Positions 1-64,000 of a stretch of DNA of 64,000 nucleotides are shown one piece after another. The position numbers and the translations under genes were made by a program. The notes beneath the pieces are model-generated. The model was not told the DNA's origin and did no database searches. It saw nothing but the letters and a program-made list of their open reading frames with translations. Each line of letters opens with the position of its first letter. Within the stretch, counting starts at the first letter, position 1. This DNA comes from Ectothiorhodospiraceae bacterium BW-2 (GTDB taxonomy: Bacteria > Pseudomonadota > Gammaproteobacteria > Thiohalomonadales > Thiohalomonadaceae): positions 3,930,071-3,994,070 of the forward strand of contig CP032507.1 of NCBI GenBank assembly GCA_008375315.1. Reading direction: 5' to 3'.

Positions 1-12020
<12,020 letters not shown>

Positions 12021-12130
12021 GACAACACCTGCTGCTTTAGTTTAAGTTAATTCAAGAATAATAGGATTTAATGAGAAGGCTACATTAATACACTATTAGG
12101 CCTACTCTGGGCACACTGTCGGTGTGGGGG
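12021..12130. other. Short spacer between the two giant genes
   Basis: These 110 bases lie between the end of the upstream giant gene and the start of copy 1. The half next to copy 1 is AT-rich and could hold a promoter, but no pair of boxes is convincing. A small CACAC/GTGTG hairpin near 12112-12126 lacks a T-run, so it is not called as a terminator. The two genes could be cotranscribed. Confidence 0.4.
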
Positions 12131-15100
12131 CTAATAATTCAGCACCATCGCCTCCTCTCCTTCGTTCTCAATTAGCTGCACAAACGGCAAGAGATCGGCA
12201 CTAGCTATATCGAATGGAGCATCAGCACGGCCACCCTCACCCGCGCCATGAGAGAGCCTCTCTAGCATTAGCTGACAGAGCGCCTCATCGGTCGTTATCA
12301 TCCCATCGGAGAGCAGCCGCTCCCCCGGTGCGAGCTCAAACAGCTCCTGCTCGCCAACGATCGGCTCCGGTGCGGGCCGCTCGGTCTGAATCTTCGCCAT
12401 CGCCTCCAAAAACTGCTGTTCAAAGTCGCTATCTGAGAGTTCAAACGCCCTATTTTGCTCGGCCTGTTGCAGCGTTTGCTGCTGTGCCTGACGCATTTGC
12501 GCCACAAATTCGTCCGCTTCGGTCGCCGATAGTGGGCAGGTGCGGTAGGCAAAAGCGGCATCGGCGGCGGTAGTGGTCGAGCCATCGGCTAGCTGCACGA
12601 CGCTCTGGCCATGGACAGTCACCCCCTCGACAGGATGCGCTAACTCGCCATCACTCACCAAGCCAATACGCGCTATACCCCATTCGGCCAGCGATTTCAC
12701 CTCTCCCGCTTCACTGATACCGTTACTGTTACCATCCTGCCAAATGGCAAATTCACTCCACTGGCTATCCTGATTATCAAGCCAGCCATCTTGATTGCTA
12801 TCAAAGACCGTTTGTAGCGCCTCCATGTCGGTTTTGGCATCAGGTGCATGGTCGGTAAAGACGAATTCTGAGCGATCGGTTATTTGGCTATCGCTGCCAA
12901 GATCGAGTACCAGTAGGCCATCGGTTGAGCCCATCCAGGCGGTGAGTTCGCCGTAACCATCACCGTTGTAGTCAAAGGTAGTGGTCGAGGCGGACAGAGC
13001 GATATAGTCGAGACCGTCTTGGTTGAGGTCGATGGTGACGGGAGAGACATAGACATAAATCGTAGTGTTATAAGTACTACTAGAAGAACCATCTGTAACG
13101 GTCAAGCCAAAAGGATAGCTACCCGATGTAGTTGGCGTACCTGATAGCGTGACATACCCGCTGGAGCCGCCCGTTGGCAAAGATGCGCTTAACCCGGGAG
13201 GGATAGAGCCAGATGATATAGAGGGTGTCACACTACTATTACTGTCTATATCGTAAAAATGGATCGAGGAGGAGTAGTAACTATTTACCGTTGCCGCAGT
13301 TGCTAGCGCGCCGGAAAAAAGTGGCGTATCATTCTCCCCGGTAATCGTAATCGTAATCTGTCCGATATCTAAGGCACCATTTCTATCACTCACCGTATAG
13401 TTAAAACTGTCGGTTACGGTCTGCCCAGAGGCAAGAGAATCATAATTTATAGAATAATCAACTGTACCATCCGAATAAAGTGTTAAAATACCCCAATTAC
13501 CCCCTATACCAGTTCCGGGCAGAACCTCTGCGCCATAGCTGTTCCCAACCCTAGTAACTGAGATAATATCTCCACTATTACTATCACTATCGTTACCAAG
13601 CACAGAAGCTAACGAGCCAACATAGTTTTCAGGTACCGTATAACTATCCGCAGTAGCAACGGGGGCACTATTAGAGCCAATGTCATTATACCCATTTATC
13701 GTGATAGTTACCGTCTGAGCCGTTCCATCGACAGAGTAGAGGGTAAAATGGTCAGATAGCGTCTGCCCACTACCTAAAGCATCTACCATTCTATGACTAT
13801 TATTGAGCGTATAACTCCAGCTCCCACCACTCTCTACCGAATAAGTCCCATAGCCATAGTAACTGCTGTAGTTAGTGATCGCTTGAAAAGAGTTATCGGG
13901 ATTGTCGGCATCGGTCGCAGTCGCTGTACCGTTAGTAAGGAAGGATGTATCTTCTGTCACACTACCTGAGAGGGTGCCACCAATGACAGCAGCATCGTTA
14001 GTACCCACTATCGTCACGGTTAGAACAGCACTATCACTAGCAGCAAGGGGACTACCGTTATCGGTGAAGGTATAGTTGAAGTAGTCAGTAAGCGTCTGAC
14101 CACTATTGAGTGCATTGATTGCTGCCGTGGCATTATCTATCACATAGCTATAACTGCCATCACTATTGAGCGTTAAGTTACCATAACTTCCCGCCAGAGG
14201 AGCACCTACCGTTCCAGCTGTACCACTATTTTCGCTACTTCCCACACGCACGGCGGTGATACTGCTACTATCACCCTCGATATCGCTGTAGGTGACACTA
14301 CCATTTACCGTGGTGATTCCGCTATTGCTAGAGGTTTCATAGATCGTGTTACTTGCATCATGAGCCACAGGCGCATCGTTAACCGCAACCATATTTATCG
14401 TTCGATCCGCTGTAACTACCCCCCCCTCACTATCGGTTAGTTGGTAGCGAATCGTCCGGCTGTTGCCGAGAGTACTGACGGTATCGGCGAAAACATTAGC
14501 AAACTGTAGTGATTGTAGTACTGTTTGGTAGTTAGCTAGCGTATCAGAGCCAGTCAGTGTCAACACCCTAGTGGCTGAATCGTAGCTTGCATGGATCGCC
14601 GTCGCGCCTAGCGTTACCGATAGCTCATCCCCACTCAGCCCACCGGCGACAATGGAAATTGTCGCCGAGGCGACCATCGGCGCACTGTCGGTATCGGTCA
14701 AGCGGAGAGTCGGTGCTACCGTAACGGCGGCACCGTTTTCAATAAACTCAACCACAGGAGTGAGCTGATAGTTACTTCCAACTAGAGCCGTTATTTGAGT
14801 AGGATCGCTCACCTGATTGAGATTAATCTGATACACCGCAGAGGGTAACAGCGTAGCGTCTCCTAGTGCTTGGCTCTGACTAAGCTGGCTATCCCAAGCG
14901 CGATAGGAGTACAGCTCGCCACTAAAGAAGGTTCCGCCAAAACCGTCCTGATTACCATCCACCGACGCGCCTAGCCGTTGAGTATCATCATTGTAGGCAC
15001 CTGATGAGGTGAGAGTACCCATCAGTACTAGTTGACCATCAACATAGATCTCGGTACCCCGACTCCCCATCGTAAAGAGCACGCGATGGAGGTTACCATC

Positions 15101-17113
15101 AGTTAGGGTTAACCCGTTGGTAGTTAACTCCTCAACACCACTAGTACCTCCCCACACTCTTGAATAGAGATTACCATCCTCTTTAACCACTAAGTGGCGA
15201 TCATGCGCTCCGGGGGCGGTTCGGTGCGTCCCCTCCTGTACCGAGAACAGCCCACCGCCACTGGTAGTACGAAACACAATTTCACGACTCATCTCACTAT
15301 CCGGTTCGCTGCGTGACCACATTAAATCGGTATCGACATTATCAGACGAGGGGCCGAGTGTCAGACCAGAGAACCAGATCTGGGTCGAATCATTCACATT
15401 AGCCACATCGATGGTAAACGATTGGTCAACATCGACCGTACCATCACTCACCCGCAAAGTCACCGCGTGACTGCCGACATGCTCCTGCATCGGTAGCCCG
15501 CTTAAAACGCCACTGGCGGCATCAAAGCTGAGCCAGCTCGGCAGAGTCACCGCGCTATAGGTAAGAGGGTCGCTATCGATATCGGTTGCAGCTAGAGTGT
15601 AGCTATAGGGGCTATCTTCGTTAACGCTAGTTACTGCGCTAGAGGTGATGAGTGGCGCATCGTTCACCATCGTCACCGAGGTGGTTAACGCCGTCCCACT
15701 CACCGAGACTACCGAAGCGACACCATCAATAGTCGTATCAAAAGTTTGCCGAACAGCACCGCTACTAAAGAGAGTCGGTGCCGAGTTATCCACCGCATGA
15801 ACCATCAGACTCCCCGGGGTACCGTGATAGTCGGCAACCGGCACAAAGCGCAACAGCGCCACACTATCCAACAATAGAGCAGCGCCCGTGCTAACCGCCA
15901 CCCCACTTACCGCATGCCAAGTTATACCACTATCGGTCGAGTATTGCCAGCTCCCCTCGTTAATCAGATTAGCTGCATCGCTCACAATGGCAACTCCCGC
16001 TAAACTATCGCCATCGGCATCGTTAAATAGAGCGGCAAAGAGATCACCCACCGAAGCCCCCGCAGGCGCCAAGCTATCTTCAGCCACCGCTGCCAGCATA
16101 GCACCACCACTGAATGTCGGCGCAGCGTTAACCGCTACCGTCACCGCTATCCCGCCAACCGCATTGTAGGCAAAGTTACGCACCGCGCCGTTATAGGCAC
16201 CGCTGCCATCCCCGACTGCTGCATCCACCGCCCAAGAGGGATCAACACCTGAGCTAGAGGCACCATTACCCACATAGGCTATCTCACCACTCCCTAAAGT
16301 GCGAATCGTCCATGAAGAGTTAGCACTACCGGTCGTCAACACCGGCGTAGCGCCGCTAGTGACCACATAATCTTGATCTCCATACCCCCCTGTAGGCGTC
16401 AACCCCTGAAGATCAAATAGACCAGTACTGAGGCTATTAATACCAGTAATCGCCCCTAGCGCCGACCCATCGCCACTACTAGTAGATAGGCCATCAATGA
16501 ACTGAATAAGCAGTGTGTCGGTCGGCGAGGCAATCGAATCATAACCGGTAATAAATAGCTTACCGCCCGCTGAAACATAGTTACTAAGATGAGTAAACAG
16601 CCCCGCATCGCTGTGCATATTTCCACTACCGTCCCCTGATGCAGACCAATAGACCGCATCATAACCAGAGAGATCACTTAACAGATAGGGGGTTGTCGTT
16701 GTAGTGACATCATAGTTGCCATCCACCACCGTAACGCTATGACCATCGCCCTGTAGCACCGTAACAATATTGCTATCGGCTCCCATATAGTCGGACACGA
16801 ACAAAAGAGTACTCGTACCACTACCACCCTTTGCCACTAGAGGGCCACCACTCCCCTGCGCCCCACTATTGCCATCAGAAAAGCGCCACTGTAGCTGATA
16901 ATCGGCAGAGTCAGCCAAAGAGCCACTGTAACTATACGCCAACGATTGCAGCGTCTCATCCACCTGGGGTTTGGTTACCCCTGCTGCAAAAGTGATCTGT
17001 AGCGTTCCACCAGAATGGGTAGTGACTGTACCAATCGGAGTTGAGTTGAGTGATAACGATGCACCTTCGCTTAATGCTGAGAGATTACCACTAGTAGAGA
17101 AGATATCGTTCAC
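12131..17113 (-). CDS. C-terminal half of giant surface protein, copy 2 (frameshifted from 17110-23364)
   Basis: This is a 1660-residue ORF opening at a GTG that overlaps the previous stop. It begins in the middle of a domain (NDIFSTSGNLSALSEG), and the matching start of that domain is the end of the upstream ORF, so it is very likely the second half of one protein. Order: ThuA/amidotransferase-like Rossmann segment (about 100-290), cadherin-like segment (330-490), putative Ig/CADG domain (490-575), LamG/concanavalin-like domain (580-750), VCBS-type repeats (about 900-1220), another CADG-like domain, then EF-hand/dockerin-like calcium motifs (DLNQDGLDY, DYNGDGYGE, DSNQDGWLD, DGNSNGISE at about 1400-1510), and a charged tail. 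Such ends are common in calcium-dependent adhesins exported by type I systems; that role is inferred. Confidence 0.8.
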   Translation of the reverse strand: MNDIFSTSGNLSALSEGASLSLNSTPIGTVTTHSGGTLQITFAAGVTKPQVDETLQSLAYSYSGSLADSADYQLQWRFSDGNSGAQGSGGPLVAKGGSGTSTLLFVSDYMGADSNIVTVLQGDGHSVTVVDGNYDVTTTTTPYLLSDLSGYDAVYWSASGDGSGNMHSDAGLFTHLSNYVSAGGKLFITGYDSIASPTDTLLIQFIDGLSTSSGDGSALGAITGINSLSTGLFDLQGLTPTGGYGDQDYVVTSGATPVLTTGSANSSWTIRTLGSGEIAYVGNGASSSGVDPSWAVDAAVGDGSGAYNGAVRNFAYNAVGGIAVTVAVNAAPTFSGGAMLAAVAEDSLAPAGASVGDLFAALFNDADGDSLAGVAIVSDAANLINEGSWQYSTDSGITWHAVSGVAVSTGAALLLDSVALLRFVPVADYHGTPGSLMVHAVDNSAPTLFSSGAVRQTFDTTIDGVASVVSVSGTALTTSVTMVNDAPLITSSAVTSVNEDSPYSYTLAATDIDSDPLTYSAVTLPSWLSFDAASGVLSGLPMQEHVGSHAVTLRVSDGTVDVDQSFTIDVANVNDSTQIWFSGLTLGPSSDNVDTDLMWSRSEPDSEMSREIVFRTTSGGGLFSVQEGTHRTAPGAHDRHLVVKEDGNLYSRVWGGTSGVEELTTNGLTLTDGNLHRVLFTMGSRGTEIYVDGQLVLMGTLTSSGAYNDDTQRLGASVDGNQDGFGGTFFSGELYSYRAWDSQLSQSQALGDATLLPSAVYQINLNQVSDPTQITALVGSNYQLTPVVEFIENGAAVTVAPTLRLTDTDSAPMVASATISIVAGGLSGDELSVTLGATAIHASYDSATRVLTLTGSDTLANYQTVLQSLQFANVFADTVSTLGNSRTIRYQLTDSEGGVVTADRTINMVAVNDAPVAHDASNTIYETSSNSGITTVNGSVTYSDIEGDSSSITAVRVGSSENSGTAGTVGAPLAGSYGNLTLNSDGSYSYVIDNATAAINALNSGQTLTDYFNYTFTDNGSPLAASDSAVLTVTIVGTNDAAVIGGTLSGSVTEDTSFLTNGTATATDADNPDNSFQAITNYSSYYGYGTYSVESGGSWSYTLNNSHRMVDALGSGQTLSDHFTLYSVDGTAQTVTITINGYNDIGSNSAPVATADSYTVPENYVGSLASVLGNDSDSNSGDIISVTRVGNSYGAEVLPGTGIGGNWGILTLYSDGTVDYSINYDSLASGQTVTDSFNYTVSDRNGALDIGQITITITGENDTPLFSGALATAATVNSYYSSSIHFYDIDSNSSVTPSISSGSIPPGLSASLPTGGSSGYVTLSGTPTTSGSYPFGLTVTDGSSSSTYNTTIYVYVSPVTIDLNQDGLDYIALSASTTTFDYNGDGYGELTAWMGSTDGLLVLDLGSDSQITDRSEFVFTDHAPDAKTDMEALQTVFDSNQDGWLDNQDSQWSEFAIWQDGNSNGISEAGEVKSLAEWGIARIGLVSDGELAHPVEGVTVHGQSVVQLADGSTTTAADAAFAYRTCPLSATEADEFVAQMRQAQQQTLQQAEQNRAFELSDSDFEQQFLEAMAKIQTERPAPEPIVGEQELFELAPGERLLSDGMITTDEALCQLMLERLSHGAGEGGRADAPFDIASADLLPFVQLIENEGEEAMVLNY

Positions 17114-20100
17114 ATTCGCCCCCCCTGGCGACTGATAGTGATCGAACTGCCACCATAATCGTTCAAGATATCCAATTCGATATCGTTCACCACCACATCG
17201 CTGAACATAATAAGCGGCCCTTCGCCCTCGCTGTAGTGAATCGTCCCCCCCGCCGCCGAAGTTAGCGTGGGGGCATCATTCACCCCCAAAACAGCCGATG
17301 TCGCCGCCGAAGTTAAACTTTCTAGCCTCGCCCCGCCGTCGGTATAACTGACGGTGACGCTGATTGTTTGACCGACTTCATTTTGAGTCGGGGTATAAGT
17401 TAACCCTGTCGCGCCGACAACTTCTGTACCTTCAACAAACCATTGGTAGCTGAACTCGCCTAAACCATCCTCATCAGCGATGGTGCTAGTATCGACGGTG
17501 AGAGTTTGGTCTTCGGTGGCTGTGCCGATGATGATTACGCTACCAGTGGGTAAATCGTTGACATTGGTCATGGCTGCAGTGGCGGCACTGGTAAGTGTTT
17601 CGATCGTGCCTTGGCCATCGGTATAACTGACGGTGACGCTGATCGTTTGGCCGACTTCGTTTTGAGTCAGGGTGTAAGTTGGGGCTGTTGCGCCGGTAAT
17701 GGCAGAGCCTCCGGCTAACCACTGGTAGCTGAACTCACCTAAACCATCTTCATCGGCGATAGTGCTGGTGTCGGCGGTTAGGATTTGATCTTCGGTGGCG
17801 GTGCCGGTGATGACCACACTGCCGCTGGGTAGATCGTTGACATTGGTGACGGCTACGGTAGCGGCACTGGTGAGGCTCTCAAGGGTGCCTTGGCCATCGG
17901 TATAACTGACGGTGACACTAATCGGTTGACCAACTTCAGCTTGAGTCAATGTGTAAGTTGAGGCTGTTGCGCCGGTAATGGCGGTGCCTCCGGCTAACCA
18001 TTGGTAGCTGAACTCGCCTAAACCATCTTCATCGGCGATAGTGCTGGTGTCGGCGGTTAGGATTTGATCTTCGGTGGCTGTACCGGTGATGATCACGCTG
18101 CCAGTCGGTAGATCGTTGACATTGGTGACGGCTGCGGTAGTGGCACTGGTGAGGCTCTCAAGGGTGCCTTGGCCATCGGTATAACTGACGGTAACGCTAA
18201 TCGCTGCTCCGACTTCAGCTTGGGTTAATGTGTAAGTTGAGGCTGTCGCGCCGGTAATGGCAGTGCCTCCGGCTAACCATTGGTAGCTGAACTCGCCTAA
18301 ACCATCTTCATCGGCAAGAGCGCTGGTATCGGAGGTTAGCGTTTGATCTTCGGTGGCGGTGCCGATGATGATTACGCTACCAGTGGGTAAATCGTTGACA
18401 TTGGTCACGGCTACAGTGGCGGCACTGGTAAGGGTTTCGATCGTGCCTTGGCCATCGGTATAACTGACGGTGACGCTGATCGTTTGGCCGACTTCGTTTT
18501 GAGTCAGGGTGTAAGTTGGGGCTGTTGCGCCGGTAATGGCAGAGCCTCCGGCTAACCATTGGTAGCTGAACTCGCCTAGAGCATCTTCGTCGGCAATAGT
18601 GCTGGTATCGGCGGTTAGTGTTTGATCTTCGGTGGCTGTGCCGGTGATGGTCACGCTGCCAGTCGGTAGATCGTTGACATTGGTGACGGCTGCAGTGGCG
18701 ATTGAGGTTAGGCTATCAACATTTCCTTGGCCATCAATGTAACTGACGGTGACACTAATCGGTTGACCGACTTCGTTTTGAGTCAGGGTGTAAGTTGGGG
18801 CTGTCGCGCCGGTAATGGCAGAGCCTCCGGCTAACCATTGGTAGCTGAACTCACCTAAACCATCTTCATCGGCGATAGTGCTGGTGTCGGCGGTGAGAGT
18901 TTGGTCTTCGGTGGCTGTGCCGGTGATGGTCACGCTGCCAGTCGGTAGATCGTTGACATTGGTGACGGCTGCAGTGGCGATTGAGGTTAGGCTATCAACA
19001 TTTCCTTGGCCATCAATGTAACTGACGGTGACACTAATCGGTTGACCGACTTCGTTTTGAGTCAGGGTGTAAGTTGGGGCTGTTGCGCCGGTAATGGCAG
19101 AGCCTCCGGCTAACCACTGGTAGCTGAACTCACCTAAACCATCTTCATCGGCGATAGTGCTGGTGTCGGCGGTTAGGATTTGATCTTCGGTGGCGGTGCC
19201 GGTGATGACCACACTGCCGCTGGGTAGATCGTTGACATTGGTGACGGCTACGGTAGCGGCACTGGTGAGGCTCTCAAGGGTGCCTTGGCCATCGGTATAA
19301 CTGACGGTGACACTAATCGGTTGACCAACTTCAGCTTGAGTCAATGTGTAAGTTGAGGCTGTTGCGCCGGTAATGGCGGTGCCTCCGGCTAACCATTGGT
19401 AGCTGAACTCGCCTAAACCATCTTCATCGGCGATAGTGCTGGTGTCGGCGGTTAGGATTTGATCTTCGGTGGCTGTACCGGTGATGATCACGCTGCCAGT
19501 CGGTAGATCGTTGACATTGGTGACGGCTGCGGTAGTGGCACTGGTGAGGCTCTCAAGGGTGCCTTGGCCATCGGTATAACTGACGGTAACGCTAATCGCT
19601 GCTCCGACTTCAGCTTGGGTTAATGTGTAAGTTGAGGCTGTCGCGCCGGTAATGGCAGTGCCTCCGGCTAACCATTGGTAGCTGAACTCACCTAAACCAT
19701 CTTCATCGGCGATAGTGCTGGTGTCGGCGGTGAGAGTTTGGTCTTCGGTGGCTGTGCCGGTGATGGTCACGCTGCCGATCGGTAAGTCGTTGACATTGGT
19801 GACGGCTGTGGTGGCGGCACTGGTAAGGGTTTCGATGGTGCCTTGGCCATCGGTATAACTGACGGTGACACTAATCGGTTGACCAACTTCAGCTTGAGTC
19901 AATGTGTAAGTTGAGGCTGTTGCGCCGGTAATGGCAGTGCCTCCAGCTAACCATTGGTAGCTGAACTCGCCTAAACCATCTTCATCGGCGATAGTGCTGG
20001 TGTCGGCGGTTAGGATTTGATCTTCGGTGGCGGTGCCGGTGATGACCACACTGCCGGTGGGTAGATCGTTGACATTGGTGACGGCTGCGGTAGTGGCACT

Positions 20101-23100
20101 GGTGAGGCTCTCAAGGGTGCCTTGGCCATCGGTATAACTGACGGTGACACTAATCGGTTGACCAACTTCAGCTTGAGTCAATGTGTAAGTTGAGGCTGTT
20201 GCGCCGGTAATGGCGGTGCCTCCGGCTAACCATTGGTAGCTGAACTCACCTAAACCATCTTCATCGGCAAGAGCGCTGGTATCGGCGGTTAGCGTTTGAC
20301 CTTCGGTGGCGGTGCCGGTGATGGCCACGCTGCCGGTCGGTAGATCGTTGACATTGGTGACGGCTGCAGTGGCGATTGAGGTTAGGCTATCAACATTTCC
20401 TTGGCCATCAATGTAACTGACGGTGACATTAATCGGTTGACCGACTTCGTTTTGAGTCAGGGTGTAAGTTGGGGCTGTCGCGCCGGTAATGGCAGTGCCT
20501 CCGGCTAACCATTGGTAGCTGAACTCACCTAAACCATCTTCATCGGCGATAGTGCTGGTGTCGGCGGTTAGGATTTGATCTTCGGTGGCGGTGCCGGTGA
20601 TGACCACACTGCCGGTGGGTAGATCGTTGACATTGGTGACGGCTGCGGTAGTGGCACTGGTGAGGCTCTCAAGGGTGCCTTGGCCATCGGTATAGCTGAC
20701 GGTGACGCTAATCGCTGCTCCAACTTCAGCTTGAGTCAATGTGTAAGTTGACGCTGTTGCGCTGGTAATGGCAGTGCCTCCGGCTAACCATTGGTAGCTA
20801 AACTCGCCTAAACCATCTTCATCTACGATAGCGCTGGTGTCGGCGGTGAGGGTCTCCCCTTGGCTGGCGGTGCCATTGAGCAATAGTGCTCCTGTTGGTG
20901 GCGAATTAACAGGCTCAGGCTCAGGCTCAGGCTCGGGTTCGGGTTCGGGTTCGGGCTCGGGCTCGGGCTCGGGTTCGGGCTCAGGCTCAGGCGTAGGCAC
21001 AAATGGGGTTGTGGGTGTTGGCGGGGTTACTGTTGTTGTCGGCGTTATAGGCGATATCACCGGTAGTTCAAAATTGTTGTTGCTCGCTGTCAAGTCACTG
21101 TTTGAGGGCGTGGGGCTACTGTTCGTTGCGGGTGTTGGTGTTGTGGTCTCTGCAACCGCCACTGTTTCATCGGTGATAGCTGTTGTGGTCGTATCGTTTT
21201 GAGCGGAAGTTACCGGTTCTTCCGTAGGCTCTGAGGTGGCTGGTGGTTCCGCCGGTGTTGTCTCTGCTGCGACCTCGCTCTCTGCTGGCGGTGGGGGTTC
21301 TGCGGCGGCAGTTGTCTCTTCTGGCGGCACTTCGGTTGCGGCTGTTTCTGGTTCGGGGTCGGTTTCAGTTTCGGGCTCTTCTGCGGCCACTTCGCTCTCT
21401 GCTGGGGCCTCTTCTGCGACCACTTCGCTCTCTGCCGGGGCCTCTTCTGTAGCTACTTCGGTCTCTGCTGGGGGCTCTTCTGTTGCAATGGCTTCTTCTG
21501 GTGCGGCTTCGGTCGCTGCTGGCTCTTCTGTGGGAGGTGCGGTGGTTGTTGCTGTTTCAATCGGGGCCGATTGGGGCGCGTCTGTTTCTGTTATGGCCGC
21601 GGCACTCTCGGCGGGCGGGGTTGTCGCTGGGCTTTCAGTTGTTGGGGTATTGGTTGTCGCGACCACGGGGGCGACGGGGTTCTGGCTGGCGATGAGGTTC
21701 TCTAGTTGGGGGGAGGAGGCTTCTAGGGTGGTGACGCTTTCGTCACCGCTGGCTAGGGCGGTTATCATCTGCTGTTCTGGGGTCGCGACGCCACTTTCGA
21801 CGCTGGCGCTCACCGCGGCGATGGTGTCGGCTTCGGTGGTGGCGTTGGTTACCGCCGCTTGTAAGTCGCTGCCACTGGCTAGGGCTTCGGTTAGGGCTTG
21901 TTGAAAGGTGCTGTTGTTTGGTGATGCGGGGCGACTCTCTCCTAGTACGGTCTCTATGTTCTCTCCACTCGCTAGGGCATTGGCTAGTTGGCTCTCGGCA
22001 CTCGGTTGGTTGACCGCTGCGGTGGTGGTGGTCACCGCTTCGGCGACTGCCGCCGCTTCGTTTAGGGCGCTTGCCGGTTCGGCTCCGCTGGCGAGGGCTT
22101 CGCTTAGCGCTTGTTGAAAGGCTGCGCCGCCACTCTGTTCTAGCTCGTTGAGTGCCTCTTCGGCGCTCTCGCCACCGCTGGCTAGGGCGGTTAGGAGTGG
22201 GTCGCCGTCGGTGAGGGTGCTCTGTTCGGCTGTCGTGGCTGCTGTTTCGGCCGCGATGGCCTGCGCCATTGCTTGTTGAAAGCTGTTACCCTCTTCTAAT
22301 GCGGCAACTAGGGTATCGGTCAGGGCGCTCTCTTCTGGCAGGGCGCTGCTGTCTCCGCTGGCGAGGGCTTGTAGTTGTGGGTCGGCTTCGCCGCTATCAC
22401 TGGCCATTTCGGCTTGCTGCTGCTGTTCTATGTTTGTCTCTGCGCTGTTAATCGCCTCGTCTATGCCGATGTCGCTCTCTGCCGAGAGCGATTGGCTCAG
22501 TTCGGTCGCCATTTGGGTTATCTGGTCTGGACTGAGGTCGGGAAATTGGGTCTGTAGCTGCTGTTGGAGATTTTCACCCGATGCTAGGGCCATCAGTAGT
22601 GCGTCGCTCGCTGAGAGTGGTTGCGCCGACCCACTATCGGCTTGGTCCATCTCGGCGGCGGCAGCCTCTGCCTCGGCAAGGGCGGCATCGATGTCGGCCC
22701 CTGAGCTAATCGCCTGTTGTAGCTGTTCGGTAAAGGTGCTGCTATCGGTCTCACCTTGGGCTTGTTGAAGCTGCTGTTCGACATCTTCGCCGCTTGCAAG
22801 GGCATCGAGTAGGCTCCCCTCGCGGCTCTCGCTCTCCACTTCGGCAAGTAACTGCTGCGCTAGCTGCTGTTCAGCAACCGCCTGTTGTAGTGCCTCTCCC
22901 GGAAGCTCCCCTTGCGAGAGCTGTTCGGCGATGCGGTTGATTAAGCTATCGCTGTCCAGAGTGGCATCGATGATCCCTTGCTGCTGTAGCGCCTCTATCA
23001 CCTCCTCTAGCGCTTCGCCATTGGCTAGGGCGGTGAGGAGTTGCAGTTCACTCTCCTGTTCAAGCACTTCTGCATCTATGTCTGTGATGGCGTTGGCCGA

Positions 23101-23364
23101 CGGTGGGGGCTCGTCGGTGACCGCCGCTGTGGCTGGAGGGGTAACATTTTGCAGCAGTATGCCCGCGCCACTATCGAGCGCGACAAATTGGCTTGTTTCG
23201 CCACCGCTTTGCACTATTTGCAGGGTCGGGGCGATATCGGCGTTAAAGTAGTTCTCTACGCTGTACCGTTCGCCATTAGGCCCTTCAATCACCAGATGGC
23301 CCTCTTCCCGATAGGTTTGGGTGGCATTGGCGGTCCACGCGGGTAGTTCAACGATATTGCTCAT
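17110..23364 (-). CDS. N-terminal part of giant Ig-like repeat surface protein, copy 2
   Basis: This is a 2084-residue ORF starting at ATG 23364 with an AGGAT ribosome site. It is paralogous to the copy downstream: same N-terminal module (1-75), Ala/Gln-rich LxALASGE repeats (90-560), a Pro/Glu/Thr-rich linker with three 11-residue acidic units and about 14 Glu-Pro pairs (about 790-818), then 13 Ig-like repeats of 93 residues (about 825-2025). It stops at TGA 17110 right after a G7 run inside a motif reading SRQGG. Adding one G would give SRQGGANVNDIF and continue into the next ORF, making a protein of 3744 residues. If the shift is real, this ORF makes a truncated protein without the calcium-binding C-terminus. 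Confidence 0.85.
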   Translation of the reverse strand: MSNIVELPAWTANATQTYREEGHLVIEGPNGERYSVENYFNADIAPTLQIVQSGGETSQFVALDSGAGILLQNVTPPATAAVTDEPPPSANAITDIDAEVLEQESELQLLTALANGEALEEVIEALQQQGIIDATLDSDSLINRIAEQLSQGELPGEALQQAVAEQQLAQQLLAEVESESREGSLLDALASGEDVEQQLQQAQGETDSSTFTEQLQQAISSGADIDAALAEAEAAAAEMDQADSGSAQPLSASDALLMALASGENLQQQLQTQFPDLSPDQITQMATELSQSLSAESDIGIDEAINSAETNIEQQQQAEMASDSGEADPQLQALASGDSSALPEESALTDTLVAALEEGNSFQQAMAQAIAAETAATTAEQSTLTDGDPLLTALASGGESAEEALNELEQSGGAAFQQALSEALASGAEPASALNEAAAVAEAVTTTTAAVNQPSAESQLANALASGENIETVLGESRPASPNNSTFQQALTEALASGSDLQAAVTNATTEADTIAAVSASVESGVATPEQQMITALASGDESVTTLEASSPQLENLIASQNPVAPVVATTNTPTTESPATTPPAESAAAITETDAPQSAPIETATTTAPPTEEPAATEAAPEEAIATEEPPAETEVATEEAPAESEVVAEEAPAESEVAAEEPETETDPEPETAATEVPPEETTAAAEPPPPAESEVAAETTPAEPPATSEPTEEPVTSAQNDTTTTAITDETVAVAETTTPTPATNSSPTPSNSDLTASNNNFELPVISPITPTTTVTPPTPTTPFVPTPEPEPEPEPEPEPEPEPEPEPEPEPEPVNSPPTGALLLNGTASQGETLTADTSAIVDEDGLGEFSYQWLAGGTAITSATASTYTLTQAEVGAAISVTVSYTDGQGTLESLTSATTAAVTNVNDLPTGSVVITGTATEDQILTADTSTIADEDGLGEFSYQWLAGGTAITGATAPTYTLTQNEVGQPINVTVSYIDGQGNVDSLTSIATAAVTNVNDLPTGSVAITGTATEGQTLTADTSALADEDGLGEFSYQWLAGGTAITGATASTYTLTQAEVGQPISVTVSYTDGQGTLESLTSATTAAVTNVNDLPTGSVVITGTATEDQILTADTSTIADEDGLGEFSYQWLAGGTAITGATASTYTLTQAEVGQPISVTVSYTDGQGTIETLTSAATTAVTNVNDLPIGSVTITGTATEDQTLTADTSTIADEDGLGEFSYQWLAGGTAITGATASTYTLTQAEVGAAISVTVSYTDGQGTLESLTSATTAAVTNVNDLPTGSVIITGTATEDQILTADTSTIADEDGLGEFSYQWLAGGTAITGATASTYTLTQAEVGQPISVTVSYTDGQGTLESLTSAATVAVTNVNDLPSGSVVITGTATEDQILTADTSTIADEDGLGEFSYQWLAGGSAITGATAPTYTLTQNEVGQPISVTVSYIDGQGNVDSLTSIATAAVTNVNDLPTGSVTITGTATEDQTLTADTSTIADEDGLGEFSYQWLAGGSAITGATAPTYTLTQNEVGQPISVTVSYIDGQGNVDSLTSIATAAVTNVNDLPTGSVTITGTATEDQTLTADTSTIADEDALGEFSYQWLAGGSAITGATAPTYTLTQNEVGQTISVTVSYTDGQGTIETLTSAATVAVTNVNDLPTGSVIIIGTATEDQTLTSDTSALADEDGLGEFSYQWLAGGTAITGATASTYTLTQAEVGAAISVTVSYTDGQGTLESLTSATTAAVTNVNDLPTGSVIITGTATEDQILTADTSTIADEDGLGEFSYQWLAGGTAITGATASTYTLTQAEVGQPISVTVSYTDGQGTLESLTSAATVAVTNVNDLPSGSVVITGTATEDQILTADTSTIADEDGLGEFSYQWLAGGSAITGATAPTYTLTQNEVGQTISVTVSYTDGQGTIETLTSAATAAMTNVNDLPTGSVIIIGTATEDQTLTVDTSTIADEDGLGEFSYQWFVEGTEVVGATGLTYTPTQNEVGQTISVTVSYTDGGARLESLTSAATSAVLGVNDAPTLTSAAGGTIHYSEGEGPLIMFSDVVVNDIELDILNDYGGSSITISRQGGRM
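17119..17125 (-). other. C7/G7 homopolymer at the frameshift between the two halves
   Basis: Seven Cs on the plus strand read as CAG GGG GGG CGA ATG TGA on the coding strand. Eight would read through as GCG AAT GTG AAC in the frame of 12131-17113. The domain sequence runs smoothly across the joint, so one base is missing relative to the ancestral frame. Sequencing error, a fixed mutation, phase variation and ribosomal slippage all remain possible. Confidence 0.8.
17310..20890 (-). repeat. 279-bp tandem repeat array, about 13 units, in copy 2
   Basis: This is the same 93-codon Ig-like unit as in copy 1. There is higher-order structure: blocks of several units recur (for example the sequence around 17800-18400 resembles 19190-19700). 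This suggests expansion by duplication of multi-unit blocks. Confidence 0.93.
21460..23043 (-). repeat. Direct repeat of 10083-11666
   Basis: This is the second copy of the 1584-base near-identical N-terminal coding segment; see the entry at 10083-11666. Confidence 0.9.
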
Positions 23365-23512
23365 CTACGGTATCCTGCTATTCAATAGCTCAACAGTTCG
23401 GCATCAGCTCGATTAAGATTGGGTGAAGGTATAGGAAAGTATAGTATAGATTGGCTTGTTCAAGATGAGATGGGGTTCAAAAAATTTGGCGTGTTCATTG
23501 GCACCATTAAAA

Positions 23513-23529
23513 CGCACCAAAGTGGTGCG
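23513..23529. promoter_or_regulatory. NtrC-binding palindrome upstream of glnA
   Basis: CGCACCAAAGTGGTGCG has 7-bp symmetric arms and fits the enhancer pattern GCACC-N5-GGTGC known for NtrC. It lies about 70 bases upstream of the -24 element. A further half-site (TGCACCA, 23532-23538) and a GCACCA at 23501-23506 flank it and may be weaker sites. Together with ntrBC downstream this indicates nitrogen-regulated glnA transcription. Confidence 0.8.
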
Positions 23530-23599
23530 GCTGCACCAAAAGTACCCATTTTTATCAATCTCTACTTGCCTAAAGTGGCCAGCTTGGGCTATTTTGGTG

Positions 23600-23616
23600 C
23601 TGGCACAGTTTGTGCT
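23600..23616 (+). promoter_or_regulatory. Sigma-54 promoter of glnA
   Basis: CTGGCACAGTTTGTGCT carries GG at 23602-23603 and GC at 23614-23615 with exactly ten bases between them, the spacing required for the -24/-12 elements of sigma-54 promoters. Transcription would start near 23627, giving a leader of about 70 bases before glnA. Confidence 0.85.
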
Positions 23617-23696
23617 GGTAGCTTATGACCGAAACTCAACGGCCCTAGAGGGCCGATTTAGCCAAACCCCAGTCTAACCTGCAATGGAGGACCTAA

Positions 23697-25106
23697 ATGT
23701 CAGCAGATAGCGCAATGAAGTTAATTAAAGATAGCGGTGCCAAATTCATCGACTTTCGTTTTACCGATACTCATGGTAAAGAGCAACATGTTACCGTCCC
23801 CATCAGTCAGGTTGATGAGGATACCTTTGCTGACGGTAAGATGTTTGACGGCTCCTCTATTCAGGGGTGGAAAGGGATTAACGAATCGGACATGATTTTA
23901 ATGCCCGATCCGACAACTGCAGTGGTCGATCCCTTTGCCGAAGAGACGATGGTGAATATTACCTGCGATATCGTCGAGCCCTCAACCATGGAGGGGTATG
24001 ACCGCGATCCCCGCTCTGTCGCCCGCCGCGCTGAAGAGTATCTAAAATCGACCGGCATCGGTGATAGGGCTCTATTTGGCCCCGAGCCGGAGTTTTTTAT
24101 TCTCGACGATGTTCGTTGGGGTGCCGATATGAGCGGCTGCTTCGTTAAAATCGACTCTGAAGAGGCCGAATGGAACTCCGAGCGGGTCTATAACGATGGC
24201 AACATGGGCCACCGTCCGGGGGTTAAGGGGGGCTATTTTCCGGTTCCTCCGGTCGATTCGCTACACGACATTCGCGCGGCGATGTGTCTGGCGATGGAGG
24301 ATATGGGCCTTGAGGTCGAGGTTCATCACCACGAAGTCGCGACCGCAGGTCAGTGCGAAATCGGTACTGGCGCTAATACATTGGTGCGTAAAGCCGATGA
24401 GGTGCAGTTATTAAAATATTGTGTTCACAATGTCGCCCACAGTTTTGGCAAAACCGCCACCTTTATGCCTAAGCCGCTAGTCGGTGATAATGGCTCTGGA
24501 ATGCATGTCCACATGTCTATCGCTAAAGGGGGCGACAATGTCTTCGCTGGTAACGAGTATGGTGGGATGAGCGAGACAGCCCTCTACTATATCGGCGGCA
24601 TTATTAAGCATGCTCGGGCGCTAAACGCCTTCGCTAATGCGTCAACTAACTCCTACAAGCGACTGGTTCCCGGCTTTGAAGCACCGGTTATGCTCGCCTA
24701 CTCGGCGCGTAACCGCTCTGCCTCCATCCGTATTCCTTGGGTTAATAGCCCGAAAGCGCGTCGTATTGAGGTTCGCTTCGGCGATCCAACCGCTAACCCC
24801 TATCTCTGCTTCGCAGCCTATCTAATGGCCGGTCTGGATGGTATTCAGAACAAAATTCACCCCGGTGAGGCGATGGATAAAGATCTCTACGATCTACCGG
24901 CAGAGGAGGCAAAAGCGATTCCGACCGTCTGCCATAGCTTTGACCAAGCCTTAGAGGCGCTCAATGGCGATCGCAGCTTTCTGACCGCCGGTGGGGTCTT
25001 TAGCGACGATATGATTGACGCCTATATTAATCTTAAAATGGATGAGGTCACTCGGATACGAATGACTACCCATCCGATTGAGTTCGATATGTACTACTCG
25101 GTTTAG
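23697..25106 (+). CDS. glnA: Glutamine synthetase type I
   Basis: The 469-residue protein has the usual length of the dodecameric bacterial GSI-beta enzyme, which makes glutamine from glutamate, ammonia and ATP in the cytoplasm. Visible family signatures are [11 protein letters not shown] near the N-terminus, the metal-binding [17 protein letters not shown], the ATP-site KPLVGDN neighbourhood and [11 protein letters not shown]. Tyr398 in MDKDLYDLP is the expected adenylylation site, so control by GlnE/GlnB is likely. The ATG follows a GGAGG ribosome site. It is preceded by an NtrC site and sigma-54 promoter and followed by a terminator and ntrBC, the standard gammaproteobacterial arrangement. 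Confidence 0.99.
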
Positions 25107-25160
25107 CTATATGCGACTGTCGTAACTACCGACGCCTACTGTTACGACACTCTCCTTACA

Positions 25161-25187
25161 AGCGCCTCTCACGGGGCGCTTTTTTTA
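25161..25187 (+). terminator. Rho-independent terminator after glnA
   Basis: AGCGCC and GGCGCT arms around a short loop are followed by a T7 run, just before ntrB. It probably attenuates readthrough so that ntrBC are expressed at a lower level than glnA. Confidence 0.88.
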
Positions 25188-25198
25188 GGGAAGCTGTT

Positions 25199-26317
25199 AT
25201 GACCGAAAAAGAGGTAAAAAATAGCTGCCGCCAGGTACTCGATATTCTCCAGTCGGCGGTTTTACTATTCGATAACCGGTTGATGTTGCGCTATCTGAAC
25301 ACCACCGGCGAGATGGTGCTCGGCGTCAGTATGCGTCGGGTATCAGCTATGTCGGCGTTAGAGCTGCTGCAAGATAGTGACTTAGTTGCGCTAATGGAGC
25401 AGGCGCTACAGGAGGGTAACCCGATTGCCCGTCGCGGTATCACTCTACGGCGACTCCATGGTGGCGATATTACCGTCGATTTAATGGCGATTCCCACCTA
25501 TGAGGTGAGCGATGCCCAAGAGTTGATTGTCGAAATAACCCAAATTGATCGCCGCCTGCGCATTACTCGCGAAGAGGGGCTGATGGCGATGAATCAGGCC
25601 ACTCGGGTCTTAGTACGCGGGCTCGCCCACGAAATTAAAAATCCCCTCGGTGGCGTGAGGGGTGCCGCGCAGCTATTAGAGCGCGAGCTGCATGACGAGG
25701 AGCTAAAAGAGTACACCCAAGTGATTATTCGTGAGGCGGATCGGCTTCAGGAGCTTATTGATCAGATGCTCGGCCCTAAATCGCCGCCGGTACGACGAAT
25801 GATCAGTATCCACGAAGCGCTAGAGCGGGTCAGGCAGATCGTTAAGGCCGATTTTCCCACCACACTAGAGATCATTCGCGACTACGATCCCAGCATTCCG
25901 GAGTTAATGGCCGATCTAGATCAGCTCATTCAGGCGCTAATGAATCTAGCCCGTAACGCTGCCCAAGCGGTCAACGGCAACGGCAGAGTCACCCTGCGTA
26001 CCCGAGCGGTACACCAGTTCACCATCGGCAACCAGATCCATAAACTGGTAGCGAAGATCGATATTATCGATAACGGCCCCGGTATCGACAAAGATATTAG
26101 TGAGAGTATCTTTTTACCGATGATCTCCAGTAAACGGGAGGGCACCGGACTCGGCCTGCCGATTGCCCAGTCACTCATTAATCTCCACAACGGCCTGATT
26201 GAGTGGCAAAGCCGCGCGGGACACACCCAATTTACGGTGCTGTTGCCGATTATTACCACGCCTATATCGAGCAAAACAGGAGAGAGAGATGGATGCACAA
26301 CTGTGGATTGTCGATGA
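25199..26317 (+). CDS. ntrB: Nitrogen regulation sensor kinase NtrB
   Basis: A 372-residue cytoplasmic histidine kinase/phosphatase. An N-terminal PAS-like sensor region (about 10-120) precedes the H-box GLAHEIKNPLGG with phospho-acceptor His144. An N-box (LMNLARNAAQAV) and the ATP-lid motifs DNGPGI and GTGLGLPI follow. There is no membrane segment, as expected for NtrB, which senses nitrogen status through PII protein. The start has an AGGGA ribosome site. Its 3' end overlaps ntrC by 29 bases, so the two are translationally coupled. Confidence 0.97.
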   Translation: MTEKEVKNSCRQVLDILQSAVLLFDNRLMLRYLNTTGEMVLGVSMRRVSAMSALELLQDSDLVALMEQALQEGNPIARRGITLRRLHGGDITVDLMAIPTYEVSDAQELIVEITQIDRRLRITREEGLMAMNQATRVLVRGLAHEIKNPLGGVRGAAQLLERELHDEELKEYTQVIIREADRLQELIDQMLGPKSPPVRRMISIHEALERVRQIVKADFPTTLEIIRDYDPSIPELMADLDQLIQALMNLARNAAQAVNGNGRVTLRTRAVHQFTIGNQIHKLVAKIDIIDNGPGIDKDISESIFLPMISSKREGTGLGLPIAQSLINLHNGLIEWQSRAGHTQFTVLLPIITTPISSKTGERDGCTTVDCR

Positions 26318-27734
26318 TGATCGCTCCATTCGTTGGGTGCTAGAGAAGGCGCTCAAACAGGCTGGCCTACGGGTCAAGAGCTTTGAGAGCGGCGAAGAGA
26401 CGCTAGCCCTCCTCTCCCGACAGCAGCCCGATGCTATTATTAGCGATATTCGGATGCCGGGAATGAACGGCTTTGATCTGTTAGAGCAGATTAACCGGCA
26501 GTGGCCCGAGATTCCGGTGATTATTATGACCGCTCACTCTGATCTCGATAGTGCGGTCTCCTCCTATCAGGGGGGGGCTTTTGAGTATCTCCCCAAACCG
26601 TTTGATGTCGATGTGGCGGTCGAGCTCGCCAACCGCGCCATAGAGTTTCGCAAAGAGCAGCAACATACCCCCCTACCAGAGAGCTTCACTAGCGCCGAAA
26701 TTATCGGTGAAGCCCCCTCCATGCAGGAGGTGTTTCGCGCTATCGGCCGTCTCTCCGGCTCCCATATCACAGTGCTGATTAATGGCGAATCGGGTACCGG
26801 CAAGGAGCTAGTCGCCCACGCCCTACACCGCCACAGCCCCCGCTCTAAACAGCCCTTTATCGCTATTAATACCGCCGCTATCCCCAAAGATCTGCTCGAA
26901 TCAGAGCTGTTTGGCCATGAACGGGGAGCCTTTACCGGTGCTAACTCCACCCGTGAAGGTCGCTTTGAGCAGGCAGATGGCGGGACGCTATTTCTAGATG
27001 AGATTGGCGATATGCCGGCTGAGCTACAGACGCGACTTTTGCGAGTTCTCTCCGATGGCCAGTTCTATCGAGTCGGTGGACGCCAACCGCTGCGGGTCGA
27101 TGTGCGCGTTATTGCCGCGACCCACCAAAATCTGGAGCAGCGGGTGCTAGAGGGGCGGTTTCGGGAAGATCTGTTCCACCGCCTCAATGTCATTCGCATC
27201 CATATCCCCTCCCTGCGCGAGCGGCGGGAGGATATTCCACTGTTAATTAAATACTTTATGCAGCAGGCTGCCGAAGAGCTCAAGGTCGATGCCAAGCGAG
27301 TCAACTCCGAAGTGCTGCACTACCTCTCTCGCCTCGACTGGCCGGGTAATGTGCGCCAGCTACAAAATAGCTGTCGCTGGCTGACGGTGATGTCGCCGGG
27401 GCAGGAGGTGCGACTCGACGATCTACCGCCGGAGTTGCGACAACAGCGACAGACTCAAACTGCCGTAACCGAGAGCACCGCCCTGATGCCAGCGCCTCGC
27501 CTAGCTAGCAAAGATAGCGATAATAGCTGGCTCCCACCGCTTAGGCGATGGGCACAGCAGCAGCTAGAGCGGGGCCATCACGATCTCCTTAACCTAGCCC
27601 TCCCCCAGTTCGAACGAACCTTAATTGAGGTCACGCTACAGCAAGTTGGCGGCCGAAGGCAGGAGGCGGCGCGGCTGCTCGGTTGGGGGCGAAATACCCT
27701 AACTCGAAAGATCAAAGAGCTGGGAATGGATTGA
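26289..27734 (+). CDS. ntrC: Nitrogen regulator NtrC (sigma-54 activator)
   Basis: Start chosen at ATG 26289 ([13 protein letters not shown]), preceded by an AGGAGAG ribosome site; a longer upstream reading only adds residues unrelated to receiver domains. The protein has 481 residues. The receiver domain has acidic DDD at 9-11 and phospho-acceptor Asp53 in SDIRMPG. The AAA+ domain has Walker A GESGTGKE, the sigma-54 contact loop GAFTGA, and arginine-finger region motifs. The C-terminus is a Fis-type helix-turn-helix ([20 protein letters not shown]). It is the partner of NtrB and the likely ligand of the palindrome upstream of glnA. Confidence 0.98.
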
Positions 27735-27804
27735 TCCGCTACGATGGGTCTATAATGGCGCTCCTTTAACGACCACAAGCTTTTAACGACCACAGCCGAC
27801 ACCA

Positions 27805-28422
27805 TTGCCCTCGACCGCCACCACCGATTGCCCCCCGCTGCTCGCCGATGCCGTGCGTCCGGCCGTCGTCGAGCTAATGCGCCAAGGGGTCGTGCTCGCC
27901 GCCAAACGACCCTCACAGTTTGAGCAGCTACAGCGCCACCTACCGCAAGTGCGCCACTATCTCGCCACTCTGTGGCTAGAGGTGGTGCTAGATGAGAGCG
28001 CCGGCATTGCGCTATTACAACAGCAACTCAGTAGTGAAGCAAAGGAGAGCCACCCCGAACTGATCCCCCCTCGCCCCCTAACTCTCTACGATACGCTGCT
28101 ACTGCTGGTGCTACGACGCCACTTTCAGCAACGAGAAACGGCGGGGGAGGAGCAGATCACTATCGATATTGAGCAGATAGAGAGCCAGTTACTCCCCTTT
28201 CTCCCACTCACTAACAGCGCCCGCCAAGATCGGCGCAAATTGAGCGGCGCGTTAGAACGGCTGCGGGAGAGGAAGATTATCCAGCCACTGCGCAGTGAGT
28301 CGGGTCGTTACGAAATTACCGCCGTTATTCGCTATGTCGTTGGCGCTGAATTTCTGCAACAGCTACTGCTTGAGTATGAGCAGCTACTCCCCGCCTCCTC
28401 CGCCCCCCCCTCGCGCCTCTGA
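27805..28422 (+). CDS. jetB: JetB/MksE-like DUF4194 protein
   Basis: A 205-residue protein resembling the DUF4194 subunit (JetB, MksE) of Wadjet SMC-like plasmid-defence complexes, which bind and cleave circular foreign DNA. No catalytic motif is expected; the second half (RRKLSGALERLRERKIIQPL) looks like a winged-helix protein-interaction segment. The earliest start is TTG 27805, with an in-frame stop at 27784 and no clear ribosome site; an internal ATG 24 codons further in is the alternative. It lies 70 bases after ntrC, behind a TATAAT-like -10 at 27751-27756. The next gene starts seven bases after its stop, so the two form an operon. Confidence 0.75.
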   Translation: MPSTATTDCPPLLADAVRPAVVELMRQGVVLAAKRPSQFEQLQRHLPQVRHYLATLWLEVVLDESAGIALLQQQLSSEAKESHPELIPPRPLTLYDTLLLLVLRRHFQQRETAGEEQITIDIEQIESQLLPFLPLTNSARQDRRKLSGALERLRERKIIQPLRSESGRYEITAVIRYVVGAEFLQQLLLEYEQLLPASSAPPSRL

Positions 28423-28429
28423 ACTCGCC

Positions 28430-31400
28430 ATGCAGAGCGATCTCTTCAGTCGTGACCAGATCCGCCTCGCCGAGCTATCGCTCTGTAACTGGGGCTCGTT
28501 TCATGGACTGCACCAGATTCGCATCGATCCGCAGGGGACACTCATTACCGGTGATAACGGCTCCGGTAAATCGACCCTCATTGATGGCCTCATGGCGCTG
28601 CTGCTACCGGCCGGTCAGACCAGTTTTAATATCGCCGCAGCTCAAGGTGATCGCCACGATCGCTCGCTAGTGACCTATATTCGCGGCAGCTACGGCACCG
28701 CCCACGACGGCTCCCGCACTCAGACCCTCTATAAACGGCCAGGGGCGGTAGTCACCGGCGTGAGCGCCCTCTATCGTCGCGATAACGGCAGCGTTATTAC
28801 CTTAACGGCACTCTTCTGGTTTACCCAATCGAGCCACGCTTTAAGCGATTTAAAACGGCTCTATCTGGTCGCCGTCGAACCTCTCTCGCTACAGACACTG
28901 CTACAGCACTTTGGCGAAGGGGAGAGTCGCCAATTGAAACAGAGACTGCGCAATAGCCCCAATAGGCAGCTATTTGATACCTTTAGTGACTATCAAGAGT
29001 GCTACTGCCGCTACCTATCGCTCCATAATCGTAACGCCCCAGCGCTGCTCTCGCGGGCACTAGGGTTAAAAAAGATCGACAATCTGACCCAACTCATTCG
29101 CGATCTGGTGCTAGAGCCGAGTGGCGTCAGCCACGATGCACGCCAAGTGGTGGCCGAATTTGACGATCTGGTGCTTATCCACCGCCAGCTCGAAGATGCC
29201 CGCAATCAGCGCGATACGCTGCAGGAGCTACCGGCGCTGCACCACCACATTAGCAGCGCCGAGGAGCAGCTACAGCAGCTACAGGCCGAACGCCGCGCAC
29301 TGAGCGTCTATCTTAGCGAGCAGGCACAGCGGCTGTGGCAACAACGCATCGACGATATCACCCTACAGCAGCAACGGCAGCAGCAGCAGATCGAACAGCA
29401 ACAGCAGCAGGAGTCCGATCTTGCCGACAGAGTTGAGCAGCTTCACGCCGCCTTTTTAAGCCGTGGCAGTGAGCAGTTACAGCAGTTGCGGCTCGAACTC
29501 GACCACGCTAGCGCCGAACAGCAGCGCATCGCCCGCCAAGCCAAACGCTATCAGCAGCTCGCCGTGCAGCTAGAGCTTAACCCCGAGCTCGAACCGACAC
29601 TATTTCAGCGCCAGCAGCAGGCGGCATTAGCGTCGATAACGGCCCTTGAGCAGCAGCGCCAGAGTCTGCTACAACAGCTCCCCGACACTCGGTTAGCCCT
29701 ACAGCAGCAGCAGCGTGAACTCAGTCAGCTTGAAGAGCAGATAGAGAGCCTCACCTCTCGTCCCGACTCGAATATCGCCCTGCCCTATCAGCAGTTTCGG
29801 CAGCAGTTAGCCTCTGAATTGGCGCTAGAGCCACCGCAGCTCCCCTATCTCGGTGAGCTCATCGCGGTCGCCGAGGATCAATCGCTATGGCAGGGGGCGA
29901 TCGAACGGGCTCTTCAGCCACTGGCCACGCGACTACTTCTCGAAAAGAGCCGCTACGAAGAGGCGATTCGCTGGCTCAATCAGCACCACAGCGGACTCCA
30001 TATCACCCTACAGCGTGTCGATATGGAGACTCTGCCCACTGCCCCGCCCACTTGGCGAGCCGACGGTATCCTCTGCCGTCTGCGTTGGCGAGAGCACCGC
30101 TATACCCGCTGGCTACAGCACTTTTTGGGCGCTGTTGACTACCACTGTGTTAATGGGCCGAGCGAACTAGCATCGCTCCCCTTTTCGATCACCCCCTCTG
30201 GCCTCATTCAGCACGAAGCGGGTCAGCTAGAGAAGCGCGATCACTCGCCTATCGACGATCAGCGCACTTGGCAGCTCGGCTTTGAGACCCACGATCGCCT
30301 GCCACTGCTACAGCAGGATCGACAGCAGTTACACCAGCAGATAGCCGCGCTACAGCAGCAGTGTCAGGCGGCGGATCGGCTCCTACAACAGCAGGATGAG
30401 CGCCTGCTGCAGTGGCAGCAGCTACTCACCATCGAGTGGGACGATATCGATCTGCCGCGAATTGAGAGACGCTATCAGCAGCAACAGCTAGATCTGGAAA
30501 AGTTAGCCGCTGCCGAAGAGGGTGCCACCACCGCACGGCAGCAGTGGCAGGAGGCGAAGCAGCAGCTCAAACAGCAGCGGGAGGCGATCCGCCGCCACAT
30601 CGCTCGTAGCGGCCTACTACAAGGCTCACTCGATGAGGCGGGTAAACATCAGCAGCGAGCCGCCACCGCCGCCGCCACCACCGATCCCCTCGATGCGGCT
30701 AGTCGAGAGGCCCTTATTGAGCGCATAGGCGAACTGACGCTACCGCAGTTAGATCAGATCCGCGATATTGAACAGCAGCAGCGGCACGAGCTAGAGCAGC
30801 GCGAAAATCGCGCCCGCAACCGCCTCCAGAGCTATAGCCGCCGAGCGGTGGCAGTCATGGTCACCTATCGGAAACAGTGGCCAACCATTGCCGCTAGCTG
30901 GGGCAGCGATCCTGAGGCGATTACCGACTATCTGCAACAGCTACAGCGGCTAGAGCAGGAGGGGCTACCTAAGCTGGTAGAGCAGTTTCGGCGGCGGCTC
31001 ACTCTCCACACCACCCAATCGCTAGCTAACATTCGCTCCCGTATTGAGGCTGAACGGGAAGATATCGCCGATCGCATTAACACCATCAATCGGGTACTAG
31101 CCCGTACCGAATTTCGTCCCGGCACCCATCTGCGACTCGGCAGTGAGATCGAGGAGTATGACTTCGTGCGCCGCTTTAACCGCCAGCTAGAGCAGCTTCT
31201 AGCCCCTACCGAACCGGAAGATCAGGAGGCGCACTACCATCAGCTACAGAAGGTGGTGAGTCAACTCGACAAAGCGACCGCCAACCAGCCACCGACGCTA
31301 GAGAGTCTGCGTCTGCTCGATCCGCGTTATCAGCTCAGCTTCTATGCCGAAGAGATCGACACCGATGGCGTAGTTAAAGATCGACTCACCTCCTCTAGCG

Positions 31401-31729
31401 GTAAGTCGGGCGGTGAGAAGGAGTCGTTCGCCGGCACCATCGTCGCCGCTAGCCTCGCCTATGTTCTCACCCCCGATGGCGGCGAACAGCCTATCTACTG
31501 CACCGTTTTTCTCGATGAGGCCTTCTCTAACAGCGCCGAGGCGGTCAGTCGCCGAGTGCTGCGAGTCTTTCGGGAGTTAAAGCTCCATGTCAATCTGATT
31601 ACCCCGTTCAAAAATCTCAATTTAGCGCGAGAGTCGGCCCGCTCGCTCATTATTGTCGAACGCGATAGCGCAACCCATGAGAGCCGCAGCTGTGAGGTGA
31701 CGTGGGAGGAGATTGAAAAGAAGCCATAG
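28430..31729 (+). CDS. jetC: JetC/MksB-like SMC-type ATPase
   Basis: Start chosen at ATG 28430, giving 1099 residues; the frame is open further upstream but that stretch overlaps jetB and encodes low-complexity residues. Walker A GDNGSGKST is at 41-49. A long Gln-rich coiled coil follows on each side of a hinge-like central region. ABC signature SGKSGGEKE and Walker B TVFLDEAFSNS lie near the C-terminus. This is the layout of MukB/MksB/JetC motors, which form a ring with a kleisin and move along DNA. The kleisin (jetA/mksF) and nuclease (jetD/mksG) genes are not beside it. Its stop abuts the stop of the convergent gene with no spacer. Confidence 0.85.
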   Translation: MQSDLFSRDQIRLAELSLCNWGSFHGLHQIRIDPQGTLITGDNGSGKSTLIDGLMALLLPAGQTSFNIAAAQGDRHDRSLVTYIRGSYGTAHDGSRTQTLYKRPGAVVTGVSALYRRDNGSVITLTALFWFTQSSHALSDLKRLYLVAVEPLSLQTLLQHFGEGESRQLKQRLRNSPNRQLFDTFSDYQECYCRYLSLHNRNAPALLSRALGLKKIDNLTQLIRDLVLEPSGVSHDARQVVAEFDDLVLIHRQLEDARNQRDTLQELPALHHHISSAEEQLQQLQAERRALSVYLSEQAQRLWQQRIDDITLQQQRQQQQIEQQQQQESDLADRVEQLHAAFLSRGSEQLQQLRLELDHASAEQQRIARQAKRYQQLAVQLELNPELEPTLFQRQQQAALASITALEQQRQSLLQQLPDTRLALQQQQRELSQLEEQIESLTSRPDSNIALPYQQFRQQLASELALEPPQLPYLGELIAVAEDQSLWQGAIERALQPLATRLLLEKSRYEEAIRWLNQHHSGLHITLQRVDMETLPTAPPTWRADGILCRLRWREHRYTRWLQHFLGAVDYHCVNGPSELASLPFSITPSGLIQHEAGQLEKRDHSPIDDQRTWQLGFETHDRLPLLQQDRQQLHQQIAALQQQCQAADRLLQQQDERLLQWQQLLTIEWDDIDLPRIERRYQQQQLDLEKLAAAEEGATTARQQWQEAKQQLKQQREAIRRHIARSGLLQGSLDEAGKHQQRAATAAATTDPLDAASREALIERIGELTLPQLDQIRDIEQQQRHELEQRENRARNRLQSYSRRAVAVMVTYRKQWPTIAASWGSDPEAITDYLQQLQRLEQEGLPKLVEQFRRRLTLHTTQSLANIRSRIEAEREDIADRINTINRVLARTEFRPGTHLRLGSEIEEYDFVRRFNRQLEQLLAPTEPEDQEAHYHQLQKVVSQLDKATANQPPTLESLRLLDPRYQLSFYAEEIDTDGVVKDRLTSSSGKSGGEKESFAGTIVAASLAYVLTPDGGEQPIYCTVFLDEAFSNSAEAVSRRVLRVFRELKLHVNLITPFKNLNLARESARSLIIVERDSATHESRSCEVTWEEIEKKP

Positions 31730-34700
31730 TCACGACAGTTCAAAGCCTATTACCGAGACATCATCACGGCGCGACTCCTCACCGCGATAACGGTTCATCT
31801 CCTCAAATAGATAGCCTCCCACCCGCTCTATCGGCAGTGAACGACTCTGTAGCAGCAGCTCTTTAAACCGTTTTTTGCCCATCATGCGCCGTTTTTTACC
31901 GCCGACCTGATCTAAAATGCCATCACTGCTCATCACAAAGCGGCGTCCAGGGCGCTGTTCGAGACTGCGATTATTAAACAGCACTCCCATTGAGACGCCA
32001 CGATAGCCGATACCGCACTTATCCCCCTTAACCTCCACCACTTCGTCGTGGTCACTATCGAGATAGAAGAGGGAGAAGCGGGCGCCGGCAAAGATTAGCT
32101 CGCTACCTTGATCGGGGATAAATAGCACCCCTAACTCAATGCCGTCATCCGACTCCCCCTCGGGTAGATCCTGTCCGAGTGACTGCTGCATATAGCGGTG
32201 CATATAGCCGATGAGTGAGGCGGGCGAGCCGGGGGGGGCCATGTCGATCGCATTTTCAAACGCGCCGTTAGCAATGAGGGTCATAAAAGCGCCCGGCACT
32301 CCATGGCCGGTACAGTCCCCTAACACAATGTAGCGCCCCTTAAGCCACTGTCGCATCCAGTAGATATCCCCCCCGACGACATCGCGCGGCTCCCAGAGAA
32401 TAAAGTGTTTAGGCAGCAGTTTGCGCCGCTGCGCTTCGCGCGGCAGCACTGAACGCTGAATGCGGCTGGCGTATTGAATAGAGCCGGTTAAGATCTCCAT
32501 CACCGAGCGCATCTGCTGTTCGCTCTCGGCTAGCTCTGCCGTTCTTTCAGCAACTCGATGCTCTAAAGTGTGGTTAAATTGGCGCAGTGCCTCCTTTTGG
32601 CGCTCAATATCGGCCGTTTTGAGCGCGACTAGCCGGTTAAGGCGGTAGTTGTTGTAGAGGATTAACAAAATCACCACCAACACCCCGAGCCCTATCTTGA
32701 ACACTAGCTGGTAGTCGAGCTCCTCCCCCACCTTCAACCCAACCCAGCGGTAGCGAATGGTATCCATTTCGCTCTCTGGAATCGCCGCAATCGCCTTATT
32801 AAGCACCGAGAGCGCCTCGGGGGGGAGCTGCTGCGACAGTGCGATATGGAGTTGACGCCTCTTATCGAGCCGCAGCGCCACTTTTAGGTTATAGATCCCC
32901 TGCTGGTTCATAATGTAGCTCATCACTTCAAGATTGCCGATAAAGGCATCGATCGTGTTATCGAGTAGCTGCTTAACGCCGTTATGCGTCCCTTTGATCG
33001 GCATAACGATTATCTCAGGGTGGTTTTGCCTGATTAGGTGGTGTACCGAAATGCCATCGGGTACGCCAACCCGCAGCCCCTTCAGATCCGATAACTCGCT
33101 AATGAACTCAGCATCGTGGTGCATTACCACCCCATCGTTTAGCTCAATCGTGGTGGAGCTAAAGTCGAGAAACTGCTCCCGCTCAGGGGTTCGACTCACC
33201 GCAGCGAGCATATCGACCTGACCGGTTCGTGCCAACTCTACCGACTCAGGCCACCTCTCAGTGGGCACTAATTCAAAGCGAATACTGGAGATTTCACCTA
33301 TTTTTTGCAAAATATCGGCCATCATCCCCTCGTAGCGCGGCCCCTCGTCGGTCGCGGTAATCGCCTCTATCGGTAACCAGTTAGGATCGACGGCAAAGCG
33401 CAGCAGCGGCTTGTCGATTAACCACTCTCGCTCCCGATCAGTCAGCTCTAGTGTCGCCGTTCCCCGCTCGATGGTACTCATCCAGTTTTGTGAGATCTGT
33501 CGCCGATCTACCGGTGAGATCGCCTTAATCGCTAATGAGATGATCTCCGCTAGCTCAGGGTAGTCGCTGCGGGTCGCCATGTGTAGACGGATCGGAGAGC
33601 GCCCCGGCACTAAATTATTGATCACAATTCCAGAGAGAAAGTGCTGTTCCATCGTGTAGGTAGTCGAGGGGTTATCATTAATAAACGCCTCCACCTGCCC
33701 CGATTTGACCTGTCGCAGCCCCTCCAGAATCGTCTCACTCTGCAACAGCTCAATTTGGGGATGGTGCTGTTGTAACCAGTCAACAATCGCATACCCTTTC
33801 ACAACCGCGACTCTCTGCCCATAGAGCGACTCTAATGAGTGGATAGGCTCTCTGTCGCTACGGGTAAAGAAGTAGTCCGATAGCGAGAGGTAGGAGTGGG
33901 TAAAGTTAAACTTTTTTGCCCGCTCGGGTGAGAAGTAGATCGCCGGCAACATATCGATCTCCCCCTGTTCGAGGGCTATGAGCAGCTCATTCCAGCTTCT
34001 ACCGGTCTGAATATCAAACTTAAAGCCGATCAGCCCCTCAAGTCGCCGTAGGTAGTCGTTAGCCAATCCTTGGTGCTCACCGCTTTCATTGACAAAATCG
34101 AACGGCGCCCAGTCGAGTTCACCGCCCACCCGAATCGTGGGGTGGCTCTCTATCCAGCGCTGCTGTTCAGCGCTTAAACCCGCCAGCCGGCTCTGCTTCC
34201 CTAGCCAGCGCTGACGGATCTCTCCCATTTCCACCATCGTCGTCGCCTGTAGCGCTTTAGAGAGGATTGAGTGGAGTTCGGGGTTATTTTTGCTAACGGC
34301 CAGATAGAGCTCGGCTGAGCTATCATCAGCTTGAAACTTAGCACGCGGCTCAAGATCGGCCATCATCATCTGATTGATAGCGTAGTCGAGGACAATGCGT
34401 GAGCCGATAGTCGCTTCAGCTCGGCCATAGAGCACCGCCTCCAGCGCCTCTTGGACATTATTGACCACAAGCCGCTGCACAAGCGGGTAGTTATCGAGCA
34501 AAATACGATCAATCCAAAAACCATCGACAACAGCCACTTTTTTGCCATTTAGCGAGTCAATATCGCTGATATCCCCCCTATCTTTACGGGCATAGATAAC
34601 GGTTGGATTCTCGGCATAGCTGCCAACATAGTCGAGATAGGCCTGGCGCTGTTCGGTTTTGGCGATATTGAGCATGACATCAATATCACCCAAAAAGGCT

Positions 34701-35260
34701 TGATTGAGCAGCTCGTTCCACTCCCCCGAGACAAACGCTAGCCGCAGCCCCGCCTTCTCAGCTAGATGGCGCATTAGATCGATAGAGAGACCGCGCGGCT
34801 GGCCATTGTCGTTAAAGTTAAACGGTGGCCAGTTATTTTCGTTATGGACTCTAACCGGCGCGTGGTTAGCAAGCCACGCCTGCTCTGCTGCGGTCAACAG
34901 CAGCTCCCCCTCTGCCGGCAGGTAGCAGAGCTCAACCCGACCAATCGTCTCGCCATCGTAGTCGATAGCGGCTAGCTGCCGCTGTAGCGGCGCGACACAC
35001 CCCTCGGAGGGGGGCTCACCGTAGGGGTAGTGCCAAAAGAGTGTCTCATCGACCGCATCGATAATCGCCACACTGTGAATCTGCGGCTTATCGGATAGAT
35101 AGGGGGGGATTACCTGCCCCGGGCCATCACGATTCAGTTCAAACAGATAGCCGGCGACCATACTGGCGAGCGCCTCAGCCTGCTGCTGTCCGGCAGCCGC
35201 GACACCGCTTAGCAGTGGTAATAGTAGTAGTAGCGCCAGTCGCTGACACAAACTAGTCAT
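31730..35260 (-). CDS. Receptor with three solute-binding domains and PP2C (SpoIIE-type) phosphatase
   Basis: A 1176-residue protein. A signal peptide (LALLLLLPLLSGVAAA) leads into three consecutive SBP_bac_3 periplasmic binding domains (about 125-355, 360-600, 605-850), each starting with a pattern like NWPPFNF, DWAPFDF or NWLPIEA. One membrane helix follows (about 853-875, IGLGVLVVILLILY), then a coiled coil, then a PP2C/SpoIIE phosphatase domain with metal-site motifs VGGDIYW, LGDCTGHGVPGAFMT, MSSDGILDQ and RRDDVSVIG. In the Sia pathway the phosphatase SiaA dephosphorylates SiaC; this protein sits in that position of the operon and would link periplasmic ligands to SiaC. It overlaps the previous gene by eight bases. 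Ligands are unknown. Confidence 0.85.
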   Translation of the reverse strand: MTSLCQRLALLLLLPLLSGVAAAGQQQAEALASMVAGYLFELNRDGPGQVIPPYLSDKPQIHSVAIIDAVDETLFWHYPYGEPPSEGCVAPLQRQLAAIDYDGETIGRVELCYLPAEGELLLTAAEQAWLANHAPVRVHNENNWPPFNFNDNGQPRGLSIDLMRHLAEKAGLRLAFVSGEWNELLNQAFLGDIDVMLNIAKTEQRQAYLDYVGSYAENPTVIYARKDRGDISDIDSLNGKKVAVVDGFWIDRILLDNYPLVQRLVVNNVQEALEAVLYGRAEATIGSRIVLDYAINQMMMADLEPRAKFQADDSSAELYLAVSKNNPELHSILSKALQATTMVEMGEIRQRWLGKQSRLAGLSAEQQRWIESHPTIRVGGELDWAPFDFVNESGEHQGLANDYLRRLEGLIGFKFDIQTGRSWNELLIALEQGEIDMLPAIYFSPERAKKFNFTHSYLSLSDYFFTRSDREPIHSLESLYGQRVAVVKGYAIVDWLQQHHPQIELLQSETILEGLRQVKSGQVEAFINDNPSTTYTMEQHFLSGIVINNLVPGRSPIRLHMATRSDYPELAEIISLAIKAISPVDRRQISQNWMSTIERGTATLELTDREREWLIDKPLLRFAVDPNWLPIEAITATDEGPRYEGMMADILQKIGEISSIRFELVPTERWPESVELARTGQVDMLAAVSRTPEREQFLDFSSTTIELNDGVVMHHDAEFISELSDLKGLRVGVPDGISVHHLIRQNHPEIIVMPIKGTHNGVKQLLDNTIDAFIGNLEVMSYIMNQQGIYNLKVALRLDKRRQLHIALSQQLPPEALSVLNKAIAAIPESEMDTIRYRWVGLKVGEELDYQLVFKIGLGVLVVILLILYNNYRLNRLVALKTADIERQKEALRQFNHTLEHRVAERTAELAESEQQMRSVMEILTGSIQYASRIQRSVLPREAQRRKLLPKHFILWEPRDVVGGDIYWMRQWLKGRYIVLGDCTGHGVPGAFMTLIANGAFENAIDMAPPGSPASLIGYMHRYMQQSLGQDLPEGESDDGIELGVLFIPDQGSELIFAGARFSLFYLDSDHDEVVEVKGDKCGIGYRGVSMGVLFNNRSLEQRPGRRFVMSSDGILDQVGGKKRRMMGKKRFKELLLQSRSLPIERVGGYLFEEMNRYRGEESRRDDVSVIGFELS

Positions 35261-35969
35261 CTAAGTTCAGGCCGGCATTAAGTCGGTCGAGAAAGGCATC
35301 CTCCACCTGCTGGGAGCAGATAAGGTAGCGGCTATTGCCCTCCGGCATCCCCTCTAGCGGCTTAACGCTTAGCCGCTCTCGTTCGGGGTGCTGCTGTAGC
35401 AGCTCATCGCTCTTCTCTCGGCTAATAAACATATAGTCAGCGCGTCGTTTCGCTATCATCGACATCATGGTGATATTGTCGGTACCGGTCTGACGCACCT
35501 TAACTCCCGACTCAACTAGACGAGTATCGATAAACTGCCCATAGGAGTAGGAGGTTTTGATTAGGGGGAGTAACGCCGTGTCGGCAAAGAGATCATCGAC
35601 CGAGTGGATGGTACTAAAGCGGCCATTGCTACGATGAATCAGTATCGCCATCGGCCTATCCCGATAGAGTGGCTGACTATATTTAGCATACTGCTCCCGT
35701 TCGCTGTTTTTAAACCAGCCGACGGCGCAGAGAGCCGCTTGATTAGCTTTAATCTCGTGCAGATGGCGTTTGGAGGGCTTTTCGGTGAGCTGATAGGCGA
35801 GCCCCCCCCGCTCTAGCGCTACCATGAGCGGTGTCGCTACCCTGCCGCTGAGGGAGTCGCCCTCTTTGATGACAAAGGGGGGACGCGCCTCATAGACAAT
35901 CTCTACCGATAGCGGCTCTGCCTGACTCGCTCCTATGAACCATAAAAAAGCGAATAGTAGGTATCTCAT
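35253..35969 (-). CDS. Periplasmic solute-binding protein (SBP_bac_3-like)
   Basis: A 238-residue protein with a signal peptide (MRYLLFAFLWFIGASQA) and one family 3 solute-binding fold, recognisable from YEARPPFVIKEGDSLSG, the repeated two-lobe pattern and MPEGNSRYLICS near the end. No ABC permease or ATPase is nearby, so it is more likely a sensory partner than a transporter component. Its ATG has a GGGAG ribosome site, and its end overlaps the start of the receptor phosphatase, whose own three domains belong to the same family. Confidence 0.8.
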   Translation of the reverse strand: MRYLLFAFLWFIGASQAEPLSVEIVYEARPPFVIKEGDSLSGRVATPLMVALERGGLAYQLTEKPSKRHLHEIKANQAALCAVGWFKNSEREQYAKYSQPLYRDRPMAILIHRSNGRFSTIHSVDDLFADTALLPLIKTSYSYGQFIDTRLVESGVKVRQTGTDNITMMSMIAKRRADYMFISREKSDELLQQHPERERLSVKPLEGMPEGNSRYLICSQQVEDAFLDRLNAGLNLDD

Positions 35970-36001
35970 CGTGACTCCCTCACAGGGTTGATATAAAAAT
36001 C

Positions 36002-38077
36002 TTAGGCGGGTTTAGCCTCAGGTCGCTGTAACAGCTTGTCGATATCGACCCCATCGATCTGATCGGGGTGGAGAAAACGACGCGCATAGTCGAGATAGGC
36101 ACCGCTGGTTAAAAAGAGCTCAAATAGATCCGCATCAATGTGTTGATCGTTACGCATAAAACTCATAATGCGCAGCGACTCAGAGAGGGGTTTGGCCTTT
36201 TTGTAGGGCCTATCTGAGGCGGTCAGCGCCTCAAAGATATCGGCAATCGCCATGATCCGCGCCTGTACCGACATATCGGCCTTGGTCAATTGGCGCGGGT
36301 AGCCGGTACCTATCATCGTCTCGTGGTGGTTACAGGCGATATGGGGCACCTGACTTAAATTACGCGGAAAGGGGAGTTGATCGAGCATAATCACCGTTTG
36401 AATCATGTGCTCATTAATTTTATAGCGCTCTTCGCTATTGAGCGTCCCTTTCGGAATCGAAAGGTTGTAGAGCTCCCCGGTGTTATTGAGATATTTAGGC
36501 GCTTGCATCTTAAAGCCATAAGCCTCCATGCGATATGGCAGCTCACCTTTAGGATAGGGAAACAGATGCTCCTTTTTGTCGCTAATCAGCTTTTCGGTAG
36601 CCGGTAGCCGTTTTTTAACGACGCCCTGCAACCGAAACTCCTCATCTTGTGACAGCCCGAGCCGATCATCAAAGTAGCGCGTCCACTCGATAGCGGCAAT
36701 CGCCCTAAGCCGTTCGACTCGTTCGGGCACCATAAACTCCCCGCCGACATTACACTCAGCGACAAAGGCAAAATCGTCCTGTAGCTGCTGCAACCGCTCA
36801 CCTAACTGCTGCTCAAGCGCCCGCTTATCCCCCCCCTCAAGCTGCGCTTGTAGCGCCTCTAGCTGATAGTCGCGATGTTTAATCTCAAACCGCTGCCGAA
36901 CTTCGTGAATACGGTTATAGATGGTCTCTAGCTTGGTCGCCTTATCCATCACATAGTCAGGGGTAGTTACCTTACCGCAGTCGTGCAGCCAGGCGCCAAT
37001 CTCAAACTCGCGCCACTGCTCCTCGCTCATATCGAACTCAGCAAAGAGACCCTCTTCAGTTTCACACGCCGCTTGTGCTAGCAGTTTGCCTATCTCCGGT
37101 ACCCGTTCGCAGTGGCCGCCAGTGTAGGGCGATTTGGCGTCAATCGCCGAGGCGGTCAGTTTGATAATCGAGTCGAGCAGCCGCTCCTGTGAGGTAACTA
37201 GCTCCTGATTTTGGTGGGCAACAGCGGCTTGGGAGGCGAGCGCACCGACCATCTCCACCATCTCTTCGGTAAAGGGAACGGTGCGCCCCCCGCTACTTTT
37301 ACGGGCGTTAATTAGCTGTAAGACCCCAATCGTCTCCCCTCCGCGCGGCTTTAGCGGTACCGCCATGAGCGATAGCGTGCGATAGCCGTTATCGATATCA
37401 AACTGATGCTGCGCCTGATGGTCAAAATCGACGCTCTCGTAGCTATTGCCAACCCGAACCGTCCTCTCGGTCAGTACCGCATGGGCGACCATATTGAAGT
37501 AGTTAGGCTGCATGGTCACAGGATCACGCAGCGTAACCACCGGTAGCTGTACCGGTAGTTCGCTGGTGCCGCCACGATGCATATCGAGCGTATCGTAGGA
37601 GACAATCTGCGGTTCAAGGCGATTATCGAGGGTACGAATATAGAGCGTTGCCCCATCGGCATGGGTTAACTCTTTAGCGCCGGCGAGAATCATCTCGCTA
37701 AAACGGACTGAATTCTGCTCTAGCGAGAGCGAAATCCCTAGGCTCACTAGCCGCTCTAGTTTCGCCTGACTTATCTCTAGCGCCCGCGTGCGCTCTCGCA
37801 CCTTCTCTTCTAGTAGATCGGCGTGTTTCTCCAGTTTAGCGTGCGTCTGCTCTAGCTCGACCTGCTGCGCCTGAATTTTGGCATTCGCCTCCTTTAACCC
37901 CTCCTCACTACGATCACTCATGTGCACTAGACGATTAGAGGTCTTATAGAGTTTTTTATACTCCTTCAGTAGCGCAGCGTAGGCGGGACGAAACGCACTC
38001 TCATTAAGTTCACTCTTTAGCAGCTCGTCACTATCACTAATCACCTGCTGCTCATCGGCAAAGGGTTCAAAGGCCAT
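36002..38077 (-). CDS. GAF/HD-GYP domain protein (cyclic-di-GMP phosphodiesterase candidate)
   Basis: A 691-residue cytoplasmic protein. An N-terminal coiled coil (about 50-105) precedes a GAF domain (about 105-290) and an HD-GYP domain. The HD motif is WLHDCGKVTTPDYVMDK and the later motif is NHHETMIGTGYP, so the metal ligands and the GYP triad are present. About 200 residues separate them, more than in typical HD-GYP proteins, with an extra helical insertion after the HD motif. The family hydrolyses cyclic di-GMP. It sits directly after siaC, where the Pseudomonas operon has the diguanylate cyclase gene siaD. Confidence 0.85.
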   Translation of the reverse strand: MAFEPFADEQQVISDSDELLKSELNESAFRPAYAALLKEYKKLYKTSNRLVHMSDRSEEGLKEANAKIQAQQVELEQTHAKLEKHADLLEEKVRERTRALEISQAKLERLVSLGISLSLEQNSVRFSEMILAGAKELTHADGATLYIRTLDNRLEPQIVSYDTLDMHRGGTSELPVQLPVVTLRDPVTMQPNYFNMVAHAVLTERTVRVGNSYESVDFDHQAQHQFDIDNGYRTLSLMAVPLKPRGGETIGVLQLINARKSSGGRTVPFTEEMVEMVGALASQAAVAHQNQELVTSQERLLDSIIKLTASAIDAKSPYTGGHCERVPEIGKLLAQAACETEEGLFAEFDMSEEQWREFEIGAWLHDCGKVTTPDYVMDKATKLETIYNRIHEVRQRFEIKHRDYQLEALQAQLEGGDKRALEQQLGERLQQLQDDFAFVAECNVGGEFMVPERVERLRAIAAIEWTRYFDDRLGLSQDEEFRLQGVVKKRLPATEKLISDKKEHLFPYPKGELPYRMEAYGFKMQAPKYLNNTGELYNLSIPKGTLNSEERYKINEHMIQTVIMLDQLPFPRNLSQVPHIACNHHETMIGTGYPRQLTKADMSVQARIMAIADIFEALTASDRPYKKAKPLSESLRIMSFMRNDQHIDADLFELFLTSGAYLDYARRFLHPDQIDGVDIDKLLQRPEAKPA

Positions 38078-38101
38078 CGCTATCTGCTCGCGCGTATCCC
38101 G

Positions 38102-38485
38102 CTACCCATCTTTAACCACTAGGTTAAAGGTAGCGTGCTCTAAATCTTCGCCAAACTCCTCCCCCATCTCCTCCATGTTGTCATCATCCTCCCGATAGTA
38201 CCAGTTGAGGGTCACTTGGCGACTCTCTGCCGCCTCATCGAGCATATCAAATAGGGTCATAATGATTTTAGCGCTGCTGCTATTAAAGTAGATGAGTTCA
38301 AAGTTAAAGGTAATCTCCCGTTCAAGCTGCGACTCCAGATAGTCGCGCAGCTTACCCATCGCCTCCTCATAGGTTTCAGAGATATCCTCAGGGTAGGACT
38401 CCCCTTTGAGTGAGAAGGTACCCTCGCTAAAACAAAAATCGATTTCAGGCGATCTTTCGGTTGCCTCAATGTAAATATTGTCCAT
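38102..38485 (-). CDS. siaC: SiaC-family (DUF1987) signalling protein
   Basis: A 127-residue acidic protein matching the SiaC/DUF1987 fold, which resembles anti-sigma-factor antagonists. From what is known of Pseudomonas SiaC, a Thr in an NTSS motif is phosphorylated by SiaB and dephosphorylated by SiaA, and the unmodified form activates the diguanylate cyclase. Here the equivalent stretch is YFNSSSAK at 66-73, so the acceptor would be Ser69 instead of Thr. The gene lies between siaB and the HD-GYP gene, with short spacers on both sides, so one transcript is likely. Confidence 0.8.
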   Translation of the reverse strand: MDNIYIEATERSPEIDFCFSEGTFSLKGESYPEDISETYEEAMGKLRDYLESQLEREITFNFELIYFNSSSAKIIMTLFDMLDEAAESRQVTLNWYYREDDDNMEEMGEEFGEDLEHATFNLVVKDG

Positions 38486-38509
38486 TACTTTACCTTAGAA
38501 ATGACAGAC

Positions 38510-39067
38510 TTAAACAAAAGCTTTAAGACTTAAATAGCTATAGTCGCTATCTATCGGCTCAATATCGTAGATAAATGACTTTGCCCTCCGGGCAATATCG
38601 ATAAAACCGACCCCAGCTCCTTTACTCCCCTCAGGAGTCTCACCGCGCAGGGCCTCTCTATAGAGCTGCTTTAACTCCGCGCCGGAGAGGGAGAGGATAT
38701 GCTCCAAATTACCACTTAACTTCGGCGCTTCATCACTGCGAATCATATTTGAGCAGGTGACAAAGTACTCTCCCTCTAGCTCACCTATCATCGCTAGGCC
38801 GTAACGGCTATCGAGCATTAAAGCCGTCTTCTCTGTCGGTTCAACGCTATAGCGAATCACATTTTGTACCTGCTCGACAAAGAGGTGAAAGACCGTTCTA
38901 GCAACCTTCTTATCGACCTCATCCTGCTCTAGCTTACCACGCAGCTGATTACCGATAGAGGCGAGCAGATCTTCAGAAATAAAACCGCAGTAGCAGAAGA
39001 TAACCCCCTCCCGCTGTAGCTGTTCTCGAAACTCTATCATTCTTCGGGCTAATCTCTCTTCGCTCAT
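38510..39067 (-). CDS. siaB: SiaB-family protein kinase
   Basis: A 185-residue protein of the SiaB family (DUF6272), first gene of the five-gene minus-strand operon. GHKL-like features are an N-box EQVQNVIRYS (about 70-79) and a glycine-rich G-box GSKGAGVGFIDIARRA. The expected role is phosphorylation of the neighbouring SiaC. The start has a strong GGGGAG ribosome site, and an AT-rich stretch at 39095-39125 with TATATA elements is a plausible promoter. Confidence 0.8.
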   Translation of the reverse strand: MSEERLARRMIEFREQLQREGVIFCYCGFISEDLLASIGNQLRGKLEQDEVDKKVARTVFHLFVEQVQNVIRYSVEPTEKTALMLDSRYGLAMIGELEGEYFVTCSNMIRSDEAPKLSGNLEHILSLSGAELKQLYREALRGETPEGSKGAGVGFIDIARRAKSFIYDIEPIDSDYSYLSLKAFV

Positions 39068-39303
39068 AACGCTCCCCTAACTCTCTTATTTTCTGATACA
39101 TTAAGTTAAAAAAATATATAAAACACATGGTTACACCCCATATAGCCACCTTTCTCCCTCTCAAGTGGCGGCTATTATCGCACTACATGCGCACCTGTGG
39201 CAACTATTTAAACCATTGCTAAATCGTGCCAGCTTAGGCAAGATCGCCCCTCTAGCCCCCGCCCCGTCCCCTTCGATAACCACAGCGACAGGAGCAGTTA
39301 CAC
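39068..39303. other. Divergent intergenic region siaB / gshB
   Basis: The half next to siaB is AT-rich with overlapping TATATA-like -10 candidates on the minus strand. No strong promoter or hairpin is evident on the gshB side. Confidence 0.4.
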
Positions 39304-40254
39304 ATGTCATTCGACCTCGGTATTATCATGGATCCCATTGAGTCGATTAAGGTGGCCAAAGATAGCTCGCTAGCGATGCTGCTCGCGGCGCAGCAGCGTG
39401 GTTGGCGTCTCTACTACATGACACTGGATCAGCTATGGCAGGAGGAGGGGGTGAGCTATGGCCGTATGCGCCAGCTAGCGGTGAAGGACGACCCTAAGCA
39501 GTGGTATCGCTGGGGGGATACCCTCTCGCAGCCGCTATCGCGACTCGATCTTATTCTGATGCGAAAAGACCCACCGTTCGATCTGGAGTATCTCTACGCC
39601 TGCCACTTTCTACAACAGGCCCAGAGCGAAGGGACGCTCATCGTCAACCGCCCTCAGAGCCTGGCGATGGCCAACGAAAAGCTCTTTATCGGCCACTTCC
39701 CCCACTGCTGTGCGCCGACACTGGTGAGCCGCTGTGCGACTCACATTCGCACTTTTTTAGAGCAGCAGCAGGCGATTGTGGTCAAACCACTCGATAGCAT
39801 GGGGGGGGCCTCCGTCTTTAAGCTCACCCCAGAAGATAGCAATGTGAGTGTCATTTTAGAGACCCTCACCCATCATGGTCGTCGGCAAATTATGGCCCAG
39901 CGCTATCTACCCGAGATTAGTCAAGGCGATAAACGGATTCTGTTAATTGATGGTGAACCTATCCCCTACGCCCTAGCTCGCATTCCGGCACCCGGGGAGC
40001 TACGAGGTAATCTCGCCGCAGGAGGGCGCGGCGAAGGGGTGCCGTTGACCGAACGGGACGCCTGGATCTGCGCCCAGCTCGCACCAACACTTAAAGAGAT
40101 GGGGCTGATCTTTGTCGGTATCGATGTGATTGGCGACTATCTGACCGAAATTAATGTCACCAGCCCCACCTGTATTCGGGAGTTAGATCGCCAATTTCAG
40201 CTCAATATCGGCGGACAACTCATGGATGCGCTAGCCGCCAAATTGACGAGATAA
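39304..40254 (+). CDS. gshB: Glutathione synthetase
   Basis: A 316-residue cytoplasmic ATP-grasp enzyme that joins gamma-glutamylcysteine and glycine, the last step of glutathione synthesis. It has the normal family length. Recognisable parts are the N-terminal GIIMDPIESIKVAKDSS, the substrate segment LMRKDPPFD, the ATP-grasp motif VVKPLDSMGGASVF, the glycine-rich loop NLAAGGRGEG and the metal-binding end FVGIDVIGDYLTEINVTSPT. Its stop codon overlaps the next start by one base (TAATG), so the two genes are coupled. Confidence 0.98.
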   Translation: MSFDLGIIMDPIESIKVAKDSSLAMLLAAQQRGWRLYYMTLDQLWQEEGVSYGRMRQLAVKDDPKQWYRWGDTLSQPLSRLDLILMRKDPPFDLEYLYACHFLQQAQSEGTLIVNRPQSLAMANEKLFIGHFPHCCAPTLVSRCATHIRTFLEQQQAIVVKPLDSMGGASVFKLTPEDSNVSVILETLTHHGRRQIMAQRYLPEISQGDKRILLIDGEPIPYALARIPAPGELRGNLAAGGRGEGVPLTERDAWICAQLAPTLKEMGLIFVGIDVIGDYLTEINVTSPTCIRELDRQFQLNIGGQLMDALAAKLTR

Positions 40255-41111
40255 TGATCTCCTCCCCCTTCGGAGTCGCCTTAGCGACTGCTGCAACGCT
40301 GCACCTAGCCGCGATTTTAGGCATTAGCTTTGAGTTTGAGCGACCGGACGATTCGCAACAGCCACTGCGTTCGATTGAAGTGACGCTAGTTCACAGCCGC
40401 AGCGAAGAGCGCCCCGACACAGCTGACTATCTTGCCCAGACCAACCAGCGAGGGGGCGGCGATGTGCGCGAACCGGTGCGCCCCTCCTCCCCCCTGCCGA
40501 CCCCTAGACCCGATCCACAAAGCGGCCAATCGTCGCGCACCCTCCCGCCTCAGCAGCCACAATCGCAGCCCTCCCCCCCGTTACAGAGGCTACTTAGCCG
40601 CCAGAATCGAGAGATTGAATCGCCCCCTCCCCCCACCGTGACGGCGTTAGAGCTGACCCAACCTCAACCCGATGCCGAGCAGATAGTATTCCGCTCACGC
40701 GAAATTGCCCGCCTAAGCGCCGAGATTCGTCAACAGCAGCAGCAGTATGCCCAGCAGCCGCGGCAGAGATATATTACCGCCAACACCCGTGAATATCTGT
40801 TTGCCACCTATGAAGATAGCTGGCGGCGCAAAGTTGAGCGAATCGGTAACCTGAACTACCCGAAAGAGGCGCTACAGCGCAAATTGAGCGGTACGCTACT
40901 CCTAGATGCCGTGATTCAAGCCGATGGCACCCTCCATAGCATCAAGATATTACGCTCCTCGGGCTCTAAAATCCTCGATGAGGGGGCTATCCATATTCTG
41001 CGGCTCGCCGCCCCCTTCGAACCCTTTTCGCCCCAAATGCGCCAGCAGATCGATCTGCTCCATATCACTCGCGCTTGGCAATTTCAGGACGAAAGTTTAC
41101 AAACCTATTAA
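40254..41111 (+). CDS. tonB: TonB-family energy transducer
   Basis: A 285-residue protein with an N-terminal membrane anchor (about 5-27), a periplasmic Pro-rich spacer (about 75-135, rich in PPP and PQP), a short Gln-rich helix and a C-terminal TonB domain (about 195-285) recognisable by YPKEALQRKLSGTLLLDAVIQADG and LDEGAIHILRLAAPFEPF. TonB proteins transmit proton-motive force to outer-membrane receptors. No exbB/exbD lies next to it. A gshB-tonB pair is common in gammaproteobacteria. Confidence 0.9.
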   Translation: MISSPFGVALATAATLHLAAILGISFEFERPDDSQQPLRSIEVTLVHSRSEERPDTADYLAQTNQRGGGDVREPVRPSSPLPTPRPDPQSGQSSRTLPPQQPQSQPSPPLQRLLSRQNREIESPPPPTVTALELTQPQPDAEQIVFRSREIARLSAEIRQQQQQYAQQPRQRYITANTREYLFATYEDSWRRKVERIGNLNYPKEALQRKLSGTLLLDAVIQADGTLHSIKILRSSGSKILDEGAIHILRLAAPFEPFSPQMRQQIDLLHITRAWQFQDESLQTY

Positions 41112-41186
41112 TTTGCGGTGACAGAGAGCGTGTTGCTATATAATCTCCGTCTCGACATACGATTAACTTTCTAAAATACAGACTTT

Positions 41187-42254
41187 ATGGCCCTCGAAAC
41201 GCGATTTTTACGACAATTTGTGCCGTTAAACGAGTTAACGGAGGAGAATCTGCGCGATCTAGCTCAAAAGAGCGCCATTCAGACTATTGAGGCCGATACC
41301 CCGCTGTTTAAACGCGGTCAAAGTGATCGCAAATCGATCTATATCCTCTCCGGCCAAGTGCTACTATTGGCGGAAGATGGCGGCAAAGAGATCGTTACCG
41401 GTGGCACTAGCCGTACCCGCCTACCGATTGATCAACACACCCCCCGCAAAACCACCGCAATAGCCAAAACTGAAGTGCGCTATCTGGCGATCGATAGCGA
41501 CTATCTCGATCTACTACTCAGTTGGGAGCAGAGCCAATCTAGCTACCAGGTCGAAGATATCGACAGCAACCATGAGGAGGATGACGACGACTGGATGGCC
41601 AACCTGCTACAGTCGGAGATATTCCACCGCATCCCTGCGAGCAATATTCAGATGGTCTTTATGCGAATGGAGCCGATTAACTATAGTGCCGGAGAGGTTG
41701 TGATCAATCAGGGCGATGAGGGGGACTACTACTACTATATTAAACGCGGTAGCTGTGAGGTGACCATTCGCGGCAAGAGCGGCAAAAATATCAAAGTCGC
41801 CGAGCTACAGGCAGGGCGCGGCTTTGGTGAGGAGGCGCTCATCTCCAATAACAAGCGCAACGCCACCGTCTCCATGAAAACCGATGGCATACTAATGCGA
41901 CTAGGGAAGGAGGATTTTGCCGAGCTACTCAAAGATCCGGTACTGCATAAAATGGACTTTAATAGTGCCCGCCAACTGCTACAGCAAGGCAGCGCACAGC
42001 TCGTTGATGTGCGGTTAGAGAGCGAATACAAACAGTTTAACCTCAAGGGCAGTCTCAATATCCCGCTCTATCTGCTACGCCTAAAGACTAGCGAGCTCGA
42101 CAATGGCAAGCAGATTATTACCCTCTGCGATAACGGCAAACGCAGCTCCTCGGCCGCTTTTTTGCTCAACGAACGGGGCTTTAACGCCAGCTATATCGAT
42201 GGCGGCCTGCTGCGAATTAAAGAGATCATTCAACAGAGCCGTGCTCAGAGCTGA
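41187..42254 (+). CDS. Cyclic-nucleotide-binding and rhodanese domain protein
   Basis: A 355-residue cytoplasmic protein with two cNMP-binding (CRP-like) beta-roll domains (about 5-115 and 145-260) joined by a very acidic linker (DSNHEEDDDDW), then a rhodanese domain (about 265-350). The second cNMP domain has the better motif (GEVVINQGDEGDYYYYI, FGEEALISNNKRNATV). The rhodanese loop CDNGKRSS holds the expected active-site Cys. No DNA-binding helix-turn-helix is present, so it is not a classical CRP regulator. The effector and partner are unknown. Confidence 0.88.
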   Translation: MALETRFLRQFVPLNELTEENLRDLAQKSAIQTIEADTPLFKRGQSDRKSIYILSGQVLLLAEDGGKEIVTGGTSRTRLPIDQHTPRKTTAIAKTEVRYLAIDSDYLDLLLSWEQSQSSYQVEDIDSNHEEDDDDWMANLLQSEIFHRIPASNIQMVFMRMEPINYSAGEVVINQGDEGDYYYYIKRGSCEVTIRGKSGKNIKVAELQAGRGFGEEALISNNKRNATVSMKTDGILMRLGKEDFAELLKDPVLHKMDFNSARQLLQQGSAQLVDVRLESEYKQFNLKGSLNIPLYLLRLKTSELDNGKQIITLCDNGKRSSSAAFLLNERGFNASYIDGGLLRIKEIIQQSRAQS

Positions 42255-42256
42255 GA

Positions 42257-42361
42257 GTTTCGTAGGGGCGGGTTTGAAACCCGCCCCTACACGCCGTGGA
42301 TTACCGGAAGTAGAATGGGTCGTCTCAAAAGCGCGGTTTGAATCACGCTTGGCAGGAGGGG
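42257..42361. repeat. Dispersed intergenic repeat, copy A
   Basis: These 105 bases recur at 56003-56107 with only three mismatches. The first part (42262-42290) is a near-perfect inverted repeat built on GTAGGGGCGGGTTT. Just downstream, 42363-42394 carries CCTAACGA/TCGTTAGG arms. It sits between two convergent genes, so the hairpin may also act as a bidirectional mRNA 3' end. Confidence 0.85.
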
Positions 42362-42422
42362 CCTAACGATGAACAAGGCCAACATTCGTTAGGCTTGCGA
42401 TTTCTATTATGCCCCCTCCAAC

Positions 42423-45400
42423 CTACTGTAGATAGACCCACACCCCCTGTCCGGCGGTGATGGTGTTGAGTGAGCCACTGCTGCCGGCCACATCGGCAAA
42501 GCTCCAGCTGTTATTGATAAATGCGAACAGGCGCTGCGGTTGTAGAGCTTGGCTGCTGAATTGGGCGACAAAGTCGGTGACTGTGATATCACTACTGCCA
42601 CTGCCAATCAGATTCCAGCCGGAAGTGAGGGAGCTGATATCGAGGCTCTGACTGCTACCGGTTAGGGTTAGATTAGCACTGCTGCCGGCGGCCACTTTAA
42701 CCCATATACCACGATTACGCAGCTGGCTTAGTGGTAGTTGGCCTAGAGAGCCGTTATTGCTGCTGCGGTCGTAGAACTGCCAGCCGTTGTTGATGAAGGC
42801 AAACAGTCGCTCAATGGCGCTGTCGGTGAAGTGGTCGGCAACGGTGGTGCTATCGTCGGGGGTGGTGTGGAGGGCGATGAGGTTCCAGCCTGCGGTGAGG
42901 TTGAGGGTTTGGCTGTTAGGGGTGTTGGTATCGTTGGCGGTATCGGTGTTGGTATCGGTGTTGGTATCGTTGGCGGTATCGGTCGCGGTATCGGTCGAGG
43001 TCGATGAGCCGGTGTCGGTGGCAGTCTCTGTCGCTGTCTCGGTTGAGGTGGCGCTATCGGTCGATGAGTCTGAGTCGGTATCGGTCGAGGTAGCGGTATT
43101 GTTGTCGGTAGCGCTACTTGTCGGGGTAACGCAGGCGTTGGTCGCGCTACCGGCTGCGGCCTCCTCTAAGGTTGGTAGGTTCAGGAAAAGCCGTTGTGTT
43201 CGTCCTGGTTGTAGGCGTGTTGGTTCGTTTAAGGTGGCATATCCTGCTGCGGCTAGGGTGAGGGTGGTTTCAATGGCTTCTGTCGTGCCCGCTTGGGGGG
43301 TGACTTGTAGCATAAAGCGGCCTCGGTCACTGGTTTGGGTTTCGATACCATTGGCAGAGATGGTGATATTGGCCAGTGGGCTGCTGCGATCGTATGAGAA
43401 TACGATGCCATCGATAATCGCATCGCTGCCGTTGGTGTTGTCAACGCGGAAGTTTTGTACTGGGCTGTGGTTAACCGCGCCGTAGTAGTCGATGGCGCTT
43501 ATTTGCCAGTAGTAGGTGGTTAGGTCGTCGAGTGGGTAGTTGTCATCGATGGCGACAAATGTCTCTGTTAGCTCTTCAAGGGTGTATTGTGGATTGAGTA
43601 GTCTGCCGCTGCTATCGGTCTGTTCGGTTTGACTCAGGCGCAGGGTGTAGCTTAGGGGGTGGTCTTCGGGGTCGTTCGTTTCGCTCCAGCGGGCAATGAG
43701 TTGGCTCTTTTGGGTCGAGTCGTTGGTCGGATAGGTTAGTTGTGGTGCTTCTGGTGGTAGGTTGGCGGCTAGTTGGCGATAGACTAGGCCTCGCCATGGC
43801 GGTGCGAGCCGACCGTCAATATCGTTGACATAGTAGTAGAGTTCGTAGAGCCCCGCTTCGTTAAAGTGGTCTGGGGTAAGGGTAACCTCCCAGCGGCCGT
43901 TGTCGCTGTGATAGATCATGGGGTGACGCGGTAGGTCGAGGGTGACTTGTTCGGTGCTAGCACGGGTGTCAAGGCTGGTCGCTGGGGTTTTAAGCTCTAT
44001 CCAGGCGGCTAGCACTTCGTTGTCGTGGTTCGCTTGGCTCCAGAGGGTGAGGGAGGGGGTCTCATCGTGGAGGTGTTGAGTGGGGGCGATGGCGGTGAGT
44101 TCTGCGGGGTTGTCTGCGCTGTTGGTGTCGTAGTTGGCTCCTACGCCAAGGTAGAGTTGTGCGGCAAGCTCTCCTTCGTTGCAGGCAAGGCTGAAGTCGT
44201 TGGTGCCGTAGCTATCACCGTTATCGTCGAAGAGTGGGTGTTGGACGCTGCGGTCGAACCAGATGTCGGTGCCGCTGCGGTTAAGGCGGTTGTCGGTGGT
44301 GGTGCGTTCGGTCTGTGCGGTGGCGCTGTCAAAGGCGTCGCGGTAGCTCTCGCCCCGTTGTAGCGCGGTGAAGAGGTGTTCGATGAAGAGTTCGCCCACT
44401 CGTATGCCGTCGTTCTCCATGGGGCCTTTGTGGCTCAGTTCGTTGCCGGCGGATGAGGTGATAATGAGTCGGCCGCCGTTGGTGAGTTGGTGGTTGTCGT
44501 ATTGGGGGGCTTGGCTCATTTCGTCGATAAAGCTGCCGGAGTAGCAGGCACCGTAGATGAGGGTGCGGGGGTGTTTGATGGCGGTGGTGGTGAGTTGTTG
44601 CTCTAGTTGGCTTAGGTAGTCGTTTAGTTCTGTGGCGGTTAGGGTTTCGTTACCGAGGTAGAAGAGGTTGGGGTCGCCGTGATCGACCATGACCAGAAGC
44701 AGTGGTGCCGGGGCGCTGTTCATCGCGTCAGCGAGGCTGTTTAGTGCTTGTTGTATGGCTGCTTTCGAGGGGAGGCCATCAATAAAGGGTTGGCCTCTCT
44801 CATCTGTTTGTTGGGGGTCGTAGTTGAGGTAGTGGATATTCTCTGCTTCAAAACCGCGTTCGATGAGGGTGGCATAGACGCGGTTGGTGGTTTTGTTGTG
44901 GGATTGGAGTCCCTCTTCGTTGCCTATTTTGCCTTGAACGATGAGGGCGTAGCCAGCGCCTTGGCCGACGACGATTTCGGTCGTGGCGCGGCTTGCGGCT
45001 AGGAGGGGGGTGGCGGTGGAGTTCGCTTCGATGCGGTAGCGTCCGGCAATGCTAAATAGGTCGGCGCTGCCATCGGGGGTGCGTTGTAGGGTGGTGCTAT
45101 CGAGGCTAAAGTGGCCTAGGGTGTCGTAGGTGTCGAGGTCGTAGTGGTGTTGTGCTAGTTCGGGGGTGGTGACGGTTAGGGTAATTGGGCGGCCAGCCAT
45201 TGAGGCGTCGGTCACTGGTAGGCGGGTCAGTTTACCGCTGATGGAGAGGGTGCCGTTTTGTAGGATGGTACTGGCGCTGGCGGTTAGGGTCAGTTCGGTG
45301 TGGGCTTGGTTGGCCGATTTGGCAAATAGTATTGAGTCGTAGCTTTGGTTGTTTCCTTCGTCGGTAGCGCGGCTGGTGATGGTGTAGGTGTTGCCATCGA

Positions 45401-48400
45401 CTAGGGTGACGCTGCTGCCAGAGATCCCCCAGCTCTGGCTGGTTGCTGAGTAGGTTAGTGGCAGCCATGCCGGTGAGGTTTGCCAATCGTAGCCGCCAAA
45501 TTCACTTGCTCCCCAGTAGAGGGTATTGGGGGTGGTGATGTCGCTAATCTGTACGGCCACTTCTGTCACGCGGCTCTCTGCGTCTGAGGCGGTGACGGTA
45601 ATGGCGGGTAGTAGGGCGGCGGTTTGGCCATCTGTGGGTGAGATGAGGGCCGTGGCGGGCGGTTGATGGTCGGTGACGGTGGTGAGGGTGAGGGTGGTCG
45701 TCGCTTCGGCGGTGTTACCTGAGCTGTCGCTGGCGTTAAAGGTGAGGGGGGTGGTGCCGCTGGCGAAGGTGGCGGGTGCGTTGTGGCTCACGCTTAGGGT
45801 GCCATCGTGGTTGTCGTCGGCGGTGGCGCTGCTGAGGAAGGTGCTGATGCGGTTGTCTGTGGCACTCAGTTCGGTTTGGTTAATGAGGGTGAGTTGGAGC
45901 GGTTCAGGGGGGTTGATTGTTGGTGGTAGGGTGTCGATTACATGGATGTGGCGGGTGGTGCTATTGGCGTTGCCGGCTCTATCTTCGACGGTATAGGTTA
46001 GGGTGTAACTGCCGAGCGCTGCGCTGTTAACGCTACCGATGAGGGTGATTAGGTCGGTGAGGTCGCCGTCAATTGTATCGTTTGCGCTTGCGCCGGGGTC
46101 GGTATAGCTCTCGCCGTAGGGGTGGGTTAGGTCTGTTTCACCATTTAGGGTGAGTGTGGGGGGGGTGAGGTCGGCGATGATAATGACGGCTTGGGCGCTG
46201 CCAGTATTCCCTTGGCTATCGGTTGCGCTGAAGGTGACGGTGGTGCTCCCTAGTGGGAGTTGGTTCGGGGCGTTGTGGCTGATTTGGGTCAAGTCGCCAT
46301 CGATGTTGTCGCTAGCGGTGGCGCTATTGAGGAAGCTGGTAATGGCGCTGTGTGTGGCGGGGGTGCCGGTGGCATCGATAGCGGCCACGGTAATGTTCGC
46401 TGGCGGGGTAACTACGGGGGCGCTGCCATCTTGTACGGTGATAGAGCGGGTGACGGTTTGGGCGGCGTTACCGGCTGCATCGCTGACATTGTAGTTGAGG
46501 GTGTAGAGCCCTACTCGGCTGGTATCGACGCTGCCGCTGAGGGTGATGCGGTTGCTAATATCGCCATCGACATTGTCGCTCGCTGTCGCGCCCTGTTCGG
46601 TGTAGCTTTGGCCGATATTGAGGGTGAGGGCGCTGTTACCGTTCAGGGTGAGGATGGGTTTGGTCTGGTCGGTAACGGTAATTGTGGCTTGGGCACTGCC
46701 TCGATTCCCTTGACTATCGGTCGCGCTAAAGGTGACGACTGTCACGCCTAGTGGGAGTTGGTTCGGGGCGTTGTGGCTGATTTGGGTCAAGTCGCCATCG
46801 ATGTTGTCGCTAGCGGTGGCGCTATTGAGGAAGCTGGTAATGGCGCTGTGTGTGGCGGGGGTGCCGGTGGCATTGCTAGCGGCCACGGTAATGTTCGCTG
46901 GCGGGGTAACTACGGGGGCGCTGCCATCTTGTACGGTGATAGAGCGGGTGACGGTTTGGGCGGCGTTACCGGCTGCGTCGCTGACATTGTAACTGAGGGT
47001 GTAGAGCCCTACTCGGCTGGTATCGACGCTGCCGCTGAGGGTGATGCGGTTGCTAATATCGCCATCGACATTGTCGCTCGCTGTCGCGCCCTGTTCGGTG
47101 TAGCTTTGGCCGATATTGAGGGTGAGGGCGCTGCTACCTGTCAGTGTGATAACCGGCCTGCTCTGGTCTGCCACGGTGACAATGGCCTGCGCCCGACCGG
47201 TATTATTACTACTGTCGGTTGCACTAAAGGTCACGACCGTGGCCCCTAACGGGAAGGTGGTCGGGGCGTTATGGCCAATACTGGTCAGTAGCCCGTCAAC
47301 GGCATCGCTAGCGGTGGCGCTATTGAGGAAGCTGGTAATGGCGCTGTGTGTGGCGGGGGTGCCGGTGGCATCGATAGCGGCCACGGTAATGTTCGCTGGC
47401 GGGGTAACTACGGGGGCGCTGCCATCTTGTACGGTGATAGAGCGGGTGACGGTTTGGGCGGCGTTACCGGCTGCATCGCTGACATTGTAGTTGAGGGTGT
47501 AGAGCCCTACTCGGCTGGTATCGACGCTGCCGCTGAGGGTGATGCGGTTGCTAATATCGCCATCGACATTGTCGCTCGCTGTCGCGCCCTGTTCGGTGTA
47601 GCTTTGGCCGATATTGAGGGTGAGGGCGCTGTTACCGTTCAGGGTGAGGATGGGGTTGGTCTGGTCGGTAACGGTAATTGTGGCTTGGGCACTGCCTCGA
47701 TTCCCTTGACTATCGGTCGCGCTAAAGGTGACGACTGTCACGCCTAGTGGGAGTTGGTTCGGGGCGTTGTGGCTGATTTGGGTCAAGTCGCCATCGATGT
47801 TGTCGCTAGCGGTGGCGCTATTGAGGAAGCTGGTAATGGCGCTGTGTGTGGCGGGGGTGCCGGTGGCATTGCTAGCGGCCACGGTAATGTTCGCTGGCGG
47901 GGTAACTACGGGGGCGCTGCCATCTTGTACGGTGATAGAGCGGGTGACGGTTTGGGCGGCGTTACCGGCTGCATCGCTGACATTGTAACTGAGGGTGTAG
48001 AGCCCTACTCGGCTGGTATCGACGCTGCCGCTGAGGGTGATGCGGTTGCTAATATCGCCATCGACATTGTCGCTCGCTGTCGCGCCCTGTTCGGTGTAGC
48101 TTTGGCCGATATTGAGGGTGAGGGCGCTGTTACCGTTCAGGGTGAGGATGGGTTTGGTCTGGTCGGTAACGGTAATTGTGGCTTGGGCACTGCCTCGATT
48201 CCCTTGACTATCGGTCGCGCTAAAGGTGACGACTGTCACGCCTAGTGGGAGTTGGTTCGGGGCGTTGTGGCTGATTTGGGTCAAGTCGCCATCGATGTTG
48301 TCGCTAGCGGTGGCGCTATTGAGGAAGCTGGTAATGGCGCTGTGTGTGGCGGGGGTGCCGGTGGCATTGCTAGCGGCCACGGTAATGTTCGCTGGCGGGG

Positions 48401-50612
48401 TAACTACGGGGGCGCTGCCATCTTGTACGGTGATAGAGCGGGTGACGGTTTGGGCGGCGTTACCGGCTGCGTCGCTGACATTGTAACTGAGGGTGTAGAG
48501 CCCTACTCGGCTGGTATCGACGCTGCCGCTGAGGGTGATGCGGTTGCTAATATCGCCATCGACATTGTCGCTCGCTGTCGCGCCCTGTTCGGTGTAGCTT
48601 TGGCCGATATTGAGGGTGAGGGCGCTGCTACCTGTCAGTGTGATAACCGGCCTGCTCTGGTCTGCCACGGTGACAATGGCCTGCGCCCGACCGGTATTAT
48701 TACTACTGTCGGTTGCACTAAAGGTCACGACCGTGGCCCCTAACGGGAAGGTGGTCGGGGCGTTATGGCCAATACTGGTCAGTAGCCCGTCAACGGCATC
48801 GCTAGCGGTGGCGCTATTGAGGAAGCTGGTAATGGCGCTGTGTGTGGCGGGGGTGCCGGTGGCATCGATAGCGGCCACGGTAATGTTCGCTGGCGGGGTA
48901 ACTACGGGGGCGCTGCCATCTTGTACGGTGATAGAGCGGGTGACGGTTTGGGCGGCGTTACCGGCTGCATCGCTGACATTGTAGTTGAGGGTGTAGAGCC
49001 CTACTCGGCTGGTATCGACGCTGCCGCTGAGGGTGATGCGGTTGCTAATATCGCCATCGACATTGTCGCTCGCTGTCGCGCCCTGTTCGGTGTAGCTTTG
49101 GCCGATATTGAGGGTGAGGGCGCTGTTACCGTTCAGGGTGAGGATGGGTTTGGTCTGGTCGGTAACGGTAATTGTGGCTTGGGCACTGCCTCGATTCCCT
49201 TGACTATCGGTCGCGCTAAAGGTGACGACTGTCACGCCTAGTGGGAGTTGGTTCGGGGCGTTGTGGCTGATTTGGGTCAAGTCGCCATCGATGTTGTCGC
49301 TAGCGGTGGCGCTATTGAGGAAGCTGGTAATGGCGCTGTGTGTGGCGGGGGTGCCGGTGGCATTGCTAGCGGCCACGGTAATGTTCGCTGGCGGGGTAAC
49401 TACGGGGGCGCTGCCATCTTGTACGGTGATAGAGCGGGTGACGGTTTGGGCGGCGTTACCGGCTGCGTCGCTGACATTGTAACTGAGGGTGTAGAGCCCT
49501 ACTCGGCTGGTATCGACGCTGCCGCTGAGGGTGATGCGGTTGCTAATATCGCCATCGACATTGTCGCTCGCTGTCGCGCCCTGTTCGGTGTAGCTTTGGC
49601 CGATATTGAGGGTGAGACTGCTATTGCCGTTAAGGTTGATTACCGGTTTGATTAGGTCGGTAACGGTGATGTTTGCTGTGGTAGTGCTGACATTGCCGAC
49701 TGAGTCGGTGGCGCGGGCGGTGAGGGTGTAGGCATGGGTGTCTATGAGCGTTACAGAGCTCCCTGACAAGCCCCACTGTTGCAGTGATTCGTCATAGGCA
49801 AGTGGCAGCCATGTCTCAGTCACTATCCAATCGTAAGCGCCAAAAGCGAGACCCCAGTAGTAGGGGGTTGTGTCGGTAACATCGGTAATTTGTACCTCTA
49901 CGGTCACGCTATCACCGCTTTCGTCGCTGGCGGTGACGATAATCGTCGGCAGGCGGTCGTAGCTCTGGCCATCTTGCGGCGAATCGAGGGTGATGGTGGG
50001 GGCTGTGGTGTCGTTTATGGTCATTATCACGCTATCGCTGTTGGTGCTACCGCTGTTGTCGGTCACGCTGAGGGTAAAGGTGAGTTGCGTAGGCGTAGCC
50101 ACTGACGGTGCGCTAAAGCTGGCGTTTAGTGTATTGGCACTGTTTATGGTAACCGTTGGGCTACCGGCTGTTTGGCTCCATGCGATAGAGACAATAGTGC
50201 CATCGGGGTCGCTGGCGGTGCCGCTGAGGGTCACTGTGGTGCCCTCATCTACTTGGCGGTCACTGCCGGCGCTCACGCTCGGCAGGTCGTTACAGGCGAG
50301 TATCTCTTGTTCGGGGTTGGCGATTTCGGGGCAGTTGTCGGAGTTATCCCCTACCCCATCGCTATCGCGGTCACTGGTCTCGTTCGGGTCGTTATCGAAG
50401 GCATCGGCGTTATTGCCTACACCATCGCCATCGCTATCGAGCCACTCATTGGGGTCGTCGGGAAAAGCATCACAGGCATCTCCGGCGCTATCGCCGTCGC
50501 GGTTGGCTTGATTGGAGTTGCTTACGGTACGGCAGTTATCCTCGGCATCGCTTACCCCATCTTCGTCGCTATCCAAATTGCCAAAGTACTGTCCGGCACG
50601 CACCAACCGCAC
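42423..50612 (-). CDS. IS-severed 3' part of giant DGR target: TSP3, HYR repeats, legumain-like protease, GWNL modules
   Basis: A 2729-residue ORF as counted from GTG 50612, though the frame really continues to 50621 and was joined to 52326-52805 before an IS inserted. Order (from GTG): end of a DUF1566 domain (RLVRAGQ, 1-8), thrombospondin type 3 calcium repeats (DSDEDGVSDAEDNC onward, 14-95), a PKD-like domain, seven 166-residue DUF5011+HYR units (about 325-1490), further Ig-like domains, a legumain/caspase-like peptidase C13 domain with VDHG (His near 1977) and GACYSGSF (Cys near 2022), an FN3-like domain, a carboxypeptidase-regulatory-like fold, a Thr/Asp-rich linker, and two GWNL modules at the end. 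It is probably an extracellular protein. Without its original 5' end it lacks a signal peptide and may be silent. Confidence 0.85.
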   Translation of the reverse strand: MRLVRAGQYFGNLDSDEDGVSDAEDNCRTVSNSNQANRDGDSAGDACDAFPDDPNEWLDSDGDGVGNNADAFDNDPNETSDRDSDGVGDNSDNCPEIANPEQEILACNDLPSVSAGSDRQVDEGTTVTLSGTASDPDGTIVSIAWSQTAGSPTVTINSANTLNASFSAPSVATPTQLTFTLSVTDNSGSTNSDSVIMTINDTTAPTITLDSPQDGQSYDRLPTIIVTASDESGDSVTVEVQITDVTDTTPYYWGLAFGAYDWIVTETWLPLAYDESLQQWGLSGSSVTLIDTHAYTLTARATDSVGNVSTTTANITVTDLIKPVINLNGNSSLTLNIGQSYTEQGATASDNVDGDISNRITLSGSVDTSRVGLYTLSYNVSDAAGNAAQTVTRSITVQDGSAPVVTPPANITVAASNATGTPATHSAITSFLNSATASDNIDGDLTQISHNAPNQLPLGVTVVTFSATDSQGNRGSAQATITVTDQTKPILTLNGNSALTLNIGQSYTEQGATASDNVDGDISNRITLSGSVDTSRVGLYTLNYNVSDAAGNAAQTVTRSITVQDGSAPVVTPPANITVAAIDATGTPATHSAITSFLNSATASDAVDGLLTSIGHNAPTTFPLGATVVTFSATDSSNNTGRAQAIVTVADQSRPVITLTGSSALTLNIGQSYTEQGATASDNVDGDISNRITLSGSVDTSRVGLYTLSYNVSDAAGNAAQTVTRSITVQDGSAPVVTPPANITVAASNATGTPATHSAITSFLNSATASDNIDGDLTQISHNAPNQLPLGVTVVTFSATDSQGNRGSAQATITVTDQTKPILTLNGNSALTLNIGQSYTEQGATASDNVDGDISNRITLSGSVDTSRVGLYTLSYNVSDAAGNAAQTVTRSITVQDGSAPVVTPPANITVAASNATGTPATHSAITSFLNSATASDNIDGDLTQISHNAPNQLPLGVTVVTFSATDSQGNRGSAQATITVTDQTNPILTLNGNSALTLNIGQSYTEQGATASDNVDGDISNRITLSGSVDTSRVGLYTLNYNVSDAAGNAAQTVTRSITVQDGSAPVVTPPANITVAAIDATGTPATHSAITSFLNSATASDAVDGLLTSIGHNAPTTFPLGATVVTFSATDSSNNTGRAQAIVTVADQSRPVITLTGSSALTLNIGQSYTEQGATASDNVDGDISNRITLSGSVDTSRVGLYTLSYNVSDAAGNAAQTVTRSITVQDGSAPVVTPPANITVAASNATGTPATHSAITSFLNSATASDNIDGDLTQISHNAPNQLPLGVTVVTFSATDSQGNRGSAQATITVTDQTKPILTLNGNSALTLNIGQSYTEQGATASDNVDGDISNRITLSGSVDTSRVGLYTLNYNVSDAAGNAAQTVTRSITVQDGSAPVVTPPANITVAAIDATGTPATHSAITSFLNSATASDNIDGDLTQISHNAPNQLPLGSTTVTFSATDSQGNTGSAQAVIIIADLTPPTLTLNGETDLTHPYGESYTDPGASANDTIDGDLTDLITLIGSVNSAALGSYTLTYTVEDRAGNANSTTRHIHVIDTLPPTINPPEPLQLTLINQTELSATDNRISTFLSSATADDNHDGTLSVSHNAPATFASGTTPLTFNASDSSGNTAEATTTLTLTTVTDHQPPATALISPTDGQTAALLPAITVTASDAESRVTEVAVQISDITTPNTLYWGASEFGGYDWQTSPAWLPLTYSATSQSWGISGSSVTLVDGNTYTITSRATDEGNNQSYDSILFAKSANQAHTELTLTASASTILQNGTLSISGKLTRLPVTDASMAGRPITLTVTTPELAQHHYDLDTYDTLGHFSLDSTTLQRTPDGSADLFSIAGRYRIEANSTATPLLAASRATTEIVVGQGAGYALIVQGKIGNEEGLQSHNKTTNRVYATLIERGFEAENIHYLNYDPQQTDERGQPFIDGLPSKAAIQQALNSLADAMNSAPAPLLLVMVDHGDPNLFYLGNETLTATELNDYLSQLEQQLTTTAIKHPRTLIYGACYSGSFIDEMSQAPQYDNHQLTNGGRLIITSSAGNELSHKGPMENDGIRVGELFIEHLFTALQRGESYRDAFDSATAQTERTTTDNRLNRSGTDIWFDRSVQHPLFDDNGDSYGTNDFSLACNEGELAAQLYLGVGANYDTNSADNPAELTAIAPTQHLHDETPSLTLWSQANHDNEVLAAWIELKTPATSLDTRASTEQVTLDLPRHPMIYHSDNGRWEVTLTPDHFNEAGLYELYYYVNDIDGRLAPPWRGLVYRQLAANLPPEAPQLTYPTNDSTQKSQLIARWSETNDPEDHPLSYTLRLSQTEQTDSSGRLLNPQYTLEELTETFVAIDDNYPLDDLTTYYWQISAIDYYGAVNHSPVQNFRVDNTNGSDAIIDGIVFSYDRSSPLANITISANGIETQTSDRGRFMLQVTPQAGTTEAIETTLTLAAAGYATLNEPTRLQPGRTQRLFLNLPTLEEAAAGSATNACVTPTSSATDNNTATSTDTDSDSSTDSATSTETATETATDTGSSTSTDTATDTANDTNTDTNTDTANDTNTPNSQTLNLTAGWNLIALHTTPDDSTTVADHFTDSAIERLFAFINNGWQFYDRSSNNGSLGQLPLSQLRNRGIWVKVAAGSSANLTLTGSSQSLDISSLTSGWNLIGSGSSDITVTDFVAQFSSQALQPQRLFAFINNSWSFADVAGSSGSLNTITAGQGVWVYLQ
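46150..49640 (-). repeat. 498-bp tandem repeat array, about 7 units (DUF5011 + HYR)
   Basis: The unit recurs every 498 bases (46260, 46758, 47256, 47754, 48252, 48750, 49248), encoding 166 residues: one DUF5011-like domain (SLTLNIGQSYTEQGATASD) plus one HYR domain (APVVTPPANITV). Two unit versions alternate irregularly; one has NIDGDLTQISHNAPNQLPLG and the other AVDGLLTSIGHNAPTTFPLG. The block 47116-47750 is repeated almost exactly at 48610-49240, so a three-unit, 1494-base block was duplicated. Confidence 0.93.
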
Positions 50613-50629
50613 GCGATAACTATTATCGC
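50593..50629 (-). other. DGR variable repeat VR2, 3' part with IMH (severed by the IS)
   Basis: These 37 bases match TR positions 54380-54416 with one difference, at a template adenine. The stretch encodes the DNSYRVRLVRAG end of the diversified domain and carries the initiation-of-mutagenic-homing end. The other 83 bases of VR2 are at 52334-52416 across the IS. Confidence 0.9.
50622..50629. repeat. Target-site duplication, left (ATTATCGC)
   Basis: The same eight bases follow the IS at 52326-52333. In the undisturbed TR the equivalent is ATTATTGC at 54409-54416. Confidence 0.92.
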
Positions 50630-52325
50630 CAGCAATTCAGGGGCAGCTCCATAACCGACTAACTTCATAAACTTACATTGGCAAAAAAATTATTTTTTCC
50701 AGCAAAAATAGCCCATATATCTCCAATTTTGAGAGGTAACCGCATGTCAACTGCACGAAAATCAGCTTCGAACCAATCCGTCCGGTCTAAAAAAAGAATC
50801 GGAATAAACGTAAATTACAGCGCAAAGATGTCGTCTATCAACTCCACCTGACCATCACACACTTCTTTCCTGCTCTCTTTGAGCAGATGAGAGAGCTGGA
50901 TGAGTGCCGGACATCTACTAATTATGATTTGGCGGCTCTTATTACGGCCTGCATTGCCATGTTTCTCTTTAAAGCCGGTTCTCGTAATGAAATGAATAAT
51001 CTGCGCGAAGAGAAACGCTTTCGCAAAAACTACCAGCGGTTGTTCAAAATGCCGCTACCTCATATGGATACCGTCGATAATGTCATGCGACAACTCACGG
51101 AGGATCAACTGCAAAAACTGACTCAATCCATGGTTAGGGCGCTGTTGAAAAAGAAGATATTCCACAATCAACGGCTGTTTGGTGAATGGTTTGTCATTGC
51201 GGTGGATGCGAGCGGGATTCATAGTTTTACAGAGTGTCCCCATGAACAGGCGCTGCACAAAGACTACAGCAGCGGTAAAAGTAGCTGGCATAACATGGTT
51301 TTAGAGGCCAAACTGATTACCGCTAACGGCTTCGCCATCTCCATTGCCACAGAGTGGCTGGAAAACCCCGAAGAGGGCAACTATGACAAACAGGATTGTG
51401 AGCGTAAGGCATTCAAACGCCTAGCAAAAAAGTTGAAATCGGCGTTTCCGCGTCTACCCATCTGTCTGGTTGCCGATGGACTCTATCCTTATCAGGGATT
51501 CTTCGAAATTTGCTCAGAGTATGGTTGGGGCTGGATAGTCACCTTCAAGGATGGCAATCTGCCATCTGTTTGGGAAGAGGTTAAATCCTTGTGCCAGTTA
51601 ACATCCGGCAATCAACGAAAAATCATTCTACGGCAACAGGATAATGTCATTGAGCAAAACTATACATGGATTAACGATATTGACTATCATGGCGTGAAAC
51701 TACACTGGCTGGAATGCATAGAGACAACCACCGACAAAGAGGGGCAGATAATTGAAAATCGGTTCGTTCACATTAGCTCCTATCCCATCAACTGGAATAC
51801 GGCACCGGAATTGAGCCGTACCGGACGCTTACGCTGGAAAATAGAGAACGAAGGCTTTAATACCCAAAAAAATCATGGATATGCATTAGAGCACAAATTT
51901 TCACGGGTGAGTTATCTGGCGACCAAGAATTACTACCAGTGCTTGCAAATAGCTCACATCATCAATCAGTTACTGGTATTTAGCAAGACATTTCAAAGTG
52001 TTATGCAGGGGAAGATGACCTTAAAGCGCATCTGGGGAAAGATGATTGCCGTTATGACTGAACGAAAACTGTCGGTAACGAAATTAGCCCAACTCACCGG
52101 GCGCCCCTGCCAGATTCGACTCATCAATTAAAAGACGATGGAGATCCCCGCTCCGAAATTCGGGATAACCCTCATTACACACTGGAGACAAGCTCACTCA
52201 ACACCGCTGTACAATTTGAAATAGTTGACTTTTCAACAAGGAAATGTTGAGAAGAGGGGGGGTATTGTCGCCAAGAAAGCAAGGCTATGTAGTGATGCTG
52301 GTTTGGCGGTGACTCTGAATTGCTG
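50630..52325 (+). mobile_element. Insertion sequence, 1696 bp, 8-bp target duplication
   Basis: The ends are defined by CAGCAATTCAG at 50630-50640 and its reverse complement at 52315-52325. Imperfect matching continues inward to about 28 bases (the next bases GGGCAGCTCCATAACC and AGTCACCGCCAAACC agree at most positions). The direct duplication ATTATCGC flanks the element. It carries one DDE transposase gene on the plus strand. I cannot assign the IS family with certainty. The insertion lies inside VR2 of a DGR target gene. Confidence 0.92.
50744..52131 (+). CDS. IS transposase (DDE type), probable -1 frameshift near its start
   Basis: The main ORF (from ATG 50887, 414 residues) has DDE-type motifs: VIAVDASGIHSF, CLVADGLYPYQG and WKIENEGFNTQKNHGY. 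Sequence upstream in the same frame (LQRKDVVYQLHLTITHFFPALFEQM) clearly belongs to the protein but has no start before a stop at 50788. A good start does exist at ATG 50744, with a GAGAGG ribosome site, in the other frame; it reads MSTARKSASNQ and meets the main frame by a -1 shift on the A7G run at 50789-50796. Programmed slippage, common in IS elements, or a simple mutation would both explain this. The coordinates given include the upstream piece. Confidence 0.82.
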
Positions 52326-52805
52326 ATTATCGCGATTGTCGTTGACATCGTCGCCATAGCTGAAGTAGAGTTGCCACGCATTGAAAGAGTTGAAAGCGTA
52401 CGGCGACGAACTCCAGTAAACGCTGGTGCCATTATTGGGAAACAGGGTTTCGTTAATCGCCGGGCTGACACACGCCTCCTCCACCAGTGATGCCAGTTCG
52501 GTAATATTGGGCAGACGCCAGTCACTATAACCGGCAAAGCCGCCACTGCTGTTAAGCGTTTGCGGCCTTTGTAGCGCAGCATCCCAGGTCATTGAGGCGG
52601 CGCTACCACTGCCACAGTCACTGCCACTGAGCCCCACGGCGCACTGTTGCCACATCAACCCCGTCTGCAGGTCGGTGACAGTGCCATCGCCATTGGCGCT
52701 GTAGCGGCTATCGGGAGCGGTCGGTGTGATATCGTCAATACAGCTTTGGGCGACACTGTTTTGGATGACAAGTAGTAACAGCAGCGGGGAGAGGATGCGA
52801 AACAT
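52233..52805 (-). CDS. 5' part of giant DGR target: secreted DUF1566 (C-type lectin-like) domain, severed by the IS
   Basis: Start chosen at ATG 52805 (MFRILSPLLLLLVIQNSVAQ, a signal peptide), preceded by a GGAG ribosome site overlapping the end of the reverse transcriptase gene; a TTG five codons upstream is less likely. The DUF1566/Lcl domain shows TGLMWQQC, GYSDWRLPNITELASLV and YWSSSPYAFNSFNAW. Genuine sequence ends at 52326; the last residues (QFRVTAKPASLH onward) are read from the IS. Joining 52326 to 50621 gives DNRDNSYRVRLVRAGQYFGN in frame with the giant ORF, 2892 residues in total. Confidence 0.88.
   Translation of the reverse strand: MFRILSPLLLLLVIQNSVAQSCIDDITPTAPDSRYSANGDGTVTDLQTGLMWQQCAVGLSGSDCGSGSAASMTWDAALQRPQTLNSSGGFAGYSDWRLPNITELASLVEEACVSPAINETLFPNNGTSVYWSSSPYAFNSFNAWQLYFSYGDDVNDNRDNQQFRVTAKPASLHSLAFLATIPPLFSTFPC
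52326..52333. repeat. Target-site duplication, right (ATTATCGC)
   Basis: This is the right copy of the eight bases duplicated on IS insertion; the left copy is at 50622-50629. Confidence 0.92.
52334..52416 (-). other. DGR variable repeat VR2, 5' part
   Basis: These 83 bases align without gaps to TR 54417-54499 with 12 differences, every one at a position where the TR coding strand has A. Together with 50593-50629 it makes 120 bases, the TR length. It encodes the WSSSPYAFNSFNAW to DVNDNR stretch of the DUF1566 domain. Confidence 0.95.
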
Positions 52806-52807
52806 GA

Positions 52808-54370
52808 CTATAGGCTCCAAGGGGTTGAAACAGGGGGGAGTTGTTCAGTTAAAGGGATTCCCGGGTGAATCAGGCGGGTATAGCGGCGCTTTAGTCCGCA
52901 GCGCAAATAGCCCGCCTCCACCACCAGCCGATAGCCGATACCCGCCTGCTCTAACAGATAGCGTATCGGCATTAGCTTAGGGTGCTCCGGCTCTAACGGT
53001 TCGGGCAAGCGAGTTAGCAGCGTTAGCGTGGCATTAAAAGGGGGGCGCGTCTCACTATCGAGCGACCTATGTAACCTATTAGCCAGCAGGCGGGCGTGGC
53101 GGTTAAAGAGTTGCAGCGTGTTACCAACCTGCATTAGCACCAAAAAACGCGGTGTTTGGCGGGCAACAAAGTGCCACTGCTGCTTAAGGGAGAGCGCCTT
53201 GCTCGCCTGCCAGCGAGGATAGAGCTTTGCCCCACGCTCATCATAAGCAAGCAGATAGCGTAACCACGGAAACCGCTGCCAAATGCGCTGCTGTAAATGG
53301 TAGCTATTAGCGTGACGGCAATGGCCTAAGTAGCTAGCCATCACCGACCGCAATGATTCGAGCTGAGCCAAATTAAACTGTAGCGGCTGCCTCGCTTCGA
53401 GCTGTTGCAGTTTTTCGCGCCAGTTTCCCACTACCCGCCGCCGCACTAAACGATAATTAGGACGAACAATATAGCCCAAAAAATCGGCCCCATCTCTTAG
53501 CGGTTTTGCCGTCGCTCCGTGCTTGAGTGCCAACCCTAGTCGCTGATGAACAAACTGCTCAATAACGACCTGCCACTCCAGAAGCTGTTGCCGGTCAGGA
53601 TGAAGCAGCACAAAATCATCAACAAACCGCAGGTAGTAGCGGCATTTGAGCTGATGTTTAATGTATTGGTCTAGCTCATTCAGATAAACATTGGCAAAAA
53701 ACTGGCTTGTCAGATTACCAATAGGCAACCCCCGTTCCTCACCCGCCTCACTCAGGCGTTTATGCTTAGGGACTTGTGCATACGCCGCCAGAGCGCCACG
53801 ATAGTGGGCGTGATAGGCGGGATTCCCGGTTAATAGAGTGCGAGTTAACCAAAGTAGCTGTTGCCGTAACACTGGCTCATCTACCCGTCGTTGTAGCTGC
53901 CGCTCAACAAGCGCGTAGAGTCGCCGCCGATGGATGGTATTAAAAAAGTTGGCAATATCGAGCTGCAGAAACCAACCGCCCCCTTGCGCTTGCAGCGAAC
54001 GCATAAAGTGCTGCAATCGTTCAACGGCTTTGTGCGTCCCCTTCTCTTTACGATTGGAGTAGAGGTCATATATCCATATCGGCTCATACAACCGCTCTAG
54101 CTGGGGCACCAGCAGATGGTGCACAACCCGGTCGGCAAAGGCTGCGGCATGAATCTCTCGCGCCTTAGGTTTTTTGACCACAAAACAGTAAGAGGTGGAG
54201 GGGGTATATTGCCACTGCTGACACTGCTGCTGTGTCGCTAGCAGATTATCGAATAGCTGCATATCGTAACGCTGGGCATCGCGACTGCCTCGCTTGCGGC
54301 GGCGACAGTTTTCATACGCTTGCCAAAACGCTTGCAACGAGAAGAGCTCGCACTCTGCCGGCATCACCAT
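52808..54370 (-). CDS. DGR reverse transcriptase with C-terminal MutS-I-like extension
   Basis: A 520-residue protein. Reverse transcriptase motifs: LQLDIANFFNTI (catalytic Asp near 136), GLPIGNLTSQFFANVYLNELD with the DGR-type IGxxxSQ signature, and YLRFVDDFVLLH (catalytic DD near 250). DGR enzymes copy TR RNA with errors at adenines and deliver the product to VRs with help from Avd. The region after about 400 is extra for the family. It reads PRFLVLMQVGNTLQLFNRHA, then GIGYRLVVEAGYL, then RRYTRLIHPG, resembling MutS domain I from start to end. MutS-like accessory proteins are known near some DGRs; here the domain appears fused. The gene starts ten bases after TR. Confidence 0.93.
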   Translation of the reverse strand: MVMPAECELFSLQAFWQAYENCRRRKRGSRDAQRYDMQLFDNLLATQQQCQQWQYTPSTSYCFVVKKPKAREIHAAAFADRVVHHLLVPQLERLYEPIWIYDLYSNRKEKGTHKAVERLQHFMRSLQAQGGGWFLQLDIANFFNTIHRRRLYALVERQLQRRVDEPVLRQQLLWLTRTLLTGNPAYHAHYRGALAAYAQVPKHKRLSEAGEERGLPIGNLTSQFFANVYLNELDQYIKHQLKCRYYLRFVDDFVLLHPDRQQLLEWQVVIEQFVHQRLGLALKHGATAKPLRDGADFLGYIVRPNYRLVRRRVVGNWREKLQQLEARQPLQFNLAQLESLRSVMASYLGHCRHANSYHLQQRIWQRFPWLRYLLAYDERGAKLYPRWQASKALSLKQQWHFVARQTPRFLVLMQVGNTLQLFNRHARLLANRLHRSLDSETRPPFNATLTLLTRLPEPLEPEHPKLMPIRYLLEQAGIGYRLVVEAGYLRCGLKRRYTRLIHPGIPLTEQLPPVSTPWSL

Positions 54371-54379
54371 CGATACGCT

Positions 54380-54499
54380 CCGGCACGCACCAACCGCACG
54401 CGATAACTATTATTGCGATTGTTGTTGTTATCGTTGCCATTGTTGAAGTTGAGTTGCCACGCATTGTTAGAGTTGTTAGCGTTCGGCGACGAACTCCAG
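54380..54499 (-). ncRNA. DGR template repeat (TR)
   Basis: These 120 bases lie between avd and the reverse transcriptase and align without gaps to VR1 (55101-55220) and to the rejoined VR2. All 24 differences are at template adenines (36 of the 120 TR positions are A on the coding strand); 14 are A-to-T, 10 are A-to-G, none A-to-C. Read as protein it would be packed with Asn codons (NANNSNNAW, NNGNDNNNNRNN), the usual DGR design in which AAC or AAT codons are diversified. It is expected to act as RNA; the short frame across it is not thought to be translated. Confidence 0.95.
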
Positions 54500-54659
54500 C
54501 TTGCCCCACCACTTAAAGGCGACACCCCCATCCTAAAGGTAGGTGATGCCACACAGTCTATACCCCAAAGGGTGGATGAGGCGCACAGTATCTCGGCACA
54601 CCCGCCGGGTTTAATAGACCCCGCAGTTCTGACCGTGACCGCCAACCGTGACAGACTCA
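54500..54659. other. Spacer between avd and TR
   Basis: These 160 bases follow the avd stop. They are probably transcribed as the upstream flank of the TR RNA, which in known DGRs is needed for cDNA synthesis. No gene is recognised. Confidence 0.5.
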
Positions 54660-55031
54660 TCACTGTTGACGACCATTTTGGGCAGCGTGCAGATGACGCA
54701 ACCACCCTCCACTCTGTTTACCCACGCTCACAGCTAATTCGACGCAGCGCTGAAACTGGGCAAAATTTTGAAATGCTTTTAACGATTTGGCTAGCTGAAT
54801 CATGACCTTTAACTCATCCACTTCCAAGCTTAACTGCTCAATGTGTTGCGGCTGCTGAGGTCTCTGGTTAGCCGCTAACACAATTTGACGACAGAGCGCC
54901 ATCGCCTGACGGCGCATATCGGTGCCGATAGCATATTTATGGTAACGAGGAAAGCGAGCCACCGCCTGCTCTATCTCCAAAAGTAGCTGGTTAGCATCAC
55001 GCCATATTGGCAATTTTAAATGATGTGCCAT
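54660..55031 (-). CDS. avd: DGR accessory variability determinant Avd
   Basis: A 123-residue basic, all-helical protein of the Avd/four-helix-bundle family, with the typical ARFPRYHKYAIGTDMRRQAM segment (about 25-45). Avd pentamers bind the reverse transcriptase and TR RNA. It sits between target 1 and TR, as in the Bordetella phage and many bacterial DGRs. The ATG has a GGGGTG ribosome site. Confidence 0.92.
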   Translation of the reverse strand: MAHHLKLPIWRDANQLLLEIEQAVARFPRYHKYAIGTDMRRQAMALCRQIVLAANQRPQQPQHIEQLSLEVDELKVMIQLAKSLKAFQNFAQFQRCVELAVSVGKQSGGWLRHLHAAQNGRQQ

Positions 55032-55093
55032 TATTTCACCCCAATAACCATGATTCTAGTAAAACATACCGCCATAACCGCTAAATAGCCAAA

Positions 55094-55801
55094 TTACTGT
55101 CCGGCACGCACCAACCGCACGCGATAACTATTATTGCGATTGAAGTTGTCATCGTTGCCATTGATGAAGTTGAGTAGCCACGCATAGCCAGAGCCGTTAG
55201 CGTACGGCGACGAACTCCAGTAAGCGCTACCAACCGCATTAGGAAAATAGGCACTATCGATAGCAGGATTGACACGACCATAGTTAACAATGGAACGCAG
55301 CTCCTCTTTGGAGGGGACGCGCCAGTCACTATAGCCGCAAAAACTGGCGTTATTAGCACCATCCACCAGTGCATCCCAGTCGTCATAACGGGGGCCAAAA
55401 GTGCTGCCATCGCTTAAGCGTGCCGTTTTGCCCCCCCAGCGATAGGTATTGTCTTTATCGTGGATGCCACCATCGTCGGTTTTGACCTCCCACATCAGAC
55501 CGGTGACATTATCTTTAACACAACTCCACTCAGTCGCACTGGCGGATAGCTCTTCGCCGGTGGCGCTGATTTTGGTAAAACTAAATCCGGCGTGGCCATT
55601 GCTATCATCATTAGTTGCAGGGTCAGCATCGCGACCGTGGGAGCAGTCCTGCTCGGTGACCGTTTCACCGATGCAGGTGGCGTTGTTGCCGGATGAGTAG
55701 TTACCCCCCCAAGTGATACCGGTATCGTTAAGGGGTTGAGTGAACCACTCAGCGTGGAGTGTAAAGGGAATGAGCAGCAGATAGAGCACGACGGCAGGCA
55801 T
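55094..55801 (-). CDS. DGR target protein 1: secreted DUF1566 domain carrying VR1
   Basis: A 235-residue protein with a short signal peptide (VVLYLLLIPFTLHA) and one DUF1566/Lcl C-type-lectin-like domain: TGLMWEVKTDDG, GYSDWRVPSKEELRSIV, YWSSSPYANGSGYAW, ending NNSYRVRLVRAGQ. The diversified residues lie in its C-terminus, the normal place for a DGR target. The stop is a TAA immediately after GQ; target 2 has TAC there and continues as YFGN, and the following 15 or so bases are also similar, so this may be a truncated relative of a longer protein. It is first in the presumed target-avd-TR-RT operon. Confidence 0.93.
   Translation of the reverse strand: MPAVVLYLLLIPFTLHAEWFTQPLNDTGITWGGNYSSGNNATCIGETVTEQDCSHGRDADPATNDDSNGHAGFSFTKISATGEELSASATEWSCVKDNVTGLMWEVKTDDGGIHDKDNTYRWGGKTARLSDGSTFGPRYDDWDALVDGANNASFCGYSDWRVPSKEELRSIVNYGRVNPAIDSAYFPNAVGSAYWSSSPYANGSGYAWLLNFINGNDDNFNRNNSYRVRLVRAGQ
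55101..55220 (-). other. DGR variable repeat VR1
   Basis: These 120 bases align without gaps to TR with 11 differences, all at template adenines. The 3' 42 coding bases (55101-55142) are identical to TR and include the homing-initiation end. Amino-acid outcome: Asn positions of TR become Tyr, Gly, Ile, Asp, Phe and others in the ligand-facing part of the DUF1566 fold. Confidence 0.96.
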
Positions 55802-56290
55802 GGTGTAGGTCTCTTTGGGTAATTAACAGGAGAGCGGCCATTCTACCTGTCATAGGCTTAATAAAACAACCCCTATATCTGCATGCCTACGCCGGAGCAT
55901 GGGAAGCAGAAAAGCGCCTACCGTAGGTCGGATTAGCACGGTGTAACCCGATAACCGTACCAACCCGCCCTTCAGACCGCGCCAAACTAGGGGGGATGTC
56001 GGGTTTCGTAGGGGCGGGTTTGAAACCCGCCCCTACACGCCGTGGATTACCGGAAGTAGCATGGGTCGTCTCAAAAGCACGATTTGAATCACGCTTGGCA
56101 GGAGGGGCTGCAACGGTTACGACAAAAATCGTAAGGAGAGTTATGGTTGGCAAGTGATTAGCTTTAAGACTACAATCTAGCCTGCTATCTACTCAGTGCC
56201 ATCTGAGTGGCTGAGTGCTACAGCGACAGCCTTACGATAGCCGTTATCAGACTCGAAGTAACTCTGGATTATTATCTTTAACAAAGTCAA
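55802..56290. other. Divergent intergenic region with dispersed repeats
   Basis: About 490 bases separate divergent genes. It contains an imperfect palindrome around TCGGATTAGCACGG (55928-55953) of a type often dispersed in proteobacterial genomes, and the 105-base repeat copy B (56003-56107). No clear promoter for either neighbour is evident, although one must serve the DGR operon. Confidence 0.6.
56003..56107. repeat. Dispersed intergenic repeat, copy B
   Basis: This is 105 bases with three mismatches to 42257-42361 and the same leading palindrome (56008-56036). It lies in the spacer between the DGR operon and the next secreted-protein gene. Confidence 0.85.
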
Positions 56291-59074
56291 ATGGTTATGA
56301 AAAAACATCTCTATCTTCATCTCTACCTCTATCTTGGCCTGTTATGGGTCATACTCTCACCTATCCATGTGTTAGCGCTAACCTGTATGCCTACGATTGA
56401 ATCCGACACTAATGCCTCACCCCCGGTTGCCTATCTTACGACTACCACCCACGCCTCAGGCGCAACAGATGAAACCGCGATACTGCTTCGAGCCGGACGA
56501 GATAACCCATACTTTAGCATTTCGATAGAAACGAGACCTTATAGTTCAGAGAGTGATCTCATCGACTTAACCGCGTTAGAGACCCGCCTCAAACAGGACT
56601 ATCGGACTGACCACTCCACACGGGTGAACTCGATAGATGAGCTTGAGAGTCAGCACAACTGGCAGTGGCAAATTCTAGCAGGAGCCCAAATTAGGATTAT
56701 CGATAACACCCGTGAAGAACTAATTACCTACGACCGGCAGACGAGTGATAGCCTAGGTGCCTTTGCCACTATCGATCCCTATCAGGCACTACCCCTACAA
56801 CAGAGCTTGGAGTACTACCTACAGCAACTGATTCACTATGGCTATCCCGGCAGCCCCTACCCGCTCGATATTGATCTCTATGTCAGAACCCCAACCGGCT
56901 GGCAACGCGGTTCGAATGGCGTGCGCTTTATTGCCGTAGGTAACAGCGTTAACAGCGAACCGGCGACAATTCCGGGACTGCATGATCGCCCCATCCCGAT
57001 AGAGCGAGGCTATTACGGCCTCGATGCGCAAGAAGCCTATGCGTTGAACACTAAACTCAACCATAACTGCTACCTAATCACCAGCCTCGAACAGGGGAGT
57101 CTAATGCAGCAAAATGTGGGCGGGGGGCTCTACGACTACGCCTTTGTCATGAAGCGGATAGCTCCGCCTAGTGACTATCTCCCCCCTTCAACGACCCACA
57201 GAGAGCTCCCCCTAAACGACAGTGGAGTGACCTGGGGAGCCGATACAACAACGGGTAACGAAACCCAATGCGGCAGTCATCATCGTAACCAAGATTGTAG
57301 CCATGGCCGAGATGCTGAAGTAAACGATAGTCGTGATGGAGCAGCTGGGTTTAGCTTTACCAAAATAGCCACCGATGGTAGTGAACTCGCGGCTAGCGCT
57401 ACCGAATGGGCCTGTGTGCGCGATAATCATACCGGTCTGCTATGGCAAGTGATGCCGCATCGCGATAACAGATACCGCTGGGGCGGTCTAACGGCCCTAA
57501 TCAAACAAGAGGGGGAGCACGGCACACGCTATCACGACTGGAATGAGCTCATTGAGGGAGCCCGAGAACAACAGCTCTGCGGCCAACGAGAGTGGCGCCT
57601 ACCGAGTCGGGAAGAGCTTCGCTCCATTATCGACTATGGCCGCTCCAACCCAGCTATTGATAGCGACTACTTTCCCGATACCGTCTCTGATCTCTACTGG
57701 AGCGCCAATGCCGTAGCCAACCTAGCCGGTTCAGCTTGGGCGCTCGATATGTGGCATGGCTATGATGTTACCCGAGCCGTTGAAGAGAGCCATTCGGTAC
57801 GCTTGGTACACGATAGTCGCTGGGGATTTGACTTCGAACCGGAAGGTTCTGGCAGTAGCTGCTCCGATACGCTGATTGCCATGGCACCCGATATACGCTA
57901 CCAACCGCTGGATAACCACTTAGTGCTAGATAAACAGAACGATTTGATCTGGCAAGCGTGTCTTTTGGGAACCAGTGGTAGCAGTTGCAGCGAGGGCACC
58001 GCACAAACGCTTACTTGGGGGGAGGCGTTACAAGCGGTGGACGACAGCAACAGTAGCGGCAGCGGCGGCTATGACGACTGGCGACTCCCCTCGATTAAAG
58101 AGCTAGCGTCACTCATTGAACCGGCCTGTGAGATGCCGGCGATTAACCTAACTCTATTTCCCGGCAGTGATTTCGATCTACTCTGGTCCTCTACTCCCGC
58201 AGATAACGCCCCCGACTATAGTTGGGTTGTCGATTTTAGATATGGCGAGGTAGGCTACTACTTAGGAGATCGAAGTGACCGCCAAAAGGTACGGTTGGTC
58301 AGAAGCGCGACTGCGACAGAGACAGCAACCGATTCAGGTAGTGGTAGTGCGACAGGGACAGAGACCGACACCTCAATAATAATCACCACCACTGACACCG
58401 ATACTAGTACGGGAATTGATACGGGTACGGCAACGGACAGCGATAGCAATACAGATACAGACACAGATACAGACACAGATACGGACACAGATACAGACAC
58501 AGATACGGACACAGATACGGACACAGATACAGACACAGACACAGCGGCCAATACCGACACGACCGCCCCCCTCGGTACTCAAACTCTCTCACTAGCCGAA
58601 GGATGGAATCTTATCGCGCTACACACTACCCCTGATGATCTCACCACCGTTGCCGACCACTTTACCGATCCGGCTATTGAGCGAATCTTTGCCTTTATCG
58701 ATAACAGCTGGGCTTTCTATGATCTCACGAGTAGGAGTGGCGCATTGGGCACTAAAACCCTCACTGAGCTGCGTAATCGGGGATTATGGGTAAAAATAGC
58801 CGTTGCTAGCCGTACCGAGATGAGACTCAGTGGCAGCAGCAGTCAGAGTCTGGATATCGCCACACTCAGCGCCGGTTGGAATCTGGTTGGAGCGGGTCGT
58901 AGCGATATCACCCTTACCGATTTTGTAGATCAATTCAGCCATCAAACTCTGCAACCACAACGACTCTTCGCCTTTAGCGATAATAGCTGGAGCTTTAGAG
59001 ATGTCGCCAGTGGTAGTGGTACACTCACCACCCTTGCCGCCGGTCAAGGGGTGTGGATCTATATGGCCGAGTAG
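56291..59074 (+). CDS. Secreted protein with two DUF1566 domains, Asp-Thr linker and two GWNL modules
   Basis: A 927-residue protein. ATG 56291 or the ATG two codons later opens a signal peptide (LYLGLLWVILSPIHVLA). Order: an unnamed domain (about 35-295, ending GGLYDYAFVMKRIA) also found in the 59130-62805 protein; DUF1566 domain 1 (about 300-515) resembling DGR target 1 in LNDSGVTWGADTTTGN and DCSHGRDAE; DUF1566 domain 2 (about 530-675) resembling DGR target 2; a Thr/Asp repeat linker (about 676-760); and paired modules GWNLIALHTTPDDLTTVADHF and GWNLVGAGRSDITLTDF. It has no nucleotide-level match to TR, so it is not a current DGR target. Its TAG stop lies within a dispersed palindrome. Function unknown; the layout suggests a surface-binding protein. 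Confidence 0.85.
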   Translation: MVMKKHLYLHLYLYLGLLWVILSPIHVLALTCMPTIESDTNASPPVAYLTTTTHASGATDETAILLRAGRDNPYFSISIETRPYSSESDLIDLTALETRLKQDYRTDHSTRVNSIDELESQHNWQWQILAGAQIRIIDNTREELITYDRQTSDSLGAFATIDPYQALPLQQSLEYYLQQLIHYGYPGSPYPLDIDLYVRTPTGWQRGSNGVRFIAVGNSVNSEPATIPGLHDRPIPIERGYYGLDAQEAYALNTKLNHNCYLITSLEQGSLMQQNVGGGLYDYAFVMKRIAPPSDYLPPSTTHRELPLNDSGVTWGADTTTGNETQCGSHHRNQDCSHGRDAEVNDSRDGAAGFSFTKIATDGSELAASATEWACVRDNHTGLLWQVMPHRDNRYRWGGLTALIKQEGEHGTRYHDWNELIEGAREQQLCGQREWRLPSREELRSIIDYGRSNPAIDSDYFPDTVSDLYWSANAVANLAGSAWALDMWHGYDVTRAVEESHSVRLVHDSRWGFDFEPEGSGSSCSDTLIAMAPDIRYQPLDNHLVLDKQNDLIWQACLLGTSGSSCSEGTAQTLTWGEALQAVDDSNSSGSGGYDDWRLPSIKELASLIEPACEMPAINLTLFPGSDFDLLWSSTPADNAPDYSWVVDFRYGEVGYYLGDRSDRQKVRLVRSATATETATDSGSGSATGTETDTSIIITTTDTDTSTGIDTGTATDSDSNTDTDTDTDTDTDTDTDTDTDTDTDTDTDTDTAANTDTTAPLGTQTLSLAEGWNLIALHTTPDDLTTVADHFTDPAIERIFAFIDNSWAFYDLTSRSGALGTKTLTELRNRGLWVKIAVASRTEMRLSGSSSQSLDIATLSAGWNLVGAGRSDITLTDFVDQFSHQTLQPQRLFAFSDNSWSFRDVASGSGTLTTLAAGQGVWIYMAE
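58451..58545 (+). repeat. Asp-Thr codon repeat
   Basis: A run of GACACAGATAC-type six-base units encodes about 15 Asp-Thr dipeptides in the linker before the GWNL modules. A related but less regular Thr/Asp/Ser linker occurs at the same place in the giant DGR target (about 42910-43120). Confidence 0.9.
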
Positions 59075-59099
59075 GGGCGGGTTTCAAACCCGCCTCTAC
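59071..59099. repeat. Dispersed palindrome, copy C (overlaps a stop codon)
   Basis: These are the same 29-base inverted repeat as at 42262-42290 and 56008-56036, with small changes. Its first bases supply the TAG stop of the preceding gene. Downstream GATGAACAAGGCC (59108-59120) also matches sequence after copy A. Confidence 0.8.
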
Positions 59100-59129
59100 T
59101 GACGGAGAGATGAACAAGGCCTTAGATCG

Positions 59130-59705
59130 TTAGGGTGTCGTCAAATAGAGATCTTGTTCAGCTATATCTTCTGTAACGGCATCTGTTTCGGTATTAAAAC
59201 CGAATTTAGGAACGGCTTGTAGGCCGGAGGGAGAGTAGTCAGGATGTGCTGCGATCACCTGAACATAGGAGCTATCGATAGTGCTATTGTCAGCCCCTCC
59301 ATATTGGCCCCACACATGCTTAAACTGGTAGAAACCATTACTCCCGCTCTGCGTTGTTCGAAGAGGTAACTCGCTACTAGCAACAATGTCAATATCGTGA
59401 ACTTTTAACAGAGTAGAGGGGTCAGTTGTTATCGGAATTTGCAAAGCTCCGCTTACCTGATAGACAAAGGGAACATCAAGATCTTGATACCCTGTTGTCA
59501 TACTATTCAAATTAGCCTGATTCGTCTCCTCTTGATCTTCGTTGTAGCGATCTTCTCTAGCATAGACCACTGAGCGAATAGTTAGAGAGAGCCCACTCTC
59601 TAGGTAGCGCAATCCATCCTCACTGCGCTCTAGTAGGCGTGTTATCAAACTAGGATCGGAGAGGGCTCGTACAACGCTATTCCAACTTAAAACGTAACCG
59701 TTCAC
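59130..59705 (-). pseudogene. 3' fragment of secreted protein gene, separated by a MITE
   Basis: A 191-residue ORF read from a GTG inside the MITE end (VNGY), then native sequence from VLSWNSVVRALSDP onward. The native part continues directly from DDLPVL at the end of the 59782-62805 ORF once the MITE is removed. It is the C-terminus of that protein, with no signal peptide and no recognised domain of its own. Confidence 0.8.
59686..59693. repeat. Target-site duplication of MITE (CTTAAAAC), left
   Basis: An identical copy lies at 59786-59793 on the other side of the 92-bp element. Confidence 0.9.
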
Positions 59706-59785
59706 TCTCCCCGCTAAATTTTACCCCTCACCCCAACCCTCTCCCGCCGGGAGAGGGAGATTAAGGAGGGAGAGTGAACGGTTAC
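59694..59785. mobile_element. 92-bp MITE with perfect 17-bp terminal inverted repeats
   Basis: GTAACCGTTCACTCTCC at 59694-59710 is repeated inverted at 59769-59785, and CTTAAAAC is duplicated on both sides. An internal CTCTCCC/GGGAGAG palindrome lies at about 59739-59757. It has no coding capacity, so it depends on a transposase elsewhere. Its ends do not match those of the IS at 50630-52325. The insertion breaks one secreted-protein gene. Confidence 0.92.
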
Positions 59786-62700
59786 CTTAAAACAGGTAAA
59801 TCATCTTGAGCATCCGACAGAGCGATAGTCATATTATTGGCGTCACCCATATCATCCTGCCAGCTAAACTGCCATGCACTGTTAGGTTGACTCTCATCAA
59901 TCTGGTTACCGACTAAGCGCTTTTGCACAGTGGCATCATCACTCTTCCAGCGTATATCGAGCTCCCAGTAGTGACGCGGGGCGAATATTTCAGCATTAGC
60001 CGCTCTTTGGCGTATATAGAAAAACCCTTTCTCAACTTGGCCTAACTGTTCGAATAGTGTGCATTGCCAGTAAGATAATGCGTGGTAATCCTCTGCCGTA
60101 GTACCGCTTGGAGGATTGACCGGATAGAAGAGTCGATTGACCCGATCACCACAAGGATTCTCTATCTCCAGTGAAAGGCTGGCAGTATTCAGGGCAATAG
60201 AGAGTTGCATACCGTCACTTGAGCGTTCTGTAAAATCGATTAGGTTATCGCCATTTAAATCGTGTCCGACCTGAAGCTGGAGCTGATACTCCCCTGTGGG
60301 TGAATTATCTACCATCCATTCGGAATTGATAATTGAGTCAATGATTTCACTCTCTGTTAACAGATAGCCCCCTTCACTACCTATCGACTGCTTAACGCTA
60401 TACCATCCCTCCTCTCCATTATCGGGTAGCGGTTTAATTCGCCACTGATAAGTGGCATTCGGATAGTCGGGTTCGAGCGGTTCAGCTAATGGCTCGCGAT
60501 CAGCGATGATACGCTTCTGTTGTGGTTGGTAGGTAAGGCTAGCGAGTGCGGCAGGCGCGTGTAACTCAACTGTTGCATCGGCTACGACACTGCCACTATC
60601 ACTATAGACATACCCCTGTATTATTGATGAGTGTGATTTTGGTGTGAGCGCGAGTTGATACTCCATTTCGCTATCTATCGCGACGACATTTAAACTCATG
60701 CTATTGCGGCGATAATCGGCATGAATCGCCTCAATTTGCAGATCGGGATCGGTCAGTGACAGGACAACATTATAGAAAGTGACTCGACCGCTACTATCGG
60801 TGCTTAAACGGATACCATTTGGCAAACTAACTAAGGCATCGGTAATAGGGGTTCTCTCTTGCTCATCAATGACTTGAATAACGATATCTCGCTGTACCGA
60901 AGCCACTCGTTTTAAGACGAAAGCATAGTCATATAGCCCCCCCTCTTGGCTATCTTGTGACATCAGTGCCGCTCCGTGACGAGATGTCATAATTAATTGA
61001 TCTGTAGGCAGTTGTTGAGCAACGGCCCTTCTCTCTTCAGGGGTGAAGGCAAACATACCATCTTCTAAATTATGAATGGGAGAGCGATTTTCTCCTGGTA
61101 CTGGATTAGGTTGATAACTGTTATCGAGCGCGGGATTAATAAAACGAACCCCATCTGAAATGCGTTGCCAGCCATTAGTAGAACGGGCATAAATATCGAT
61201 CTCGGTAATATAGAGATTATTGCTAACACTAGCACCAAAGTCACAAAGCAGCGCTAAATACTCCTCCATTGTTCCTGAGATAAGTTGCGACTGATAGGGA
61301 TCGATAGTGGCATAGCTACCAAGAAAACTAGCAGATAGCTGCTCATCTTGTAAAACCTGCTCACTACTCGAGTCGATAACTTGGAGGCGGGAGCCTGCAA
61401 TTACCTGCCAAGACCACTGTTCGATACTATCCTGAGCATTAGGGTGATCACTATTAAAGTCGCTCTCTACACTGCTTGCAAGTCCATCTATATCGACAAC
61501 CGCATCAATACTGCGGTAGGGGGAGATGCGGATCTTAATACTTCGTGAAGGGTTAGTGCGCCCTGAAGCGTGTAATAACACGGCCCCGTAACTATGGTTA
61601 CCATTGTTAGGAACAGAGGTCGCGATAGAGCTATGTAGTGGGCGTGCTAGAGAATCCTCCTCTAAAACACTATCAACATTTAATGGTGTAATCTCATCGG
61701 CCTCTTCCTGCATGACGGCATAGAGTAGCCGTGCATTTTCGGTTATCGTGAGTTGAGTCGGTAGGTAGCCCTGCTTGCGCAGCTCGAAATCTCCCTCTTG
61801 GTTAAGCATCTCCTCGGTGAGCACAAAACCGCTGGTAGCGTCGGTAATTGTGCCGATTAAAGTCGAATTCTGGTAGAGTTCAACCCCCTGAATGAGTGCA
61901 GGAAAACCGATGTCATTAGGGAGACCATAGACATAGAGTGTTTTAGCTGGAGAGGATGAGGGGGGAGAATCATCGTTATGTGGAAGAGTAATCTGGCCGA
62001 GATCAAAGCGATTACTCTCATCTATGTTGACTTGGCTATAGAGCGTCCCTTGTTGATCTCTTATCTGCACAAAATAGCCGCTGGCCTCGGCCACACTCAG
62101 GCGATACTCCTGATCATTAAGCGCAATGGTGACCTCTCTTGGAGGAGCTGACTCATCGACACCACCGGTGCTATAGAGAGAAGCGGCAAGGCCATTACCT
62201 AAGTCAAATTCGGACTCATCTGTTGTGCCTATAGTTAATGGCTGAATCATATAGATCCAAAGGCCGTTATTGCTGTCAAAAGTCGTTAAGGAACCACTTT
62301 GGGTACTCATATCACGAAATTGCCATGAACTATTATCAAACGCAAATAGTCGTAGTGGCTGTTGAGAGTATTGGGAAAAGTAGCTGGTTAATGAGGCTAA
62401 ATCAGTTACATTAGGCCCCAAACCCACTAAATTCCAACCCGGTTGTAAAGTGGTGCCATCTAAAGTGTATCCCTCACCAATGAGAGTGAGGTTGACTCCC
62501 TCTCGGTTCGATTTAATCCATACCCCTCTGTTTCTTAGATAGGAGAGAGACATCTCACCGAGAGAGCCGCTATCACTTATCATATCGTAAAATTGCCAGC
62601 CGCCATTAATAAAGGCAAAAATACGCTCAATCCCCTCTTGAGCGATATCTTTTACAAGCGGGTTGGTATCATCTTCTAAACCGTCGGAATAGAATGAAAC

Positions 62701-62805
62701 CAAATTCCAGCCATTATTCAGTGTAATAATCTGTTCCGCTACCACGGTACGCGATAGAGTAAACAGTGATAAAATAATCAAAAACAAGATATTTCTTTTC
62801 ATCAT
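59782..62805 (-). CDS. 5' part of secreted protein with N-terminal GWNL modules (interrupted by a MITE)
   Basis: A 1007-residue ORF from ATG 62805 with a signal peptide (ILFLIILSLFTLSRTVVA). Paired GWNL modules (about 25-190: NNGWNLVSFYSDG, QPGWNLVGLGPN) come first, opposite to their C-terminal place in the other two proteins. Next come a carboxypeptidase-regulatory-like segment, the unnamed domain shared with the 56291-59074 protein (about 400-635, ending GGLYDYAFVLKRVA), and two more carboxypeptidase-regulatory/Ig-like folds. The stop at 59782 lies in the MITE. Without the 92 bases and one duplication the frame continues as LPVLSWNSVV to 59130, giving 1191 residues. Function unknown; probably extracellular. 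Confidence 0.83.
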   Translation of the reverse strand: MMKRNILFLIILSLFTLSRTVVAEQIITLNNGWNLVSFYSDGLEDDTNPLVKDIAQEGIERIFAFINGGWQFYDMISDSGSLGEMSLSYLRNRGVWIKSNREGVNLTLIGEGYTLDGTTLQPGWNLVGLGPNVTDLASLTSYFSQYSQQPLRLFAFDNSSWQFRDMSTQSGSLTTFDSNNGLWIYMIQPLTIGTTDESEFDLGNGLAASLYSTGGVDESAPPREVTIALNDQEYRLSVAEASGYFVQIRDQQGTLYSQVNIDESNRFDLGQITLPHNDDSPPSSSPAKTLYVYGLPNDIGFPALIQGVELYQNSTLIGTITDATSGFVLTEEMLNQEGDFELRKQGYLPTQLTITENARLLYAVMQEEADEITPLNVDSVLEEDSLARPLHSSIATSVPNNGNHSYGAVLLHASGRTNPSRSIKIRISPYRSIDAVVDIDGLASSVESDFNSDHPNAQDSIEQWSWQVIAGSRLQVIDSSSEQVLQDEQLSASFLGSYATIDPYQSQLISGTMEEYLALLCDFGASVSNNLYITEIDIYARSTNGWQRISDGVRFINPALDNSYQPNPVPGENRSPIHNLEDGMFAFTPEERRAVAQQLPTDQLIMTSRHGAALMSQDSQEGGLYDYAFVLKRVASVQRDIVIQVIDEQERTPITDALVSLPNGIRLSTDSSGRVTFYNVVLSLTDPDLQIEAIHADYRRNSMSLNVVAIDSEMEYQLALTPKSHSSIIQGYVYSDSGSVVADATVELHAPAALASLTYQPQQKRIIADREPLAEPLEPDYPNATYQWRIKPLPDNGEEGWYSVKQSIGSEGGYLLTESEIIDSIINSEWMVDNSPTGEYQLQLQVGHDLNGDNLIDFTERSSDGMQLSIALNTASLSLEIENPCGDRVNRLFYPVNPPSGTTAEDYHALSYWQCTLFEQLGQVEKGFFYIRQRAANAEIFAPRHYWELDIRWKSDDATVQKRLVGNQIDESQPNSAWQFSWQDDMGDANNMTIALSDAQDDLPVLR
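59786..59793. repeat. Target-site duplication of MITE (CTTAAAAC), right
   Basis: Second copy of the eight-base duplication flanking the MITE. Confidence 0.9.
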
Positions 62806-63408
62806 AGCTACAATCGTCCCATAAAAAATTAGGCTGAGCTTATACTCGGCGCGACCAGCTGAATAAAGCTTACTTCATTCATTTAAGTTATTAACATAAA
62901 ACAATTATCATGTTTTGAACGCTCAAAAGTCCACCGCGAAGACTATAGCCAACTCGGTTCTGTTCATCGCTTGGGTTTTGTGCACAGCTAACCGCTGTAG
63001 CTTAAGAAAACCAAACACAGGGGGGGGGGGAGCCCTACTCAAATTTAACTTCCCTAAATATAGCCGTTCAGCTAGCGCTTGTCTAGCTAAATTGACAGCC
63101 ATTAGCTTCTCCGGCTGAGCCATTCTCTCCTTCTCTCGATCCCGCCATACTCCGTACCGCCAGCATTATGACATTTTTAACTTATAAGCTATTGATATAA
63201 AAAATAGTTATCAATCTTTATAAAGATCAAAAATGTACAGCATAAAGTATCATTCGTGGAATAAGCGGCTTAAAAGCTGCATAATATCTAGTACAGGCGC
63301 CGGGATTCCTTGAGTGTTCGCCGGTTTTTTTGATCCCTTAAGCCCCACCATAGTCGCTTGCCGTCCTTAATTTTTTGGCGAAGTTAGTGTTAAATAGAGA
63401 GGTGTTAA
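62806..63408. other. Intergenic region with a G11 tract, no confident gene
   Basis: About 600 bases lie between the secreted-protein gene and the terminal coiled-coil gene. Two overlapping frames on opposite strands at 62915-63123 (67 and 66 codons) share a G11 run at 63020-63030; neither has a recognisable product. AT-rich stretches at 62860-62910 and 63180-63250 probably hold the divergent promoters. Confidence 0.5.
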
Positions 63409-64000
63409 ATGTTAGCTGAAGAAGATATCTCCTTTATTAAAATCCACCTAGGTGGATGGTTAGCTGAGCAGTCACTCGGAAAACCACCAGTTGTCTATGA
63501 AATTGAACTACGAGAACGAATGGTGCGGGTTGAGGAGGCGCTAAAAAATCAGGGAGATGAGCTGAAATCCCAGCGCGAGCTCATTCGTGACCTCATGCTC
63601 CATATTGACAAGCGCTTTGAGCAGGTCGATAAGCGCTTTGAACAGAACGATAGACGCTTTGAAGAGATATTGGCGCAAATGGATAAGCGCTTTGAGCAGG
63701 TTGATAAACGCTTTGAGCAGGTTGATAAACGCTTTGAGCAGGTTGATAAACGCTTTGAGCAGGTTGATAAGCACTTTGAGCAGGTTGATAAACGCTTTGA
63801 GCAGGTTGATAAGCGCTTTGAGCAGATCGATAGGCGCTTTGAGCAGGTTGATAAGCGTTTAGAGCAGATAGCAGAAGAGAATAGACGGCGTTTTGAGCAA
63901 ATCGATAAACGGCTCGATCAACAACATAATGAAATTATAGCGATTCATCTGGAGATTAAGCAGCAGATACGCTGGTTTTTTGCAACGACTGTCGCGGTGG
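63409..64000 (+). CDS. Coiled-coil protein with DKRFEQV repeats and probable C-terminal membrane segment (3' end beyond window)
   Basis: ATG 63409 (MLAEEDISFIKIHLGGWLAEQ), with a GAGAGG ribosome site, opens a frame that stays open to the window end (197 codons). A short N-terminal part is followed by about 13 heptads close to DKRFEQV (about 66-165). The frame then reaches IKQQIRWFFATTVAV, the start of a likely membrane helix. This layout of a heptad coiled coil followed by a membrane anchor is common in small bacterial proteins of unknown role. No specific function is assigned. Confidence 0.75.
   Translation, partial: MLAEEDISFIKIHLGGWLAEQSLGKPPVVYEIELRERMVRVEEALKNQGDELKSQRELIRDLMLHIDKRFEQVDKRFEQNDRRFEEILAQMDKRFEQVDKRFEQVDKRFEQVDKRFEQVDKHFEQVDKRFEQVDKRFEQIDRRFEQVDKRLEQIAEENRRRFEQIDKRLDQQHNEIIAIHLEIKQQIRWFFATTVAV
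63601..63870 (+). repeat. 21-bp tandem repeat encoding DKRFEQV heptads
   Basis: About 13 copies of a 21-base unit similar to GATAAACGCTTTGAGCAGGT, several consecutive ones identical. It is in frame with the coiled coil, so changes in copy number alter coil length without breaking the frame. Confidence 0.9.

Follow-up and report, generated by a model that had tools for sequence, protein, structure and literature searches.

The window (the whole stretch of DNA analyzed, 64,000 nucleotides long) contains a five-gene minus-strand operon, read from its list of open reading frames at positions 31730-39067, that quite probably encodes a Ser/Thr partner switch of the Sia type whose output is an HD-GYP protein and which operates by the mechanism proposed below. 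Control of the HD-GYP protein by SiaC is well supported at the sequence level, above all by a putative SiaC-docking segment near its N terminus. Beyond this, we infer in which direction the enzyme is regulated, which nucleotide it cleaves and which periplasmic ligand is sensed.

The operon and its products

The features are, in their order on the minus strand:

38510..39067, minus strand: SiaB-family Ser/Thr kinase of the HATPase type, 185 aa (NF038262, PF19788, alignment to SiaB 6kko)
38102..38485, minus strand: SiaC-family phosphoprotein, STAS-like, 127 aa (PF09345, E=1.3e-40)
36002..38077, minus strand: GAF/HD-GYP protein, 691 aa, predicted effector at SiaD's place (Pfam HD_5, 2.6e-43, and GAF)
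37862..37993, minus strand: putative SiaC-docking segment, residues ~29-72 (or ~26-69) of the HD-GYP protein (profile A4, E=2.3e-20)
37217..37696, minus strand: GAF domain, residues 128-287 of the HD-GYP protein, a presumed second cytoplasmic input (PF01590, E=1.4e-11)
35253..35969, minus strand: putative small periplasmic solute-binding protein, 238 aa (weak PF00497, TIGR02285)
31730..35260, minus strand: SiaA-like membrane phosphatase, 1176 aa (Pfam SBP_bac_3 three times, 2.5e-63, and SpoIIE/PP2C; 6k4e)

Spacers of 24, 24 and 32 nt separate the genes from siaB to the small binding protein gene, and the final two genes share 8 nt. In promoter and terminator scans, sites were no more numerous than in shuffled sequences. 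An earlier note on this DNA had claimed a SiaB kinase, its SiaC target and a PP2C phosphatase with three tandem periplasmic binding domains, along with a GAF/HD-GYP protein in the position of SiaD. All of this is borne out: the family matches lie far beyond chance, the phosphatase has three SBP_bac_3 stretches, and the 38077-36002 reading frame matches both HD_5 and GAF. A fourth binding protein, also claimed, stands in part. The reading frame is present before the phosphatase gene, but its family match is weak (PF00497 at 21.1 bits, cut-off 26.4; TIGR02285 at 38.4 bits, cut-off 143.3), and a PDB search gave matches at E=0.007 at best; the product is probably a small periplasmic solute-binding protein.

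The kinase scores 175 bits against NF038262 (cut-off 85; E=7.8e-52), and its FVEQVQN motif retains the glutamate at the position of E61, the predicted catalytic residue of P. aeruginosa SiaB (PMC7647112). SiaC is encoded by a single-copy gene in this genome, and its Ser69 aligns with the P. aeruginosa phosphosite Thr68 (alignment to the SiaC chains of 6kko, 6k4f and 7e6g). This placement rules out a loss of the phosphosite from Thr to Ala, a reading taken from the stretch NSSSAK. At 14 positions chosen from the contacts listed in PMC8457831, the SiaC surface is identical in eight (Y31, Y66, N68, S70, M76, D80, E110 and D114), conservatively changed in four (Q10E, D29E, T68S and L107M) and altered in two (I71A and R103N).

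In the phosphatase, the three SBP_bac_3 domains (residues ~137 to ~850) are followed by one transmembrane segment (~851-870), a coiled coil and a PP2C/SpoIIE domain (978-1173), as judged by Pfam and hydropathy. Its PDB matches are the SiaA PP2C domain (6k4e, 4.3e-50) and the periplasmic domains of BvgS and EvgS. The PP2C metal-binding motifs GGD, DCTGHG, SSDGILDQ and RRDD are present; counting against the proposed switch, the position of SiaA F612, proposed as a SiaC contact in PMC7647112, falls in a loop without conservation. A Ser/Thr phosphosite, a SiaB-family kinase adjoining siaC, the PP2C metal motifs and an effector stalk motif are features of the SiaC-type partner-switch module that the operon shares. 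It is not SiaABCD proper, since the effector is not a GGDEF protein and all scores lie below the NCBIfam cut-offs for P. aeruginosa-type equivalogs (SiaA 223 bits against 700, SiaB 89.3 against 225, SiaC 89.8 against 150).

The effector is a predicted c-di-GMP phosphodiesterase, matching PmGH (4mcw, 1.3e-23) and V-cGAP3 (5z7c, 1.7e-16) in the PDB. The PmGH ligands H189, H221, D222, H250, H276, H277 and D305, plus K225, map to the invariant residues H322, H365, D366, H557, H584, H585, D613 and K369, respectively. The metal-ligand columns and the motif G592-Y593-P594, both features of HD-GYP phosphodiesterases, are invariant in 11 of 11 HD-GYP relatives. The HD-GYP domain comes in two halves, with about 155 residues between them. 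PmGH E185 and D183 are replaced by Tyr318 and Ser316 (Tyr or Phe occupies the E185 position in this subfamily), and a D183A mutation abolished the activity of PmGH, although the DAKSPYT stretch of the window protein also occurs in V-cGAP3.

A putative SiaC-docking segment on the effector

What ties the HD-GYP protein to SiaC? The docking segment lies inside one long helix (residues 30-119) in an AlphaFold model built from an 11-row alignment and used for the helix only (mean pLDDT 72.5, catalytic half partly below 50). A 58-aa query from this protein matched mainly genes immediately 3' of siaC. A profile grown from the segment matched 95 of 5857 reading frames, in 92 SiaC loci, and in 85 of the 92 the match was the gene immediately downstream of siaC; no match was found in the 29 HD-GYP reading frames of loci lacking SiaC. 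Matches at E<=1e-5 occurred in eight of 369 genomes, seven of which belong to the 10 SiaC genomes. One genome (G177) carries the segment in two proteins, yet the SiaC search found none there. Across the 85 adjacent effectors, mean column identity is 14%, with D55 (SiaD D83) invariant and E9, L36 and Y40 conserved in at least 90%, giving the pattern E9 ... L36..Y40 ... RLVRxSDR. S54, corresponding to SiaD S82, which is bonded to T68, is invariant in all 11 HD-GYP effectors. The earlier suggestion that an HD-GYP protein has come under SiaC in place of SiaD thereby gains strong sequence support.

The crystal structure of Pseudomonas SiaC with SiaD shows a stalk motif in contact with the phosphosite of SiaC. 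The docking segment is similar to this motif, and a link to the SiaD stalk itself has modest support. The broader docking profile recognized the stalk at 12.4 bits (E=0.025; best of 2000 shuffles, 7.9), while a profile of HD-GYP proteins alone did not (5.8 bits; shuffles up to 9.8), and a PDB search with the N-terminal 112 residues of the window protein gave chance matches only. SiaD Q86 and R80 correspond to Glu58 and His52, and one docking motif was found here, against two in SiaD.

Proposed mechanism and competing readings

How would such a switch operate? The three periplasmic SBP_bac_3 (Venus-flytrap) domains, perhaps aided by the separate binding protein, would respond to small solutes and govern how active the cytoplasmic PP2C domain is. 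By homology, SiaB would place a phosphate on Ser69 of SiaC and the PP2C domain would remove it, as the P. aeruginosa SiaB and SiaA were shown to do at Thr68. Unphosphorylated SiaC would then dock on the N-terminal stalk helix of the HD-GYP protein via RLVxMSDR, with phosphorylation blocking docking; phosphorylation-sensitive docking on the stalk has been shown structurally for SiaD. Docking would fix the dimeric stalk and alter HD-GYP activity, most likely raising it and most likely lowering c-di-GMP, with the GAF domain as an extra input. If docking does raise HD-GYP activity, the P. aeruginosa logic, in which an active phosphatase means more c-di-GMP, would be inverted.

SiaC might instead bind the stalk and inhibit, or only position, the enzyme, so that phosphatase activity would raise c-di-GMP with the P. 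aeruginosa sign. This is unlikely, and the docking evidence is neutral on it: the segment occurs on enzymes with opposite effects, such as GGDEF proteins (22 of 85) and HD-GYP proteins (11 of 85), so the sign may be tuned enzyme by enzyme. Against inhibition, HD-GYP proteins commonly work as dimers. Moreover, SiaC stabilizes the active dimer in the one solved case, that of SiaD (PMC8457831). Slightly less likely still is hydrolysis of a different cyclic dinucleotide, for example 3'3'-cGAMP, or a role as a non-catalytic receptor. The replacement of PmGH E185 and D183 speaks for this, as does a DAKSPYT stretch shared with V-cGAP3 (5z7c), but a search of the genome for SMODS (CD-NTase) found no match, against 35 GGDEF matches.

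Those 35 matches are also what would favor coincidence of neighborhood, with the true SiaC partner encoded elsewhere among the GGDEF proteins and the HD-GYP protein acting independently. The earlier note had named such a partner as the finding that would overturn its claim; none has been found so far, and no SiaD ortholog with a stalk is among the matches examined. In this genome, the HD-GYP protein is the sole match to profile A4 below E=1 (the next, at E=1.07, is partial). A query with a SiaD-like cyclase from the same family returned 30 GGDEF matches, the best spanning residues 75-265, without the motif. The docking motif was absent from all seven GGDEF reading frames read among the 35 matches (eight loci were returned, with none read from L174). 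An HD-GYP gene follows siaC in at least 12 loci of several lineages. Together these results make coincidence highly improbable. Returning to the preferred reading, in which SiaC acts on the HD-GYP protein, the further suggestion that attachment by giant surface proteins is affected found no support: the LapG protease family (PF06035) was not found in the genome, leaving the usual c-di-GMP/Lap route to adhesins unsupported.

Relation to known systems and a possible wider role for SiaC

P. aeruginosa SiaABCD (PMC7647112, PMC8457831) and the window operon have in common the SiaB-family kinase, a SiaC that can be phosphorylated at the residue corresponding to T68, the PP2C phosphatase and a stalk-helix effector whose motif resembles the SiaC contact. 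The window operon differs in its GAF/HD-GYP rather than GGDEF effector, Ser for Thr at the phosphosite, the single docking segment, three SBP_bac_3 domains as phosphatase sensor and the gene order B-C-effector-SBP-A. Metal ligands and GYP motif are shared with PmGH and V-cGAP3, and the GAF-then-HD-GYP order with PmGH, whereas the docking segment and the split HD-GYP domain are extra. Tandem SBP_bac_3 domains followed by one transmembrane segment recall the BvgS/EvgS-type Venus-flytrap sensors, whose output is a histidine kinase rather than a PP2C phosphatase. In HsbA-HsbD and BgrV-BgrR (named in PMC8457831), a STAS partner-switch protein likewise governs a c-di-GMP enzyme, but the STAS proteins are others and the target is a diguanylate cyclase, hence synthesis.

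If the proposal is correct, a switch known for starting the synthesis of c-di-GMP is also able to promote the predicted degradation of this messenger, and periplasmic binding-protein sensors can be tied to second-messenger enzymes with no need for a histidine kinase. A single docking segment would predict SiaC targets in many bacteria, and the suggestion that members of DUF1987 (SiaC) modulate the proteins encoded beside them (PMC8457831) would become a testable rule, centered on S54/D55 here and S82/D83 in SiaD.

The 85 adjacent effectors include HATPase_c (28), GGDEF (22), class III cyclase (16), HD-GYP (11), PP2C (3) and EAL (1) proteins. These shares describe a selected sample, in which a search with at least 574 SiaC loci is represented by its 80 best. 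It is fairly likely that SiaB-SiaC is a general plug-in switch, its docking segment joined to at least six unrelated enzyme classes, all under phospho-SiaC control: diguanylate cyclases, HD-GYP and EAL phosphodiesterases, class III nucleotidyl cyclases, HATPase/histidine kinases and PP2C phosphatases. The HD-GYP version recurs in at least 12 loci (the window included) from several proteobacterial groups and Desulfamplus, with cultured Rhabdochromatium marinum DSM 5261 (L037) and Pararhodospirillum oryzae (L047) among its carriers; as one of several outputs, it is not a one-off rewiring. L022/L135 and L023/L132 have identical SiaC within each pair, and in the HD-GYP count each pair stands for one locus. 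Many forks stayed open in a SiaC tree of 128 columns, from which L025 and L095 were left out as presumed duplicates of the L020 and L010 genomes. One genome of the same family, G372, carries both the HD-GYP and the GGDEF versions, possibly as an antagonistic pair.

The sia operon and its parts

The sia operon reported in the earlier note is real: five genes, named by Pfam and NCBIfam, lie close together on the minus strand between 39067 and 31730, three of their junctions being gaps (24, 24 and 32 nt) and one an overlap of 8 nt.

Genes of the sia operon, with the basis of each assignment
Minus strand; SiaB-family kinase; NF038262, over cut-off
Minus strand; SiaC; PF09345
Minus strand; GAF/HD-GYP protein; Pfam/NCBIfam
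Minus strand; family-3 binding protein, weak match; Pfam/NCBIfam
Minus strand; three SBP_bac_3 stretches and a SpoIIE-type PP2C domain in one protein; Pfam/NCBIfam

The PP2C part of the phosphatase has its best match in SiaA of P. aeruginosa (6k4e, 4.3e-50), and its periplasmic part matches the sensor domains of BvgS and EvgS; the protein has a single transmembrane segment at residues ~851–870. The genome, one contig of 4.07 Mb, contains a single copy of SiaC and 35 GGDEF matches. Ser69 of the window SiaC aligns with the P. aeruginosa phosphosite T68; in an 11-row alignment (A1) this column is Ser in 8/11 and Thr in 3/11, and the three Thr-type loci (L012, L015 and L017) have GGDEF proteins as neighbors. 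The SiaC residues that contact the stalk of the cyclase SiaD are listed in PMC8457831; 14 such positions were compared, and the window SiaC has the same residue at 8, a conservative replacement at 4 and a changed residue at 2.

In the HD-GYP protein, seven of the eight metal ligands of PmGH, together with K225, fall in columns that are invariant in 11/11 relatives (residues from PMC4159591). At the position of PmGH E185 the protein has Tyr, like the Y/F subfamily of that paper, and D183 is replaced by Ser, which makes the predicted catalysis less certain. Residues 30–119 are predicted to form a single helix, as would be required of a stalk.

A putative docking segment shared by SiaC effectors

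In the SiaC–SiaD crystal, as described in the available part of PMC8457831, SiaC holds a stalk motif of SiaD (residues 74–91), with T68 bonding S82 and Q86. The SiaD chain sequence agrees with the crystal residue numbers (RLEKVARISDRYQQMMRD), and the N-terminal region of the window HD-GYP protein, site of the putative docking segment, contains ...EYKKLYKTSNRLVHMSDRSEEGL.... The search set consisted of 5857 mechanically called ORFs from 92 SiaC loci: the window, 11 found in a set of 369 genomes of the class, and 80 from wider contigs, the best among at least 574. With residues 15–72 of the window protein alone as the query, so that position beside siaC played no part in selection, the majority of matches were the same-strand gene immediately 3' of siaC. 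A profile built from the better of these matches found 95 ORFs at E ≤ 1e-3. Of these, 85 follow siaC on its own strand at a distance of ≤260 nt, and they come from 85 of the 92 loci (all except L012, L014, L017, L019, L028, L055 and L084). The other ten lie downstream at >1 kb (four), upstream on the same strand (three) or on the opposite strand (three).

The docking segment is common to unrelated enzymes. Pfam (E ≤ 1e-5) assigned HATPase_c to 28 of the 85 effectors, GGDEF to 22, Guanylate_cyc to 16, HD_5 to 11, SpoIIE to 3 and EAL to one (L067), which has GGDEF too. Mean column identity in their alignment is 14%; D55, the window counterpart of SiaD D83, is the same in every sequence, and conservation at E9, L36 and Y40 reaches 90%. 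These four residues lie in the N-terminal region, where some conservation is expected because the effectors were partly chosen by a profile of this segment.

How specific is the segment? A profile made from 19 typed segments has one match in the window genome, the HD-GYP protein (2.3e-20), the next best being partial (E = 1.07). Among the 369 genomes, 8 have a match at E ≤ 1e-5, including 7 of the 10 SiaC genomes (Fisher p = 5e-12), five of which supplied rows to the docking profile; with these five set aside, 364 genomes remain, 5 of them with SiaC, and 2 of the 3 remaining matches are in SiaC genomes (p = 0.0005). The exception is G177, in which no SiaC was found; its two proteins (L176, 6973–7926 and 9905–11260) have near-identical docking segments. 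None of 29 HD-GYP ORFs from SiaC-less loci of the class has the segment (phmmer E ≤ 1, or pattern). The best six-frame matches to the window protein in other genomes begin at its residue ~90 or beyond, and the plasmid homologues, ten among the matches listed, at 103 or beyond. At the level of sequence, the parts of the system and their order are in place, the active-site residues are intact apart from the exceptions named, and the docking segment is unique in the genome.

The kinship of the segment to the SiaD stalk itself is modest. At the proximal motif a broad profile gives 12.4 bits (E = 0.025), against 7.9 for the best of 2000 shuffles; a profile of HD-GYP proteins only gives 5.8 bits, less than the best shuffles (9.8), shuffles being a weak control for coiled coils.

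Docking segment and PP2C domain occur in one protein at L020 441–1451 (the same gene in L025), L083 855–1847 and L021 3300–4331, possibly a second phosphatase recruited by SiaC, or feedback on the switch. Two effectors stand in tandem after one siaC at L062, L075 and L082 (e.g., a class III cyclase followed by a histidine kinase), which suggests one SiaC driving two outputs. Near an HD-GYP-type Sia locus of Desulfamplus, a metallo-beta-lactamase/cNMP-binding protein has the segment (L032 5880–8333, minus strand).

Recurrence and exchange of outputs

The arrangement in the window is no singular rewiring but one case of a wider plug-in scheme. An HD-GYP effector follows siaC at 12 loci, window included (at L033 the frame ends at a contig edge), from Magnetococcales, Magnetaquicoccus, gammaproteobacterial MAGs, Rhabdochromatium marinum, Azospirillaceae, Rhodospirillales, Pararhodospirillum oryzae and Desulfamplus. 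Two relatives from the window's own family have it (L132 and L135, with SiaC identical to L023 and L022, respectively), and in one of the two, G372, there is in addition a module of the GGDEF type that includes a SiaC of its own (L136, L178). On a SiaC tree of few columns, effector class requires 13 changes, against a minimum of 6 and a mean of 48.7 after shuffling, and therefore the classes cluster yet swap; starred sister pairs join PP2C with HD-GYP (L020/L037) and EAL with cyclase (L067/L062). Phosphatases with tandem SBP domains occur elsewhere at L021 (three), L037 (two), L025, L026, L052 and L067; at HD-GYP loci they are found in the window, L021 and L037.

Predicted signaling and neighboring genes

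In P. aeruginosa, SiaA and SiaB balance phosphorylation of SiaC-T68 (PMC7647112), and SiaD is activated when SiaC without the phosphate binds its stalk (PMC8457831). By analogy, unphosphorylated SiaC would bind the HD-GYP stalk as on SiaD and activate the enzyme. Amino-acid-like solutes would be the input. The substrate is presumably c-di-GMP; cGAMP is less likely because no CD-NTase (SMODS) was found in the genome. The main proposal of the earlier note, SiaC acting on an HD-GYP protein as SiaD substitute, has stronger support, from sequence comparison, than it had there. The suggested link to giant surface proteins was dropped, since LapG was not found in the genome.

The general idea was anticipated by PMC8457831, which suggests that it is common for DUF1987 proteins to modulate their neighbors; among the papers listed, it is the only one with that term, and none mentions DUF6272. 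SiaC and HD-GYP both occur in two of the papers listed, PMC8457831 and PMC9239204, and the accessible text of each draws no connection. No description of an HD-GYP output of SiaC, or of the shared docking segment, was found in the literature searched, with most subscription papers and all preprints outside it.

Immediately after an ntrBC-like pair, JetB-like (DUF4194/MukE-like) and JetC-like (MukB-like SMC) genes occupy 27805–31729 (plus strand). This Wadjet-type set looks incomplete, since no jetA- or jetD-like ORF of ≥150 aa was seen at 23.5–28.5 kb and the sia operon comes directly next. With no evidence of a tie to that operon, a very long repetitive ORF at 42423–50612 (minus strand) has a Thr/Ser/Asp-rich stretch near its C-terminus, and its repeats we take to be HYR-like.

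What the first reader, a model, noticed from the sequence alone, without database searches (positions are those of the whole stretch)
52808..54370. Reverse transcriptase fused to a MutS-domain-I-like extension
The RT has 520 residues, longer than most DGR enzymes. Its last ~120 residues follow the order of MutS domain I: a PRFLVLMQVGNTLQLF start (compare the family's RxGdFYElF), a GIGYRLVVEAGYL centre and an RRYTRLIHPG end (compare vkRxvTPGT). Separate MutS-like accessory proteins have been reported beside some DGRs. A fusion suggests the mismatch-type domain acts directly on TR/VR heteroduplexes or cDNA, which is inference.
Basis: partly seen in the sequence, partly recalled or inferred. Interest (0 to 1): 0.8.

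Follow-up and report, generated by a model that had tools for sequence, protein, structure and literature searches.

The report
Mutating reverse transcriptase with MutS domain
An enzyme that bacteria use to mutate one of their own surface-type genes on purpose carries, fused to its end, the DNA-gripping domain of the mismatch-repair protein MutS, but with the residues that read mismatches replaced, so it probably grips nucleic acid rather than detecting errors.

Summary
The ORF (minus strand, 52808-54370) is the reverse transcriptase of a complete diversity-generating retroelement (DGR). Residues 7-376 match the whole BPP-1 DGR RT (Z 31). The extra ~130 residues fold as MutS domain I: every leading PDB match of the predicted domain is MutS/MSH (Z 9.6-13; the next protein 3.0). 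Pfam misses it in this sequence, but a chain of profiles links it to MutS, and 31 of 54 related RT tails score as MutS_I directly.

The fusion is neither unique nor rare. It occurs in 49 of the 80 nearest chromosomal RTs (Proteobacteria, Desulfobacterota, Nitrospirota and others) and in 0 of the 80 nearest viral ones.

The proposed mismatch action is not supported for this protein. The Phe-x-Glu mismatch reader is replaced (Thr-Leu-Gln). An aromatic-x-Glu pair is kept in 27 of 30 tails outside this clade and 0 of 24 inside it, where a conserved basic motif (ExGxLxxGLKRR) appears instead. Most likely the domain is a backbone-gripping clamp behind the RT thumb; this is inferred.

A separate MutS-like (MSL) DGR accessory is known, but no paper I could read describes the fusion. 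Novelty: new variant of a known kind.

The parts
52808..54370 (-). DGR reverse transcriptase with C-terminal MutS domain I-like extension, 520 aa
   Evidence: ORF; Pfam RVT_1 E 2.2e-16; full-length AF2 model pLDDT 92, pTM 0.86
53243..54352 (-). RT core, residues 7-376, equivalent to the whole BPP-1 bRT; SQ motif IGNLTSQ 217-223, catalytic D138, D251, D252
   Evidence: VIA-align vs 8ub7_A Z 31.1, rmsd 2.1, 318 aligned; invariant columns
52850..53209 (-). MutS domain I-like domain, about residues 388-507
   Evidence: AF2 model and PDB comparison, MutS/MSH Z 9.6-13; profile chain
53111..53119 (-). position of the MutS Phe-x-Glu mismatch reader, here Thr418-Leu419-Gln420
   Evidence: alignment anchored on invariant Gly416
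52883..52918 (-). clade-specific basic motif ExGxLxxGLKRR, residues 485-496
   Evidence: 17 of 24 in this clade vs 1 of 30 outside; Arg496 conserved in nearly all
54379..54499 (-). template repeat (TR), 121 nt
   Evidence: all VR differences fall at TR adenines
54660..55031 (-). Avd accessory protein, 123 aa
   Evidence: Pfam bAvd E 1e-12, over cut-off; NCBIfam DivGenRetAVD E 4.5e-13, 49 bits, under its cut-off of 80
55094..55801 (-). target gene 1 (Lcl_C fold), VR1 at 55100-55220
   Evidence: Pfam Lcl_C E 4.4e-32; 11 of 11 VR differences at TR adenines
52326..52820 (-). target gene 2, 5' part: Lcl_C domain with VR2, interrupted by the IS element
   Evidence: Pfam Lcl_C E 9.3e-35; 13 of 13 VR differences at TR adenines across the empty site
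50630..52325 (+). insertion sequence, 1696 bp, inside VR2; end repeats CAGCAATTCAG/CTGAATTGCTG, 8-bp target duplication ATTATCGC; transposase 50887-52131
42423..50612 (-). target gene 2, 3' part: giant repeat-rich protein cut off from its Lcl_C head by the IS
   Evidence: ORF 2729 aa; reading frame continuous across the empty site

Best explanation
The protein is the error-prone RT of a chromosomal DGR, with a MutS domain I homologue fused directly behind the thumb. In this RT clade the domain has kept the fold but lost the Phe-x-Glu mismatch reader; it is strongly basic and has its own conserved ExGxLxxGLKRR hairpin. It most likely works as a nucleic-acid backbone clamp next to the thumb that holds the template RNA, the RNA-cDNA hybrid or the cDNA end during mutagenic reverse transcription or hand-over to the target, alongside Avd. 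Shown: the DGR, the fusion, the fold (on a predicted model), the motif loss, the basic charge and the purifying selection. Inferred: that it binds nucleic acid, which one, and at which step.
For: The DGR is complete and has been active: TR, Avd and two local VRs with 11/11 and 13/13 differences at TR adenines, plus remote VRs 1.17 Mb away, one with 10/10. Fold: only MutS/MSH domain I at the top, Z 13.0-9.6 vs 3.0 for the next protein. Homology chain. The domain is an addition to a complete DGR RT. Aromatic-x-Glu kept in 0/24 tails of this clade vs 27/30 outside; domain pI 10.9 against 5.1-8.1 in MutS domain I; the clade motif. The domain is kept under selection: tail dN/dS 0.13 for L017/L019 in this clade, 0.19-0.34 in four pairs outside it. 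In MutS most DNA contacts are to the backbone, and MSH2 and MSH3 also lack Phe-x-Glu (PMC3848065), so a non-reading domain I is a known state of the fold. Avd was found beside 50 of 56 fused RTs, so the domain is not simply an Avd substitute.
Against: No binding data exist. I could not inspect the coordinates, so whether the basic face points at the hybrid exit path is untested. The RT core is itself basic (pI 9.9), so a basic pI is weak evidence. The domain evolves faster than the core (window vs L014: 29% vs 62% identity). A clade of 22 phage and Xanthomonadales-type RTs nested inside this lineage lacks the domain, so it is dispensable there.
Confidence: 0.55

Rival explanations
1. The domain reads mismatches: it recognises mispairs at mutated adenines in the RNA-cDNA hybrid or the cDNA-VR heteroduplex, to mark, stabilise or shield them from host mismatch repair.
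For: Domain I is the mismatch-binding domain of MutS. Most fused tails outside this clade keep aromatic-x-Glu (27/30). In a reconstituted DGR, mutS was deleted on the ground that this should help preserve DGR substitutions (PMC12875486).
Against: Both reading residues are replaced in the window protein and none of 24 clade members keeps the pair. F36A and E38Q each destroy mismatch discrimination in MutS. Mismatch repair by MutS also needs dimerisation and the ATPase domains, which are absent.
Confidence: 0.15
2. The domain is a docking module for a protein or for the structured TR RNA (Avd, the spacer RNA, or a host recombination factor), with no role in binding the duplex.
For: Loss of the mismatch reader together with a new conserved surface motif fits a changed partner. 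A separate MutS-like DGR accessory (MSL, PF01624) exists elsewhere (PMC10053308).
Against: Avd genes lie beside both fused and non-fused RTs (50/56 and 29/29), so the domain does not track Avd presence. The high pI is more typical of nucleic-acid contact.
Confidence: 0.2
3. The domain is a decaying relic with little function in this clade.
For: Reader lost, faster divergence than the core, a shortened version in the paralogous RT of the same genome (L002) and complete absence in the nested 22-row clade.
Against: Fold predicted with high confidence, conserved clade motif, tail dN/dS 0.13.
Confidence: 0.1

Closest known systems
BPP-1 (Bordetella phage) DGR reverse transcriptase bRT, PDB 8ub7
   Same: Residues 7-376 align over the whole bRT (Z 31.1, rmsd 2.1); same TR/VR/Avd logic and adenine-specific changes
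   Different: bRT ends at residue 328, where the window protein continues with a MutS domain I-like domain
MSL, the MutS-like DGR accessory protein (PF01624)
   Same: Same domain family, associated with DGRs (PMC10053308)
   Different: Listed there as an accessory protein; here the domain is part of the RT, and in this clade the mismatch reader is gone. The original description (Wu et al. 2018, known to me only from memory) could not be read here
MutS / MSH domain I
   Same: Fold and element order; Q398 and G416 correspond to invariant MutS residues
   Different: No connector, core, lever, clamp or ATPase domains; Phe-x-Glu replaced by Thr-x-Gln; strongly basic
MSH2/MSH3 domain I
   Same: Also lack Phe-x-Glu (PMC3848065)
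   Different: Eukaryotic, part of MutS heterodimers; the resemblance is an analogy, not shown descent

Membership tests
Diversity-generating retroelement | TR and VR repeats whose differences lie at TR adenines | tested here: met
   11/11 and 13/13 local, 10/10 remote
Diversity-generating retroelement | RT, TR and accessory gene next to the target | tested here: met
   order target 1, avd, TR, RT, target 2 within 52.3-55.8 kb
DGR reverse transcriptase | (I/V/L)GxxxSQ motif and catalytic aspartates | tested here: met
   IGNLTSQ 217-223; D138, D251, D252 invariant; motif definition PMC3521204
DGR reverse transcriptase | fold of a solved DGR RT | tested here: met
   8ub7_A Z 31.1, on a predicted model
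MutS domain I (PF01624) | single-sequence match over the Pfam cut-off | tested here: not met
   no MutS_I match for the window sequence; 31 of 54 related tails match at E <= 0.1, best 3.2e-15
MutS domain I (PF01624) | homology by profile-profile comparison | tested here: met
   99.2% to FxE-type fused tails, which match MutS at 98.3%; direct 85%, E 5.9e-6
MutS domain I (PF01624) | domain I fold | tested here: met
   43 MutS/MSH entries at Z 9.6-13, next 3.0, on a predicted model
Mismatch-reading MutS domain I | Phe-x-Glu motif | tested here: not met
   Thr418-Leu-Gln420 in the window; 0 of 24 in the clade
MutS mismatch-repair protein | core, clamp and ATPase domains | tested here: not met
   protein ends about 15 residues after domain I; the genome's own MutS is elsewhere
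MSL accessory protein | separate ORF beside a DGR RT | tested here: not met
   the domain is in the RT reading frame
Nucleic-acid-binding function | measured affinity for hybrid, duplex or RNA | not testable with these tools
   needs purified protein

The most novel reading that the evidence does not exclude
DGR reverse transcriptases fused to an FxE-bearing MutS domain I bind the mispairs they have just made at template adenines, holding or shielding the mutagenised hybrid or heteroduplex from host mismatch repair until it is copied into the target. The window's lineage has since converted that domain into a mismatch-blind clamp, and a phage-associated lineage dropped it.
Probability: 0.22. 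Interest if true: 0.85.

Novelty: new variant of a known kind. Interest (0 to 1): 0.6.

Why it matters
How mutagenised DGR cDNA is handed to the target gene, and how its substitutions survive mismatch repair, is open. An RT that carries a MutS domain I links the mutating enzyme to mismatch biology, and the family contains natural versions with an intact reader, a lost reader, a shortened domain and no domain. That makes the question testable with a few point mutants and swaps in a laboratory strain. It also shows that family scans miss the domain in members like this one, so RT-MutS_I fusions are probably under-counted.

Tried and rejected
Pfam, NCBIfam and PHROGs scans of the window RT alone did not show the domain. 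A sequence search of the PDB found only RTs with confidence. Rejected: that the tail is a chance resemblance (shuffles, structure, reciprocal profile search); that it is a generic fold shared with many proteins (the next fold, tRNA-splicing endonuclease, is at Z 3.0); that it replaces Avd (Avd lies beside 50/56 fused RTs); that it is a phage feature (0 of 80 viral loci carry it; no alignment listed for the phage and plasmid collections passes residue 385). Viral-contig scans with single tails gave no relatives, but they reach close relatives only. I found no standalone MSL gene beside non-fused RTs in the loci held, apart from a split RT in L083; fused loci gave an extra ORF in L082 and a fragment in L057. 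No held paper that I searched or read describes an RT-MutS_I fusion; PMC10053308 says some DGR-linked Pfams are domains fused to RT without naming them, and its supplement could not be read.

Full report
What is there. The finding's ORF lies on the minus strand at 52808-54370 and encodes 520 residues. It is the RT of a complete DGR. Reading on the minus strand, the order is target 1 (55801-55094, Lcl_C fold), avd (55031-54660), TR (54499-54379), RT (54370-52808) and target 2 (from 52820). The 121-nt TR differs from VR1 at 11 positions and from VR2 at 13, all TR adenines. Two more VRs lie 1.17 Mb away; the one I aligned differs at 10 positions, again all adenines. So the system has been active. 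VR2 is interrupted by a 1696-bp insertion sequence (50630-52325) with an 8-bp target duplication; the frame is continuous across the empty site.

I collected related RTs from genome and viral contigs and cut out the tails beyond the RT core. Of 54 tails, 31 match Pfam MutS_I at E <= 0.1, best 3.2e-15. The window tail matches an HMM of 24 of the other tails at 16.0 bits (E 1.2e-5 in a set of 30); the best of 600 shuffled tails reaches 7.7 bits. Profile-profile comparison gives 99.2% between window-type tails and the FxE-type tails, 98.3% between those and genuine MutS, and 85% (E 5.9e-6) between window-type tails and MutS directly. A profile of fused tails used on 398 whole genomes hits 375 of them, almost always in frames of MutS length; in the window's own genome the top hit is its MutS. 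I read these hits as MutS from frame length and this one coincidence, not by annotation.

Structure. AlphaFold2 on residues 373-520 gives pLDDT 85.6 and the order helix, strand, strand, helix, strand, helix, strand, strand. Foldseek lists MutS and MSH chains in all 50 top ranks. VIA-align gives 43 MutS/MSH entries at Z 13.0-9.6 and then a drop to 3.0. The full-length model has pLDDT 92 and pTM 0.86; residues 7-376 align with the entire BPP-1 DGR RT (8ub7) at Z 31.1, rmsd 2.1. The MutS-like domain is therefore an addition to a complete DGR RT, directly behind the thumb. These are predicted models.

How widespread. Of the 80 best genome-contig loci, 49 have an RT with the domain by HMM; they include Gamma- and Betaproteobacteria, Desulfobacterota, Nitrospirota, Spirochaetes and KSB1. 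This set is ranked by likeness to a fused query, so it over-states the share. In an evenly drawn sample of 369 Gammaproteobacteria, nine genomes have such an RT and roughly half of the dozen or so RT genes are fused. Of the 80 best viral contigs none has it, and none of the listed alignments to phage (121 records matched) or plasmid records (56) passes residue 385.

What changed in this lineage. In E. coli MutS, Phe36 and Glu38 read the mismatch; F36A abolishes specific binding and E38Q abolishes discrimination, while most other contacts are to the backbone, and MSH2 and MSH3 lack the motif (PMC3848065). Aligned on the invariant Gly416, the window has Thr418 and Gln420. An aromatic-x-Glu pair is kept in 27 of 30 tails outside the window's RT clade and in 0 of 24 inside it. 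Instead the clade has ExGxLxxGLKRR (17 of 24, against 1 of 30 outside). The window domain has pI 10.9; fused tails in general are basic (9.0-11.9), while MutS domain I is at 5.1-8.1. On a tree of the RT core the window clade (46 rows) has support 100/100, and within it lies a 100/100 clade of 22 RTs, phage and Xanthomonadales types among them, with no domain. The second fused RT of this genome (L002) has a shortened tail. The tail is under purifying selection (dN/dS 0.13 for L017/L019 in this clade; 0.19-0.34 in four outside pairs; the others have high or saturated synonymous divergence), though less than the core.

How it most likely works. Shown: a DGR RT with a retained, basic, mismatch-blind MutS domain I behind the thumb. 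Inferred: that it grips the backbone of the template RNA, the hybrid or the cDNA. Avd lies beside 50 of 56 fused RTs, so it is not a simple Avd substitute.

Known or new. A MutS-like accessory, MSL (PF01624), is reported beside some DGRs (PMC10053308); the original survey is not in the library and I know it only from memory. No paper I could search or read describes the fusion or the loss of the mismatch reader. That is absence from a partial library, not proof of priority. I file it as a new variant of a known kind, a DGR RT with a fused MSL-type domain.

Noticed in passing
window 50630-52325: A 1696-bp insertion sequence with an 8-bp target duplication (ATTATCGC) sits inside the variable repeat of the second DGR target and cuts a giant target protein in two.
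   Followed up: yes
window 42423-50612: The 3' part of target 2 is a 2729-aa ORF of near-identical tandem repeats ending in Ser/Thr/Asp-rich stretches; the long ORFs on the opposite strand mirror its repeats.
   Followed up: no
window 56291-59074: A 927-aa protein in which two Lcl_C-like stretches and a long Thr-Asp repeat tract can be seen by eye; the TR search found no variable repeat in it.
   Followed up: partly
L234 (VR 1501-1621) and L236; genome 2812713-2813348: Two remote variable repeats 1.17 Mb from the template repeat; the one aligned has 10 of 10 changes at TR adenines, so this DGR seems to act in trans.
   Followed up: partly
L002 1318-2952: A second fused DGR RT in the same genome whose MutS-like tail is shortened, with the GLKRR end kept and part of the middle missing.
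   Followed up: partly
L003 and L004 (genome 996-997 kb and 868 kb): Two further DGR-type RTs (343 and 362 aa open frames) without the extension in the same genome.
   Followed up: no
L083 3938-5523: RT and MutS-like domain lie in two overlapping frames, as if a fused gene were split by a frameshift or sequencing error.
   Followed up: no
L082 2176-2496: A separate 107-aa MutS-like ORF upstream of an RT that also carries the fused domain.
   Followed up: no
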